A program made the position numbers and the translations under genes. A DNA stretch of 46,676 nt from Butyrivibrio sp. (GTDB taxonomy: Bacteria > Bacillota > Clostridia > Lachnospirales > Lachnospiraceae). This document shows, one piece after another, positions 1-46,676 of this stretch (its first letter is position 1; each line of letters starts with the position of its first letter). Location: NCBI RefSeq assembly GCF_017635265.1, contig NZ_JAGBLU010000118.1:1-46676 (forward strand). The letters are read 5' to 3'. The notes beneath the pieces are model-generated. The model made no database searches. It was not told the DNA's origin and saw only the letters and a program-made list of their open reading frames with translations.

Positions 1-1033
1 GAGTTCCGTCATCAATGAAGTTCGTGGTGTAACTGATCGGGCAGACAGCGGAATCCTTATCAAAGTTCATGTCCTTGGCAATGATCCTGTTGACCTCAGC
101 AATGTCGTGTGAGTCTTTCAGAATCTGTGCCGCGGTTTCAGTCGTGCCTCCATAGACAAACACATTAAAAGTGGTGTTCTCCATAATGTGCTTGTACTCG
201 TTCTTGTTTTCAATGCCTGTTCCGCTGATAGAGGCGTTCCATGCGGCTTCCACCTTGTCAGTTACGTTGTTTGTTGTGAACCTCACAACAATCTGTCGTC
301 CAAAATCTACGCTGGTAACAAGAGCCGCCGCAGGATTTTTCTCATCGATGCCATTGTCTCTCAGGTCATCAGGAGTCACCTCATCGGCAAAAAGCGACGA
401 TGCGGTAAGCGCTTCAACCCTTGCGGTATAGTATATCTGATTAAAGCAGATGAGCATTTCCTTTTGAACTCCATTCGAATATGCCTTAAAATCCACACCG
501 AAAAGCTTGTCCGCACGCTGGATGCCAAGTTTTGCCTCTATCTGTTTCGAATCATATACGAACGCGCTCCTATAGGACATTTTCGCCGCTGCTTTATGGC
601 CATCCTCGAACCATTTTTGAACCATCGCATTTACCGCAGCCATTACCCTGTGACGATTTGGCTTGTTCACAACCACAGGCTCATTCGTATTTCCATTGAT
701 ATCAAGGCCTACCGTTATCGGCTTTCTCGGAAGATCCTCCCCGGATATAGCATTCGGTCTTCCATCCACCAGTGCAGAATCCGCATGTACAATAGCACCG
801 GGATAGACGCTGTTAAGGTTCCCACTGATTGCAGATAAATCTGCTGTCTGATCTTCAGCTTTTTCCTTGACGCGGCTTATGATAATAAAACTGTTATCGT
901 CGCCTTCCCTGACGCTCGGTTTGATATCAAGTTGCGGGTCCGTACCCTTGTCAACCAGAATTTTGGACTTATCTGGTGCAAGATCCTTCAGATATTTTTC
1001 AAGTATACGCTTGTTATTCGTTACTGTTTCCAT
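1..1033 (-). CDS. Cholesterol-dependent cytolysin (thiol-activated cytolysin), 3' end outside window
   Basis: Reading leftwards from the ATG at 1033 gives an uninterrupted frame of 344 codons that runs off the window. It follows the pneumolysin/perfringolysin family from end to end: YPGA near residue 78, KWFEDG near 140, FNQIYYT near 197-203, SVDFGRQIVVRF near 241-252 and PISYTTNFIDD near 332-342. These are domains 1-3 of a cholesterol-dependent cytolysin, a secreted monomer that binds cholesterol-rich membranes, oligomerizes and inserts a beta-barrel pore. The part that would hold domain 4 and the Trp-rich undecapeptide is outside the window, so toxicity cannot be judged. There is no signal peptide: the N-terminus (METVTNNKR) is charged, as in pneumolysin, so release by lysis or another route is likely. 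A ribosome site (GGAAAGGAG) lies about 10 bases before the ATG. The gene sits on the integrated element, downstream of a divergent XRE gene. Confidence 0.9.
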   Translation of the reverse strand, partial: METVTNNKRILEKYLKDLAPDKSKILVDKGTDPQLDIKPSVREGDDNSFIIISRVKEKAEDQTADLSAISGNLNSVYPGAIVHADSALVDGRPNAISGEDLPRKPITVGLDINGNTNEPVVVNKPNRHRVMAAVNAMVQKWFEDGHKAAAKMSYRSAFVYDSKQIEAKLGIQRADKLFGVDFKAYSNGVQKEMLICFNQIYYTARVEALTASSLFADEVTPDDLRDNGIDEKNPAAALVTSVDFGRQIVVRFTTNNVTDKVEAAWNASISGTGIENKNEYKHIMENTTFNVFVYGGTTETAAQILKDSHDIAEVNRIIAKDMNFDKDSAVCPISYTTNFIDDGT

Positions 1034-1204
1034 ATTATGATTGCTCCTTTCCAGATTTTAATGATATTGATGTAATGCCTGTATCATTGAGATACCCTCA
1101 AAAATATAACAGCCTGTTCCAGAACAAGACTTCTGTTCAATGTGGTTTTGATTATTCGCGATAGGCTTACCGCTTTTTCATGCCACTGATTTTGCGCTTA
1201 CAAT

Positions 1205-1247
1205 ATACAGCCTGCTTGTTAATGATGAGCAGGCTGTATGTTTTATT
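1205..1247 (+). terminator. Candidate terminator-like inverted repeat
   Basis: Perfect 12-bp arms (ATACAGCCTGCT / AGCAGGCTGTAT) with an 11-base loop are followed on the plus strand by GTTTTATT. The T-run is weak and no plus-strand gene lies upstream in the window, so it may instead limit antisense transcription or be another structural element. Confidence 0.4.
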
Positions 1248-1562
1248 CACTTTTTTGCATATACCACAGCGGACTTCTCCATTGTTGCCGGGAAAAACCG
1301 AATCCTTATGTTCCACTGATTTAGCCAGTTTGCCCGGAACATTCAGCCATGAAATATATAAAGGCTTCAAGTTACCCAAATAATCATCGAATGGACTATT
1401 ATCGGCATATCCCGGTATTTATTTTCCCTTTAAAGGGGAGCACCTCTTTCATGCATTGCAGAATCCCCCTTTCCGCACCTGCAACCCGGTGCTGTGTATT
1501 CAACATAAAAAGCCGGTATTGTTTTGTTGCACTCTAACTGTATCAAACTGAAATGGTATTTC

Positions 1563-1610
1563 TAATTACCATATATGAAAGCATTTTTATCTTTTCATAT
1601 GTGGTAATTA
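1563..1610. promoter_or_regulatory. Inverted repeat upstream of XRE gene (possible operator)
   Basis: Two 18-base arms (TAATTACCATATATGAAA and its complement with one mismatch) are separated by 12 bases, and the repeat ends 56 bases before the XRE start. The arms are AT-rich and no T-run follows, so an operator for the adjacent repressor is more likely than a terminator. This is inferred from position and symmetry only. Confidence 0.45.
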
Positions 1611-1665
1611 TCAAGCGAGTTTCCTTCACGCACGATGAAACAAAAAACGCAGGAGGAAACCCGAT

Positions 1666-1869
1666 ATGATATCTTTTGAACCTATGAGAAAACTTATGAA
1701 AGAAAAAGGAATCACCCAGTACCAGCTATTGAAGGACGGAGTCTTGCTCCCGGCACACGTGACACGGATGTCATGCAAACATAATTTCACACTGAAATTC
1801 ATAGACAAGCTCTGCAGGGAGCTGGATTGCCAACCTGGGGATTTGATAGAGTATGTTGGGGATGAGTGA
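1666..1869 (+). CDS. Small XRE/Cro-type helix-turn-helix regulator
   Basis: This 67-residue protein is essentially one Cro/CI helix-turn-helix domain. It has the layout of the short YozG-like regulators: an N-terminal helix (MRKLMKEKGIT), the HTH around residues 17-40, and a C-terminal pattern LDCQPGDLIEYV that is typical of them. A strong ribosome site (AGGAGG) precedes the ATG. It is the only plus-strand gene on the visible part of the element and diverges from the cytolysin. An inverted repeat at 1563-1610 lies directly upstream, suggesting autoregulation or control of the divergent toxin; neither is shown by sequence alone. A hairpin terminator follows at about 1939-1980. Confidence 0.85.
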   Translation: MISFEPMRKLMKEKGITQYQLLKDGVLLPAHVTRMSCKHNFTLKFIDKLCRELDCQPGDLIEYVGDE

Positions 1870-1935
1870 AGAGTGGATATGGTTCTAAATGTTTGATGAA
1901 GGAAAGTAGAAATAATTATAGAAATGTACATAACA

Positions 1936-1982
1936 AGACAGCTATGACATTTGATTATTCAATATCATAGCTGCCTTTCTTA
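1936..1982 (+). terminator. Rho-independent terminator of the XRE gene
   Basis: CAGCTATGA pairs with TCATAGCTG across an AT-rich loop, followed by CCTTTCTT. It sits 70 bases after the stop codon of the plus-strand XRE gene. Confidence 0.6.
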
Positions 1983-2046
1983 TAACAATCCAAGGGGATA
2001 TTATTAGATTGCCTGATAAAGCTTTATCAAAGATAATATGTAATTA

Positions 2047-2643
2047 TTATCTGATGACTGTATTCAAGAACTTCATACCATGGAATGAGGCAGTCCATTC
2101 ACTCAAATTATACTCCACCTTGCTCTCTTTACCGTCAGCCGGATCTATAACGGTCATTCCGATCCCATCATTCGATATCTTTTTAATATTTTTGTTTCCA
2201 ACCGCATAAACATAATGCCGAGGATCTGGTTGGCCACCTAAATCATATCCCATAATAAGAATTGCACTCTCTCCATTTGCCAGATCTTGTATAACATGGG
2301 GGTCTTTCAAATGTCTAGTGGGATCAAGAATATGTAACAAATTTCTAAAATTGGCATCCGCAGAAATAACCTCTGTGTTAATTCCCAAACGATTATTGAG
2401 ATAATCTGAAATTCTAAACGGATTAGAAAAGCCTCTCATCGCATCGGCCATAGCATGATTAAAATTATCAATAATCTGCATATCAGCCATATTAAACCTT
2501 ACATTATTATAGATGATATGAACTTCTTCCTCATCGTTTACATTGTTAGCGGGCAGATGTCCACCTGCAGTTTCCCAAACCCAGTACGCCGCTGCATATG
2601 CTCCACATCTTACATCTCCTCGACTCTGATTAATATATGGCAT
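2047..2643 (-). CDS. Papain-like cysteine-protease-like protein (putative effector)
   Basis: This 198-residue protein has no signal peptide or membrane segment. The order of motifs suggests a papain/C39-like fold: Gln6 about seven residues before a Cys-Gly at 13-14 (RCGAYAAAYW), then PRHYVYAVG near residue 142, and IDPADG near 166. These fit the oxyanion Gln, nucleophile Cys, catalytic His and Asp of such enzymes. The family assignment is inferred from motif spacing, not from a recognised close relative. A good ribosome site (AAAGGAG) precedes the ATG. It sits between the relaxase-linked gene and the XRE/cytolysin pair as accessory cargo of the element. It could cleave a host or competitor protein, process the cytolysin, or act as a deubiquitinase-like effector; the sequence does not decide. 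Confidence 0.55.
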   Translation of the reverse strand: MPYINQSRGDVRCGAYAAAYWVWETAGGHLPANNVNDEEEVHIIYNNVRFNMADMQIIDNFNHAMADAMRGFSNPFRISDYLNNRLGINTEVISADANFRNLLHILDPTRHLKDPHVIQDLANGESAILIMGYDLGGQPDPRHYVYAVGNKNIKKISNDGIGMTVIDPADGKESKVEYNLSEWTASFHGMKFLNTVIR

Positions 2644-2799
2644 AAATCATTCTCCTTTCAATTGATACTTCCTGCTCTTTATGTTGTATCCACATTATAT
2701 TCACTGTCACTTCCAATTCCAATTATCACAAATGAAATTCTAGAAAGCTATTAGAATAAGCAAGGTATATGCAAAACATATTCTCAAAAAAATCTAAAA

Positions 2800-3930
2800 C
2801 TATCTGTTCTGAATCTGGATCCACTCACAGCTCTTATTCCTAGTTTCAAAATAATCATCAAAGCAAATGAGAAGGCCAAGATATACTAATTGTATAAAGA
2901 TGAATAAAGCTACTAAATTGATTTTCATTAAATTGTGGATACCTTCACCGAAGACTATGACAGCGCCAGTTGATACTAATAACATCTTTAATGATAGGTT
3001 GCACCATCGTTTTATATAGTAATGAACGCCAATCCAAATACCATAGCAAGCACCAACAATTAGAGCTATCACCAAAATCAAGCTAGTTATCCTAAGAAGC
3101 CATGCCATGCCGGCAGAATAGGCATAAAGCTTTGTGGCTCCGCCTATATACCTGGAATAATATGGAGTTTTCAACCAGTAAGTATAGTCATTTATTCCAT
3201 TCCAAACCCACATGAAGGGCAGTGTTAATGCATCCCACAAGTCATTTAAGAATGCAGGATACGCAATAAGACAGCAGAAGAGGGTAGTAGCAAGAGATTC
3301 CCAAGCTATACGCTCCTTCTTCTTTGCTCTATCCACCATGAACTTTGCATTTTTCTTTGCCTCGATCTTGGCCTCAACAGCTTTGTTAATCTTTCCATCA
3401 GCCAGTTCCTTGTAGTCAGCTATGTCTTTCTTCGCCTTAAGCTCGGCAGCCTCCTGGGCTGCCTGAGCTTTTTGTACCGCTTCAACATTAGATATATCAA
3501 CGAGCTTTCTAGTATCAACGAGAAGGCTCTGAGTGTCTTCGAGATCTGCAGCTAATTTCTGCTGTTCTTTCCTGCTCAAGAGCCCGCCTCTGTTCCTCAA
3601 GTCGTCGTTCTCTTTCGCGATCGACTGATTTACGCTCTGCACTGATGAGTTCTCTGCTCTGAGCTCTGCTATTACAGATATCAGTTCTGACTTCTCTGAC
3701 AAGCTGCTCTGTATCTGATTTCTCAGATCCTCTATCCGCATATCCTTCTGATGGTTCTCCGCTGTCAGCTTCCGAAGAGCCTCCGACTGAGCCTCCACCA
3801 GAGATTCCAACGATGGCTGATTCGACTTCTGCGTAGTATCGTTCAAGGCATTCAGATTCCTCGGGTTTATTTCCAGGTTCTGTGGCTTCTGTATTTCCAA
3901 GCCTGAGTTCATTCTGTCTTTCAAATTCAA
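2800..3930 (-). CDS. Relaxase-linked coiled-coil membrane protein (DUF6040-like)
   Basis: This 376-residue protein has a long charged coiled coil (about residues 40-205, rich in Glu, Lys, Gln and Ala) followed by about four hydrophobic segments (roughly 210-230, 272-300, 312-332 and 335-358). Proteins of this layout are common next to MobP relaxases on Firmicutes elements. The role is unknown; tethering the relaxosome to the membrane is a reasonable guess. The first 416 bases overlap the 3' end of the relaxase gene in another frame. The chosen start is a TTG at 3928-3930 because a perfect AAGGAGG lies 9 bases upstream (3940-3946), inside the relaxase gene. An ATG six codons later is the alternative. 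The strong internal ribosome site is direct evidence that this frame is translated. Confidence 0.75.
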   Translation of the reverse strand: MNLKDRMNSGLEIQKPQNLEINPRNLNALNDTTQKSNQPSLESLVEAQSEALRKLTAENHQKDMRIEDLRNQIQSSLSEKSELISVIAELRAENSSVQSVNQSIAKENDDLRNRGGLLSRKEQQKLAADLEDTQSLLVDTRKLVDISNVEAVQKAQAAQEAAELKAKKDIADYKELADGKINKAVEAKIEAKKNAKFMVDRAKKKERIAWESLATTLFCCLIAYPAFLNDLWDALTLPFMWVWNGINDYTYWLKTPYYSRYIGGATKLYAYSAGMAWLLRITSLILVIALIVGACYGIWIGVHYYIKRWCNLSLKMLLVSTGAVIVFGEGIHNLMKINLVALFIFIQLVYLGLLICFDDYFETRNKSCEWIQIQNR

Positions 3931-4726
3931 TTGCTAAATCCTCCTTGTTCACTTTAAGACCTGAAAAGGTCTTTTCAATCTTGCTGTCACGGACCTTATC
4001 TCCGCGTTCATTTTCAAATACTATGTGCTTGCGTTTATCCTCCCACTTTACTGACCATCCTTTTTCTGCCATGCCTGAAATGAATTCCTTTTTGCAGGCA
4101 GACCTTGGGATCACTTCCATAAGGGCAATACCACAGTCTGCCAAAAAGCTCTTTTTTGAGTCATTGGTAAGAAGCTTGTAAGTGTTCTTATTCCATGCGA
4201 TGATCTCGCCAGGCTCGATAGGCGTACCATCAAAGTGACGTCCTTTCTCAGCTACATGCAGTCCTTTTTCACGGCAAAGATTATTAGTGAATACCTTCTG
4301 CTGCTCCAGATCCTTTTTGGACTGATGGAGCTTTCGGCCATCAATATAGGAAACGCTGTTGGTTACGATATGACAGTGAAGGTGATCTCTATCCTGATGA
4401 ACAGCAACTACGCTCTGGTGTCCTGAAAAGAACTCCTCTGCAAAAGCCTTTCCAATTTCAAGCACCTCAGCAGGGGTGACCTGTTCATCTTTGTGGAAAC
4501 TGATCACGTTATGGGCACACATCCTTCCAGAATCCTTATCCCACAGCTTCTTTTCTTCAATCCAGGTCCTGTACACCGCATCGTAGTTGACTGTAGGTTC
4601 AAGATACGGTCCGATTACATCCAGATAGCCTTCCTTAACCTTTTCATCCTTTAGCACGTACTCTATGGTATTTCTCAAGCCCCCGTGGCTTTTAGCGGGC
4701 TTACCGACTGCCTTATTAATCGCCAT
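3515..4726 (-). CDS. MobP-type relaxase (relaxase/mobilization nuclease)
   Basis: This 403-residue protein is the DNA-nicking enzyme that starts conjugative transfer at oriT. The N-terminal domain has TIEYVL near residue 20-25, with a candidate catalytic Tyr23, and the metal-binding HxDxxHxH motif at 110-117 (HQDRDHLH, followed by CH). A region rich in Ser, Gly and Glu follows from about 300, and the C-terminal 50 residues are an Arg/Glu helix. That tail is encoded by the DNA that also encodes the N-terminus of the next gene, so its composition may reflect dual coding. A GGAGGATGATAAAAG leader precedes the ATG. The start overlaps the end of mobC by 52 bases, so the two are translationally linked. 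Confidence 0.9.
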   Translation of the reverse strand: MAINKAVGKPAKSHGGLRNTIEYVLKDEKVKEGYLDVIGPYLEPTVNYDAVYRTWIEEKKLWDKDSGRMCAHNVISFHKDEQVTPAEVLEIGKAFAEEFFSGHQSVVAVHQDRDHLHCHIVTNSVSYIDGRKLHQSKKDLEQQKVFTNNLCREKGLHVAEKGRHFDGTPIEPGEIIAWNKNTYKLLTNDSKKSFLADCGIALMEVIPRSACKKEFISGMAEKGWSVKWEDKRKHIVFENERGDKVRDSKIEKTFSGLKVNKEDLAIEFERQNELRLGNTEATEPGNKPEESECLERYYAEVESAIVGISGGGSVGGSSEADSGEPSEGYADRGSEKSDTEQLVREVRTDICNSRAQSRELISAERKSVDRERERRLEEQRRALEQERTAEISCRSRRHSEPSR

Positions 4727-5067
4727 CTTTTATCATCCTCCTTTCGAAATTCCAATATCTTATCAGAAATCTCATTCAGTTTTTCTATTGTTGGTAAAAC
4801 ACCCTGACCATTTGCAGCATGTGCCATCTGGTTGATATTGGTAGCTATACCTCTTAGCTGTCTGTCCTGATCAGCAAAATTCCTGCTGATATCCTTTATT
4901 ACCTCTAACTCCTTGGCAGAGGTGATGTTTGAGTCACGGATTGCACTTATGATAAATGACTGCTGTGTCAATCCGGATTCTTTTATTTTGCTCTGCAATG
5001 CATCATACTCAGCAGCATTCATGCGTATGGTGATTGCTTTATTTCTTCTTCGTTTAGCTATTCCCAT
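4675..5067 (-). CDS. mobC: MobC-like relaxosome accessory protein
   Basis: This 130-residue protein begins with a basic ribbon-helix-helix region (GIAKRRRNKAITIRM; NAAEYDALQ; SGLTQQSFI) and continues into a helical region with the MobC-type pattern RQLRGIATNINQMAHAAN near residue 70-85. Such proteins bind oriT and help the relaxase nick DNA. The start at 5067 is chosen over longer frames because GAGGAG lies about 11 bases before it and the sequence upstream is the hairpin-rich oriT region. It ends inside the relaxase gene (52-base overlap). Confidence 0.85.
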   Translation of the reverse strand: MGIAKRRRNKAITIRMNAAEYDALQSKIKESGLTQQSFIISAIRDSNITSAKELEVIKDISRNFADQDRQLRGIATNINQMAHAANGQGVLPTIEKLNEISDKILEFRKEDDKRWRLIRQSVSPLKATGA

Positions 5068-5093
5068 GATTAAATTTGCTCCTCTCATTTTTT

Positions 5094-5129
5094 GCGCTGG
5101 TTTCCAAAGGGAGCGAGACCCTTTGGCGG
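5094..5129. other. oriT-like module A
   Basis: GCTGGTTTCCAAAGGG is followed by a CCCTTTGG arm, so CCAAAGGG (5104-5111) pairs with CCCTTTGG (5119-5126). Very similar sequence occurs beside mobC/relaxase genes in many Firmicutes elements. It begins 27 bases upstream of the mobC start. The nick site itself cannot be placed. Confidence 0.5.
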
Positions 5130-5246
5130 AGTGCAGAGGCAGAGCCTCTAGACTATTGAACGTAGAAAGAGAAATTATCCGGGGGATGATTTCTTTTTCT
5201 GAAGTCTGGTAGTCGGCTCCGGTGTGCAGAGGTTGGATAAACCTTT

Positions 5247-5361
5247 GCTGGGGGTTCCAAGGGGGCAAAGCCCATCTGGCAAGTTTAGCGAAAGAGAAAA
5301 TGCCGATAGGCGTTTTCGATGAAGCGGTGCAATGTGGCTTGCCACTTTGCGAAACTTGCCA
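5247..5361. other. oriT-like module B with inverted repeat
   Basis: GCTGGGGGTTCCAAGGGGGC followed by AAAGCCC and TGGC is a diverged copy of module A. Right of it lie 17-18-base arms (TGGCAAGTTTAGCGAAAG at 5277-5294; its near complement at 5345-5361) enclosing smaller hairpins at 5297-5316 and 5329-5350. A nic-like box next to a long inverted repeat is the usual architecture of a MobP oriT. Confidence 0.5.
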
Positions 5362-5531
5362 TATTTTTCCATCGCCGATATGGCATTCAGTGTAGGGTCG
5401 GCTCGGCGGGCGATGGGGAAATATGTGGTCTTGCGATTTGCCCGGGCGAGAGATACCGATGCAGGGATGGAGAATGCTGCTATAGCTTCCGGCAGGAAGT
5501 GATAGTAGTATTCTTCATCTCTGCAAACAAA

Positions 5532-5699
5532 GAAGGAGCAAACAGTCCAGTGGACTATTTGCCCCTTCGAAGTGGTCAGGTATCAAACGAACCGGGAAGA
5601 AATGAAAGCGGTGCGAACTGCGCCGTTTTCATTTCTGGTAAATCGCCTCGCTGCAGCGAGCAATCTCAGTTTTCGCCCTCATGGCATCATTTTGATGCC
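5532..5699. repeat. Cluster of four hairpins
   Basis: In order: an 18-bp imperfect stem at 5532-5568 with a 1-base loop; a 16-bp stem with two mismatches at 5599-5614/5620-5635; the palindrome CTCGCTGCAGCGAG at 5647-5660; and GGCATCA-ttt-TGATGCC at 5683-5699. None has a T-run. They lie just downstream of the ParR-like gene, so a parC-like or single-strand origin role is possible. Confidence 0.5.
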
Positions 5700-5735
5700 G
5701 TATGAATTATCAGGTGGCTCCAAAGTGATGCCACA

Positions 5736-6095
5736 TTAAAATTCATCAAGAAAACTGAGAGCATCTTCACTGACAGCCCTATATTCATCTGTCTGTGGCT
5801 CATCCTTGGTTATCGCTGTGGTAGTGTGCCTTTTTTCACAAACAGATGCTTTTTTGATCAGCCTATTATCAGCTACCAGCTTATTGGCGACCAGTTCAGC
5901 AATTCTTTCGGCAACCACATTTAATGAAATACTTTCCATGCTCTCAGTACTTACTGCACCTTTACATATAAGTCTGAGAGCTACTGCATTCTTGGATATA
6001 TTTTTCTCTTCAGAAATCCTTTGGAGTAATTCCCAGGCTTCTTTATCCTGGGGATTATCCATACGAAATCTGATGCTCAATCTCTTTTCTGACAT
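5736..6095 (-). CDS. ParR-like partition / ribbon-helix-helix protein
   Basis: This 119-residue protein begins with a beta-strand/helix pattern (KRLSIRFRM; DKEAWELLQRI; NISKNAVALRLI) typical of ribbon-helix-helix DNA-binding domains and ends in an acidic tail (SEDALSFLDEF). It directly follows a ParM-like actin gene. That order and size match ParR, which binds centromere repeats and the ParM filament tip to segregate low-copy DNA. The ATG at 6095 is preferred over one at 6122 because AGAGGTGA lies just upstream; that leaves a 23-base gap to parM. The centromere-like site may be the hairpin cluster on its left. The ParR label rests on context and the fold pattern. Confidence 0.65.
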   Translation of the reverse strand: MSEKRLSIRFRMDNPQDKEAWELLQRISEEKNISKNAVALRLICKGAVSTESMESISLNVVAERIAELVANKLVADNRLIKKASVCEKRHTTTAITKDEPQTDEYRAVSEDALSFLDEF

Positions 6096-6118
6096 ACAAT
6101 CACCTCTGGGAAGAAGGC

Positions 6119-7048
6119 TCAAGCCCCCTTCCTAAGCTGATGCTGTGCGTTATAGAGTTCTTCGTAGCCCTTGGCTGTAGCACAGATGTCTTCAATAATC
6201 TCCACACTTGAAGCATCATATTTTCCGAAGTTCCTTATAAGGCATCCTCCGCCTCCGATGATATGGAGCTTTACAAGCTCCGGATCATATTCATACTCAC
6301 TGAGCTTTTCGAAGATCATCTCGGTATATCTGACCGCTTCGCGCCTCATTACCGCCTGAATCCTTTCAGAAACTTCAGCGGATCCATTTATGAGGAAATC
6401 CTCAATTATGCTTTCATCCGGGATTTTTCCGCATTCTGCCTGAACCTCGTTCATGATATGCTTTACGCACTCATGAACGCCGATCTTATCTGTAAACTTT
6501 TTGTCAGATAAGGGGCGGCCGTTTGTTATCACCAGCGTGTTCATGGTGCCGTTGCCTATGTCAGCCAGCATATGCACTCCCTTGTAGTCTCCAAGGGAAG
6601 CTGCTATTGCTGCATATCCCTGCGGATAGACTGCAACATCGCATATTCTGATGTGATAGTACTTCCCGCAGTACCTGTAACTGACTTCAGGTCTTTTCAT
6701 CAGATAATCCCTGAATGAGCTTTTCTGCTTGGACATCCAGTGAAGGGGAAGTCCTGCAGCAAGTATCAGATCGGCTGACCTTAAACCTCTGATCTCAAGC
6801 TCTTTTGCAATTGCTGCCAGCGTGAGGATATAGTAGTCACCATCCTCATCCTTATTGGCAATGAATACTTTATGGCTTTCGCCGATAACGTAGTACATGC
6901 CATCAAGCTGCAAGACGTTGGTTGCTATTGCAGGCTCCTCGCTATAGGACTTAACTCCGCTCTTAAACACCACATTCCTTGTTTTCATGTTTCCATAACC
7001 GTGATCAATTCCGATCACTAACTTTCCATCTGCATACAAATTATTCAT
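6119..7048 (-). CDS. parM: ParM/StbA-type plasmid segregation actin
   Basis: This 309-residue protein belongs to the actin-like ATPase family. Visible motifs are the phosphate-1 loop IGIDHGYGNMK near residues 12-22, phosphate-2 LADIGNGTMNTLV near 160-172, and an adenosine-type IIGGGGCLI near 263-271. Such proteins polymerize to push sister DNA copies apart, using ParR as adaptor. An AACGGAGG ribosome site lies upstream of the ATG at 7048. A partition pair on an integrated element suggests a maintained extrachromosomal replicating stage. It lies in one run with the replication protein upstream and the ParR-like gene downstream. Confidence 0.85.
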   Translation of the reverse strand: MNNLYADGKLVIGIDHGYGNMKTRNVVFKSGVKSYSEEPAIATNVLQLDGMYYVIGESHKVFIANKDEDGDYYILTLAAIAKELEIRGLRSADLILAAGLPLHWMSKQKSSFRDYLMKRPEVSYRYCGKYYHIRICDVAVYPQGYAAIAASLGDYKGVHMLADIGNGTMNTLVITNGRPLSDKKFTDKIGVHECVKHIMNEVQAECGKIPDESIIEDFLINGSAEVSERIQAVMRREAVRYTEMIFEKLSEYEYDPELVKLHIIGGGGCLIRNFGKYDASSVEIIEDICATAKGYEELYNAQHQLRKGA

Positions 7049-7084
7049 ACCTTTAAAATCCTCCGTTTTCTCTGATATTTGTTT

Positions 7085-7837
7085 TTAGTTACATAAGAGC
7101 TTCTTTTCCAGCTCTTCAAAGTCATACTCGTTCTGCTGGAAATTGCAGAAGGTATTCTTTCTCGGCGGCGAGCTCTGAAAAGCTGACGGCCTGCCAAGCC
7201 GCTCCTTGCACCAGCTCCTTATGGTCTCGTAGTTAAGGCATCCCTTATAGCCACGATCCCTGATACGCTGTATCTGGTAGTCAACGTTTGCCTTGCCAAA
7301 CTCTGAAACCAGATCATCATATTCAGCATCCGTGAGTGTGTCCGCCTTACACACTTCTTGAGTAATAGATTTATAGTTATTAGATTTATTATTAATATAT
7401 TGTGGCGGGTTTTCCGCATGCGGTTTTCCCGTATCCCGATTTACCGCATCCCGGTTTTCAGGACACGGTGAAGATTCAGGTTTTATGGGGAATTCTTTGA
7501 TTATCTTTCTGCCTGGATCATCAGGTGAAGGTGAGGGTGATGCGATAGGAGATTCGTGGACTTCAAGGTTAGTTGAATCAAACTTGCCTCCACCATCCCT
7601 GTTCTGCTCTCTCGTGATATAGCCTTTTTCTATGAGGCTGTTAAGAGTCTTGGACACCCTGTCCTTTCCATCCGGGAGGATCTGACAGAGACCTTTGATT
7701 GTCAGATTCCAGTTATCCGGCAAAGAAAGAAGGGTAAGAAGCATACCACGCTCTGTTAGTGATAGGTTTCTGTCCCTCATGATGTTTTGGGAGACTACTG
7801 TATAGTTTCCCTGAGTTTTATTTTTAAGTATTGCCAT
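7085..7837 (-). CDS. Winged-helix replication initiator-like protein
   Basis: This 250-residue protein starts MAILKNKTQGNYTVVSQNIMRD and has an N-terminal winged helix (residues about 25-80: LSLTERGMLLTLLSLPDNW; DRVSKTLNSLIEKGYI). A Pro/Ser-rich linker (about 95-150) follows, then a C-terminal DnaD-like helical part (DAEYDDLVSEFGKANVDYQI; GYKGCLNYETIRSWC). This layout is typical of Firmicutes plasmid and ICE replication proteins that load host machinery. The upstream leader contains a terminator with a competing hairpin (7860-7918), pointing to attenuation control. AAAGGAG precedes the ATG. Biochemical function is inferred from family resemblance and from the parMR neighbours. Confidence 0.7.
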   Translation of the reverse strand: MAILKNKTQGNYTVVSQNIMRDRNLSLTERGMLLTLLSLPDNWNLTIKGLCQILPDGKDRVSKTLNSLIEKGYITREQNRDGGGKFDSTNLEVHESPIASPSPSPDDPGRKIIKEFPIKPESSPCPENRDAVNRDTGKPHAENPPQYINNKSNNYKSITQEVCKADTLTDAEYDDLVSEFGKANVDYQIQRIRDRGYKGCLNYETIRSWCKERLGRPSAFQSSPPRKNTFCNFQQNEYDFEELEKKLLCN

Positions 7838-7859
7838 TTAGTTGCTCCTTTGACTGGAT

Positions 7860-7918
7860 AAAAAAAAAGAGCTTAAAAAGCTCTCCGTAAACTTAAGTTA
7901 CAAGTTTATAGAGAGCTT
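7860..7918 (-). promoter_or_regulatory. Terminator/antiterminator leader of the replication gene
   Basis: Reading on the minus strand towards the replication gene, a long hairpin (arms 7902-7918 and 7878-7894, 15 of 17 pairs) comes first. Its 3' arm is reused as the 5' arm of a second hairpin (7878-7884 with 7868-7874, AGAGCTT/AAGCTCT, 3-base loop) that is followed by a run of at least seven T. The two structures exclude one another, so the leader can switch between read-through and termination 23 bases before the start codon. Confidence 0.6.
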
Positions 7919-8068
7919 TTTTATTCTACTATTTGTTCTACCAAAAAGTTCTTATTATGTTTTTTATTCCATGTTAATCTGTGTTAAACTATGTTTTGGG
8001 ACTTGAGCGAGATAGGAAATAAGCCGAGTTGTCACATAAAGGGATAAGATAAAAAATCCCCCTCAATA
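7919..8068. other. Element end: non-coding region between replication leader and attachment site
   Basis: No gene is visible. Short repeated words occur on the plus strand (TATGTTTT twice; TGTTAA twice between about 7955 and 7998). These could be integrase arm sites, iterons or chance in AT-rich DNA. The promoter for the replication gene should lie here on the minus strand, but no clear -35/-10 pair was found. Confidence 0.4.
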
Positions 8069-8110
8069 TTCGGGACGCAGAGGCCGCAAGTTCGAATCTT
8101 GTCGCCTCGA
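8069..8110 (+). other. Attachment site: 3' fragment of a tRNA-Pro gene (anticodon probably CGG)
   Basis: The fragment reads as the 3' half of a tRNA from the anticodon loop onward: loop TTCGGGA, stem strand CGCAG, variable AGGCC, T-arm GCAAG/TTCGAAT/CTTGT, acceptor strand CGCCTCG and discriminator A. G after the anticodon and the loop fit tRNA-Pro. No D-arm or 5' acceptor strand lies upstream, so it is not a functional tRNA gene. It is what remains at one end when an element integrates into a tRNA 3' end; the whole tRNA should lie at the other end. The first anticodon base is uncertain if the identity block starts inside the loop. Confidence 0.8.
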
Positions 8111-8118
8111 TTCAGAAA

Positions 8119-8150
8119 TAAAGGCTGAGCCGTCAAAAGCTCAGCCTTTA
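8119..8150. terminator. Bidirectional terminator (native tRNA / serpin)
   Basis: Perfect 12-bp arms TAAAGGCTGAGC / GCTCAGCCTTTA with an 8-base loop. It lies directly after the tRNA fragment and 5 bases beyond the serpin stop, so it probably ended the original tRNA transcript and also ends the serpin operon. Confidence 0.75.
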
Positions 8151-8155
8151 CTAAT

Positions 8156-9466
8156 TTACTCTACAAGCTGTCCGTAGAAAAGAAGCTCCGGATTCTCGCT
8201 GTCTGTGAGAATCATATATTTAAACGGTTCATCTGCTACAAACTCTTTTACTTCGGGCTCTTCAAGAGCACAAGCTTCAGTCACCATAACTGCTGTAGCA
8301 GCTGCGGCTTCAATACCTTTCTCGTCCACCTTGATCTTAGTTTTCTGAATAATATCAGAAATAAAAAGTTGCATCTCGTCGCTCATTATTGAGAAGTCTG
8401 CATCAGATGTAAATGCCGCCTCAGCTCCACGGGCTTTGCAGAAATCTATTAGCTGATTTTCTGACAGCGCTGTCTCTGATTCAAATTTCGGAAGCTTAAC
8501 TTGAACCTGCTGAGAATCTGCTTCAGCCATCCTGGCTATAACATCATCCACTTCACCAATGATAAATACAGCATTTATGCCACCATTCATTGGAAGGACT
8601 ACAAACTTTCCTTTCTCATCCTCATAATACTTGAACTTGTTTTCCTGATTCATGAAATCTTTTTTTACTGTTTCTCCGGGAAGAGTTTTAAAATCGCCTT
8701 CTTCCGTAGCATATTCATAGAAATCATTTACCCAGGAGGTGCGTAGATACAGCGTATTTACCAAAATAAGATCGGCATATGACAGGTCGTTACTGATGTA
8801 TGGGATTAGACCATTGGTGTTTTCGTTGATCCAGCCATTTACTGTATCTGTAATCTCGTCTTCAGAGACATTTTCAGCAGTTGCTCCGAAAGTATCTCTC
8901 ACATATTTCATATATTTCACGGACAACTCTCCGCTGGATTTTGTATTTCTCCAGATGGAGTTTTCCAAATTAAAAGCACCTTCCGGCTCCTTGGCATCAT
9001 CACCGTAATAATCCCTGTATTTGTTAAATTCTTTTCTGGCTGACTTTAACCATTCATCATATGTATCCACCGATTCTGATACACTTTTGTACCATGCGGT
9101 CAGCTCATCCATGCTGCTAAATCCCATGGCATTCAAAAGTTCATCTTTTGTCTCATTATCGGCGCCTGCCACAGCAAGTGACAGAGCTGCTCTAAAGGAA
9201 GTCGGGGATATCATGTAGTTCTTGTCTTCAAAGCCGGTTTTCTCGATAAAATCTATAAGCGAACTGTTAAAATTCATGTTTATATCCACATCCTTAATCT
9301 CCAAAACCGTAACCTCTGAAACATCTGTTGTGCTCACATCTGTATTTGAGCTTCCATCTTCCTTGGACGTTATCTGTGTATTTCCCGGTTTTTCCGTATT
9401 CCCACATCCCAAAATAACACCGGTAACTAATAATATTGATAGTAAAACTGATATTATTCTTTTCAT
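8156..9466 (-). CDS. Serpin lipoprotein (serine protease inhibitor)
   Basis: This 436-residue protein has a lipoprotein signal peptide with the cleavage site at VILG-C21, a Thr/Ser-rich linker, then a complete serpin fold of about 380 residues (NFNSSLIDFIEKTGFEDKN; ISPTSFRAALSLAVAGA). The hinge of the reactive loop reads EKGIEAAAATAV, close to the inhibitory consensus, and the loop continues MVTEACALEEPEV before the FVADEPFKYMI strand. Counting from the hinge puts P1-P1' near Ala-Cys, which would suit an elastase- or papain-type target. Serpins trap proteases irreversibly by loop insertion; here it would protect the cell surface. ATG at 9466 is chosen because AAGGGAG precedes it and it yields the signal peptide. 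It is third in an operon with an ECF sigma and an anti-sigma-like gene. Confidence 0.9.
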   Translation of the reverse strand: MKRIISVLLSILLVTGVILGCGNTEKPGNTQITSKEDGSSNTDVSTTDVSEVTVLEIKDVDINMNFNSSLIDFIEKTGFEDKNYMISPTSFRAALSLAVAGADNETKDELLNAMGFSSMDELTAWYKSVSESVDTYDEWLKSARKEFNKYRDYYGDDAKEPEGAFNLENSIWRNTKSSGELSVKYMKYVRDTFGATAENVSEDEITDTVNGWINENTNGLIPYISNDLSYADLILVNTLYLRTSWVNDFYEYATEEGDFKTLPGETVKKDFMNQENKFKYYEDEKGKFVVLPMNGGINAVFIIGEVDDVIARMAEADSQQVQVKLPKFESETALSENQLIDFCKARGAEAAFTSDADFSIMSDEMQLFISDIIQKTKIKVDEKGIEAAAATAVMVTEACALEEPEVKEFVADEPFKYMILTDSENPELLFYGQLVE

Positions 9467-9483
9467 AATGTTCTCCCTTGTCA

Positions 9484-10125
9484 TTACTGTCTTACGAATA
9501 CTCTCCATACTCCTTCATTGGGATCGATGTGCACTACTATCGCATCCTCATTAAGTACAAAGTATTCTGTCTCTGCTGACCTGTCAAAGTTCTGCTGTCC
9601 ATCTTCTGAAGGTTCGCCATCCGTATATGATGTGACCTTAAGTAAGCCATCGTCTAAGATTTCGCCGATATACTCTTCGCCGGAGTCTTTGTAAATTGCT
9701 CCCCCGTACATTAACATTGCAGGATAGTCGGAGTCATCAGACTCTGTAATTACAGATTCTTCTGTAGCTTTTGCTTCGTTTCCCTCTATAGCTTCAATAC
9801 CGTCTGTTTCTTCACTTGCTTCAGGATTTCCGGATGTCAGCATAGGAGAACCTTCGGTTAATTCCGGGGCAGCTTCTTCACTTTCCTCAGGAATAGCCTC
9901 CAATGTTGTGATTTCTTCTGTTTCATCTACAGACTCATATACAGTAGTTACATGATTGTTTCTGATTACAATTCCTGCCACAACCATAAGCAAAAGACCT
10001 GCCACAGCAAGATAATAACGCTGAAAATGCGCAATTTTACTATGTCTTGAAACTGTTTTATCAGCATTTTTTATGTACTTTGAATCTATGCCGCCAATGG
10101 CATCTAATAAATCATGTTCATTCAT
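9484..10125 (-). CDS. Membrane-anchored anti-sigma-like protein
   Basis: This 213-residue protein has a cytoplasmic N-terminus (MNEHDLLDAIGGIDSKYI), one membrane segment at about residues 37-54 (YYLAVAGLLLMVVAGIVI), and an extracellular part with a very acidic linker (about 65-130) and a small folded C-terminal domain ending WRVFVRQ. The start overlaps the sigma-factor stop by 4 bases (ATGA type). The order sigma factor then single-pass protein is that of an ECF sigma/anti-sigma pair; no zinc-binding anti-sigma motif is visible, so this rests on context. It probably senses an envelope signal that leads to serpin production. Confidence 0.65.
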   Translation of the reverse strand: MNEHDLLDAIGGIDSKYIKNADKTVSRHSKIAHFQRYYLAVAGLLLMVVAGIVIRNNHVTTVYESVDETEEITTLEAIPEESEEAAPELTEGSPMLTSGNPEASEETDGIEAIEGNEAKATEESVITESDDSDYPAMLMYGGAIYKDSGEEYIGEILDDGLLKVTSYTDGEPSEDGQQNFDRSAETEYFVLNEDAIVVHIDPNEGVWRVFVRQ

Positions 10126-10682
10126 ACAGTGAATCCTCCGTCTGCAAGATGCTTCTTAAGTTTTTCCCTCATCCTGAAAAGCGTGGTCTTTACTTTACTC
10201 TGGGGAAGAGAGTATTTTGCACATATCTCAGTTACGGAATCAAAGTACCAGTATCTTCTGACAAAAATGTTCCGCTGCTCCTCAGAGCATGAATCAAGAA
10301 AACGATTTATGCACTCAGAAAGCTCTTTTGCATCAAACTCCTGTGAAACATCAACGCTTCCCGGGATACACTCCTGCATCTCGTCAGTAAGCTCGCAGTA
10401 CAGGGCAGATCTCTTTTGCCTGTTCTCATGACGAAGCCTGTCTATAGCTAGATGTCTGACAATCTTTCCGACAAATGAAAAAAGATACGTCCTTGGCTCG
10501 TTGGGCGGTATCAGATTCCAAGTCTGGAGGTATGCATCGTTTTCGCATTCCTTGGAAGTTTCTGCATCTGATAGTACGTTCTGGGCTATTCTTTTAAGTT
10601 TGGTTCCGTATTTCTGAGATGTCTGCGTTATAGCTGATTCATCTCTTGATAAGTAGAGCTCTACAATCTGTGAGTCATCCAT
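10122..10682 (-). CDS. ECF-type RNA polymerase sigma factor
   Basis: This 186-residue protein has sigma region 2 (about residues 25-95: ECENDAYLQTWNLIP; YLFSFVGKIVRHLAIDRLRHENRQKRSA) and region 4 (about 130-180: LSEEQ-like SEEQRNIFVRRYWYFDSVTEICAKY; SKVKTTLFRMREKLKKHL). It would direct transcription from a small regulon, including its own operon. A candidate ECF promoter lies at 10724-10752. GAGGATCATCTTC precedes the ATG. It is first in the operon with the anti-sigma-like protein and serpin. Confidence 0.9.
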   Translation of the reverse strand: MDDSQIVELYLSRDESAITQTSQKYGTKLKRIAQNVLSDAETSKECENDAYLQTWNLIPPNEPRTYLFSFVGKIVRHLAIDRLRHENRQKRSALYCELTDEMQECIPGSVDVSQEFDAKELSECINRFLDSCSEEQRNIFVRRYWYFDSVTEICAKYSLPQSKVKTTLFRMREKLKKHLADGGFTV

Positions 10683-10723
10683 GAAGATGATCCTCTCTTT
10701 CTTTTTAAGGCCTTCACCTTATA

Positions 10724-10752
10724 TAGCGACATTAATCATAGCATGGTTACAT
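10724..10752 (-). promoter_or_regulatory. Candidate ECF autoregulatory promoter
   Basis: On the minus strand ATGTAACC is followed about 16 bases later by TGTCGCT, 42 bases before the sigma-factor ATG. An AAC-type -35 with a CGTC-like -10 is the usual ECF pattern. This is a pattern match only. The rest of 10753-10891 is AT-rich with nothing else recognised. Confidence 0.35.
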
Positions 10753-10891
10753 TTTTTGAAAAAATATTATTTCGAGTGATATGTTTTAATGTCCTGAATC
10801 GTATTCCAATTATTTTATTATGCATTTTCCGATTGGATTTGGAAAAATCTTACCTCCAACCTCCGGTTGTATATACTTGAAAACTGCGTCA

Positions 10892-10920
10892 TTGTGCGTA
10901 ACAGTACAATACTCTACAAT
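10892..10920 (+). promoter_or_regulatory. Candidate sigma-A promoter of the XRE-TPR gene
   Basis: TTGTGC, 17 bases, TACAAT on the plus strand, 63 bases before the ATG. The -35 is imperfect. Confidence 0.4.
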
Positions 10921-10983
10921 TGTTCATGTAAGAACTGAAATGAAGCTTCGTTTCTTCAAAAATCACACAAGGAGAACGCGAAA

Positions 10984-12057
10984 ATGAATATTGGAAACAA
11001 GATTAAGGCGCTTCGCCTGAAATCCAGCACAACACAGGAGGCGCTTGCAGATGCACTTGGAGTGAGCAGTCAGTCTATATCTAAATGGGAGAACAATGTG
11101 TGTGCTCCGGACATATCACTGCTCCCGTCAATATCCGAATTCTTTGGTGTTACAATTGATGAACTTTTTGATTTGTCTGTAGAGCAGAAGTTGCACCGCA
11201 TTGAAAATATGCTTGATTATGAAAGTGAGCTAACAGACGAAGTGTTTAACAATACAAAGGAGTTTCTGCTGGATATAAAAGATGACTATGATGAAAGCCA
11301 TCCCGACAGGATGGATGGAAGGATTTACACATTCCTTGCACATCTTTATCATCACAGAATGTTAAGTGACAGCAGATATGTCAGTCAGTATGCAAGAAAA
11401 GCTATGAATTTACATCCTAACGCCAAAGAGGACCAATGGCTCCTGCAAAAGAGTGAAGGCGCTGTAGTCTGGGATTGGAACGCAAGGCAGCATAACAGCA
11501 CTATAGAATTTTTCAAGGAATTAGTCGAAAAGTATCCTGAAATCGGTAGGAATTACTTGTTTCTTATGGACAACCTGATTGTGGATCATCGTACCAAGGA
11601 GGCTGTAAATTATCTTGCTTCCTATTCAAAACTTCCTGATCATAATGCTGTTCTTGTTCCAGTATATGAAGCATATATTGCCTTTGCCGAGTATCGTGTT
11701 GAGGATGCATGGAAAATAGTATCCCATATCGAGGAGAAGTTTCATGACAGCTACGATGCGATGTTTGAAGTAGCCGGCATTTACGCATCCAATGCAAAAT
11801 ACGATGAGGCTTTGGAAAAATATCACAAGGCTGAGGAAATATATGTAACTAACCACAAGGAACATATATGTATGGATCATCTTCAGGCACAGGCAAGAAT
11901 TTATGAAATACTTGGAAAATTTGAGGATGCCATTAAGTATGTCGAACTACAGATTAAATATCTGGAAGAAGAGTGGAATATCACTGAAGGTGCGGATGTT
12001 GCAGCTCTTTTTGAGGAAAAGAGAAGACTTCTAGATAAGATAAAGGCAGATTTTTGA
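10984..12057 (+). CDS. XRE regulator with C-terminal TPR-like helical repeats
   Basis: This 357-residue protein has an N-terminal XRE helix-turn-helix (residues about 7-60: LRLKSSTTQEALADALGVSSQSISKWENN; PDISLLPSISEFFGV). The long helical region after it looks like TPR repeats, e.g. SYDAMFEVAGIYASNAKYDEALEKYHKAEEIY near 245-285 and RIYEILGKFEDAIKYVELQIKYLEEE near 303-330. This layout resembles regulators that sense peptides or partner proteins through the repeats. The AAGGAG ribosome site is clear. It diverges from the ECF operon. The target is unknown. Confidence 0.85.
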   Translation: MNIGNKIKALRLKSSTTQEALADALGVSSQSISKWENNVCAPDISLLPSISEFFGVTIDELFDLSVEQKLHRIENMLDYESELTDEVFNNTKEFLLDIKDDYDESHPDRMDGRIYTFLAHLYHHRMLSDSRYVSQYARKAMNLHPNAKEDQWLLQKSEGAVVWDWNARQHNSTIEFFKELVEKYPEIGRNYLFLMDNLIVDHRTKEAVNYLASYSKLPDHNAVLVPVYEAYIAFAEYRVEDAWKIVSHIEEKFHDSYDAMFEVAGIYASNAKYDEALEKYHKAEEIYVTNHKEHICMDHLQAQARIYEILGKFEDAIKYVELQIKYLEEEWNITEGADVAALFEEKRRLLDKIKADF

Positions 12058-12096
12058 TTTAAGCTTTCTTTTATCACCTAGCTATATCTTCATTTA

Positions 12097-12125
12097 TTGT
12101 TCATTATTATGTTAATATTTATATA
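12097..12125 (+). promoter_or_regulatory. Candidate sigma-A promoter of the CPBP protease gene
   Basis: TTGTTC, 17 bases, TATATA on the plus strand, 30 bases before the chosen ATG. Confidence 0.35.
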
Positions 12126-12154
12126 GAATAACAATCATGGAGGTAAGAGCAGGC

Positions 12155-13012
12155 ATGAGAACAAAAGAAAAGAAAATCATAAATCATAAAATTCTCGATA
12201 AGCATTGGCTTATTGGAACAATAGGACTTATGCTTTGGGGCGCGATCATAAGTAATGTTGTTGCATCGATAGCTTTTATCGTACTAAAAAGAATCATTCC
12301 ATTACCAACAGAAGATATTAATTATATTGGTTTAATAGTTGGTGCTTTCATTACACTATGTATTTATAAAAGATGGTTCTATCCCGAATATGAGGGCACT
12401 CTTAAAACAGTTAATCTTGGCAGATGGATCATTATTGGTTTTATCATAGTTATAATATGGCTTTTGCCGGATGTTATAACTTCCCTCATTCTAAAAACAA
12501 ACTTTGCACCTCCCACATTGCACTCTGTCCTTATGGCCTGTGTCGCAGGAACTGTTGAAGAAACAATATTCAGAGGACTTCCTGCTTCATACCTGATGAG
12601 GCAGATAAAAAAGAAATCTCTAATACCATGGGTAGTCATAACAACAGGATTAGTATTCGGCCTGGTACATGCTGCAAACATATTAGCAGGCGCAAGAATA
12701 GATTCTTCTATTTTACAAGTAGTTACCGCAACCTGCTCAGGCATCATGTTCGCGGCACTTTTCCTTCGAAGTGGAAGTCTTTTACCATCAATTATCGCTC
12801 ATACAATTAACGATATATATGCTTTCATGAATGTTGATCTAGTATCAGAAGGAATACTGGATGGCGCTCTAAAAACTTCAGATATAGTTCTAAATCTTGT
12901 TCTTTCTGTAGTTGAACTTGTAATTGCCTATTTTATTTTGCGCCCGGCTGTATGGGACGAAGTTATGGAAACCTGGAATAGAAAATGGAACCAGCCCAAT
13001 GAATCAACTTAA
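12155..13012 (+). CDS. CPBP-family intramembrane metalloprotease
   Basis: This 285-residue protein has about eight hydrophobic segments. The CPBP (Abi) motifs are present in order: EETIFR (EExxxR type) near residue 135, FGLVHAAN near 169, and AHTINDIY near 215. Members are membrane glutamic/metallo-proteases related to eukaryotic CAAX proteases, and bacterial ones are often tied to bacteriocin immunity; the substrate here is unknown. The ATG at 12155 is preferred to one at 12137 because GGAGG lies between the two. A perfect terminator follows, so the gene is monocistronic. Confidence 0.85.
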   Translation: MRTKEKKIINHKILDKHWLIGTIGLMLWGAIISNVVASIAFIVLKRIIPLPTEDINYIGLIVGAFITLCIYKRWFYPEYEGTLKTVNLGRWIIIGFIIVIIWLLPDVITSLILKTNFAPPTLHSVLMACVAGTVEETIFRGLPASYLMRQIKKKSLIPWVVITTGLVFGLVHAANILAGARIDSSILQVVTATCSGIMFAALFLRSGSLLPSIIAHTINDIYAFMNVDLVSEGILDGALKTSDIVLNLVLSVVELVIAYFILRPAVWDEVMETWNRKWNQPNEST

Positions 13013-13017
13013 AGATA

Positions 13018-13054
13018 AAAGCGGATTTGAGAATTTCTCAAATCCGCTTTTTTG
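13018..13054 (+). terminator. Terminator of the CPBP protease gene
   Basis: AAAGCGGATTTGAGA pairs perfectly with TCTCAAATCCGCTTT, followed by TTTG; the stem is 15 bp with a 3-base loop. Confidence 0.85.
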
Positions 13055-13081
13055 ATAAGCAAATGTATCCACCTTCTTTTG

Positions 13082-13273
13082 TTACTCCCAGAACAATTCA
13101 TCAAGTGTTTTATCAAGAGCCTTGCATATAGCAATACAAAGGCTGATTGTGGGATTGTAGTCCCCCTTTTCTATGGCATTGATTGTCTGCCTTGATACCT
13201 CGCACAGATCGGCAAGTTGCTGCTGGGACAGATCCTTGCCGGCGCGGGCAGCTTTCATCTTAAGATTCTTCAT
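13082..13273 (-). CDS. Small XRE-type helix-turn-helix regulator
   Basis: This 63-residue protein is a single HTH domain (ARAGKDLSQQQLADLCEVSRQTINAIEKGDYNP) with the typical ending ICKALDKTLDELFWE. It starts 14 bases inside the 3' end of the upstream membrane-protein gene, so the pair is translationally coupled. This membrane protein plus short XRE arrangement is frequent in Firmicutes; the regulator usually controls its own operon. Confidence 0.85.
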   Translation of the reverse strand: MKNLKMKAARAGKDLSQQQLADLCEVSRQTINAIEKGDYNPTISLCIAICKALDKTLDELFWE

Positions 13274-13790
13274 CCGCAGAACCTCTCTTATCCAGGAAAT
13301 ACTTGATTGCTATGCCAGCAAGCACTACTGCAAAAGAAACTGCAAACAAAGTATTAAATGAAAAACTTGTTGCAAAACCTGCATCATTAAAGCCGCGATC
13401 AAGACTTACTATTGCACAGTATGCATTGCTTATAGTAACTATAAGCAGAACTATTATCCATGTTTTTGCATTCTGGCCAACCTGCAGATATGCATCGTTA
13501 AATATGCAGTACAATGTGTAAACAACTATACCGATGTATGCAGATGCAAGTACCACAAACTGTGGAGAAACAAACTCTTTTGTTATTCCATAAAAGAAAA
13601 AAGAATAAAATGCGTTGATAACGACAACTGTCATGAAGCTTATCTTATAGCCCTTGCCTCTTATAAGTATCTGCCTTTCGTCGTAGTGCTCCTCTCCTGC
13701 ATGATACTTTTTCCTAAGAAAAAATGATATCAGTAAAATCGCAAATGTAACTGCAAGTCCAACTAATACTCCCAATGAATAACTACTCAT
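13260..13790 (-). CDS. Multi-pass membrane protein with YDERQ motif, partner of XRE regulator
   Basis: This 176-residue protein has about five membrane segments (roughly residues 6-26, 53-73, 83-103, 111-131 and 146-166). After the first segment comes HYDERQILIRGKGYK, a motif seen in small membrane proteins (DUF2178/DUF6773-like) encoded beside short XRE regulators. The function is unknown. The ATG at 13790 is chosen because GGAGG lies 6-7 bases upstream. A consensus-like promoter lies 57 bases further upstream (13847-13875). Confidence 0.7.
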   Translation of the reverse strand: MSSYSLGVLVGLAVTFAILLISFFLRKKYHAGEEHYDERQILIRGKGYKISFMTVVVINAFYSFFFYGITKEFVSPQFVVLASAYIGIVVYTLYCIFNDAYLQVGQNAKTWIIVLLIVTISNAYCAIVSLDRGFNDAGFATSFSFNTLFAVSFAVVLAGIAIKYFLDKRGSADEES

Positions 13791-13846
13791 AACTAACCTC
13801 CAAAAAAGAATCAAATTTATAAACTACTTTCTCAGCTGATAGTTAC

Positions 13847-13875
13847 ATAATACATTCGCGATAGCAAAATGTCAA
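13847..13875 (-). promoter_or_regulatory. Sigma-A promoter of the membrane-protein/XRE operon
   Basis: On the minus strand TTGACA (13870-13875), exactly 17 bases, TATTAT (13847-13852). It is the clearest housekeeping promoter in the window and starts right after the stop codon of the MocR-like gene. Confidence 0.8.
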
Positions 13876-13882
13876 CTATATT

Positions 13883-14950
13883 TTACATTTTGTCGTTGTG
13901 ATTTTCTCTTCTTTTTCTTCTGACTCTGTTGATATGCCTCACAAAGTCCCCATTTTCAATAAGTTCAGCCAAAATGTACTGCTCAAGAGCCGGAACTGTA
14001 CAGGAATAAAAACCAATCTTATCCCTAAACTGATCTTCAAGCCTCTCAGGAATTACCATATAGGCCGTTCTCATAAAAGAGCCGATGGTTCTGCTAAAAG
14101 TATTAACATAGATAACTCTTCCACTGTCATCCCGTGAATACAGCGTCTCTTCAGGCTTTCTGCTCTCTGAAAACTCTGATTCAAAATCGTCCTCTATAAT
14201 GATTCCATTCCGCTTCCGGCTCCATTTGATATACTCAGATTTCTTTGCAGCAGAGGCCGTAACTCCTGTTGGAAAGCTTCGATATGGGGTAACATGAAGG
14301 ACTTCTGCGCTGCTTTCCCACAAGGATTCGCTGTTTATTCCATCAGCTACCAGCGGCAGTTTATCGGTAGTTACCCCCTCTGCCTCATAGACATTTAAAA
14401 TTTTGTGATAGGAAGGATCCTCAATAGCAAAAATCTTTTCTCTCCCCAAAGCTCTTACTATAAGGCCATACAAATATTCGGCTCCGGAGCCTATGACAAT
14501 TCTTCTATAATCCGCCTCTATCCCCCTGTTTTTGGCAAGATAATCCGATATGGCCATTCTTAAGTTTTCGCAGCCATAAGCGTCAGGCCTTACCTTGATC
14601 TCTTCCCCGTATTCTGACAACACTCTTCGGGCGGTCCTGGCATATATGTTAAAAGAAATCTCTTCTGCCTTCTCGGCCACTTTAAAACTGCTTACTTTTC
14701 TAATTGGCTGCTCTGACTTATTACCATAAAAATATTCATTTTCCCTATAGCTTACAAAATACCCAGATTTTTCTTTTGAAAAAATATATCCCTCTTCAAG
14801 CAAAAGCTCATAGGCATGCTCAACCGTGATAACGCTTACTCCGTAATTTTCAGCAGTGACACGCTTTGACGGGAGTTTTGTATCATACCCATAAATGCCT
14901 GAAACTATCTTTTTCTTCACGTCCTCATAAATTTCAATATATCTGGTCAT
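13883..14950 (-). CDS. MocR/PdxR-like regulator, short form lacking the PLP lysine
   Basis: This 355-residue protein has a GntR-type winged helix (residues about 1-70: KIVSGIYGYDTKLPSKR; YGVSVITVEHAYELLLEEGYIF) fused to an aminotransferase-fold domain (GSGAEYLYGLIVRAL near 154-168; TPYRSFPTG near 221-229; IIEDDFESEF near 251-260). In the family the PLP-binding motif is T-F-S-K; here residues 285-288 read FSRT, so Arg287 replaces the lysine (codon AGA). The protein also stops about 80-100 residues before the usual C-terminus, right after VRHINRVRRKR. The sequence after the stop is a promoter, not a frameshifted continuation. It diverges from an ECF vitamin-transporter component, which suggests a vitamin B6 sensor. 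PLP could bind non-covalently, or the protein may be degenerate. Confidence 0.8.
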   Translation of the reverse strand: MTRYIEIYEDVKKKIVSGIYGYDTKLPSKRVTAENYGVSVITVEHAYELLLEEGYIFSKEKSGYFVSYRENEYFYGNKSEQPIRKVSSFKVAEKAEEISFNIYARTARRVLSEYGEEIKVRPDAYGCENLRMAISDYLAKNRGIEADYRRIVIGSGAEYLYGLIVRALGREKIFAIEDPSYHKILNVYEAEGVTTDKLPLVADGINSESLWESSAEVLHVTPYRSFPTGVTASAAKKSEYIKWSRKRNGIIIEDDFESEFSESRKPEETLYSRDDSGRVIYVNTFSRTIGSFMRTAYMVIPERLEDQFRDKIGFYSCTVPALEQYILAELIENGDFVRHINRVRRKRRENHNDKM

Positions 14951-15038
14951 ATATTTTTCTCCATTTTTGGTGATTTTAATAGTACCACCTTGATGTTATA
15001 TTACACATTATGAAAAATCAATATGGAGGAGCAATATT

Positions 15039-15659
15039 ATGAATAATCAGGAGAAAAACAAGACTTTAATAAAGCTGACCTATTCAGGCCTCATGGCAGC
15101 TCTTTGCTACGTCGGATACGCCATCTTCCCTGCAATCAACGCTGCCGGAACCAAGATTCATGTAGGAAATGCATTTGTAGTCCTCGGGGCACTTTTACTT
15201 GGTGGCCCTTATGGCGGAATCGCAGGAGCAATAGGCCTTTCACTTGCCGATATCCTTGGAGGGTACGCTCAGTCAGCTCCCAGAACTTTTATCTGCAAGC
15301 TTGTTATCGGACTGATTGCAGGTCTCGTTGCTCATAAAATTGCCAATATTTCACATAATCATCCAAAGGCTTACCTTGTAAAGTGGTCAATTATTTCTGC
15401 CATTGCAGCACTTGGTTTTAACTGCATTTTCGAGCCATCACTTAAATATGTATGGTACACTCTTTTAACTCCCGATGCTGAAAAAGCAGCATCAGCCATC
15501 AAGGCTTTAGTTGCAATAACAACTTATACAACCATCATCAATGCAGTTATCAACTCAGCCATCGCTGTAATTGCCTATCTGGCACTTCGTCCGGCCCTAT
15601 ACAGACTTGGTCTCTTTGGCGAAGTTGATTCAACATCACTTCACGAAAGCAATGCCTGA
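15039..15659 (+). CDS. ECF transporter S component, probably vitamin B6-type
   Basis: This 206-residue integral membrane protein has about six segments, starting LTYSGLMAALCYVGYAIFPA, with the glycine-rich loop LLLGGPYGGIAGAIGLSLADILGG typical of ECF substrate-binding (S) proteins. The S component binds a vitamin and delivers it through a shared EcfAA'T energy module, which is not in this window. The substrate is inferred from the divergent MocR/PdxR-like gene: pyridoxine-type S proteins (PdxU/PdxU2) are known to pair with such regulators. A perfect GGAGGAG lies before the ATG. The 88-base shared intergenic region should hold both promoters and the regulator site. Confidence 0.8.
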   Translation: MNNQEKNKTLIKLTYSGLMAALCYVGYAIFPAINAAGTKIHVGNAFVVLGALLLGGPYGGIAGAIGLSLADILGGYAQSAPRTFICKLVIGLIAGLVAHKIANISHNHPKAYLVKWSIISAIAALGFNCIFEPSLKYVWYTLLTPDAEKAASAIKALVAITTYTTIINAVINSAIAVIAYLALRPALYRLGLFGEVDSTSLHESNA

Positions 15660-15742
15660 AAATGATATGACAGAGTAGATCTTTGCTTGCGAATACCCGC
15701 CTCGGACGCGGTTTCATTTATGCAACACTTCCTGTCATTGTT

Positions 15743-15777
15743 AAAGGCTCAGGGTGTCACTCCCCTGAGCCTTTTCA
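15743..15777 (+). terminator. Terminator downstream of the ECF S-component gene
   Basis: AAAGGCTCAGGG pairs with CCCTGAGCCTTT, loop 8 bases, followed by TTCATTTT. Confidence 0.75.
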
Positions 15778-15779
15778 TT

Positions 15780-16847
15780 TTATTCGGCTTTCTCAGCCTC
15801 ATTTTTCTTTTCTGCATTTTCTGCCTCATCAGGCGCTTCTACTCTTTCAACCTTATCACTGAGGTCTTCAAGAATAATCTTCATCATATCTTCACTTGAC
15901 GGATTCTCAAGATCCGCAACTCTTCTGGCCTGATTAGTTATTATCTCTTCAAAGAGGTTTCTTACTTCTCTGGCATTTGCAAAATTATCAATATTTTCAA
16001 TCTTTTTAGCAGTAATAAGCGCCCTTATCTGATGCTTTGCGTCCTCTTCCACAGTATAATCATATTTATCACAATTCATGTAGAATATTTTTTCAAGCTC
16101 ATCGATATTATAATCAGGGAACTCAATATACTTGTTGAATCTGGACTTTAGTCCCGGATTGCTATCGATGAATTTCTTCATTGGCCCCGTGTATCCGGCC
16201 ACAATAACCACGAAGTCATCTCTGTTATCTTCCATTGCCTTAAGGATCGTATCTATAGCTTCCTGACCAAAGGCATCATCTTTCTGCGCAAGGGCATAGG
16301 CTTCATCAATAAAAAGAACTCCTCCCATAGCTTTTTTTATCTGCTCCTGAGTCTTAATCGCAGTCTGCCCCACATACCCTGCAACGAGTCCTGATCTGTC
16401 AACCTCGACGAGCTGTCCCTTTGAAAGAACACCGATCTGCTTGTATATCCTGGCAATAATTCTTGCTACAGTTGTTTTTCCTGTCCCGGGATTGCCTGTA
16501 AAAACAAGATGAAGAGAAACCGGTACGGATTTAAGCCCCTGTTCCTTTCTGGCCTTTTGAACCTTAACGAAAGAAGTCAGTTCTTTCACATCATCCTTTA
16601 TTGTATCAAGGCCGATAAGCTTGTCTAAATCCTCCATTGGATCTGTTTCCGGTTCAGGCTCTTTTACTTCTTCTGTTTTCTCAACTGCAGGACCTGACTT
16701 CACAAGCGCTTTTGCCTCATCAATGGCATCTCTTGCCTGTTTTACAGCATCTGCTTCGCTCTTAGCCTCAGGCTTTTTTACATCAGTAGTTTTAGGAATA
16801 CTTGTAAAAAAGTCATTATACATACTCCCTAATAAATCTCTATCCAT
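15780..16847 (-). CDS. CbbX/SpoVK-like AAA+ ATPase
   Basis: This 355-residue protein has an acidic, Lys/Glu/Ala-rich N-terminal region (1-70), then an AAA+ module beginning LDKLIGLDTIKDDVKEL. Walker A is GNPGTGKTT at 118-126, Walker B is GVLFIDEAY near 175-183, and a sensor/arginine-finger segment NPGLKSRFNKYIEF is near 225-238. The C-terminus (last 25 residues) is again charged. The closest families are SpoVK and the Rubisco activase CbbX, which remodel proteins through a central pore; the partner here is unknown. GGGG precedes the ATG at 16847. Neighbours give no functional clue. Confidence 0.85.
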   Translation of the reverse strand: MDRDLLGSMYNDFFTSIPKTTDVKKPEAKSEADAVKQARDAIDEAKALVKSGPAVEKTEEVKEPEPETDPMEDLDKLIGLDTIKDDVKELTSFVKVQKARKEQGLKSVPVSLHLVFTGNPGTGKTTVARIIARIYKQIGVLSKGQLVEVDRSGLVAGYVGQTAIKTQEQIKKAMGGVLFIDEAYALAQKDDAFGQEAIDTILKAMEDNRDDFVVIVAGYTGPMKKFIDSNPGLKSRFNKYIEFPDYNIDELEKIFYMNCDKYDYTVEEDAKHQIRALITAKKIENIDNFANAREVRNLFEEIITNQARRVADLENPSSEDMMKIILEDLSDKVERVEAPDEAENAEKKNEAEKAE

Positions 16848-16872
16848 TATTTTTCCCCTAACACGTTTTTTA

Positions 16873-16907
16873 CAAAAAGAAAAGCGGCAAACCATATGGT
16901 CTGCCGC
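16873..16907 (-). terminator. Terminator of the DUF5722 gene
   Basis: On the minus strand a GCGGCA...TGCCGC hairpin with an ATATG centre is followed by TTTTCTTTTT. It lies 14 bases beyond the DUF5722 stop codon. Confidence 0.8.
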
Positions 16908-16920
16908 CCAAAATCTGCTA

Positions 16921-18573
16921 TTAATCGTTTAAGAACCATCCGCCTCTTGTGAGGAATGTTCTATTGGTTACAAGTGCATCAACGTCCTGTCCAATAATCT
17001 GAGAAGCCTGTGCCTTGTAAGTAGCAGCCTGCGCAGTACCTAAATTCTTATAGAAATCATAAGACATTTTCTTGCTTCCATCAAGGTTTTTAAGTCCCTG
17101 TGCAATATGGCTTTCCATCTCATGAGCATCATCTGTCTCTCTAAAGAGGATAAAGCTTGAGATATAAGGATTGTTCTCAGCCATTGTATAAGCGTATGTA
17201 ATTGAAGCTGCCTGAGCATCCTCTCCAAAGCTTGATGTAAATCCAATCTCTGAGAGAGAAATATTACGCACGTTCCCACTTGGTGCAAGGAATGATGCCT
17301 GACACATGTAATCTGTAAGTATGTAAATGTTCTCCATTGTGATATAAGGTGTTGAAAGAGAATTACTTACATACTGTGACTGCTGTTTCCATGCATATGG
17401 ATCAAAAAGCGGTGCATTGTAAGGATGAACCGAAAGTGACCAGTCAATGTTACCTTCACGATTTATGTAATAGTTAAATCTGTCCAGATACTCTTTTGAC
17501 AGAAAGCATCCCGGATTGGATTTTCTGCACCATTCCTGGTCAAAAGAAGTATACACTCTGGCATTGGCATTGACAGCCTTAATCTCGTTGTAGAAAATAC
17601 GGAATGCCTTAACATACTCGCTGACATTGAGCTCAAGGTTGGTTGAGTTCATGTAATACCATTCAGTTCTGGCATTTACTTCATTACCAATTACCCAGTT
17701 ATCAACAGTTCCGTACGCTCCACCTGAATATCTCTGAGCAAGGAAAGCTGCGATTGCCTTAAGATGCTGTGTTCCGCCGTCTTCCTTGGTATTCATGGCA
17801 TATCCAGGACAAACATGCTCATCCCTTGAAAGCGGATGAATAAGGTCAGCTGCTGCATCTGTTTTGTTGTTAAGGACTGTCATTGTAAGCTGGAAGTTAT
17901 TGATTGAACACCAGCGAACAAATCCGTCATACTGGGCAAGTGCTGTACCGTTAAACTGATAATCAACACCATTGTAGTTAAATGTGACCACATTGGAACC
18001 GTCTCCAGGTCCTACGATATCACCCATGTAAAGGTTATAAACCATCTGTGCGATTCCAAGATCCTTGAAAGTTGCCTCATCTGCACTGTTTGGCAAAATA
18101 CCCTTCATACCGTGGTCATTACGTGCAACTGTCTTTGTAGCAATAGCTTCAGGGTTTGTGATGTAATGTTCATCACTTACCTGAACCATTGAACCACTGC
18201 TCTTTACTGCTACTAAAAACTTTTTACTTAAGTTTGAATCCGCTGTATAGAAGTTAAGAGGGAAAGTAAAAGTAGCATTTCCTGCTCTCTCTGTTGTAGC
18301 TACAACCTTTCCAACCGTTCCATCCTGATAAACTTCGTCAGCATAAAGATAATATTTGCCATCATCAGAAGAAGGCAGCGTACTTGCTGAAACATTAACT
18401 ACTACCTGATCTCCCTGTATTGTGCATGAGCTTATGCTTACAACTCTGCCTGCAGCAATTGCCACAGCTCCTGCATTATCTGTAATATGGCTATAGCTTG
18501 AAACTGCACACATAACTGTAAGTGTCGTCAATGCTGCGCCAATTACCCTCTTGATTAAAGATCCTTTTCTCAC
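16921..18573 (-). CDS. Secreted DUF5722 protein with a clan GH-A-like glycosidase barrel
   Basis: This 550-residue protein has a signal peptide (residues 1 to about 37), a beta-rich domain (about 40-140) and a TIM-barrel domain (about 145-525). Two glutamates sit where GH-A catalytic residues lie: NWVIGNEVN with E298 (Asn-Glu acid/base motif) and LSEIGF with E442 at a strand end (nucleophile). Other barrel-like strands are SLSVHPYN near 379-386 and YTSFDQEW near 341-348. No lipobox or anchor is visible, so it is probably released. The polysaccharide it acts on is unknown. The gene is single, with an AGGAGG ribosome site and a terminator. Confidence 0.75.
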   Translation of the reverse strand: MRKGSLIKRVIGAALTTLTVMCAVSSYSHITDNAGAVAIAAGRVVSISSCTIQGDQVVVNVSASTLPSSDDGKYYLYADEVYQDGTVGKVVATTERAGNATFTFPLNFYTADSNLSKKFLVAVKSSGSMVQVSDEHYITNPEAIATKTVARNDHGMKGILPNSADEATFKDLGIAQMVYNLYMGDIVGPGDGSNVVTFNYNGVDYQFNGTALAQYDGFVRWCSINNFQLTMTVLNNKTDAAADLIHPLSRDEHVCPGYAMNTKEDGGTQHLKAIAAFLAQRYSGGAYGTVDNWVIGNEVNARTEWYYMNSTNLELNVSEYVKAFRIFYNEIKAVNANARVYTSFDQEWCRKSNPGCFLSKEYLDRFNYYINREGNIDWSLSVHPYNAPLFDPYAWKQQSQYVSNSLSTPYITMENIYILTDYMCQASFLAPSGNVRNISLSEIGFTSSFGEDAQAASITYAYTMAENNPYISSFILFRETDDAHEMESHIAQGLKNLDGSKKMSYDFYKNLGTAQAATYKAQASQIIGQDVDALVTNRTFLTRGGWFLND

Positions 18574-18650
18574 AACATTCCTCCTGGTAAAAACGATAAT
18601 TTATAGACCATTAATAATATAATTATTCTCTGTGCTTATGTCAAAAAAAT

Positions 18651-19844
18651 TTACGCTTTAACAATACTTTCTACAAATGCATCGACCTGTGGCTGGTCTG
18701 AAGCATGAAGAGCACTCTTAATGGTCAATATACTTTCAAGTATCGTTACATTTTTAAGAAGTGACAATTTGTCAGTCATAAGTTTTGCTGTCATTGGAGC
18801 CCATGTTCCATTTTGTCCGAGAGCGAATACGCGATTCTGAACTCCCAGTGCAATCATGTCATTTATAAAGGCCTCCATAGGAGGATATATGCCTCCGTTG
18901 TATGTAGGACAGATCAAAACAACTTTTTTGCATCTCCACACTTCTCCTATCAGATAGGAAACATCTGTGCCGGACACATCATATACTTTAACGTTTCCGC
19001 CATTTTCGCGAATTCCTGCTGCAACTGCTTCTGCCGCACTGGCTGTATGTCCGTATAAACTGCCGTAAACTACCAAAGTGTCCTCAGTCTCAGGTGTATA
19101 TGTGCTCCATTTCTGATATTTCTCCATAAGCCATTCTATATTCTTTCTCCAGACAGGTCCATGAAGAGAAAGAATCATCTGAATATCAAGTCCTGCTGCC
19201 TTCTTCAAAGCAGCCTGCACCTGCATTCCGTATTTTCCGACAATGTTTGCGTAATATCTCCTTGAAGAATCAAGAAACTCTTTTTCATAGTCATACTCAT
19301 CTGCAAAAATTCCGCCGTCAAGTGCCCCAAAGGTTCCAAATGCATCGGCCGAGAAAAGAGCTTTTGAAGCATCGTCATAAGCAAGAAGCACTTCAGGCCA
19401 GTGAACCATTGGCGCAGCTACGAAATGGAATGTATGCCTGCCTGTTGAAAGTGTATCTCCCTCTTTTACCTCAAGCTTATTATAATTTGAAGCGCCTTCA
19501 AAAAACTGCTCCATAAATGTAAATGTCTTGGAATTACCTACAACCGTCACATCAGGGAAAAGAGAAACTACCGTATCAATAAGTGAGCAGTGATCCGGCT
19601 CCATGTGAAGTACTACCAGATAATCAAGCTTTTTTCCCTTTAAAACTTCCTTAAGATTCTCGATATACTGATCTGACACAGAAATATCCGCTGTATCAAA
19701 AACCACTGTTTTTTCATCATCTACAAAATAGCTGTTATAAGAAACACCTTCGGGAATCGGGAAAATGTTCTCAAATCTTGAAAGTCTTCTGTCACTTCCC
19801 CCAATCCATACTATGTCTTCTGTTATTTTTTTTATCCCTCTCAC
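18651..19844 (-). CDS. fprA: FprA-type flavodiiron protein
   Basis: This 397-residue cytoplasmic enzyme reduces O2 to water (or NO to N2O), protecting an anaerobe. The N-terminal beta-lactamase-like domain has the diiron ligands HMEPDH, then MVHWPE, SADAFGTFG and LSLHGPVW. The C-terminal flavodoxin domain (from about residue 250) has the FMN loop SLYGHTASAA. There is no rubredoxin extension, so it is the short class A type. The start is the GTG at 19844, since GGAGG lies 8 bases upstream; longer frames would put this ribosome site inside the gene. Confidence 0.92.
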   Translation of the reverse strand: MRGIKKITEDIVWIGGSDRRLSRFENIFPIPEGVSYNSYFVDDEKTVVFDTADISVSDQYIENLKEVLKGKKLDYLVVLHMEPDHCSLIDTVVSLFPDVTVVGNSKTFTFMEQFFEGASNYNKLEVKEGDTLSTGRHTFHFVAAPMVHWPEVLLAYDDASKALFSADAFGTFGALDGGIFADEYDYEKEFLDSSRRYYANIVGKYGMQVQAALKKAAGLDIQMILSLHGPVWRKNIEWLMEKYQKWSTYTPETEDTLVVYGSLYGHTASAAEAVAAGIRENGGNVKVYDVSGTDVSYLIGEVWRCKKVVLICPTYNGGIYPPMEAFINDMIALGVQNRVFALGQNGTWAPMTAKLMTDKLSLLKNVTILESILTIKSALHASDQPQVDAFVESIVKA

Positions 19845-19908
19845 AGTATATCCCTCCATTTTTATGCATATGTCTATTTTCTCATACTTACGCATTAAAA
19901 GATATTTA

Positions 19909-22900
19909 TTATTTCTTAAATTCCAAAATTGTTTTTTCTACCACCTTAATATCTATAGGCTTGGAAACATGCGCATTCATGCCTGCATCAAATGCCTGCT
20001 GAACATCATCTGCATAGGCATTGGCTGTCATGGCTATGATCGGTATCCTCTGCGCCCAATCTGTCGGTATCGCTCTTATGGCTGCTGCTGCCTCATATCC
20101 ATTCATTACAGGCATCTGGATATCCATGAGTATCATATCATAATCGCCTTCCTGTGCTGCTTTAAACATCTCAACTACTTCCTGTCCGTTACAGCCTCTT
20201 GTTACAGTTGCTCCTTCCATGCTCATAAGCTCTGTAAGGATATCCGCATTGATATCGTTGTCTTCTGCTGCCAGGAATTTCATGCCTTCAAGAGGATTCT
20301 TTTCTTCTACAGTATTACCGGAAGATGATCTTGAAGTCATATCTTCAACAATCTGCTTAAGGGATGATATAAATACCGGCTTAGGAATAATATCGTTAGC
20401 TCCCGCCTTTTTAAGCTCATCCTCCACATCCTCGTAGTTGTCAGCCATCACAAGCACAAGACTGTTATTTCTTCTGTCTTTTGATCTCACCATTTTAACA
20501 ACTTCCGAAGCAGACATGGCTTCTATCTCATTATCAATAAGGATCATATCTATGAGCTTTTCAGCACTGTTGCAGTTCTCTATTGCGTGTATAGCCTCAA
20601 ATCCTGTCTTGGATTCTATTACCTCTACCGCATCAACTTCCAAAGCTGACCTTATCTGTTCGTAGCTTTCCAAAGACTCTGATACGAGCATTACGCAGCT
20701 GATTCCGTGTGCCTTCCAGAAGTCCACATCCTTTTCATCAACTGCTTTTAGTCTAAGGTTGACGATAAATGTACTTCCCTTTCCTTCTTCACTTTCAACA
20801 CGGATTGTGCCGCCCATAAGTTCAACAAGGCTCTTGGTAATGGCCATACCAAGTCCTGTTCCCTGAATCCCCTTGGTTGCGCCTTTATCTTCTCGCGTAA
20901 ACGCATCAAAGATTTTATCTTTATATTCAGGCTTCATTCCGATACCATTATCTCTTATGGTAAACCTCACGTTTTGGAAACCTTCGGAAGAAGATGGCGA
21001 CTCGTTGATAAGAAATTCTATCTTTCCGCCTTCCGGTGTGTATTTAATGGCATTTCCGAGAATGTTCATGAGAATTTCGTTTATTCTCTGTTTATCTCCC
21101 ATGAACGTATCGTGTTCCATCTCCTCTATCTTAACTATATACTCCTGATTCTTGGCCTTTGCCTGAAAGCTGATGACAGAATTGATCTCCTCCAAAAGAA
21201 GTCCTATGGCAACTTCCTTAATATCAAGAGTTGTCTTTCCGCTTTCAATCTTACTCATATCCAGAACGTCGTTAAGAAGTGAGAGCAGATTCTGAGATGC
21301 AAGGCTGATCTTATGTGTATATTCTTTTACTTTATCCGGTTCCTCTGAATGCTTGTCAATAAGAAGATTGAAACCTGTAATAGCATTCATAGGTGTTCTG
21401 AAATCGTGGGACATATTTGCCAAAAAGCTTGTCTTTGCTTTATTGGCTGTCTCTGCCGCATTAAGCGCTTCCTGAAGCTGATGATTTCTTCTGATCTCCT
21501 GTGTCCTGTCATACAACGCAATGGCCATTCTCTTGCCGCCATCATCGATTGTACATATCATTGCTCCGCGGTAATACAGATGCTCTCCGGTCTTAACATT
21601 TTCAAGCCTTATCTCATCAATGATAACCGAATCACCACTCTCATTACATTTTTCAATAATATCTTTTAGACGCTCTTCTTCTCCTTCTCTTTGCGCCTTA
21701 GTAATAACTCTTATGTCTTCCTGCAGTTCCTCCATCGGAATTCCCAGAATACCTTCGGCATTGGATGTAAGGAAATTACATGTGAAATCTTCTTCGTTTA
21801 CAACTGCCAGAATATCGTTGTTCTTTTCTACTACGAAATCAAACAGCCATTCCCTATAGTGAATATCACTCTCCTTAACCAAAAGATCTTCCTGATTGCG
21901 GCGATTGATCTCATCCACCATGTATTTAAGCTTAGACGCCATATCCTCCATGGAATCCGCAAGTTCTGCTATTTCATCTCTTCCGTCGTCATGTATGTTA
22001 ATATCAAAGTTTCCGTTTCTTACAAGGCCCGCTGCTTCATTTAGTTTGCTTATACGCTTACTTATTCTGTTTGAAAATGTTGTTGCTATAATAATGGCAA
22101 TAATGAATATTATGTCTGCTATAAGAATAACTGAAATCAACAATGATCTCGCATCTGCAACAATTTCATCTCTGTCAACATAGTAAAACAGTCTCCAGCC
22201 ATTCCCCATTTTACCTGCTGCCATAAGAAAATATTCATTGGTAGTCAAAAACTGTTCCGTATCTTCCTGAAAATAATCGCTAAAGATAGTAGCATTTATT
22301 TCATCATTTAACTTTTCATTTTTTATCTTTTTTTCTGTAATTACTGCACCTGATTCATCACTTATTACGATGCCATTATTCAGGTAGCTTGACTTATTTG
22401 TAATTGAAAAGAAATAATCGTTTTTAACTTTTAATACAACTATTCCGATTACCTGAGAAGACGAACTTACATCAAGCAGCGACTTGATTATATATATTCC
22501 TCCTTCACCATCTGTAACCCACTGAGAGCCGTAATCTTTTTCACATAACCTATACCACTCTTCTATTTTTTCATTGTCTGGTCTGCTTAAGAATTCTCCA
22601 ATATGGTCCGTGTTCAAAAGCTTAGAATAAAAGTTTATGGACTCTATGCTCATATCGCTTCCGATATAGTACCAGATAAGGGGTTCTATATTCTCAGTCA
22701 GTTCTTCTGTTAAAGCAAAAGGATCTTCCTGAACATACTCAAGTTTACTTCTAAAGCTCTCCTCATATGAAAAGAACTTAATAACATCGTTCTCTCTTTT
22801 AGTATTATTTTCAATACCATATGTAATAACATCGGAGCTTCCACGCATCGCTACCTTTGTCTGTTCGATAAGATTATTTTTGGCCAAAAAATATGAATAA

Positions 22901-23001
22901 ATACCCAGTATTGCCACCGGCACCACAATAAGAACCATAAAGGTTATTATCAGTTGTGCTTTGAAGCTATAAAGATTTATCTTTTTCTTTTTTTCGATCA
23001 T
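19909..23001 (-). CDS. Hybrid sensor histidine kinase with two receiver domains
   Basis: This 1030-residue membrane protein has TM1 at about 18-38, an extracellular Cache-like sensor (40-285), TM2 (287-309), HAMP (310-362), a PAS-like domain (380-500), HisKA with H532 in SHDFRTP, then HATPase with NAIKYTPEGG, DNGIGM and GTGLGMAI. The first receiver (about 770-880) begins CVMLVSES, lacking the acidic pair, so it is probably degenerate although an Asp is present in ILIDNE. The second (about 905-1030) is canonical (AAEDND; ILMDIQMP; MTANA; SKPID). The stop-to-start gap from the upstream solute-binding lipoprotein is 23 bases, so that protein probably feeds the sensor. No separate DNA-binding regulator is adjacent. 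Confidence 0.9.
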   Translation of the reverse strand: MIEKKKKINLYSFKAQLIITFMVLIVVPVAILGIYSYFLAKNNLIEQTKVAMRGSSDVITYGIENNTKRENDVIKFFSYEESFRSKLEYVQEDPFALTEELTENIEPLIWYYIGSDMSIESINFYSKLLNTDHIGEFLSRPDNEKIEEWYRLCEKDYGSQWVTDGEGGIYIIKSLLDVSSSSQVIGIVVLKVKNDYFFSITNKSSYLNNGIVISDESGAVITEKKIKNEKLNDEINATIFSDYFQEDTEQFLTTNEYFLMAAGKMGNGWRLFYYVDRDEIVADARSLLISVILIADIIFIIAIIIATTFSNRISKRISKLNEAAGLVRNGNFDINIHDDGRDEIAELADSMEDMASKLKYMVDEINRRNQEDLLVKESDIHYREWLFDFVVEKNNDILAVVNEEDFTCNFLTSNAEGILGIPMEELQEDIRVITKAQREGEEERLKDIIEKCNESGDSVIIDEIRLENVKTGEHLYYRGAMICTIDDGGKRMAIALYDRTQEIRRNHQLQEALNAAETANKAKTSFLANMSHDFRTPMNAITGFNLLIDKHSEEPDKVKEYTHKISLASQNLLSLLNDVLDMSKIESGKTTLDIKEVAIGLLLEEINSVISFQAKAKNQEYIVKIEEMEHDTFMGDKQRINEILMNILGNAIKYTPEGGKIEFLINESPSSSEGFQNVRFTIRDNGIGMKPEYKDKIFDAFTREDKGATKGIQGTGLGMAITKSLVELMGGTIRVESEEGKGSTFIVNLRLKAVDEKDVDFWKAHGISCVMLVSESLESYEQIRSALEVDAVEVIESKTGFEAIHAIENCNSAEKLIDMILIDNEIEAMSASEVVKMVRSKDRRNNSLVLVMADNYEDVEDELKKAGANDIIPKPVFISSLKQIVEDMTSRSSSGNTVEEKNPLEGMKFLAAEDNDINADILTELMSMEGATVTRGCNGQEVVEMFKAAQEGDYDMILMDIQMPVMNGYEAAAAIRAIPTDWAQRIPIIAMTANAYADDVQQAFDAGMNAHVSKPIDIKVVEKTILEFKK

Positions 23002-23024
23002 CTTTTATCCTCAATTAAATGAAT

Positions 23025-24338
23025 CTATCTGTTTTTCATGGCATTGATCTGTATGTCAGTCTCCATCAGCGCCATATTCAAAGGCTTCTTTCCTACGATT
23101 ACCTGCTGAAGTTCCTTTCCGAATATTACATTCATCCCCGGTCCGTCCTCTCCCCATTCGAGAACCGGTAAAAATACCTGATTTGTATCAAATGCATCCT
23201 CTATTCCTTCGAAAGCTTCAGGATTATCAAAATTTGTTCCTCGAAGATACGTCCTGCTGCCTACTCTGTCCTTCCATATAGCAAATTGACCTTCATTATT
23301 CGAAAGAGCTGCCACTACTTCTTTTGCTCCCTCAAGATTCATAGCATTGGCATTTACTGCAAATCCAAGATTACATCCCCCTATGATCAAAGGTCCGTAT
23401 CTTCCCCATCCCATAGGAAGTGTCCCAAGCTCCATATCGGGATTTGCAACTCTGATCCTGTTATAATCCTCCGGGCCTGCAACCAACATGAAGCTTTCCC
23501 CTGATACAAACTCTTTTATCGCAGCCTGCTTATCCATATTGTACATGTCGGCTGTAATAATCCCGTGTTTTATCATTTGTTCCCAGTCTTTAAGAGGTTC
23601 AAAAAGATCATTATAAAAAACAGATCTGCTATAGTTTAATCTTGCTCCAAAACCACTTCCATACTCTGTTCCAAAGTAATTGGCCTGAAGTACGGATTGA
23701 GCGCTGTTTGACACAGTCTGATAATCCATAAATCCGGCAGAAAGCGCCTTCATTCTTTTTCCTCTGATCATAAAGTCACACATAGCAATAAATTCCTGTG
23801 TGTTTTTCGGAACTTTCATACCATACTTGTCAAACAAATCTTTATTTATGTACATGCACTCAAAGCAGGTTGTACCGGGAACTGCGTAAGTATCTTTGTC
23901 ATACCAAAATGCATCCAGAGCCTCTGTGTCGAAATTACTGCAATATGCTGTTAATGGAATAATATATCCGTTTTTGGCATTTTTTCTTGCCATATTCTGA
24001 TTGACATAAATGATATCAGGCGCACCCTTAAATGAAAGCTGTGCATCTATTATGGACTCGTAATGTGCCTTATCAATATAAACAAATTCAAACTTGTAAT
24101 ATGGAAATCTGTGGACAAGATATGTCCTTAGATTGGAAGTGTACGAGTCATCATACCATGTTGCTACTCTGATAATCTCTGCTTCTTCCATGTTTTTAGA
24201 ATCCATAGTGTCTTCCACTATTTGCTCATCTGTAACAGGCTGTGGACTATTATCTCCGCAGCCTAGAAATACGCTTAATATAAGCGCAATATCTAAAACA
24301 ATACTAACAAAGGTTTTTTTTAGCCTTTCGCCGTCCAT
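23025..24338 (-). CDS. Extracellular solute-binding lipoprotein linked to the histidine kinase
   Basis: This 437-residue protein has a signal peptide ending VFLG-C27, then the family 1 (sugar-type) binding fold: RVATWYDDSYTSNLR start, APDIIYVNQNMARKNAKNGYIIPL near 105-130, and FECMYINKDLFDKYGMKVPKN near 155-175. The ATG at 24338 follows GAGGG. No permease or ATPase genes are nearby; the neighbour is the hybrid kinase, so it may act as a periplasmic-type sensor subunit instead of a transporter part. Confidence 0.85.
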   Translation of the reverse strand: MDGERLKKTFVSIVLDIALILSVFLGCGDNSPQPVTDEQIVEDTMDSKNMEEAEIIRVATWYDDSYTSNLRTYLVHRFPYYKFEFVYIDKAHYESIIDAQLSFKGAPDIIYVNQNMARKNAKNGYIIPLTAYCSNFDTEALDAFWYDKDTYAVPGTTCFECMYINKDLFDKYGMKVPKNTQEFIAMCDFMIRGKRMKALSAGFMDYQTVSNSAQSVLQANYFGTEYGSGFGARLNYSRSVFYNDLFEPLKDWEQMIKHGIITADMYNMDKQAAIKEFVSGESFMLVAGPEDYNRIRVANPDMELGTLPMGWGRYGPLIIGGCNLGFAVNANAMNLEGAKEVVAALSNNEGQFAIWKDRVGSRTYLRGTNFDNPEAFEGIEDAFDTNQVFLPVLEWGEDGPGMNVIFGKELQQVIVGKKPLNMALMETDIQINAMKNR

Positions 24339-24374
24339 ATTTCCCTCATAAAAAATATGCATCTGCCGTTAGTT

Positions 24375-24890
24375 TTATCTAAGTAAAATATTCTTGACCT
24401 CTCCGATAAATAAAATGTGATAATTTCCATCGGAATAAAACTTCTCTTTTATTTCATCATCAATTAAAGCATCTTCATCAAATTCTCTCTGATAAAGAAC
24501 TTTACATGTTATTATCTCTCTTGCCTCATCAATAAAAGGTATTCCGTCGTCATAATTAATATTCAGTCTGGAATTGGCAATCTTGTCCTCATCCCTTCCT
24601 GAAACCATATGAAGATATTTGAGCGCGCCGCGGTACTTATCCTGATTCATAAAACTGATCGAATATTCCCCCGAAGCATTTATAAGTTCACTTGTATATC
24701 TGCCTTTTCTGGCAAATATAAAAGTCACTCTCTTATCCCAGATATAGCCAACTCCACCCCAGGTGGCACACATAGTGTTTACCTTGTTGCCGTCAGCAGC
24801 TGTGATAAGAATCTTTTCTCCTACAAATTTGTACGGTCCTGTTTCAAGATCATCCGGATTAACCGGTTGAAATACATGTAACTCGCCCAT
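24375..24890 (-). CDS. Flavin reductase-like (split-barrel FMN) protein
   Basis: This 171-residue protein fits the flavoredoxin/flavin reductase family: ILITAADGNKVNTMCATWGGVGYIWDKRVTFIFARKGRYTSELI near 28-71, then SISFMNQDKYRGALKYLHMVSGRDEDK. Such proteins bind FMN and pass electrons; electron donor and acceptor are unknown. GGAGG precedes the ATG. It lies 11 bases downstream of greA on the same strand, so it may be co-transcribed with it. Confidence 0.8.
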   Translation of the reverse strand: MGELHVFQPVNPDDLETGPYKFVGEKILITAADGNKVNTMCATWGGVGYIWDKRVTFIFARKGRYTSELINASGEYSISFMNQDKYRGALKYLHMVSGRDEDKIANSRLNINYDDGIPFIDEAREIITCKVLYQREFDEDALIDDEIKEKFYSDGNYHILFIGEVKNILLR

Positions 24891-24901
24891 ATGGTCCTCC
24901 T

Positions 24902-25405
24902 TTAAAAGTCCCTTATCCTATCCTCATCTGTAAGTCCTGTATTTTCAATATTAATTATCGTTACGCCGTAACTATAATCATCGCTTACTTTAATAGTAAC
25001 ATGGTCTCCTACCTTATGTCCAAGTAATTGTTTTCCAAGAGGAGACTCAACACTGATAAGTCCTTTCAGAGAATTTTGTCGCATTGTTGTAACTATTTTA
25101 TACGTTTCTTCGGAATTATCGTCATCAAGTCTTACCACTACAGTTTTATTCATTCCAACTTGATCATCTTTAGTATTATCGTCAATAACTTTGGCTGTCT
25201 TAATCATTCTTTCCAAAAATCTTATACGACTTTCATTTTGATTCTTGGCTTTTTTAGCTGCATAATACTCAAAATTCTCAGAAAGATCGCCTTGAGCCCT
25301 TGCTTCTTTTACATGCTCCAAAAGTTCTTTTCTCACAACAACCTTGCGGTGCTCAATCTCAGCTTCCATATCCTCAATATCTTTTTTGGTTAACTCATTA
25401 TGCAT
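24902..25405 (-). CDS. greA: Transcription elongation factor GreA
   Basis: This 167-residue protein has the GreA layout. The N-terminal coiled coil has the acidic tip (ARAQGDLSENFEYYAAK, near 37-53) that enters the RNA polymerase channel and triggers transcript cleavage. The C-terminal FKBP-like domain contains LKGLISVESPLGKQLLGHKVGDHVTI. The ATG at 25405 is chosen on the upstream GGGGG; a longer frame would run through the fba terminator. Confidence 0.92.
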   Translation of the reverse strand: MHNELTKKDIEDMEAEIEHRKVVVRKELLEHVKEARAQGDLSENFEYYAAKKAKNQNESRIRFLERMIKTAKVIDDNTKDDQVGMNKTVVVRLDDDNSEETYKIVTTMRQNSLKGLISVESPLGKQLLGHKVGDHVTIKVSDDYSYGVTIINIENTGLTDEDRIRDF

Positions 25406-25445
25406 TGGAATAATCCCCCTGTTTCTTAGTAAAAAATATAACGTT

Positions 25446-25480
25446 AAAAAAAGCGAAGCCAAAAGGGCTTCGCTTTTTAA
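25446..25480 (-). terminator. Terminator of fba
   Basis: AAAAAGCGAAGCC pairs with GGCTTCGCTTTTT over a 5-base loop; it lies just beyond the fba stop codon, separating it from greA. Confidence 0.85.
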
Positions 25481-25491
25481 CAATACTATTA

Positions 25492-26355
25492 TCAAGCCTT
25501 TCCAACTGATCCGAAGAGCTCCATCTTTTCCTTAACTGTAGCCTTGATTGCTTCAGCACCGGGAGCAAGAAGTTTACGAGGGTCAAATCCCTTTCCTTCA
25601 AGATCCTTACCTGCTTCAATGTACTTACGTGTTGCATCAGCAAATGAAAGCTGGCACTCTGTATTAACATTAATCTTAGATACGCCAAGTGTAATAGCTT
25701 TTTTGATCATATCTGCAGGGATTCCTGTACCACCGTGAAGAACGAGAGGCATAACTCCTGTCTTCTGCTGGATAGCATCAAGAACATCAAATCTAAGTCC
25801 CGGCCATCCTTCAGGATACTTACCGTGAATATTACCAATACCTGCTGCAAGCATATCTACGCCGAGATCAGCGATTCTCTTGCACTCGTCAGGATCAGCA
25901 CACTCACCCATTCCTACTACTCCGTCTTCTTCTCCGCCGATTGAACCAACTTCAGCTTCGATAGAAAGACCAAGCTGATGAGAAACGTTTACAAGCTCAG
26001 ATGTCTTAGCTACGTTCTCTTCGATGTTATAGTGTGAGCCGTCAAACATGATTGATGTGAATCCGGCTTTGATGCACTTATAGCATCCATCATATGTACC
26101 ATGATCAAGGTGAAGTGCTACAGGAACTGTAATTCCAAGGCTCTTATCCATTGCCTTAACCATAGCTGCAACTGTCTCAAAACCTGTCATGTACTTACCG
26201 GCACCCTCAGATACACCAAGGATTACAGGAGACTTAAGTTCTTCAGCTGTTAAAAGAACTGACTTTGTCCACTCCAGGTTATTGATGTTGAACTGACCAA
26301 CTGCATAGTGGCCTTCTTTTGCTTTTACAAGCATGTCTTTTGCGGATACTAACAT
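25492..26355 (-). CDS. fba: Class II fructose-1,6-bisphosphate aldolase
   Basis: This 287-residue zinc enzyme splits fructose-1,6-bisphosphate into DHAP and glyceraldehyde-3-phosphate. Visible motifs are the zinc-site LHLDHGTYDG near 81-90, MFDGSHYNIEEN near 103-114, LVLHGGTGIP near 203-212 and the phosphate-binding SKINVNTE near 227-234. It has its own promoter-like sequence and terminator. AAAGGGAG precedes the ATG. Confidence 0.95.
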   Translation of the reverse strand: MLVSAKDMLVKAKEGHYAVGQFNINNLEWTKSVLLTAEELKSPVILGVSEGAGKYMTGFETVAAMVKAMDKSLGITVPVALHLDHGTYDGCYKCIKAGFTSIMFDGSHYNIEENVAKTSELVNVSHQLGLSIEAEVGSIGGEEDGVVGMGECADPDECKRIADLGVDMLAAGIGNIHGKYPEGWPGLRFDVLDAIQQKTGVMPLVLHGGTGIPADMIKKAITLGVSKINVNTECQLSFADATRKYIEAGKDLEGKGFDPRKLLAPGAEAIKATVKEKMELFGSVGKA

Positions 26356-26400
26356 TTTGTTTATCTCCCTTTGTATATGTAGTTATTGATGGTTAATAAC

Positions 26401-26429
26401 ATTATATACTCGTTATATTAAAAAATAAA
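26401..26429 (-). promoter_or_regulatory. Candidate sigma-A promoter of fba
   Basis: On the minus strand TTTATT, 17 bases, TATAAT, 46 bases before the ATG. The -10 is perfect and the -35 weak. Confidence 0.5.
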
Positions 26430-26445
26430 GTTAAATAGTTCACAA

Positions 26446-28539
26446 TCATCCGAAATCAAGAGTATTATCAGCCCAGAACTCCTCAGTACTGATAGGCGCA
26501 TGGCTATCATAGCGAAGTACAAGTCCCGATAGTCTCGAAAGAGTGATTGTCAAAAAACCATTTTTTATTTTGCTGCTGCCAACATCTGTCCTGAATCCAC
26601 TTCCATCACTTAAGATAAGCTGGCTAAGGCAGGCATCATTAGGAATCCCGAGAGCACTTACATCTATGTCTTTTGTAACTTCAAATTCGTTATTATTGAT
26701 AAATACAACCGTAGCTGCTTCTCTATTAAATCTCCCATAACATATTACGTTATTATCTGCCAAAAGTTCTTTTACAGATCCGGTCTTTAATTCCCTGTAA
26801 GCCTTATGAATTCGAATCATTTCCTTGTGGAAACTTATCATTTCCTTATCTTCTTTTCCCCAGGGGTAAGTCCTTCTGTTGTCCGGATCAGTAAATCCGC
26901 ATACACCTGCTTCATCACCATAATATATAGTCGGAGCTCCTGGCCATGTCATTTGAACCATGACTGCCTCTCTCATTACGGACTTCTTAACACCTGTTTC
27001 GGCGGAAGCCGGCATAAGAGTATCGCATCTTCCTACCTTTTGACTTGTCCTTGTAAGAAATCTTGAATGATCATGGTTGGAAAGCTCGTTCATGGCTGTG
27101 TAGAGAGAAGGCATACTGAAGTTCTCGCCGCCTTCGTACAACATCGTGTCAAAAAATTCTCTTGCATTGCCATATTTCAAGGGTTTGAAATCATCGCTAT
27201 GCTTCTCCATTCCTGTAAGAAACCACGTAAGAGGCTCCATAAAGGCATCATAATTCATAACGGTGTCCCACTCATCGCCACAAAGCCAATCTTTAGCTTT
27301 ACCATAATGCTCTGCCAGAATTATTGCGTCCGGATTTGCCTTTTTTACTTCTTCTCTGAATCTTTTAAAGAAATAATGATTGTATTCCGGTGAGTGACCT
27401 ATATCTGCGGCTACATCAAGTCTCCAGCCATCTGCATTGAACGGTTCCGATACCCACTTTCTGGCAATACCAAGAATATATTCTTCCAGATTCTTTGAGC
27501 CTTCATAATTAAGCTTGGGAAGAGTATCATATCCCCACCAGCCGTCATATTCAGCATTATATGGCCATTTTCCACCGGTAAAAGAAAAATAGTCATGATA
27601 TGGGCTGTTCTCAGAAATAAATGCTCCATGCTCATATTCACTATTATTTTCATATATTCTGTCTTTATCCATCCACTTATTAAAAGATCCGCAGTGGTTA
27701 AAGACACCGTCAAGTATTACCCTGATTCCTCTTTTGTGAGCTTCACTAACAAGAGAGGCAAAGAGCATATCGCTGGCTTCAAGGTTCTTCTTACTTGTTA
27801 CTCTTTTTATATATCTGGTGGCGCCGGCATTTTCCTTGTCGTTATCACCCAGCAGATTTCCACCATCATCCACTATTTTTCCAAAGTGAGGATCAATATG
27901 GTCATAATCCTGTGTATCATATTTATGACATGATGGTGAAACAAACAGCGGATTAAAATAGATAACCTCAATTCCAAGATCCTTAAGGTAATCAAGCTTA
28001 TCCATTACTCCCTGCAAATCTCCACCATAAAACTCTGCATAATCTGTGACAGGATCCGGGTACTTTCCCCAATCTGTAATCTGCACGGATTTACTGCCAT
28101 TGTATACATATTCACCGGAAAGGACATCATTGCCGGGGTCACCGTTACAGAATCTTTCAACAAATATCTGATACATAACTGCGCCCTTGGCCCAATTAGG
28201 TGTGGAAAACCCGGGAAATATCCTAAAAAGCATGCTATCTTTTATCTGATCAACCGGTCCTCTCTTGTCAAAGAAAACCTTATCGCCGTCTTTTCCATTG
28301 ATTTCAAAATAATAAGATACAGGCTTATCCCCCACGTTAAATGACACATCATAATAGTCAAAAGCTCCGTCTGTCTCTACGTGCTTCATCGCACGTTTTT
28401 CAGAATTCCAAATAATAAAGACATCGGATGCTTCTTCTTTGGCGCATCTAAACCTGAAATCAGTTTTTCGGTTCTTATCCGGCTCGGTTGGTCTTAAATA
28501 ATCCATTGTCATATCATGGAATAATAGTTTTCTGTTCAT
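26446..28539 (-). CDS. GH13 alpha-glycosidase (neopullulanase/cyclomaltodextrinase type)
   Basis: This 697-residue protein has no signal peptide. An N-terminal beta domain (1 to about 110) precedes the GH13 barrel that opens AVMYQIFVERFCNGD at 120-134. Conserved regions are DGVFNHCG (277-284), DGWRLDVA with nucleophile D375, ILAEHYG with acid/base E410, and LSNHDHSRF with H489 and D490. The N-domain architecture is that of GH13_20 enzymes, which hydrolyse maltodextrins, cyclodextrins or pullulan inside the cell. A terminator hairpin (28567-28595) lies upstream, so it has its own promoter region. Confidence 0.9.
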   Translation of the reverse strand: MNRKLLFHDMTMDYLRPTEPDKNRKTDFRFRCAKEEASDVFIIWNSEKRAMKHVETDGAFDYYDVSFNVGDKPVSYYFEINGKDGDKVFFDKRGPVDQIKDSMLFRIFPGFSTPNWAKGAVMYQIFVERFCNGDPGNDVLSGEYVYNGSKSVQITDWGKYPDPVTDYAEFYGGDLQGVMDKLDYLKDLGIEVIYFNPLFVSPSCHKYDTQDYDHIDPHFGKIVDDGGNLLGDNDKENAGATRYIKRVTSKKNLEASDMLFASLVSEAHKRGIRVILDGVFNHCGSFNKWMDKDRIYENNSEYEHGAFISENSPYHDYFSFTGGKWPYNAEYDGWWGYDTLPKLNYEGSKNLEEYILGIARKWVSEPFNADGWRLDVAADIGHSPEYNHYFFKRFREEVKKANPDAIILAEHYGKAKDWLCGDEWDTVMNYDAFMEPLTWFLTGMEKHSDDFKPLKYGNAREFFDTMLYEGGENFSMPSLYTAMNELSNHDHSRFLTRTSQKVGRCDTLMPASAETGVKKSVMREAVMVQMTWPGAPTIYYGDEAGVCGFTDPDNRRTYPWGKEDKEMISFHKEMIRIHKAYRELKTGSVKELLADNNVICYGRFNREAATVVFINNNEFEVTKDIDVSALGIPNDACLSQLILSDGSGFRTDVGSSKIKNGFLTITLSRLSGLVLRYDSHAPISTEEFWADNTLDFG

Positions 28540-28751
28540 TGTCAGTCCTACTTTTCTTATTAATGCAAAAAAGACAGCGGGTAGCTGTCTTTTTTAGAGA
28601 AGGTATTTCTTTCTTATGGGGTATAGCAAAAAACTATATAATGTATTGGGGGGTTACGCATATTATACTAACACCCACACCCCTTAGCGTAAAGACCAAT
28701 ACTCCACAAATATACTAAAAACAGCTCTTGGTTTTTGTGCATTTTGTACAA
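28540..28751. other. Intergenic region between ftsH and the GH13 gene
   Basis: On the minus strand a TATAAT-like -10 lies at about 28662-28667 but no good -35 was found at 16-18 bases. A C-rich run (ACACCCACACCCC) is at 28670-28683. No gene is visible. Confidence 0.4.
28567..28595. terminator. Bidirectional terminator hairpin
   Basis: AAAAAAGACAGC pairs perfectly with GCTGTCTTTTTT around a 5-base loop. It lies downstream of ftsH and just upstream of the GH13 start, so it may also attenuate the GH13 transcript if that begins further upstream. Confidence 0.75.
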
Positions 28752-30611
28752 TCAGATCTCTATTTCTATATTCTCAGGAAGTGTATAGCCCTCAAAAAGC
28801 GCCTCAAACTCTTCCCTTCCAATCTTCTCTTTTTCAATAAGCAGCGCAGAGCTCTTGTGTAATACATCTTCGTACTGAAGTATTATTTCCTTGGCTCTTG
28901 CATAGCATTTATCAATAATAGCCTTTACTTCTTTATCAATCTCACCGGCCATAAGTTCACTGTGATTCTTTTTGTGAGAGATATCATATCCAATGAATAC
29001 ATCCTCTTCGTTCTCGTCATAGTTGATCACGCCGATGTTACTTGACATACCATACTTTGTAACCATGCTTCTGGCTTCCTGTGTTGCTTTTCTGATATCG
29101 CTTGAAGCACCTGTCGTAATATCACCAAATATAATCTCTTCCGCAATTCTTCCGCCCAGAGATACCATAATATCCTGAAGCATTTTCTTTTTGGAAAGGA
29201 ACATATCATCATTCTCCGGAAGTGGCATAGTATACCCTGCTGCCCCAAGTCCTGTAGGAATGATTGAAATAGTGTGAACAGGTCCCACATCAGGAAGCAC
29301 ATGGAAAAGAATGGCGTGTCCGGTCTCGTGATATGCGGTAATTTTCTTTTCTTTTTCTGAAATAATCTTGCTCTTTTTTTCAGTTCCGATACCAACTTTA
29401 GTAAAAGATGCGTTGATATCTTCCTGATTGATGAACTTTCTGTTTTCTGTTGCAGCCTTAATGGCAGACTCATTTAACAGGTTTTCAAGATCCGCTCCCG
29501 TGAATCCGGCTGTTGTCTGCGCCACCTGCCTGAGATTAACGTCATCTCCAAGGGGCTTGTTCTTGGCATGAACCTTTAAAATAGCCTCTCTCTCACCGAT
29601 ATCAGGTCGTGTAACAGTAATCTTCCTGTCAAAACGTCCAGGTCTCATAATGGCTGGATCAAGAATATCCACTCTGTTGGTAGCAGCCATTACAATAATA
29701 CCTTCATTTACACCAAATCCGTCCATCTCAACAAGCATCTGGTTAAGAGTCTGCTCTCTTTCATCATGCCCGCCGCCCATTCCGGTGCCTCTTCTTCTGG
29801 CAACAGCGTCAATTTCATCGATAAAGATAATACATGGAGAATTCTTTTTGGCGTCAGCAAATAAATCTCTCACTCTCGAAGCACCTACACCAACGAACAT
29901 CTCGACAAAGTCAGAACCTGAAATGGTAAAAAACGGAACTCCGGCTTCTCCTGCCACTGCCCTTGCTAAAAGTGTTTTACCGGTTCCCGGCGCTCCTTCA
30001 AGAAGAACACCTTTAGGAATTCTGGCTCCAACCTCTGTAAATTTTGCAGGATCCTTCAAAAATTCAATAATCTCAGTAAGCTGTTCTTTTTCCTCTTTAA
30101 GTCCTGCCACATCATCAAGCTTTATTTTATTATCTTCAGCAGACTGCAACTTAGCGCGGCTCTTTCCAAAATTCATCATTTTGTTGTTGCCGGAGCCTGA
30201 TGCCTGCATATTAGTAAACATGGAAAAAATAAAGACCATAAGAACCAATCCTACAATAACAGGAATTATTCCCGTTATCAGGATATTCTCAGACGGCACA
30301 TCTTTCACTTCGAAATTTATGCCATTTTCTGTTGCCAGAGCCTCGATTGCTGTTACATCAGTAGAATAGAAGGTAATATCATCCTGATTTCCATTAAAGC
30401 TAACACGTACCGCACCGGTCGGTGTTTCTGTGTTAGGCATAATAATAACCTTTCTGACATTGCCTTCCTGTATATCTGTTTCAAGCTGTGTTCTTGAGTA
30501 CGCAACGGAATCCGCTGTCATAAAGCCCTTTGCATACTCAACAAACACTACCATTATGAGCAAAACAATCACTATGGCAAAAATAGAATTATAACCCTTT
30601 GTGCGATTCAA
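28752..30611 (-). CDS. ftsH: ATP-dependent zinc metalloprotease FtsH
   Basis: This 619-residue membrane AAA protease degrades membrane and regulatory proteins. TM1 at about 9-27, an external domain to about 110, TM2 at about 111-132, Walker A GAPGTGKT (206-213), pore loop MFVGVG (238-243), Walker B IIFIDEID (261-268), arginine-finger segment MRPGRFDR (322-329) and zinc site HETGH (428-432). The start is a TTG at 30611 with AAGGGGG upstream; no better start exists nearby. It lies 25 bases downstream of hpt in the usual Firmicutes order tilS-hpt-ftsH. Confidence 0.95.
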
Positions 30612-30636
30612 CTTCTGAATTCCCCCTTTTTAGAAG

Positions 30637-31161
30637 TTAATTAAACTCAACAACTCCAATATATGGTAGATTTCTGTACCTCTGATCATAATCAAGACCA
30701 TATCCAACCACAAATTCATCCGGAATCTCAAATCCTGTATAATCAACCTTTACATCTGTAACTCTTCTCTCAGGTTTATCAAGAAGTGTGCAGAGCTTGA
30801 TACTTGCAGGTTCTCTGTCTCCAAGCATCTTAATGAGATATGAGAGTGTTCTTCCTGAATCTACTATATCCTCAACGATAAGTACATGTCTGTCCTTAAG
30901 AGGTTCATCAAGGTCCTTTACAATCTTAACAACACCGCTTGACTTTGTTGAGCTTCCATAACTTGATGCAGACATAAAGTCCATAGTCACAGGTACTGTG
31001 ATTCTCTTTGCAAGTTCACACATAAAGAATACACCACCTTTTAACACACATACAAGATGTACCGTCTCACCCTGATAATCTCTGCTGATTGCTTCTCCAA
31101 GCTCCTTGATACGCTTGTCCACTTCTTCCTCTGTAAGTAATACACGAACTGACTCAGACAC
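30637..31161 (-). CDS. hpt: Hypoxanthine phosphoribosyltransferase
   Basis: This 174-residue purine-salvage enzyme makes IMP or GMP from hypoxanthine or guanine and PRPP. The PRPP-binding motif is VLIVEDIVDSGRTL near 93-106; FMSASSYGSSTKSSG (flexible loop) is near 62-76; a C-terminal YTGFEIPDEFVVGYGLDY segment is also typical. The GTG at 31161 is preferred to an ATG at 31176 because GGAGG lies exactly between them. It is one base downstream of tilS. Confidence 0.93.
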   Translation of the reverse strand: MSESVRVLLTEEEVDKRIKELGEAISRDYQGETVHLVCVLKGGVFFMCELAKRITVPVTMDFMSASSYGSSTKSSGVVKIVKDLDEPLKDRHVLIVEDIVDSGRTLSYLIKMLGDREPASIKLCTLLDKPERRVTDVKVDYTGFEIPDEFVVGYGLDYDQRYRNLPYIGVVEFN

Positions 31162-31162
31162 T

Positions 31163-32581
31163 TTAATTACCTCCATTATCTATAGCTACAGCTAGTATTT
31201 TTTTAGTATTGTCACTAATTTTATAGGAACAACTGATTCTATATCCGGGAACCCACATGCAATGGTCTCCATCCGCCAGAATCCACAAGTCGTCTCTTTC
31301 GCTCACAGGTATTTTTTCATCTGTCATAAATTTGGATAATTTCTTCTTTTTGACAGCACCGTTTTGCTCTATACAGATATAGTCATCCGGCTTCCTGTGC
31401 CTAAAAATAACTTCTTGTATTCTATCACAATCAAACCATTTAGTATATGTATCTCTCGGAATAGATGTTTTTCCATTATACGACATTATGTCAATTGTTG
31501 CGACACCAAATCGGGGAATGTTCAGCTTGATTTTTTGGCCAATTTCAAGTTTCTTAATAACAAGCTGATCATCCTCTTTTTCAAACTCGTTACAATCTTT
31601 ATTTTCCGTCAAAAACATTATTTCATAACTTCGAATAGCAGTGAAATTATATGGCAAATCCACCCTTGAAGTCCCTTCTTTGCTGCTTATCAGTGACATT
31701 ACCGCATCAACATGCCTTGCCGTAATATCTTTCCTATTGGGCGTAAGTATCTCAAAGCATCTAAGAACAACGTACTTCTTTATAATTTCAGGCTTATTAG
31801 CGAGTTTTTTTAGATCAATCCTAATTCCATTATTGTCTTTTTCTGACACTTCTTCAAACACTTTGAATGCCTGGTCTCTGATATAGTCCTCAGCCATGGC
31901 AAAATCTTTTGTCGCCCTGTAAATGTGCTCAACAGCTGAGCTATTAATTTCTTTTTCCACATATGGAATAACCTTATTTCTAAGCTTGTTTCTTGTGTGG
32001 ATATTTTCAAGATTTGTGGCATCTGTGCAAAAAGAAATCTCTTTTTCCTTAAGATATTCCTCGATTTCATCTCTTGTCACACACAAAAGCGGTCGTATCA
32101 CATTGTCCCTGACAGGCCTGATGGCTCCTGCTCCGCGCAGGCCGCTCCCTCTGAAAATATTGTGAAGAAAAGTCTCCGCAACATCGTTTTGGTGATGAGC
32201 TATGGCAATCTTATCTGCCCCTTCGCTGATTACTAATTGAGAAAAAAAGTCATAACGGACTATCCTTCCGGCTTCTTCTTCTGATAATTTACCCTCCGCT
32301 GCAATCTGAGGTACATTTTTTTCCAAAAGAAAATATTTTATTTTCCTTTCTCTGCAAAAAGTACATGTAAAGTCAGCATCATCTCCGGCCTCTTCTCTGA
32401 TACCGTGATTGACGTGTGCAGCAATCAGGCTTATCTGCAGCAGTTCTTTTAACTCAAAAAGAACTGTAACAAGCGCTGTGGAATCAGCACCTCCGGAAAA
32501 GCCCGCCACAACCTTATCGCCAGGCTTTACCAGCTGATTTTCCCGTATGAAATTCAATACTTTATTTTCAAAATTATTCAT
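31163..32581 (-). CDS. tilS: tRNA(Ile)-lysidine synthase
   Basis: This 472-residue enzyme adds lysine to C34 of the minor tRNA-Ile so that it reads AUA. The N-terminal PP-loop ATPase motif is FSGGADS (near 29-35), followed by HVNHGIREEAGDDADF and IAIAHHQNDVAETFL. The C-terminal domains (from about 340) match the long form of the enzyme. The ribosome site is weak (AGAGAATT). It is first in the tilS-hpt-ftsH unit, downstream of a divIC terminator. Confidence 0.93.
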   Translation of the reverse strand: MNNFENKVLNFIRENQLVKPGDKVVAGFSGGADSTALVTVLFELKELLQISLIAAHVNHGIREEAGDDADFTCTFCRERKIKYFLLEKNVPQIAAEGKLSEEEAGRIVRYDFFSQLVISEGADKIAIAHHQNDVAETFLHNIFRGSGLRGAGAIRPVRDNVIRPLLCVTRDEIEEYLKEKEISFCTDATNLENIHTRNKLRNKVIPYVEKEINSSAVEHIYRATKDFAMAEDYIRDQAFKVFEEVSEKDNNGIRIDLKKLANKPEIIKKYVVLRCFEILTPNRKDITARHVDAVMSLISSKEGTSRVDLPYNFTAIRSYEIMFLTENKDCNEFEKEDDQLVIKKLEIGQKIKLNIPRFGVATIDIMSYNGKTSIPRDTYTKWFDCDRIQEVIFRHRKPDDYICIEQNGAVKKKKLSKFMTDEKIPVSERDDLWILADGDHCMWVPGYRISCSYKISDNTKKILAVAIDNGGN

Positions 32582-32587
32582 AATTCT

Positions 32588-32637
32588 CTAAAATTAAAAC
32601 GCAGACCCCTTACGAATATACGTAACGATGTCTGCGT
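32588..32637 (-). terminator. Terminator downstream of divIC
   Basis: Arms ACGCAGAC/GTCTGCGT with an inner TTACG/CGTAA pair; on the minus strand it ends in TTTTAATTTT. It precedes tilS by 7 bases, so tilS transcription may depend on read-through. Confidence 0.65.
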
Positions 32638-32653
32638 CTGATTTCAAAATTAG

Positions 32654-32965
32654 TTATTTGCCTTCATTTCTAAAGATGATTTCTCCTGGATAAACAAGTC
32701 CAAGCTTGTCTTTAGCTGTATCTTCTATATATTTACGCGTCTGTGTATATCTCTCAAACTCCTGGATCTCTTCTGCTCTGGCAAGTTCTGCATCAATCTG
32801 TGCCTGAAGCTCTAACTCCCTTGCCTGATACTCGCTGGCTTTCTGCATAAGTCCAACACTCTTGATAGAAACAACTGTCACAAGAATAAGGACTACAAAG
32901 CTAGCCCAGAGAATACCAACCCTGTTTTGAGAACGACGCCGCTTATAGCGTGCTCTGGTTGCCAT
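32654..32965 (-). CDS. divIC: DivIC/FtsB-like septum formation initiator
   Basis: This 103-residue single-pass protein has a basic N-terminus (MATRARYKRRRSQNR), one membrane segment at about 17-38, then a coiled coil (about 42-75) and the C-terminal pattern YIEDTAKDKLGLVYPGEIIF typical of DivIC. It would act in the divisome with FtsL and DivIB. It lies 70 bases downstream of rqcP. Confidence 0.85.
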   Translation of the reverse strand: MATRARYKRRRSQNRVGILWASFVVLILVTVVSIKSVGLMQKASEYQARELELQAQIDAELARAEEIQEFERYTQTRKYIEDTAKDKLGLVYPGEIIFRNEGK

Positions 32966-33035
32966 ATCTTACCCCCACACAATGCGGATTACATAATATC
33001 TCTAATTACATTCTAATACACTACCAAAGCGGCTG

Positions 33036-33275
33036 TCAAATATAGCGATACAGGTTTGTAACATCTTCTTTATGGATTGTTTCCTGAACGTCAAGAACCT
33101 CTACGCTTACATCTTTGTTACCAAAATTGATAGTTATCTTATCTCCCACCTTGACGTCAACGGATGCCTTGGCAGGTTTACCGTTTATCTGAACTCTCCC
33201 TGCATCACAGGCTTCGTTGGCTACAGTGCGTCTTTTTATTAGTCTTGTTACTTTTAAGTATTTATCCAGTCTCAT
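33036..33275 (-). CDS. rqcP: S4-domain RNA-binding protein RqcP
   Basis: This 79-residue protein is a single S4 domain (MRLDKYLKVTRLIKRRTVANEACDAGRVQINGKPAK). It matches the Hsp15/RqcP family, which binds stalled 50S subunits and works with RqcH in C-terminal tailing of stalled peptides. The neighbourhood rqcP-divIC is standard for Firmicutes. It begins one base after the stop of the upstream PEGA gene, so the two are coupled. Confidence 0.88.
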   Translation of the reverse strand: MRLDKYLKVTRLIKRRTVANEACDAGRVQINGKPAKASVDVKVGDKITINFGNKDVSVEVLDVQETIHKEDVTNLYRYI

Positions 33276-35129
33276 TTAATTTTCTCCTGATGCCTCACTC
33301 GCAGCATCGCTGGCTTCTTCTGATTCATTTGTTGTCTTTCCTGTACCGGAAGAATCAATCTGCGAGCTGTCAATATTCTCTTTTGATGTCTCATTTATAG
33401 TATTTGTGTCTTCTGTTGAGCTCACATTGGTCGCTTCTTCTGTAGCCTTACTTGTACTTTCAGAAGACTGTCCCGATGTCGTGCCGGAAGTCGCCCCGGA
33501 AGAACTGCTGCCGGTTGACCCCGAGGTACTTGATGAGCTACTTGAAGAACTGCCTGAGCTTCCCGATGAAGAGCTGCTTGAGGCTGAACTACTTGATGAG
33601 CTACTGCTTGATGAACTACTACTTGATGAACTGCTTGATGCAGAGCTTGAAGAACTGCTTGAGGAGCTTGCCGCACTGGACGCACTCGATGCACTACTTG
33701 AAGAGCTGCTGCTATCTTTCTTTTTCACAAGGTCTGAGAAGCTGTACGATACGTTATCTTCCGCCTTGTCTATCTTTATTCTGTAGCTTATGGTTTCATA
33801 ACCACTTCTTTTAAGTATTACTTCGTGATTTCCGGAAACCTTCTGAACTCTTGTCGGTATTGCCCCAATATAATAGCCATCAAAATACAGCTCTGCATCC
33901 ACAGGCTTATCAAAATAAATATAATACCCGCTTATGACTTTGTTTTCAGACTCGCTTGAACTGTTACTGCTTACTGTTGATGCCTTGGATGCTGATGCGC
34001 TCTTAGATGTAAGCGCACTGGCATCAGCATTTTTTACAGCAAGACTTGCCTTAGCTGTGCTGTTATTTACTGTGGCATTATTTACAGATAAACTCCTTGC
34101 TGATGAATCATCTTCAGAGTCTTTCTCAAGCTCTATACTTACTACTGATTTGGCGGTTCCGACCTTAAGATATCTGTTTTGCGTTATGTACCCTTCAGCC
34201 ATAATCTTCAGATTATGATATCCGTATTGAACGCTCTGCGGTGTTCCTACAAGAACCTTTTTTCCATCTACAAATACTTCAGCTGAAGCAGGAGTAATCT
34301 CAAAAGTCACAAGTCCCTCCTTGGGCTTTGAGATTGTAATATCACTGGTATCTACAACAGTTTCCTGATTTCTTGATATGCTGACTTCAGACTGATAATT
34401 GGCACCATTACCAATAATCTGTAAGTTGTATTCTCCCTCAGGGGCGCTAAGGAGCATATTGGGAGATATCTTGTGAATAACCTCGTTATCAAGTTCAATC
34501 CATGCTCCAACCAGACTCTGCTCTTCAACAACGTCAGATGAAAGGCTTACGTAACCATGTCCCCCGGTAACGATAACACTATATATATCCCGGCCTATAC
34601 CGGAAACCTTGATCTTATCTGTAGAAAGAATATTTTCGGCAATAGCAAGCTCACCGTCAGCCATAACAAGTGTTTTATCATTAATTCTGTATATCTCGTC
34701 CTTAATTCTGGCAGTTCCGTCATTTCTCACAAGTTCATGATCTTTGGTACTGTCTATTACCCATGCTTCTTTGGATACGTTAAGGGTTGTGATGTGCTTG
34801 GTGCTTTTCAGAAATGTCACATCAACGATTTCGCCAACCTCCAGCATTTGCGCTGATAAAACAGTACCTTTGGCATCATACATCATGCTGGTATTATCAT
34901 AATCAAGGGTATAGGTCTTTCCCGTTGCATGATTTCTGAATCGAATCTTCTTTTTATCTGTATCTATCGCCCTTATAGCAGCGGTATCTGCAGAATCATA
35001 TTTACCTACCAGTGATACTGTAACTTTGTTTGAAGTTATTGCAAGTGCATCGGTGGATGACGACAACATAATTGCAGTTGCCATACATATAGCTGTTACA
35101 ATTCTGATTGCACATCTAAAGTTTCTCAT
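33276..35129 (-). CDS. Secreted PEGA-domain protein with poly-serine tail
   Basis: This 617-residue protein has a signal peptide (1 to about 30), a beta-rich region (about 35-260), then two PEGA modules: about 268-340 (FEITPASAEVFVDGKKV...YHNLKIMAEGY) and about 395-465 (YIYFDKPVDAELYFDGYYIG...GNHEVILKRSGYE). After KKKD comes an almost pure Ser/Ala tract of about 80 residues, then a Ser/Thr/Glu-rich end. PEGA modules usually sit at the cell surface; the tail looks like a flexible or glycosylated spacer. There is no LPxTG or C-terminal membrane anchor. It lies between cca and rqcP, 14 bases after cca. Confidence 0.75.
   Translation of the reverse strand: MRNFRCAIRIVTAICMATAIMLSSSTDALAITSNKVTVSLVGKYDSADTAAIRAIDTDKKKIRFRNHATGKTYTLDYDNTSMMYDAKGTVLSAQMLEVGEIVDVTFLKSTKHITTLNVSKEAWVIDSTKDHELVRNDGTARIKDEIYRINDKTLVMADGELAIAENILSTDKIKVSGIGRDIYSVIVTGGHGYVSLSSDVVEEQSLVGAWIELDNEVIHKISPNMLLSAPEGEYNLQIIGNGANYQSEVSISRNQETVVDTSDITISKPKEGLVTFEITPASAEVFVDGKKVLVGTPQSVQYGYHNLKIMAEGYITQNRYLKVGTAKSVVSIELEKDSEDDSSARSLSVNNATVNNSTAKASLAVKNADASALTSKSASASKASTVSSNSSSESENKVISGYYIYFDKPVDAELYFDGYYIGAIPTRVQKVSGNHEVILKRSGYETISYRIKIDKAEDNVSYSFSDLVKKKDSSSSSSSASSASSAASSSSSSSSSASSSSSSSSSSSSSSSSSSASSSSSSGSSGSSSSSSSSTSGSTGSSSSGATSGTTSGQSSESTSKATEEATNVSSTEDTNTINETSKENIDSSQIDSSGTGKTTNESEEASDAASEASGEN
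33480..33720 (-). repeat. Low-complexity serine-codon tract
   Basis: Mixed AGC/AGT/TCA/TCT serine codons with occasional GCA/GCC alanine encode the poly-serine tail. Codons vary, so it is not a simple triplet repeat, but length change by recombination is plausible. Long open frames on the opposite strand are by-products of this tract. Confidence 0.8.
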
Positions 35130-35143
35130 GATCTACCCCTCAC

Positions 35144-36487
35144 TTAATCTGATCCTTCAAGAAAACTTCTTAGGCGCTCCGGCTCTAATAAATAGTCTTT
35201 GCTGTTGTGCCCGGGATCATCAAGTACATCCTCAAGCATTGCTTTTAATACTCTTCCGATTTCTTTTCCCTGGGACACCCCTGCCCCCATAAGGTCTTTC
35301 CCGTTAACAGCAAGATCTTTTATTGTTACTGCTTCTTTCTTTTCTATTATTTCCTGGTATAAATTAAAAGTATCATCAATGAGTTTTAGCTTCTCATCTC
35401 TGGCAAATTGGCTCTGTGCCAAAGTATCGGCATATCTGACTTCTATGTACAGCGGAAAATCATTGCCAATTCTGTTCATGGCTCTCCGCACGTTCCTTGG
35501 CGTTGCCGGAAATCTGTCATCATGGTATCTGATAAGATTGCATGCCCTGTCCATGGTATCTCTGTCAAATTTAAGCCGTTTAAATATATTCCCTGCGATG
35601 TCCTCGCTGACTTTTGCATGACCATAAAAATGACATATTCCATCATTGTCTATACTTATTGTATCAGCTTTTCCCATGTCATGCATCAGCATAGTAAGTC
35701 TAAGCAATTTGTCGGCACGTATATTCTGAACCGATTTCACTATGTGCTCACCGACATTGTACATATGATGCGGATTATTTTGCGGAGTATCCATGCATTT
35801 ATCAAACTCCGGCATAATAACTTTCGTAATGCCAAGCTCATAGGCTGTCATAAGCTTTTCAGGATGATCCGATAAAAGAAGCTTAACAAGCTCTGTCTGT
35901 ATTCTCTCAGCACTTATTTTGTTAAGTGTTTCTGCAAGCTCAGTTATTGCCTCTCTGGTTTCATTCTCGATTCTGTAATCAAGCTGTGCCGAAAATCTTA
36001 CAGCTCTCATTATCCTAAGCGCATCTTCCGAAAATCTTTCCTTGGGATTACCGACACATCTGATGACACGTTCCTTTATATCCTCAAGTCCTCCAAAACG
36101 ATCGATCAGTCCCTCCTCTTCGTTGTAGGCCATGGCGTTTATTGTAAAATCACGCCTCTTCATATCCTCGGTCAGACTTTTTGTAAAAGTAACTTCGCTT
36201 GGATGTCTGGAATCTTCGTATTTGCCATCTATCCTGTAGGTTGTGACCTCATAGCCTTCTTTATCCACCATCACAGTGACAGTTCCGTGTTCAATTCCTG
36301 TATCTATCGTCCGTTTAAAAAGCTTTTTTGTATCCTCAGGAAGGGCATTGGTAGTGATATCCCAATCTCCGGGAACTCTTCCCAAAATACTGTCTCTGAC
36401 ACATCCTCCAACAGCATATGCCTCATATCCGGCTCTGTGGAGTCTGTCCAATATCATTTTTACATTATCCGGTAATTTAATCTTCAT
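35144..36487 (-). CDS. cca: CCA tRNA nucleotidyltransferase (HD-domain form)
   Basis: This 447-residue enzyme adds or repairs the tRNA 3' CCA end. The nucleotidyltransferase head has AVGGCVRDSILG with DWDITT (catalytic Asp pair, near 25-45), then RRDFTINAMAY near 108-118 and ERFSEDALRIMRAVRF near 150-165. A C-terminal HD domain has MHDMGKAD near 265-272. The ATG at 36487 fits the family start and has GAAGG before it; 84 further codons upstream are not family-like. Confidence 0.93.
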   Translation of the reverse strand: MKIKLPDNVKMILDRLHRAGYEAYAVGGCVRDSILGRVPGDWDITTNALPEDTKKLFKRTIDTGIEHGTVTVMVDKEGYEVTTYRIDGKYEDSRHPSEVTFTKSLTEDMKRRDFTINAMAYNEEEGLIDRFGGLEDIKERVIRCVGNPKERFSEDALRIMRAVRFSAQLDYRIENETREAITELAETLNKISAERIQTELVKLLLSDHPEKLMTAYELGITKVIMPEFDKCMDTPQNNPHHMYNVGEHIVKSVQNIRADKLLRLTMLMHDMGKADTISIDNDGICHFYGHAKVSEDIAGNIFKRLKFDRDTMDRACNLIRYHDDRFPATPRNVRRAMNRIGNDFPLYIEVRYADTLAQSQFARDEKLKLIDDTFNLYQEIIEKKEAVTIKDLAVNGKDLMGAGVSQGKEIGRVLKAMLEDVLDDPGHNSKDYLLEPERLRSFLEGSD

Positions 36488-36551
36488 ACCTTCATAATAG
36501 CTTAATATGGCTAAAAAGTGTATACTTGTCTTATAGTTGCGAGGACAAAAA

Positions 36552-38273
36552 ATGAAATACAAATATGAACGTAATATATTTGTTGCCCTGGTCTTTGCCG
36601 TATTGTTTGGTGTGCTCATTCTCCTTGGTTCATTCTCAAAGATTGCAGCTCCATTCAAGGCACCAATTATTGCTCTTGATAATAATTGGCAAATTTCCCT
36701 AAATGGCAACACATTTGATTCACATAATCCCCAAAGCACAAAAATCGGTGTAATTAACGAAGGCGACGTTGTTGATATGATAACAACCCTGCCTGACCTT
36801 TCGGATTATACCGCCCCTTGTATCGCTTTTTACGCAATTCACTCAATTATTGAAGTGTATGTAGACGATGAACTCATCTATTCCTTCGGGAAGGATGCTT
36901 ATGAATCCGGTCAGACAGTGCCTAAGCTCCACCCTGCAGTTGCTTTAAAAAGAGAATACAGCGGCAAAACCATCAAAATAACTCTGATAGGAAGCAAAGC
37001 TTCAGCATTCTCCGGTCTTTCAGATTTTTTTGTCGGTGAAAGAAGCGATGTTTTTATTGCCGGAATTTTTGTCAGAAGATTTAGCCTTTTATCAGGAATT
37101 TTCCTTATTTCATTAGGCTTTCTTTTAATTATTCTTTCACCTTACCTTCTATTTTATCACAACAATGATTTCAGGCTTTTCTTTAGTGGATTTATATCAC
37201 TTATGCTTGGATTTTATATAATGTCCTACTACGGTCTGATAAATATACTTATAGGTAAGCCAGGTATAAATACCATTTGCGAATATGTATCACTTTACAA
37301 TATTCCGACATGCATTCTGGGATATCTGATGTCTGTTTTTTCCGGTAAAAAGAAAAAACTCTTTCTTGGCATGTTCACACTTAACATGGTTTTATTTTTT
37401 ATTGCCATAATTCTGCATTTTACTCAGATTGTCCGCTTTACGGATTTTACAATGACTTTGCATGTTATAGCGGCCATCGAAAGCAGTATCGCAATGTTTA
37501 TGATCAGCAAAAGGCTTATCGGCAAGAAAGTCTCTTCAGATAAAAAAATGCTTCTTTCAGATACGATTTTCCTTTTGGGACTGTCAATTTTTATGATTGC
37601 AGCTCTTGTGGACATAATTATTTACAACTATAACAAGTATTATTCGGCAAAAGGAGAAACTAATTCTGAAATAACCCTGACAACAATCGGCGCACTGATC
37701 TTTGTATCCTGCCTGCTTATAAGCTATCTTTACTATAATATATACAGCAGTAACTTCGATACACTCCAAAGTCATATCGTTAATCTTGCTTACACCGATG
37801 CTCTGACAGGACTTGCCAACAGAGCCCGCTGTGAGCAGGTTATGGCCATGTTGTCTGAAGACCGCGGAACATATACCATTGTCAGTCTGGATCTTAACAG
37901 GTTAAAACAGGTAAATGATTCTCTGGGACATCATGAAGGCGATCGTCTCATAGTAGGATTTGCTACTATTTTATCTGAATGTTTTTGGGACGCTAACCTG
38001 ATCGGCCGAATGGGTGGTGATGAGTTTATAGTGGTAATGACTGATGAGCATGCGCTAAACTGCACCAAAAGAATACATGAGCTGTACAATATAATTACTG
38101 AATGGAACAGCAAAGAGCAGGCCTTTCAATACAGCACTTCTTATGGTTATGCCTATAGCTATGAAGTACCTAACGGTCTTGCCAATGAGGTATATATGCT
38201 CGCCGATTCCAGAATGTATGAGATGAAAAAAGAACATAGAAATAATGCCGGAAAGGAGACTGAAAATGCGTAA
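36552..38273 (+). CDS. Membrane GGDEF protein (diguanylate cyclase), first of a tandem pair
   Basis: This 573-residue protein has TM1 at about 8-28, an extracellular jelly-roll-like domain (about 30-160; NWQISLNGN start), seven to eight membrane segments (about 170-400), and a C-terminal GGDEF domain (YTDALTGLANRARCEQV; GRMGGDEFIVVM). The layout is that of 7TMR-DISM sensors. The GGDEF signature is intact, so it can make cyclic di-GMP; no RxxD inhibitory site is seen just before it. GAGG precedes the ATG. Its last 8 bases overlap the next gene. Confidence 0.85.
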   Translation: MKYKYERNIFVALVFAVLFGVLILLGSFSKIAAPFKAPIIALDNNWQISLNGNTFDSHNPQSTKIGVINEGDVVDMITTLPDLSDYTAPCIAFYAIHSIIEVYVDDELIYSFGKDAYESGQTVPKLHPAVALKREYSGKTIKITLIGSKASAFSGLSDFFVGERSDVFIAGIFVRRFSLLSGIFLISLGFLLIILSPYLLFYHNNDFRLFFSGFISLMLGFYIMSYYGLINILIGKPGINTICEYVSLYNIPTCILGYLMSVFSGKKKKLFLGMFTLNMVLFFIAIILHFTQIVRFTDFTMTLHVIAAIESSIAMFMISKRLIGKKVSSDKKMLLSDTIFLLGLSIFMIAALVDIIIYNYNKYYSAKGETNSEITLTTIGALIFVSCLLISYLYYNIYSSNFDTLQSHIVNLAYTDALTGLANRARCEQVMAMLSEDRGTYTIVSLDLNRLKQVNDSLGHHEGDRLIVGFATILSECFWDANLIGRMGGDEFIVVMTDEHALNCTKRIHELYNIITEWNSKEQAFQYSTSYGYAYSYEVPNGLANEVYMLADSRMYEMKKEHRNNAGKETENA

Positions 38274-39948
38274 GTTATTGTCTTTTCTGGGATTATCGGG
38301 TGTAATACTAATACTTATAACAACATTTTCACTGCACTTTTTTAAATTTACTCCCCACTACCGTACAGAAACTCTTGAAAATGGCTGGGTGGTTACATAT
38401 AGAGATCAACGCTATATCAATACTAATCTTGAGCACCTAAGTGATCAGATTGGCTATACTTTTTCCAGAGGTGATATAATAACGCTTAGTCTTAACAAAC
38501 CTCTCCCGGATTTAGAGTGCGACTATCCTTTTCTTTTCTTTAAAACGCAGTTTTGCGCCTACGAATTATATCTTGATGATGTGCTTGTTGATTCTTGTGA
38601 TCTTGAAGCTCTCGACAACAACGGATTTGTCGGAACCGGATATAACATGGTTCCTTTGGGAGATGACTATGTCGGCAAAAAAATCTCCATCAAACTTTAT
38701 GTCACAGAGAACAATACCAAAGCAGATATTTTAAGCCCTGTAATAGGAAATTTTGATGATCTGGTAAGAAAACTTATCTACAGCGCAATTTTCCCTCTGT
38801 TCACAGGTGTTTTTCTTATTCTCTTTGGACAGGTGTTTTTGGTAATATCGCTGACATTCTATCTCAGGACCTCCGGTGTTAAGGTTCAGATTATCAGCTC
38901 GTTTATAAGTGTACTTTTGGGATTGTGGATTGTTACTGCTTTCGACGTATCGATTTTTATCATTAATAAATCTATATCCTCTTTGATTTCTTATTCGTCG
39001 ATATACTTGATAATTCCTTGTATATACTTACTGCTTAATGAGCTGCATAAAAGACAGGATAACACAATATTAAAAATCATGGGCTTTTCATCATTTGCCT
39101 TCTCTGTTTTGTTTATTTTGCTTCATATCCTTAATATTGTTCATATAAACCACTTTTTATATCCGTATTATGCTTTATCATTTGCAGGAATACTCATCTT
39201 TTTCTTCTATGTTTTTCGGGATGTTCAAAACCGGAAAATAAATGCTTCGGTCAGCATAATAATGCTTGGTCTTTTTGTTCTTAGCCTTTGTCTGATACTT
39301 TATGCAGGAATTGCGCTATCGATGCGCTTTGTAGACTACAGACAAAGCTTTATTGCAACTGTTTCTATTCCTACCGGTGCAATATTTTTCGTTATAACGC
39401 AGTTACTTAACTACTTTATTTTTATGACCCGTTCTTTTGCCCAGAGAAAAGAATATGCTTCTCTTTCCCAGATAGCTTTTGAAGACAGTCTCACAGGCTT
39501 GTTTAACAGGGTAAAAAGTGATGAAAAGCTTGCTGAACTTGATAAAACCGAGAACGATTTCTGCCTGATAAGTCTTGATCTAAATGGCTTAAAAGAAGTC
39601 AATGACAATGCCGGTCATCCCGCCGGTGACAGATTATTAAAATCTTTTGCTGCAACGCTTTTGGAAACATTTAAGGACATCGGAATATGCTATCGCATAG
39701 GCGGTGACGAATTTCTGGTAGTTACCGAAAATACCGATAGTGATACTCTAAATTCACTTCTTAAACTGCTTGATAAAAAATTGCTTGATCTTGACGAGGA
39801 AGATCCTGAAATAAACCACAGTGTTTCCTATGGATATGCATTCCGCACCGAGACATCCGAAAAAGATGCCCATGCAGTATTTATGCTGGCAGATAAAAGA
39901 ATGTATGACTATAAGCGTAAGCACTATGCCAAAATGATGGCAAGATAA
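38266..39948 (+). CDS. Membrane GGDEF protein (diguanylate cyclase), second of a tandem pair
   Basis: This 560-residue protein has the same architecture as its upstream neighbour: TM1 at about 5-22, an extracellular domain opening YRTETLENGWVVTYRDQ, about eight membrane segments, then GGDEF (FEDSLTGLFNRVKSDE; YRIGGDEFLVVTE). The two look like an old tandem duplication with strongly diverged sensors. The ATG at 38266 has GGAGACTGAAA before it and overlaps the upstream stop. A bidirectional terminator follows. Confidence 0.85.
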   Translation: MRKLLSFLGLSGVILILITTFSLHFFKFTPHYRTETLENGWVVTYRDQRYINTNLEHLSDQIGYTFSRGDIITLSLNKPLPDLECDYPFLFFKTQFCAYELYLDDVLVDSCDLEALDNNGFVGTGYNMVPLGDDYVGKKISIKLYVTENNTKADILSPVIGNFDDLVRKLIYSAIFPLFTGVFLILFGQVFLVISLTFYLRTSGVKVQIISSFISVLLGLWIVTAFDVSIFIINKSISSLISYSSIYLIIPCIYLLLNELHKRQDNTILKIMGFSSFAFSVLFILLHILNIVHINHFLYPYYALSFAGILIFFFYVFRDVQNRKINASVSIIMLGLFVLSLCLILYAGIALSMRFVDYRQSFIATVSIPTGAIFFVITQLLNYFIFMTRSFAQRKEYASLSQIAFEDSLTGLFNRVKSDEKLAELDKTENDFCLISLDLNGLKEVNDNAGHPAGDRLLKSFAATLLETFKDIGICYRIGGDEFLVVTENTDSDTLNSLLKLLDKKLLDLDEEDPEINHSVSYGYAFRTETSEKDAHAVFMLADKRMYDYKRKHYAKMMAR

Positions 39949-39983
39949 AAGAGAAGCCGGCTCAATTTCCGGCTTCTCTTTTT
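39947..39983. terminator. Bidirectional terminator between convergent genes
   Basis: AAAAGAGAAGCCGG pairs with CCGGCTTCTCTTTTT. It overlaps the stop codon of the GGDEF gene on one side and encloses the pectinesterase stop on the other. Confidence 0.8.
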
Positions 39984-40981
39984 ATACTGGCAATAAGTAA
40001 ATCTGCTTTTTCAATTATTGACTTATATGTATCTGCATCTATATCTTTTACCCAGCTGTTCTTATTGGAAAGACTAATTGGGGTTCCGTCTACAAGACTT
40101 ATTGTATTGTATTCGCCATAAGTTGCTGCGGGCTCATCCTTGGTGATTCCTCCCCATCCGGAGAAACGCTCAGGAGCAATCGCATCATCCATCTTACAAT
40201 CAAGGAATACCGATTTTGCTTCTTCTCTCCAGGGGCGCCCCAAAAATACAGACGCTTTATCACAGCCATCCTCGCCTTTTACAACGCAATTTCTAAAAAC
40301 AAATCCAAGATTATCCTTGCTTCCGCAGGCTGCTGTTATATAGCCGTTTACAAATCTCTCGCTGTCATCCTCATCATGAGGCTGAAGTTTTCTGTTATTG
40401 CACTGTATAAAGCAGTCATCAAATACCGCATCTGCTCCGCCAAAAATAAAGTCTACATCACCGTATATCTCACAGTTTTTGTAATACTGCTTTGTCATTT
40501 TTCTGGGAGTAAGCACCCTTGGTCCCATAAATCCGTTTTTTTGCCTCTCGGTTAACGGAAGCGGCGCACAAAAAAGTGTATCCTGATATCCTGTCATCTT
40601 AACTTTCTCAAATATACACTCCTCCGCATCCGCATATACTGCAAGTGCCTGACCGTGAGTTCTTCCGTCACCGACAGTATTTTTTATGGTCATATTTTTT
40701 ACGACAACTCTTTTTCCGCCAAAGAAAGCTGTTGCTGTGCGGAAAGTTCCGCGTTTTGTGCCATCCTCCATTTCATCAAAAGCGCCATCATTATACTCTA
40801 GTATTGTTTTGTCGATTCCCTCGCCTATGAAAGTAATGTTGCTCTTTTCACAAAATATTTTTTCGCAAAAAACACCTTCTCCTATACGGATTACGGTATC
40901 TTCTTCATATGGAGCAGCCTGAATGGCCTCATTAATTGTGGAATAATCTCCATCCTGCTTTTTTACACTTATTTCAAGCAT
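39962..40981 (-). CDS. Pectinesterase (CE8), intracellular form
   Basis: This 339-residue right-handed beta-helix enzyme removes methyl groups from pectin. Conserved sites are GYQDTL with D134, GDVDFIFG with D177, and LGRPW with R249. The C-terminal KNSWVKDID segment is also family-like. No signal peptide is present (MLEISVKKQDGDY), so it should act on imported methylated oligogalacturonides. It lies 46 bases after an alpha/beta esterase gene and shares the strand with the interrupted sugar-binding gene. Confidence 0.88.
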   Translation of the reverse strand: MLEISVKKQDGDYSTINEAIQAAPYEEDTVIRIGEGVFCEKIFCEKSNITFIGEGIDKTILEYNDGAFDEMEDGTKRGTFRTATAFFGGKRVVVKNMTIKNTVGDGRTHGQALAVYADAEECIFEKVKMTGYQDTLFCAPLPLTERQKNGFMGPRVLTPRKMTKQYYKNCEIYGDVDFIFGGADAVFDDCFIQCNNRKLQPHDEDDSERFVNGYITAACGSKDNLGFVFRNCVVKGEDGCDKASVFLGRPWREEAKSVFLDCKMDDAIAPERFSGWGGITKDEPAATYGEYNTISLVDGTPISLSNKNSWVKDIDADTYKSIIEKADLLIASIKREAGN

Positions 40982-41027
40982 ATGTAGTCCCCTGTTCTTG
41001 TTTATGCCAATTTTATTTTACTATAAC

Positions 41028-42122
41028 TCACTTGGAAAATTCTTCAAGTATTTCCTGATGAAAACAATGTTCTCCATCCCTTATATCATGGACAATTTCA
41101 TTTTCTTTTCCATATAACTCATATGCTTTTTTTATGATGTCAATCTGCTCATAAACATTTAAAAGCCCCCTTGGACCATTTAAATGATCATCCCTGCAGG
41201 ATTGGATAAAAAGCTTTCTGGGTGCTATAAGCGATGCTATATCCCCCATGTCAAAATGCTCCCACAAGTGCGGAATATAGTTGCAGTTACAATTTCCATT
41301 AAGCGTAAGAAGTGAATCTTTATACCCGTACATATATCCGCTTATCAGAACTTTTTTTATCCTGTCATCCATTGCAGCCGCCCAGAGCGCCTGCATCCCG
41401 CCTCCTGAAAATCCCAGGCATCCCAGAGTATCCGTATTCCATCCTTCCCGGCTTCCACGGTCAATCATATAATCTATAAGCCGCATGGCATCCCATGTGC
41501 ACATTCCGCACACAGTTTCCCCAAGCCCTTCTGCCATATGAGCCAAATGAAAACAGGTACTGTTAAGAAAAGATGACTCGCTGTCGTCTCTAAGAGCTTC
41601 ATCTCTTCTCTCGCCAAATCCTCTGCAATCAGGGCACGCTACCACAAAACCTTTTTTGGCAAGTGAAAGTCCGTAGTCATAATTAAATCTCTCAATCGCT
41701 TCTTTTACTGCCGGTATATCTGTGCAACCTGCTACGCTGTATTTTCCTGCTCCCATATGTCCGGGAAGTGCAATATAACACTCCGGATGTTCTACTTCCT
41801 CCGGAATAAGTAAAAAAACTGTCATAAATATTCCGGGTTCAACCTGCAAAATAAGATGCTCTCTTGTAATAACGGATGCATTAAAAGAGGCAGGTAACTG
41901 CACCTTCTCGTCAATGCACGGACTAAGATCACACTTTTCCATAACATTTAATCCGAGAAGGTCAGTCAACGTCTTGCGGCTTTCGCTTTTCCATTTAATG
42001 AAATCTTCTATACTGCTGCCGCAAAACGCATCCTGCCTCGCGCGCTCATCAAAGCGCTTCTGCATCGCCTCCAAGCATCCATAATATTTTTTGATATGTA
42101 ATGTTTTAGCAATGCTTTCCAT
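41028..42122 (-). CDS. Alpha/beta hydrolase (acetyl-esterase-like)
   Basis: This 364-residue cytoplasmic hydrolase has the nucleophile elbow GFSGG with S239, an Asp in SCRDDH near 313-318 and a His in GEHCFHQ near 350-356. The long N-terminal segment (1-90) and the region around PGHMGAGKYS resemble the Abhydrolase_7/acetyl xylan esterase group. Its neighbours suggest removal of acetyl groups from pectin fragments, but the substrate is inferred. It starts 16 bases after the lipoprotein stop. Confidence 0.75.
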   Translation of the reverse strand: MESIAKTLHIKKYYGCLEAMQKRFDERARQDAFCGSSIEDFIKWKSESRKTLTDLLGLNVMEKCDLSPCIDEKVQLPASFNASVITREHLILQVEPGIFMTVFLLIPEEVEHPECYIALPGHMGAGKYSVAGCTDIPAVKEAIERFNYDYGLSLAKKGFVVACPDCRGFGERRDEALRDDSESSFLNSTCFHLAHMAEGLGETVCGMCTWDAMRLIDYMIDRGSREGWNTDTLGCLGFSGGGMQALWAAAMDDRIKKVLISGYMYGYKDSLLTLNGNCNCNYIPHLWEHFDMGDIASLIAPRKLFIQSCRDDHLNGPRGLLNVYEQIDIIKKAYELYGKENEIVHDIRDGEHCFHQEILEEFSK

Positions 42123-42138
42123 TTTTATTTCTCAACCT

Positions 42139-43725
42139 TTAATTATTCAAAGCTTTTAGATAACGATCATACTGCTGCTGACGGATACTTACAAGTTCAG
42201 GAAGATTAAGTGCTTCAAGTCCGGAAATATATCCGTCAAATTCTGTAGCAATATCTTTTGTACCTGTTATAAACGCTGTAGAATTCTCATCAACATTTGT
42301 CTGGATATCTTCCAGATACATATTGATTGTATCACTTTCATCGGAAGTTGCATAAATCATCGGCCAAGGATCAACAACATACTGACGCATATCAGCGTTA
42401 ATCTCTGCATGCCAGTCAGCTACAAGAATATCTGTTGCTTCTACAGACTGCTGTGCCGGGAAAACAAATGAAGGATTGATACCAAACTGCTGTAACCAGT
42501 CATTATCTTTACCCTGTTCTGTGTATTCTCTTGAACCGTCTGCGTTTACTACATAGCTCTCGCCTTCAATACCCCACTGATAGTAGTCCTGACAATGCTC
42601 GCTCATTGAGTAATCAAGGAATTTACATGCAAGCTCAATCTGGCTTGACTTGGAGCTTACACCAAACATACCTGAAAGGAAGTTTCTTCCTACATAGAAG
42701 CCTTCATGTTCTCCTGAAAGTGGCTTAACTCCTACAAATGCTGTAGCTGCAGTTCCATCATAATATGGAAGAACATTTGAATACATCATTGACATAGCCC
42801 AGCTATAGTCGAATGCAACACCTGTAAGATCATTTGAAATTCTCTCAATAACCTTGTCTCTGTCAAGAGAAGTGAACTCAACTTCAAGAAGGCCTTCTGT
42901 GTAAAGGCTGTTCAGGAACTCCAGATACTTGCGGTAATTTTCTGAATCTGCTGCCGCATATGTAACTGTTCCATTTTCATCAGCCTGGAATCCGCTTACA
43001 AGATCAAGTCCGAATGCCGGTCCGAACATATATGGAAGGAATTCGCTCATAACTGACATAGGGATTTCATCAGATGCATCTCCATTTCCATTCATATCGT
43101 TCTCTTTGAAATATCTTAAGAGTTCTACGAATTCATCAAGTGTTTCGGGAGCTTTTTTACCTGCTTTATCAAGCCATACCTGATTGAACATAAGCACCGG
43201 CTGATAGTCGTGAGCTACATTTACGCCTGCAACATAATAAATATGACCATCTTCAGCAGTAAGCTCAGCCTTCTGAACAGGGTTTTCATTTAACCACTTA
43301 GTAAAGTTAGGCATATACTCGAAGTACTCATCAAGCGGAACAAACATTCCTGATTTGATGTAAACCTGATTGGGATCATTATCAGGAATCTTAACAATAT
43401 CAGCATCGATATTGCCTGCTGAAAGCATAAGTGTGATTGCTTCTGCATAGCTGTTGTAATCAAGAAGCTGCCAGTTTGGTTCAACTCCTGCTTCCTCGAA
43501 TACTTTCTGTACAATAGGTGCCTGTGTGATATCTACGTTAGAATAGTTAGATGTCTGAGCGAGAATTTTTATCGTTCCGCCATCTTCAGAAATCGGTCCT
43601 TCTCCTGTGTAACTGAATCCGCTTTCTTCTACCTTTGTTGATGCGTTTTCAATTGCAGCATCAACTGTCTCTGTTTTGTTCTCCCCTGTTGATACCTCTT
43701 GTTGTGTGTCAGCACTGCTGCCACA
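42139..43725 (-). pseudogene. 5'-interrupted oligosaccharide-binding lipoprotein gene
   Basis: This is the lipoprotein part of the fusion, from the lipobox Cys codon (43723-43725) to its stop. Its length (528 residues) and features (TIKILAQTSNYSN; MNGNGDASDEIPMS; VVDPWPMIY) fit the large LplA-like binding proteins for complex plant oligosaccharides. Start codon and signal peptide should lie at the far end of the inserted element. No internal start with a ribosome site was seen near the junction, so a functional exported product is unlikely in the integrated state. Confidence 0.7.
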
Positions 43726-45456
43726 TCCTGTGTCTACACTATGATTTGAGCACTGATTTTCCTGATGTACACTACTATTTGAGGACACATTTTCGTCGCT
43801 CTTTTTACTCTTCGGACCAAACTTTGTTTTAGCATGATCGAAGCTATCCTTGAATCCGGTTTTGTATATAAAAGTGACCTTATAGGGATCTGCATTTCCG
43901 TCATCGTCGTACCCTCCGACAATGACTTTTTCAACAATACTTTCAAAAACCGCTCTATCAAATTCTTCAAGAACCTGATTCTGAGTAAGAGTCTTTCTGA
44001 AGCCTTCTATTCTCTTGCGAAGACTATCGTCTCCCTGTACCTGCTTTTCATAGTATTCAAGCTGAGACTGTGCTTCTGCATATTTAACCTCATATTCAGC
44101 ATCCATTGACATATAGGTTTCTTTATCTATCCCGTCATCAACATATTTATCAAGAAGTTTTTTTCTTTTTTCTTTGTATTGCTTGACCTCTTTCTTAGCC
44201 TTCTGATAGTTCTTCTCGTTGGCATCATCTCCAAGAGTCTTCTCTATCCTACTCAGAAACTCATTCATTACTTCCTGATTATCTGAACACAAAAGTCTAT
44301 ATGATTCTATAAACGCTTCCTCTATGACCTGCTCCGGAATACCCTTGGAATCGGGACATAGCTTTTTGCCACCCTTCGTAGATGTAACACATTGCCAAAT
44401 AGTCTTTTTATACTTGGATGAGCTGTGCCATTTTCTTCTTGTGAGATGACCACCGCAAAAACCACATTCTATAAGAGAGCTAAACGCAAACATTCTACTG
44501 TACTTTTCTCTCTTGCCAATCTCAACATGGTGCTGTCTTCCACCGTTACGTCTTTCTCTCAGAGCCTGCGCTTTTTCAAACGTCTCATGTGAGATAATTG
44601 GCTCATGATGATTTTTTATAAAAAAGCGATCTTCCTCTCCAAGATTATCAAGCCTTCTCTTAGTTATAGGATCAACAGTAAATGTCTTTCCTAACAGAAT
44701 GTCACCTGTATACTTTTCATTATTGATAACCCCCATGACGCTTGAAGATGTCCAAGGATTACCCCGTATAGTCATGATGCCTTGCTCATTAAGCTCTCTG
44801 GCAATCATCGTGCTTCCGGCTCCTGCCACATATCTTTCAAACATATATCTGACAGTTTCGGCTTCCTTTTCATCTACCGATATCGTTTTGGTCTCTATAT
44901 CATACTTATAGCCAAGGCAGCCCTGAAATCCTACAAGCTCACCCCGCTTCATCTTCATCTTAAGACCCTTTTTTACATATGCAGAAGTGTTCTCTACTTC
45001 CTGCTGTGCCACAGAACTTAGAATGGTAAGAAGGAATTCGCCATCCTTGATAGTGTTAATCTTCTCAACCTCAAAATAAATAGCAACATTCTTTGTTCGG
45101 AGCTGCCTCACATACTTTAGGGTATCCAGTGTGTTCCTTGCAAACCTCGAAAGACTCTTTGCAATAACCATGTCGATCTTACCAGCCATGCAGTCTGCTA
45201 TAAGCCTTTGGAAGTTCTCTCTCGTCTCTGCTTTGGTTCCGGTAGAAGCCTTGTCAGCATATACTTCAACAAATTTCCAATCGGGATTCTTCTTTATTAA
45301 ATCGGTATAATACTTAACCATAGAGTCATAACTCTTGATCTGCTCTTCATCCGCAGTACTTACTCGACAATACGCAGCTACTCTGAGGCGGTCTTTTCTG
45401 CCTACCGCCGCAGAATTGTCAAAGTTTGTCTTTGCTTTTATAACTTCAACTTCCAT
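42139..45456 (-). CDS. In-frame fusion: large serine recombinase plus solute-binding lipoprotein
   Basis: One uninterrupted frame of 1105 codons. Residues 1 to about 573 form a complete large serine recombinase: resolvase domain with catalytic Ser33 in CRVSTADEEQ and FARNTLDTL, recombinase domain (GYKYD...GNPWTSSSVMGVINNEKYTG), zinc ribbon (CGFCGG...WQC...LC) and a coiled coil, ending near KTKFGPKSKKSDENVSSNSS. From Cys578 (GCGSSADTQQ) the protein is the mature part of an oligosaccharide-binding lipoprotein of about 530 residues (GGTIKILAQ; DYSWAMSMMYSNVLPYYDG). The signal peptide that should precede the Cys is absent. The junction lies at a palindrome (43730-43739). The ATG at 45456 has AGAGGTGG before it. 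The fusion protein would be cytoplasmic. Either a natural integration product or, less likely, an assembly join. Confidence 0.85.
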   Translation of the reverse strand: MEVEVIKAKTNFDNSAAVGRKDRLRVAAYCRVSTADEEQIKSYDSMVKYYTDLIKKNPDWKFVEVYADKASTGTKAETRENFQRLIADCMAGKIDMVIAKSLSRFARNTLDTLKYVRQLRTKNVAIYFEVEKINTIKDGEFLLTILSSVAQQEVENTSAYVKKGLKMKMKRGELVGFQGCLGYKYDIETKTISVDEKEAETVRYMFERYVAGAGSTMIARELNEQGIMTIRGNPWTSSSVMGVINNEKYTGDILLGKTFTVDPITKRRLDNLGEEDRFFIKNHHEPIISHETFEKAQALRERRNGGRQHHVEIGKREKYSRMFAFSSLIECGFCGGHLTRRKWHSSSKYKKTIWQCVTSTKGGKKLCPDSKGIPEQVIEEAFIESYRLLCSDNQEVMNEFLSRIEKTLGDDANEKNYQKAKKEVKQYKEKRKKLLDKYVDDGIDKETYMSMDAEYEVKYAEAQSQLEYYEKQVQGDDSLRKRIEGFRKTLTQNQVLEEFDRAVFESIVEKVIVGGYDDDGNADPYKVTFIYKTGFKDSFDHAKTKFGPKSKKSDENVSSNSSVHQENQCSNHSVDTGCGSSADTQQEVSTGENKTETVDAAIENASTKVEESGFSYTGEGPISEDGGTIKILAQTSNYSNVDITQAPIVQKVFEEAGVEPNWQLLDYNSYAEAITLMLSAGNIDADIVKIPDNDPNQVYIKSGMFVPLDEYFEYMPNFTKWLNENPVQKAELTAEDGHIYYVAGVNVAHDYQPVLMFNQVWLDKAGKKAPETLDEFVELLRYFKENDMNGNGDASDEIPMSVMSEFLPYMFGPAFGLDLVSGFQADENGTVTYAAADSENYRKYLEFLNSLYTEGLLEVEFTSLDRDKVIERISNDLTGVAFDYSWAMSMMYSNVLPYYDGTAATAFVGVKPLSGEHEGFYVGRNFLSGMFGVSSKSSQIELACKFLDYSMSEHCQDYYQWGIEGESYVVNADGSREYTEQGKDNDWLQQFGINPSFVFPAQQSVEATDILVADWHAEINADMRQYVVDPWPMIYATSDESDTINMYLEDIQTNVDENSTAFITGTKDIATEFDGYISGLEALNLPELVSIRQQQYDRYLKALNN
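43723..43785 (-). other. Probable attachment junction of the serine-recombinase element
   Basis: The core GTGT-AG-ACAC (43730-43739) is a palindrome with a non-palindromic central dinucleotide, the usual form of a serine-recombinase crossover. Left of it lies the lipobox codon pair of the host gene. Right of it, in the recombinase, are two direct copies of an 18-base word (43735-43752 and 43768-43785, 15 of 18 identical) spaced 33 bases apart, possible binding sites. Confidence 0.55.
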
Positions 45457-45525
45457 ATCCACCTCTCATTTTTGTATCACTATCGTAATGTACTACGTCA
45501 AATATAAAATAATACGGTAGATAAG

Positions 45526-45675
45526 TCAAGTTTTAAGATCAGATATTACGCCATAATCTCGCATAAGCACCGCTAATATTCTTTTATATTCCCTATCATC
45601 AATCAGGTGTTTGATAAGGAGCTGTTTTAGCATGGACAGTTGAATGCTATAACGTAATAGCTTCTTATTATCTAT
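45526..45675 (-). CDS. Small SHOCT-like element protein (AUA start proposed)
   Basis: A frame of 49 codons reads IDNKKLLRYSIQLSMLKQLL then IKHLIDDREYKRILAVLMRD and ends SDLKT. Helix-turn-helix-like pairs with the pattern LKQLL...LIDDREYKRI resemble SHOCT-type small proteins found beside recombinases on conjugative elements. GGAGG (45684-45688) sits exactly 8 bases before an ATA codon, while the only nearby GTG overlaps the ribosome site and the first ATG is 15 codons further in. ATA is therefore the best placed start. The role is unknown. Confidence 0.5.
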   Translation of the reverse strand: MDNKKLLRYSIQLSMLKQLLIKHLIDDREYKRILAVLMRDYGVISDLKT

Positions 45676-45704
45676 AGCGACCACCTCCACTTCTCATCTC
45701 TTCA

Positions 45705-45953
45705 TTAATTAATATCTGCAGGCAAAAGCCTGTCTGCTTCACAGATAAGCTTTTGCCCACAGACATTCAAAAAAATCCTGCAAGTAGTTACCAGGTTCGT
45801 AACCCACATTGGCGTTGCACCACCTTCGCTAATTGGTTTCCCTTGGGAAAATGTATCATTATCACTGGAAGTATCATCGCCACGGCAGCCCTTACTGCCG
45901 TTAGCCAGAACAGATAACGCTCGCCGAAAAACACGGGTCATCGCATAGTCCAC
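45705..45953 (-). CDS. Small hypothetical protein typical of conjugative elements
   Basis: An 82-residue frame starts at a GTG with GGAG 8 bases upstream. The protein (MTRVFRRALSVLANGSKG near the start; MWVTNLVTTCRIFLNVCGQK near the middle) has three Cys and no recognisable domain. I believe near-identical small frames recur in Lachnospiraceae/Faecalibacterium elements, but this was not checked. It could also be a conserved non-coding region read by chance. Confidence 0.4.
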   Translation of the reverse strand: MDYAMTRVFRRALSVLANGSKGCRGDDTSSDNDTFSQGKPISEGGATPMWVTNLVTTCRIFLNVCGQKLICEADRLLPADIN

Positions 45954-46167
45954 TTAGCAAGCTCCACATTCCATACGTCTTGCAGGATCAACGATATTCA
46001 GTTTTCAAAGTTCGATACCACCGCTTAGGTGGTAATTCTTACATCAGACTTGTCAGTCCGAAAAGCCTATAAGAGACACCGTGCCTGCTAAAACACCAAA
46101 CTCTTATGGACTTTATGAGAGTGACAAATACAAAAGCGTAAGAATGTCAGAAAGCCCTGTTCACTTG
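45954..46167. other. Intergenic region with small inverted repeat
   Basis: About 210 bases without a gene. ACCACC-gctta-GGTGGT at 46018-46034 forms a short hairpin without a T-run. No promoter was assigned. Confidence 0.4.
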
Positions 46168-46386
46168 TTAATATTTCAGTCTGAATTTAGGAATAATCCT
46201 TATCAGACTGATTAAGACCTCCTGCTTGCAATCCTTCAGAGTCTCCTCTGAAAGCCCCGGTGCTACACTCCTCAATATCGACTCCACCTGTGGACTCAGA
46301 CATTCAAGTATACATCCCATAGCGACCATGTTCCCGCTCCGGGCAGAGACTATCATGTCGTAGTCAATCTTTATTTTTCCTGCCAT
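46168..46386 (-). CDS. Helix-turn-helix protein of conjugative-element type
   Basis: This 72-residue protein (MAGKIKIDYDMIVSARSGNM; ILECLSPQVESILRSV; LKDCKQEVLISLIRIIPKF) resembles the small HTH proteins that follow the sigma-like gene in Tn916/Tn1549-type elements. The ATG at 46386 is chosen because it fits the family length; the frame extends 28 more codons upstream inside the sigma-like gene. It overlaps that gene by 23 bases. Confidence 0.65.
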   Translation of the reverse strand: MAGKIKIDYDMIVSARSGNMVAMGCILECLSPQVESILRSVAPGLSEETLKDCKQEVLISLIRIIPKFRLKY

Positions 46387-46676
46387 GCTTCTTTGCCCTC
46401 GCTTTCGCTTTTTTAAGTCCCTGATACTTATACGCTTTTGCCCTGTCTGGAGAGATTCCGAGAAGCTCACCTATCTGGGCATAGTCATAATCAAAAGCCT
46501 CATGAAGTATCAATGCCTGCGCTTCCCTTTCCGTGAGTCCCGTTAGCAGTATTCTTATCAAATCGTCATTGATTCGGATCCTCATATTTGTGATCTCAAG
46601 CTCAATGCCATCCTCAAAGCTATGTTCGTCCTCCGCTGTCATAAACTCTCCGAAGCGCTTCTCATCCAATGCCTCC
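46364..46676 (-). CDS. Sigma-70 region 4-like protein of conjugative element, 5' end outside window
   Basis: At least 101 residues with a sigma region 4 helix-turn-helix (LTGLTEREAQALILHEAFDYDYAQIGELLGISPDRAKAYKY). The frame is open to the window edge. A TTG near 46669 lies too close to GGAGG to be a convincing start, so the gene probably begins beyond the edge. Homologues on Tn916-like elements are transcription regulators of transfer and excision genes. Confidence 0.7.
   Translation of the reverse strand, partial: EALDEKRFGEFMTAEDEHSFEDGIELEITNMRIRINDDLIRILLTGLTEREAQALILHEAFDYDYAQIGELLGISPDRAKAYKYQGLKKAKARAKKHGRKNKD

Follow-up and report, generated by a model that had tools for sequence, protein, structure and literature searches.

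The window, the whole stretch of DNA that was analysed, is contig C95 (46,676 bases) of G000, the draft genome of a Butyrivibrio-type bacterium assembled in 151 contigs with a completeness of 88.16% and a contamination of 1.66%. A single minus-strand frame of 1105 codons runs from an ATG at 45456 to a stop at 42139 (42139..45462, 1107 aa, if the same frame is read from a GTG). The frame consists of 576 codons of a large serine recombinase followed by 529 codons of a solute-binding lipoprotein, and a single protein carries the Pfam domains Resolvase, Recombinase and Zn_ribbon_recom (residues 26–386) together with SBP_bac_1 (residues 643–951). The joint frame described in an earlier note on this DNA is therefore real. 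A chance open reading frame was ruled out, since both halves have homologues; both junctions also exist. The features of the locus are listed in Table 1.

Table 1. Features of the recombinase-lipoprotein locus and of a second mobile element in the window.
Feature	Position	Strand	Evidence
Large serine recombinase gene, portion within the element (576 codons without a stop)	43729..45456	-	Pfam Resolvase/Recombinase/Zn ribbon; protein 100% identical to that of G031 across 576 residues
CA, the probable 2-base core of the crossover (end of codon ACA)	43729..43730	-	Match to G031 ends at 43729; far end reads GCA/TGTGG
Mature solute-binding lipoprotein, 529 codons + stop, beginning with the Gly that precedes the lipobox Cys	42139..43728	-	Pfam SBP_bac_1; orthologues in G034 and G008
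Integrated element, right end, continuing past the contig end	43729..46676	-	97.45% DNA identity to G031 over 43729-46154
Sigma70_r4_2 in element right end	46364-46675	-	Pfam
HTH_16 in element right end	46168-46470	-	Pfam
Esterase-like alpha/beta-hydrolase gene, 3' of the split gene	41028..42122	-	Pfam Abhydrolase_7
Pectinesterase gene	39962..40981	-	Pfam Pectinesterase, E 2e-49
DUF6040 (second mobile element)	2800-3930	-	Pfam
Relaxase (second mobile element)	3515-4726	-	Pfam
NikA/MobC-like (second mobile element)	4675-5268	-	Pfam
ParM-like (second mobile element)	6119-7048	-	Pfam
HTH_36 protein (second mobile element)	7085-7837	-	Pfam

The junction between element and target, located by the end of the DNA match to G031, a genome of the same genus, lies between 43729 and 43728. 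The element sequence ends ...GTAGACACA, the target sequence starts GGATGTGGC, and the recombinase is followed by GGATGTGGCAGC, which is lipoprotein sequence. The target part thus comprises the mature lipoprotein, as previously claimed, and starts one codon ahead of the lipobox Cys rather than exactly at it. An esterase homologue also follows the intact lipoprotein gene of G034, as judged by eye. The esterase-like and pectinesterase genes do lie on the recombinase side of the insertion; the recombinase promoter proposed to drive them was not borne out, with 11 promoter-like sites found where shuffled sequences gave 11.7 on average. Transcription of the esterase genes from the element is possible.

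Recombinase relatives and the missing stop codon

Each of the six named loci that encode the identical recombinase protein, one of which is the record of G031, differs from the window at 12 of 1728 bases, and the changes are therefore synonymous. Past the recombinase of G031, the +1 frame reads as RumA ending HVETVVLLTKC, and the recombinase stop, TGA, is read from rumA DNA; the rumA target is confirmed by the 5' part of rumA at the other element end. Five of the six loci continue into rumA-like DNA, and the contig of the sixth ends 7 bases past the core. The recombinase clade thus integrates in rumA, and the copy of G000 lies instead in a lipoprotein gene. Loci with the identical recombinase (L125-L130) come from genomes labelled Pseudobutyrivibrio, Solobacterium, Butyrivibrio, Bacteroidales and Lachnospira, a distribution reflecting either recent spread or contamination of metagenome-assembled genomes.

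The frame also crosses an xCA core into rumA-like DNA in G022 and G013; in G011 the continuation is likewise rumA-like and in phase, with AAG at the core, and G057 shows no recognisable rumA-like site after the core and continues into a different sequence. Among 80 named loci, the core codon is xCA in 78 and AAC in two. A rumA-like +1 frame follows the core in 73 of the 80 (script and inspection by eye), the label denoting a short motif rather than a homology search at each locus; seven of these 73 run into the recombinase tail described below (L140, L145, L147, L161, L165, L178 and L199). Other sequences follow the core in five loci (L139, L159, L164, L186 and L195), and the contig ends within 7 bases of it in two (L129 and L152). 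By eye, the sequence past the core is presumably that of a glycosidase in L159 and of a permease in L139, in a phase that differs from the recombinase. In L146 (Parablautia), the frame appears by eye to continue for 115 residues within the C-terminal domain of RumA, so that here the usual target would be joined in frame.

In the 78 loci with a stop, the frame continues past the core for a median of 13.5 and a maximum of 115 residues, compared to 529 in the window. The recombinase in the window has, as the earlier note held, no stop of its own and reads on in the frame of its target: the element ends at 43729 and the frame stays open to 42139. In this recombinase family the stop is usually supplied by the target and, given an element end without a stop, the match in phase with the lipoprotein gene is a one-in-three accident. 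The 1105 codons open without a stop might suggest a domesticated fusion with a function of its own, in which a DNA recombinase is joined to a sugar sensor. We consider this extremely improbable: no second genome among the 61 searched has such a fusion; of 80 relatives, the 78 with a readable end extend the frame by no more than 115 residues beyond the core; and the far end of the element is there in full, as an ordinary insertion would leave it.

The far element end and the interrupted gene

In G008, the intact lipoprotein gene is preceded by a permease gene, whose best match in G000 lies at C43:2161-3030 (83%). Past this permease gene on C43, an ATG opens the signal peptide MKKKVLSLLLASSMVMSVLA, which leads directly into TGTGGAGACTGTGGTTCTGC, the left element end that is also present in the rumA gene of G031. 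The missing signal peptide of the lipoprotein is thereby accounted for, and the refuting outcome named in the earlier note, a far end without such a fragment, is not what is seen: a start codon is present there, followed by a lipoprotein signal peptide in frame with GCGSS. The far junction reads GCA/TGTGG, with the same 2-base core as the junction in the window. Joined to each other alone, the chromosomal flanks give an intact lipoprotein of 549 residues with the lipobox LAGC, which is 71% identical to its orthologue in G034 and 68% to that in G008, both uninterrupted. Within the limits of the assembly, these data establish that the element inserted precisely, with CA as the core, and precise excision would, in principle, reverse the insertion.

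A ParA gene follows the left element end on C43, the sigma/HTH genes lie at the other end on C95, and both contigs stop inside the element; the related element in G031 has a coupling protein, a VirB4-like ATPase and a relaxase between its ends. G000 contains one match to the recombinase tail and one full-length near-identical match to the recombinase, and C43 and C95 probably bear the two ends of one and the same copy. The draft state of the assembly (151 contigs) and the fact that both contigs end inside the element might point to an assembly chimera, with the element end joined to an unrelated gene. However, the two junctions are reciprocal at the same 2-base core, and misassembly is therefore unlikely; moreover, one half of a single gene is found on each contig, and its neighbours there are orthologous. 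We assign this explanation a negligible probability.

To the left of the element lie an AraC-type regulator, two permease-like genes (one of the two run through Pfam) and, near them, a PfkB-family kinase; to the right are the esterase-like gene and the pectinesterase. The substrate of the transporter may thus be related to pectin. The search of 61 genomes, G000 included, found close lipoprotein orthologues solely in G034 (72%) and G008 (70%), both uninterrupted, and the insertion in the lipoprotein gene is absent from every other genome in this set.

The locus very probably arose through secondary-site insertion, at the signal-peptide/lipobox junction of an ABC-transporter lipoprotein gene, by an integrative element whose large serine recombinase is of the rumA type, with the gene ends swapped in frame. 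In this recombinase family, the attachment site lies inside the recombinase gene, near its 3' end, in a codon phase that is nearly always the same (xCA/TGT), so that integration swaps gene ends: the recombinase leaves its tail at the opposite element end and takes on the next sequence of the target. A rumA target is out of phase, usually with a stop within a few codons. The lipoprotein target is in phase, and two chimeric frames arise because core and target share this phase. The first, recombinase and mature lipoprotein in 1105 codons, lacks a signal peptide and is predicted to be cytoplasmic; the second joins the signal peptide to the recombinase tail in 89 codons, with a possible new lipobox VLA/C. 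Transport is predicted to be lost while the element is integrated, and precise excision would restore the 549-codon gene. Loss of uptake, translation of the chimeras and excision would be the expected events in the cell.

The earlier note had proposed a genetic switch for pectin uptake. As a selected switch, in which regulated excision turns on a transporter of pectin fragments with an effect comparable to that of the prophage in Listeria comK, this draws on the exact rebuilding of the gene from the joined flanks, on the adjacency of the split transport operon to the pectinesterase, and on the parallel of CTn5, for which exit from an adhesin site with restoration of the gene is reported (PMC4320837). 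On the other hand, the insertion is found in one genome only, the sole close orthologues among the 61 genomes, in G034 and G008, are uninterrupted, and the identical recombinase lies in rumA-like DNA at five of six named loci. A pectin-uptake switch is thus possible on the strength of reversibility in principle; that such a switch was selected we consider very improbable, and the proposal is not upheld.

The recombinase tail

The left element end is open in the phase of the recombinase for 69 codons, with no ATG start near its beginning by eye. This tail is conserved: a search with its residues gave matches in 69 of 397 genomes of the family. Among the 30 tail loci listed, 21 follow a clear 5' part of rumA, one follows the present lipoprotein and one (L108) a permease-like frame; the other seven carry no assignment. 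The recombinase frame stops at codon 52–69 in 25 of the 30 loci and is still open at the contig end in four; in L107 it stops at codon 2. Near the core of L116, the phase is a different one. L108 at the left end and L139 at the right end are off-target loci whose permease-like frames resemble two halves of one gene.

The case for a coding tail is based on codon-position counts and stop positions; an open-frame count is true by design here, since each sequence was trimmed where the recombinase frame stops. Beyond tail codon 13, changes at codon positions 1, 2 and 3 number 40, 48 and 118 in 10 non-overlapping pairs, which share ancestry; a translated frame would be expected to give this pattern. 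Single frames that span recombinase and tail do exist. In the six genomes with the seven tail-joined loci, the tail is found in frames of recombinase length in G456, G458 and G459 (660, 674 and 640 codons, respectively); G459 contains a second tail 61 kb away, which fits tandem elements, and G461 gave no tail match. From the phase at its two ends, the circle of the G000 element would likewise encode recombinase and tail in one frame. The tail matched no Pfam family below an E value of 1. The low-confidence structure predicted for a natural recombinase-tail protein (L161) has a mean pLDDT of 64 and a pTM of 0.29, and shows the tail as a strand hairpin, mostly with pLDDT below 55.

Exchange of the recombinase C-terminus might represent a built-in control of directionality kept across Lachnospiraceae, with the tailed form of the circle used for integration and the integrated form, tail-less or target-tailed, used for excision or silent; we put this forward tentatively, as a reading that may well prove wrong. 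If it is true, the copy in the window, with its foreign tail of 529 residues, is a natural test of the tail's tolerance to change. A functional difference between the two recombinase forms has already been suggested for streptococci (PMC4701971), and with codon evidence for a translated tail in Lachnospiraceae this suggestion, a guess when published, can be tested directly.

Target choice, known elements and other features of the window

G000 contains three rumA-family genes, all uninterrupted. The rumA gene on C75 reads HCET, and the paralogue on C34 has an empty near-consensus site, TCCGGACATGTGGAGACTGTTGTG. Since this site is uninterrupted, the element landed off-target although a good rumA site is free in G000, and an explanation by the lack of any remaining canonical site is contradicted. 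A preference for lipobox DNA is weakly suggested: with matrices built from 21 left and 57 right rumA half-sites, the target half-sites rank in the top 1.2% of 7819 CA positions on C95 and C43, far below the true sites, which were scored with the matrices built from them.

The mechanism of insertion is already known for this family; the locus described here adds a striking instance of it and does not amount to proof of a new switch. According to Ambroset et al. (2016, PMC4701971), streptococcal ICEs of rumA with a single serine integrase have their attachment site in the integrase gene, the 3' parts of integrase and target are exchanged, the excised integrase has a different C terminus, and secondary sites occur. 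The element described here is like these in its attachment site within a serine integrase gene, the exchange of gene ends and the use of a secondary site. The streptococcal ICEs target rumA and both frames change; in G000, by contrast, a lipoprotein gene was hit and neither exchanged frame is closed, which yields two long chimeras. CTn5 of Clostridioides difficile 630 lies in the adhesin gene CD1844 with rumA free, and leaves CD1844 with the gene restored, according to van Eijk et al. (2015, PMC4320837); a CTn5-CD1844 fusion is mentioned in another paper (PMC3158075). On these accounts, both are rumA-related elements at a secondary site in a surface-protein gene, with rumA free and a fusion formed, and excision of CTn5 restores the gene; host and target differ, and the likeness is drawn from these features rather than from a comparison of recombinases or junction frames. 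PMC4701971 also cites the Myxococcus phage Mx8, which carries attP inside its integrase gene, so that integration replaces the C terminus; its tyrosine integrase is unrelated to the present serine recombinase. Recombinases 49–55% identical to that of the window are found in the Streptococcus phages phi-SsuZKB4_rum and phi-SgaBSJ31_rum, the Erysipelothrix phage phi1605 and the plasmid pAPRE01. Their frames cross the core in the same phase and, unlike the 529 codons in the window, end about 1–25 codons past it.

The double in-frame swap, of recombinase to lipoprotein and of signal peptide to tail, is unusual within this known kind of insertion. In the open-licence literature, we found no report of such a swap involving a lipoprotein gene, and none of codon-level evidence that Lachnospiraceae translate the tail. 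For a widespread recombinase family, the two junctions of an off-target landing are both visible here, and they illustrate how a single crossover can fuse unrelated genes in frame at its two ends simultaneously.

Elsewhere on the minus strand of the window, positions 1-7837, at the opposite contig end, hold a portion of a second mobile element (Table 1). Positions 8156-10682 encode a lipoprotein-type serpin (PF00079) immediately 3' of a probable ECF sigma factor and a membrane anti-sigma-like protein, the latter two assigned by eye, and a PEGA-domain protein with a long serine-rich run is encoded at 33276-35129.
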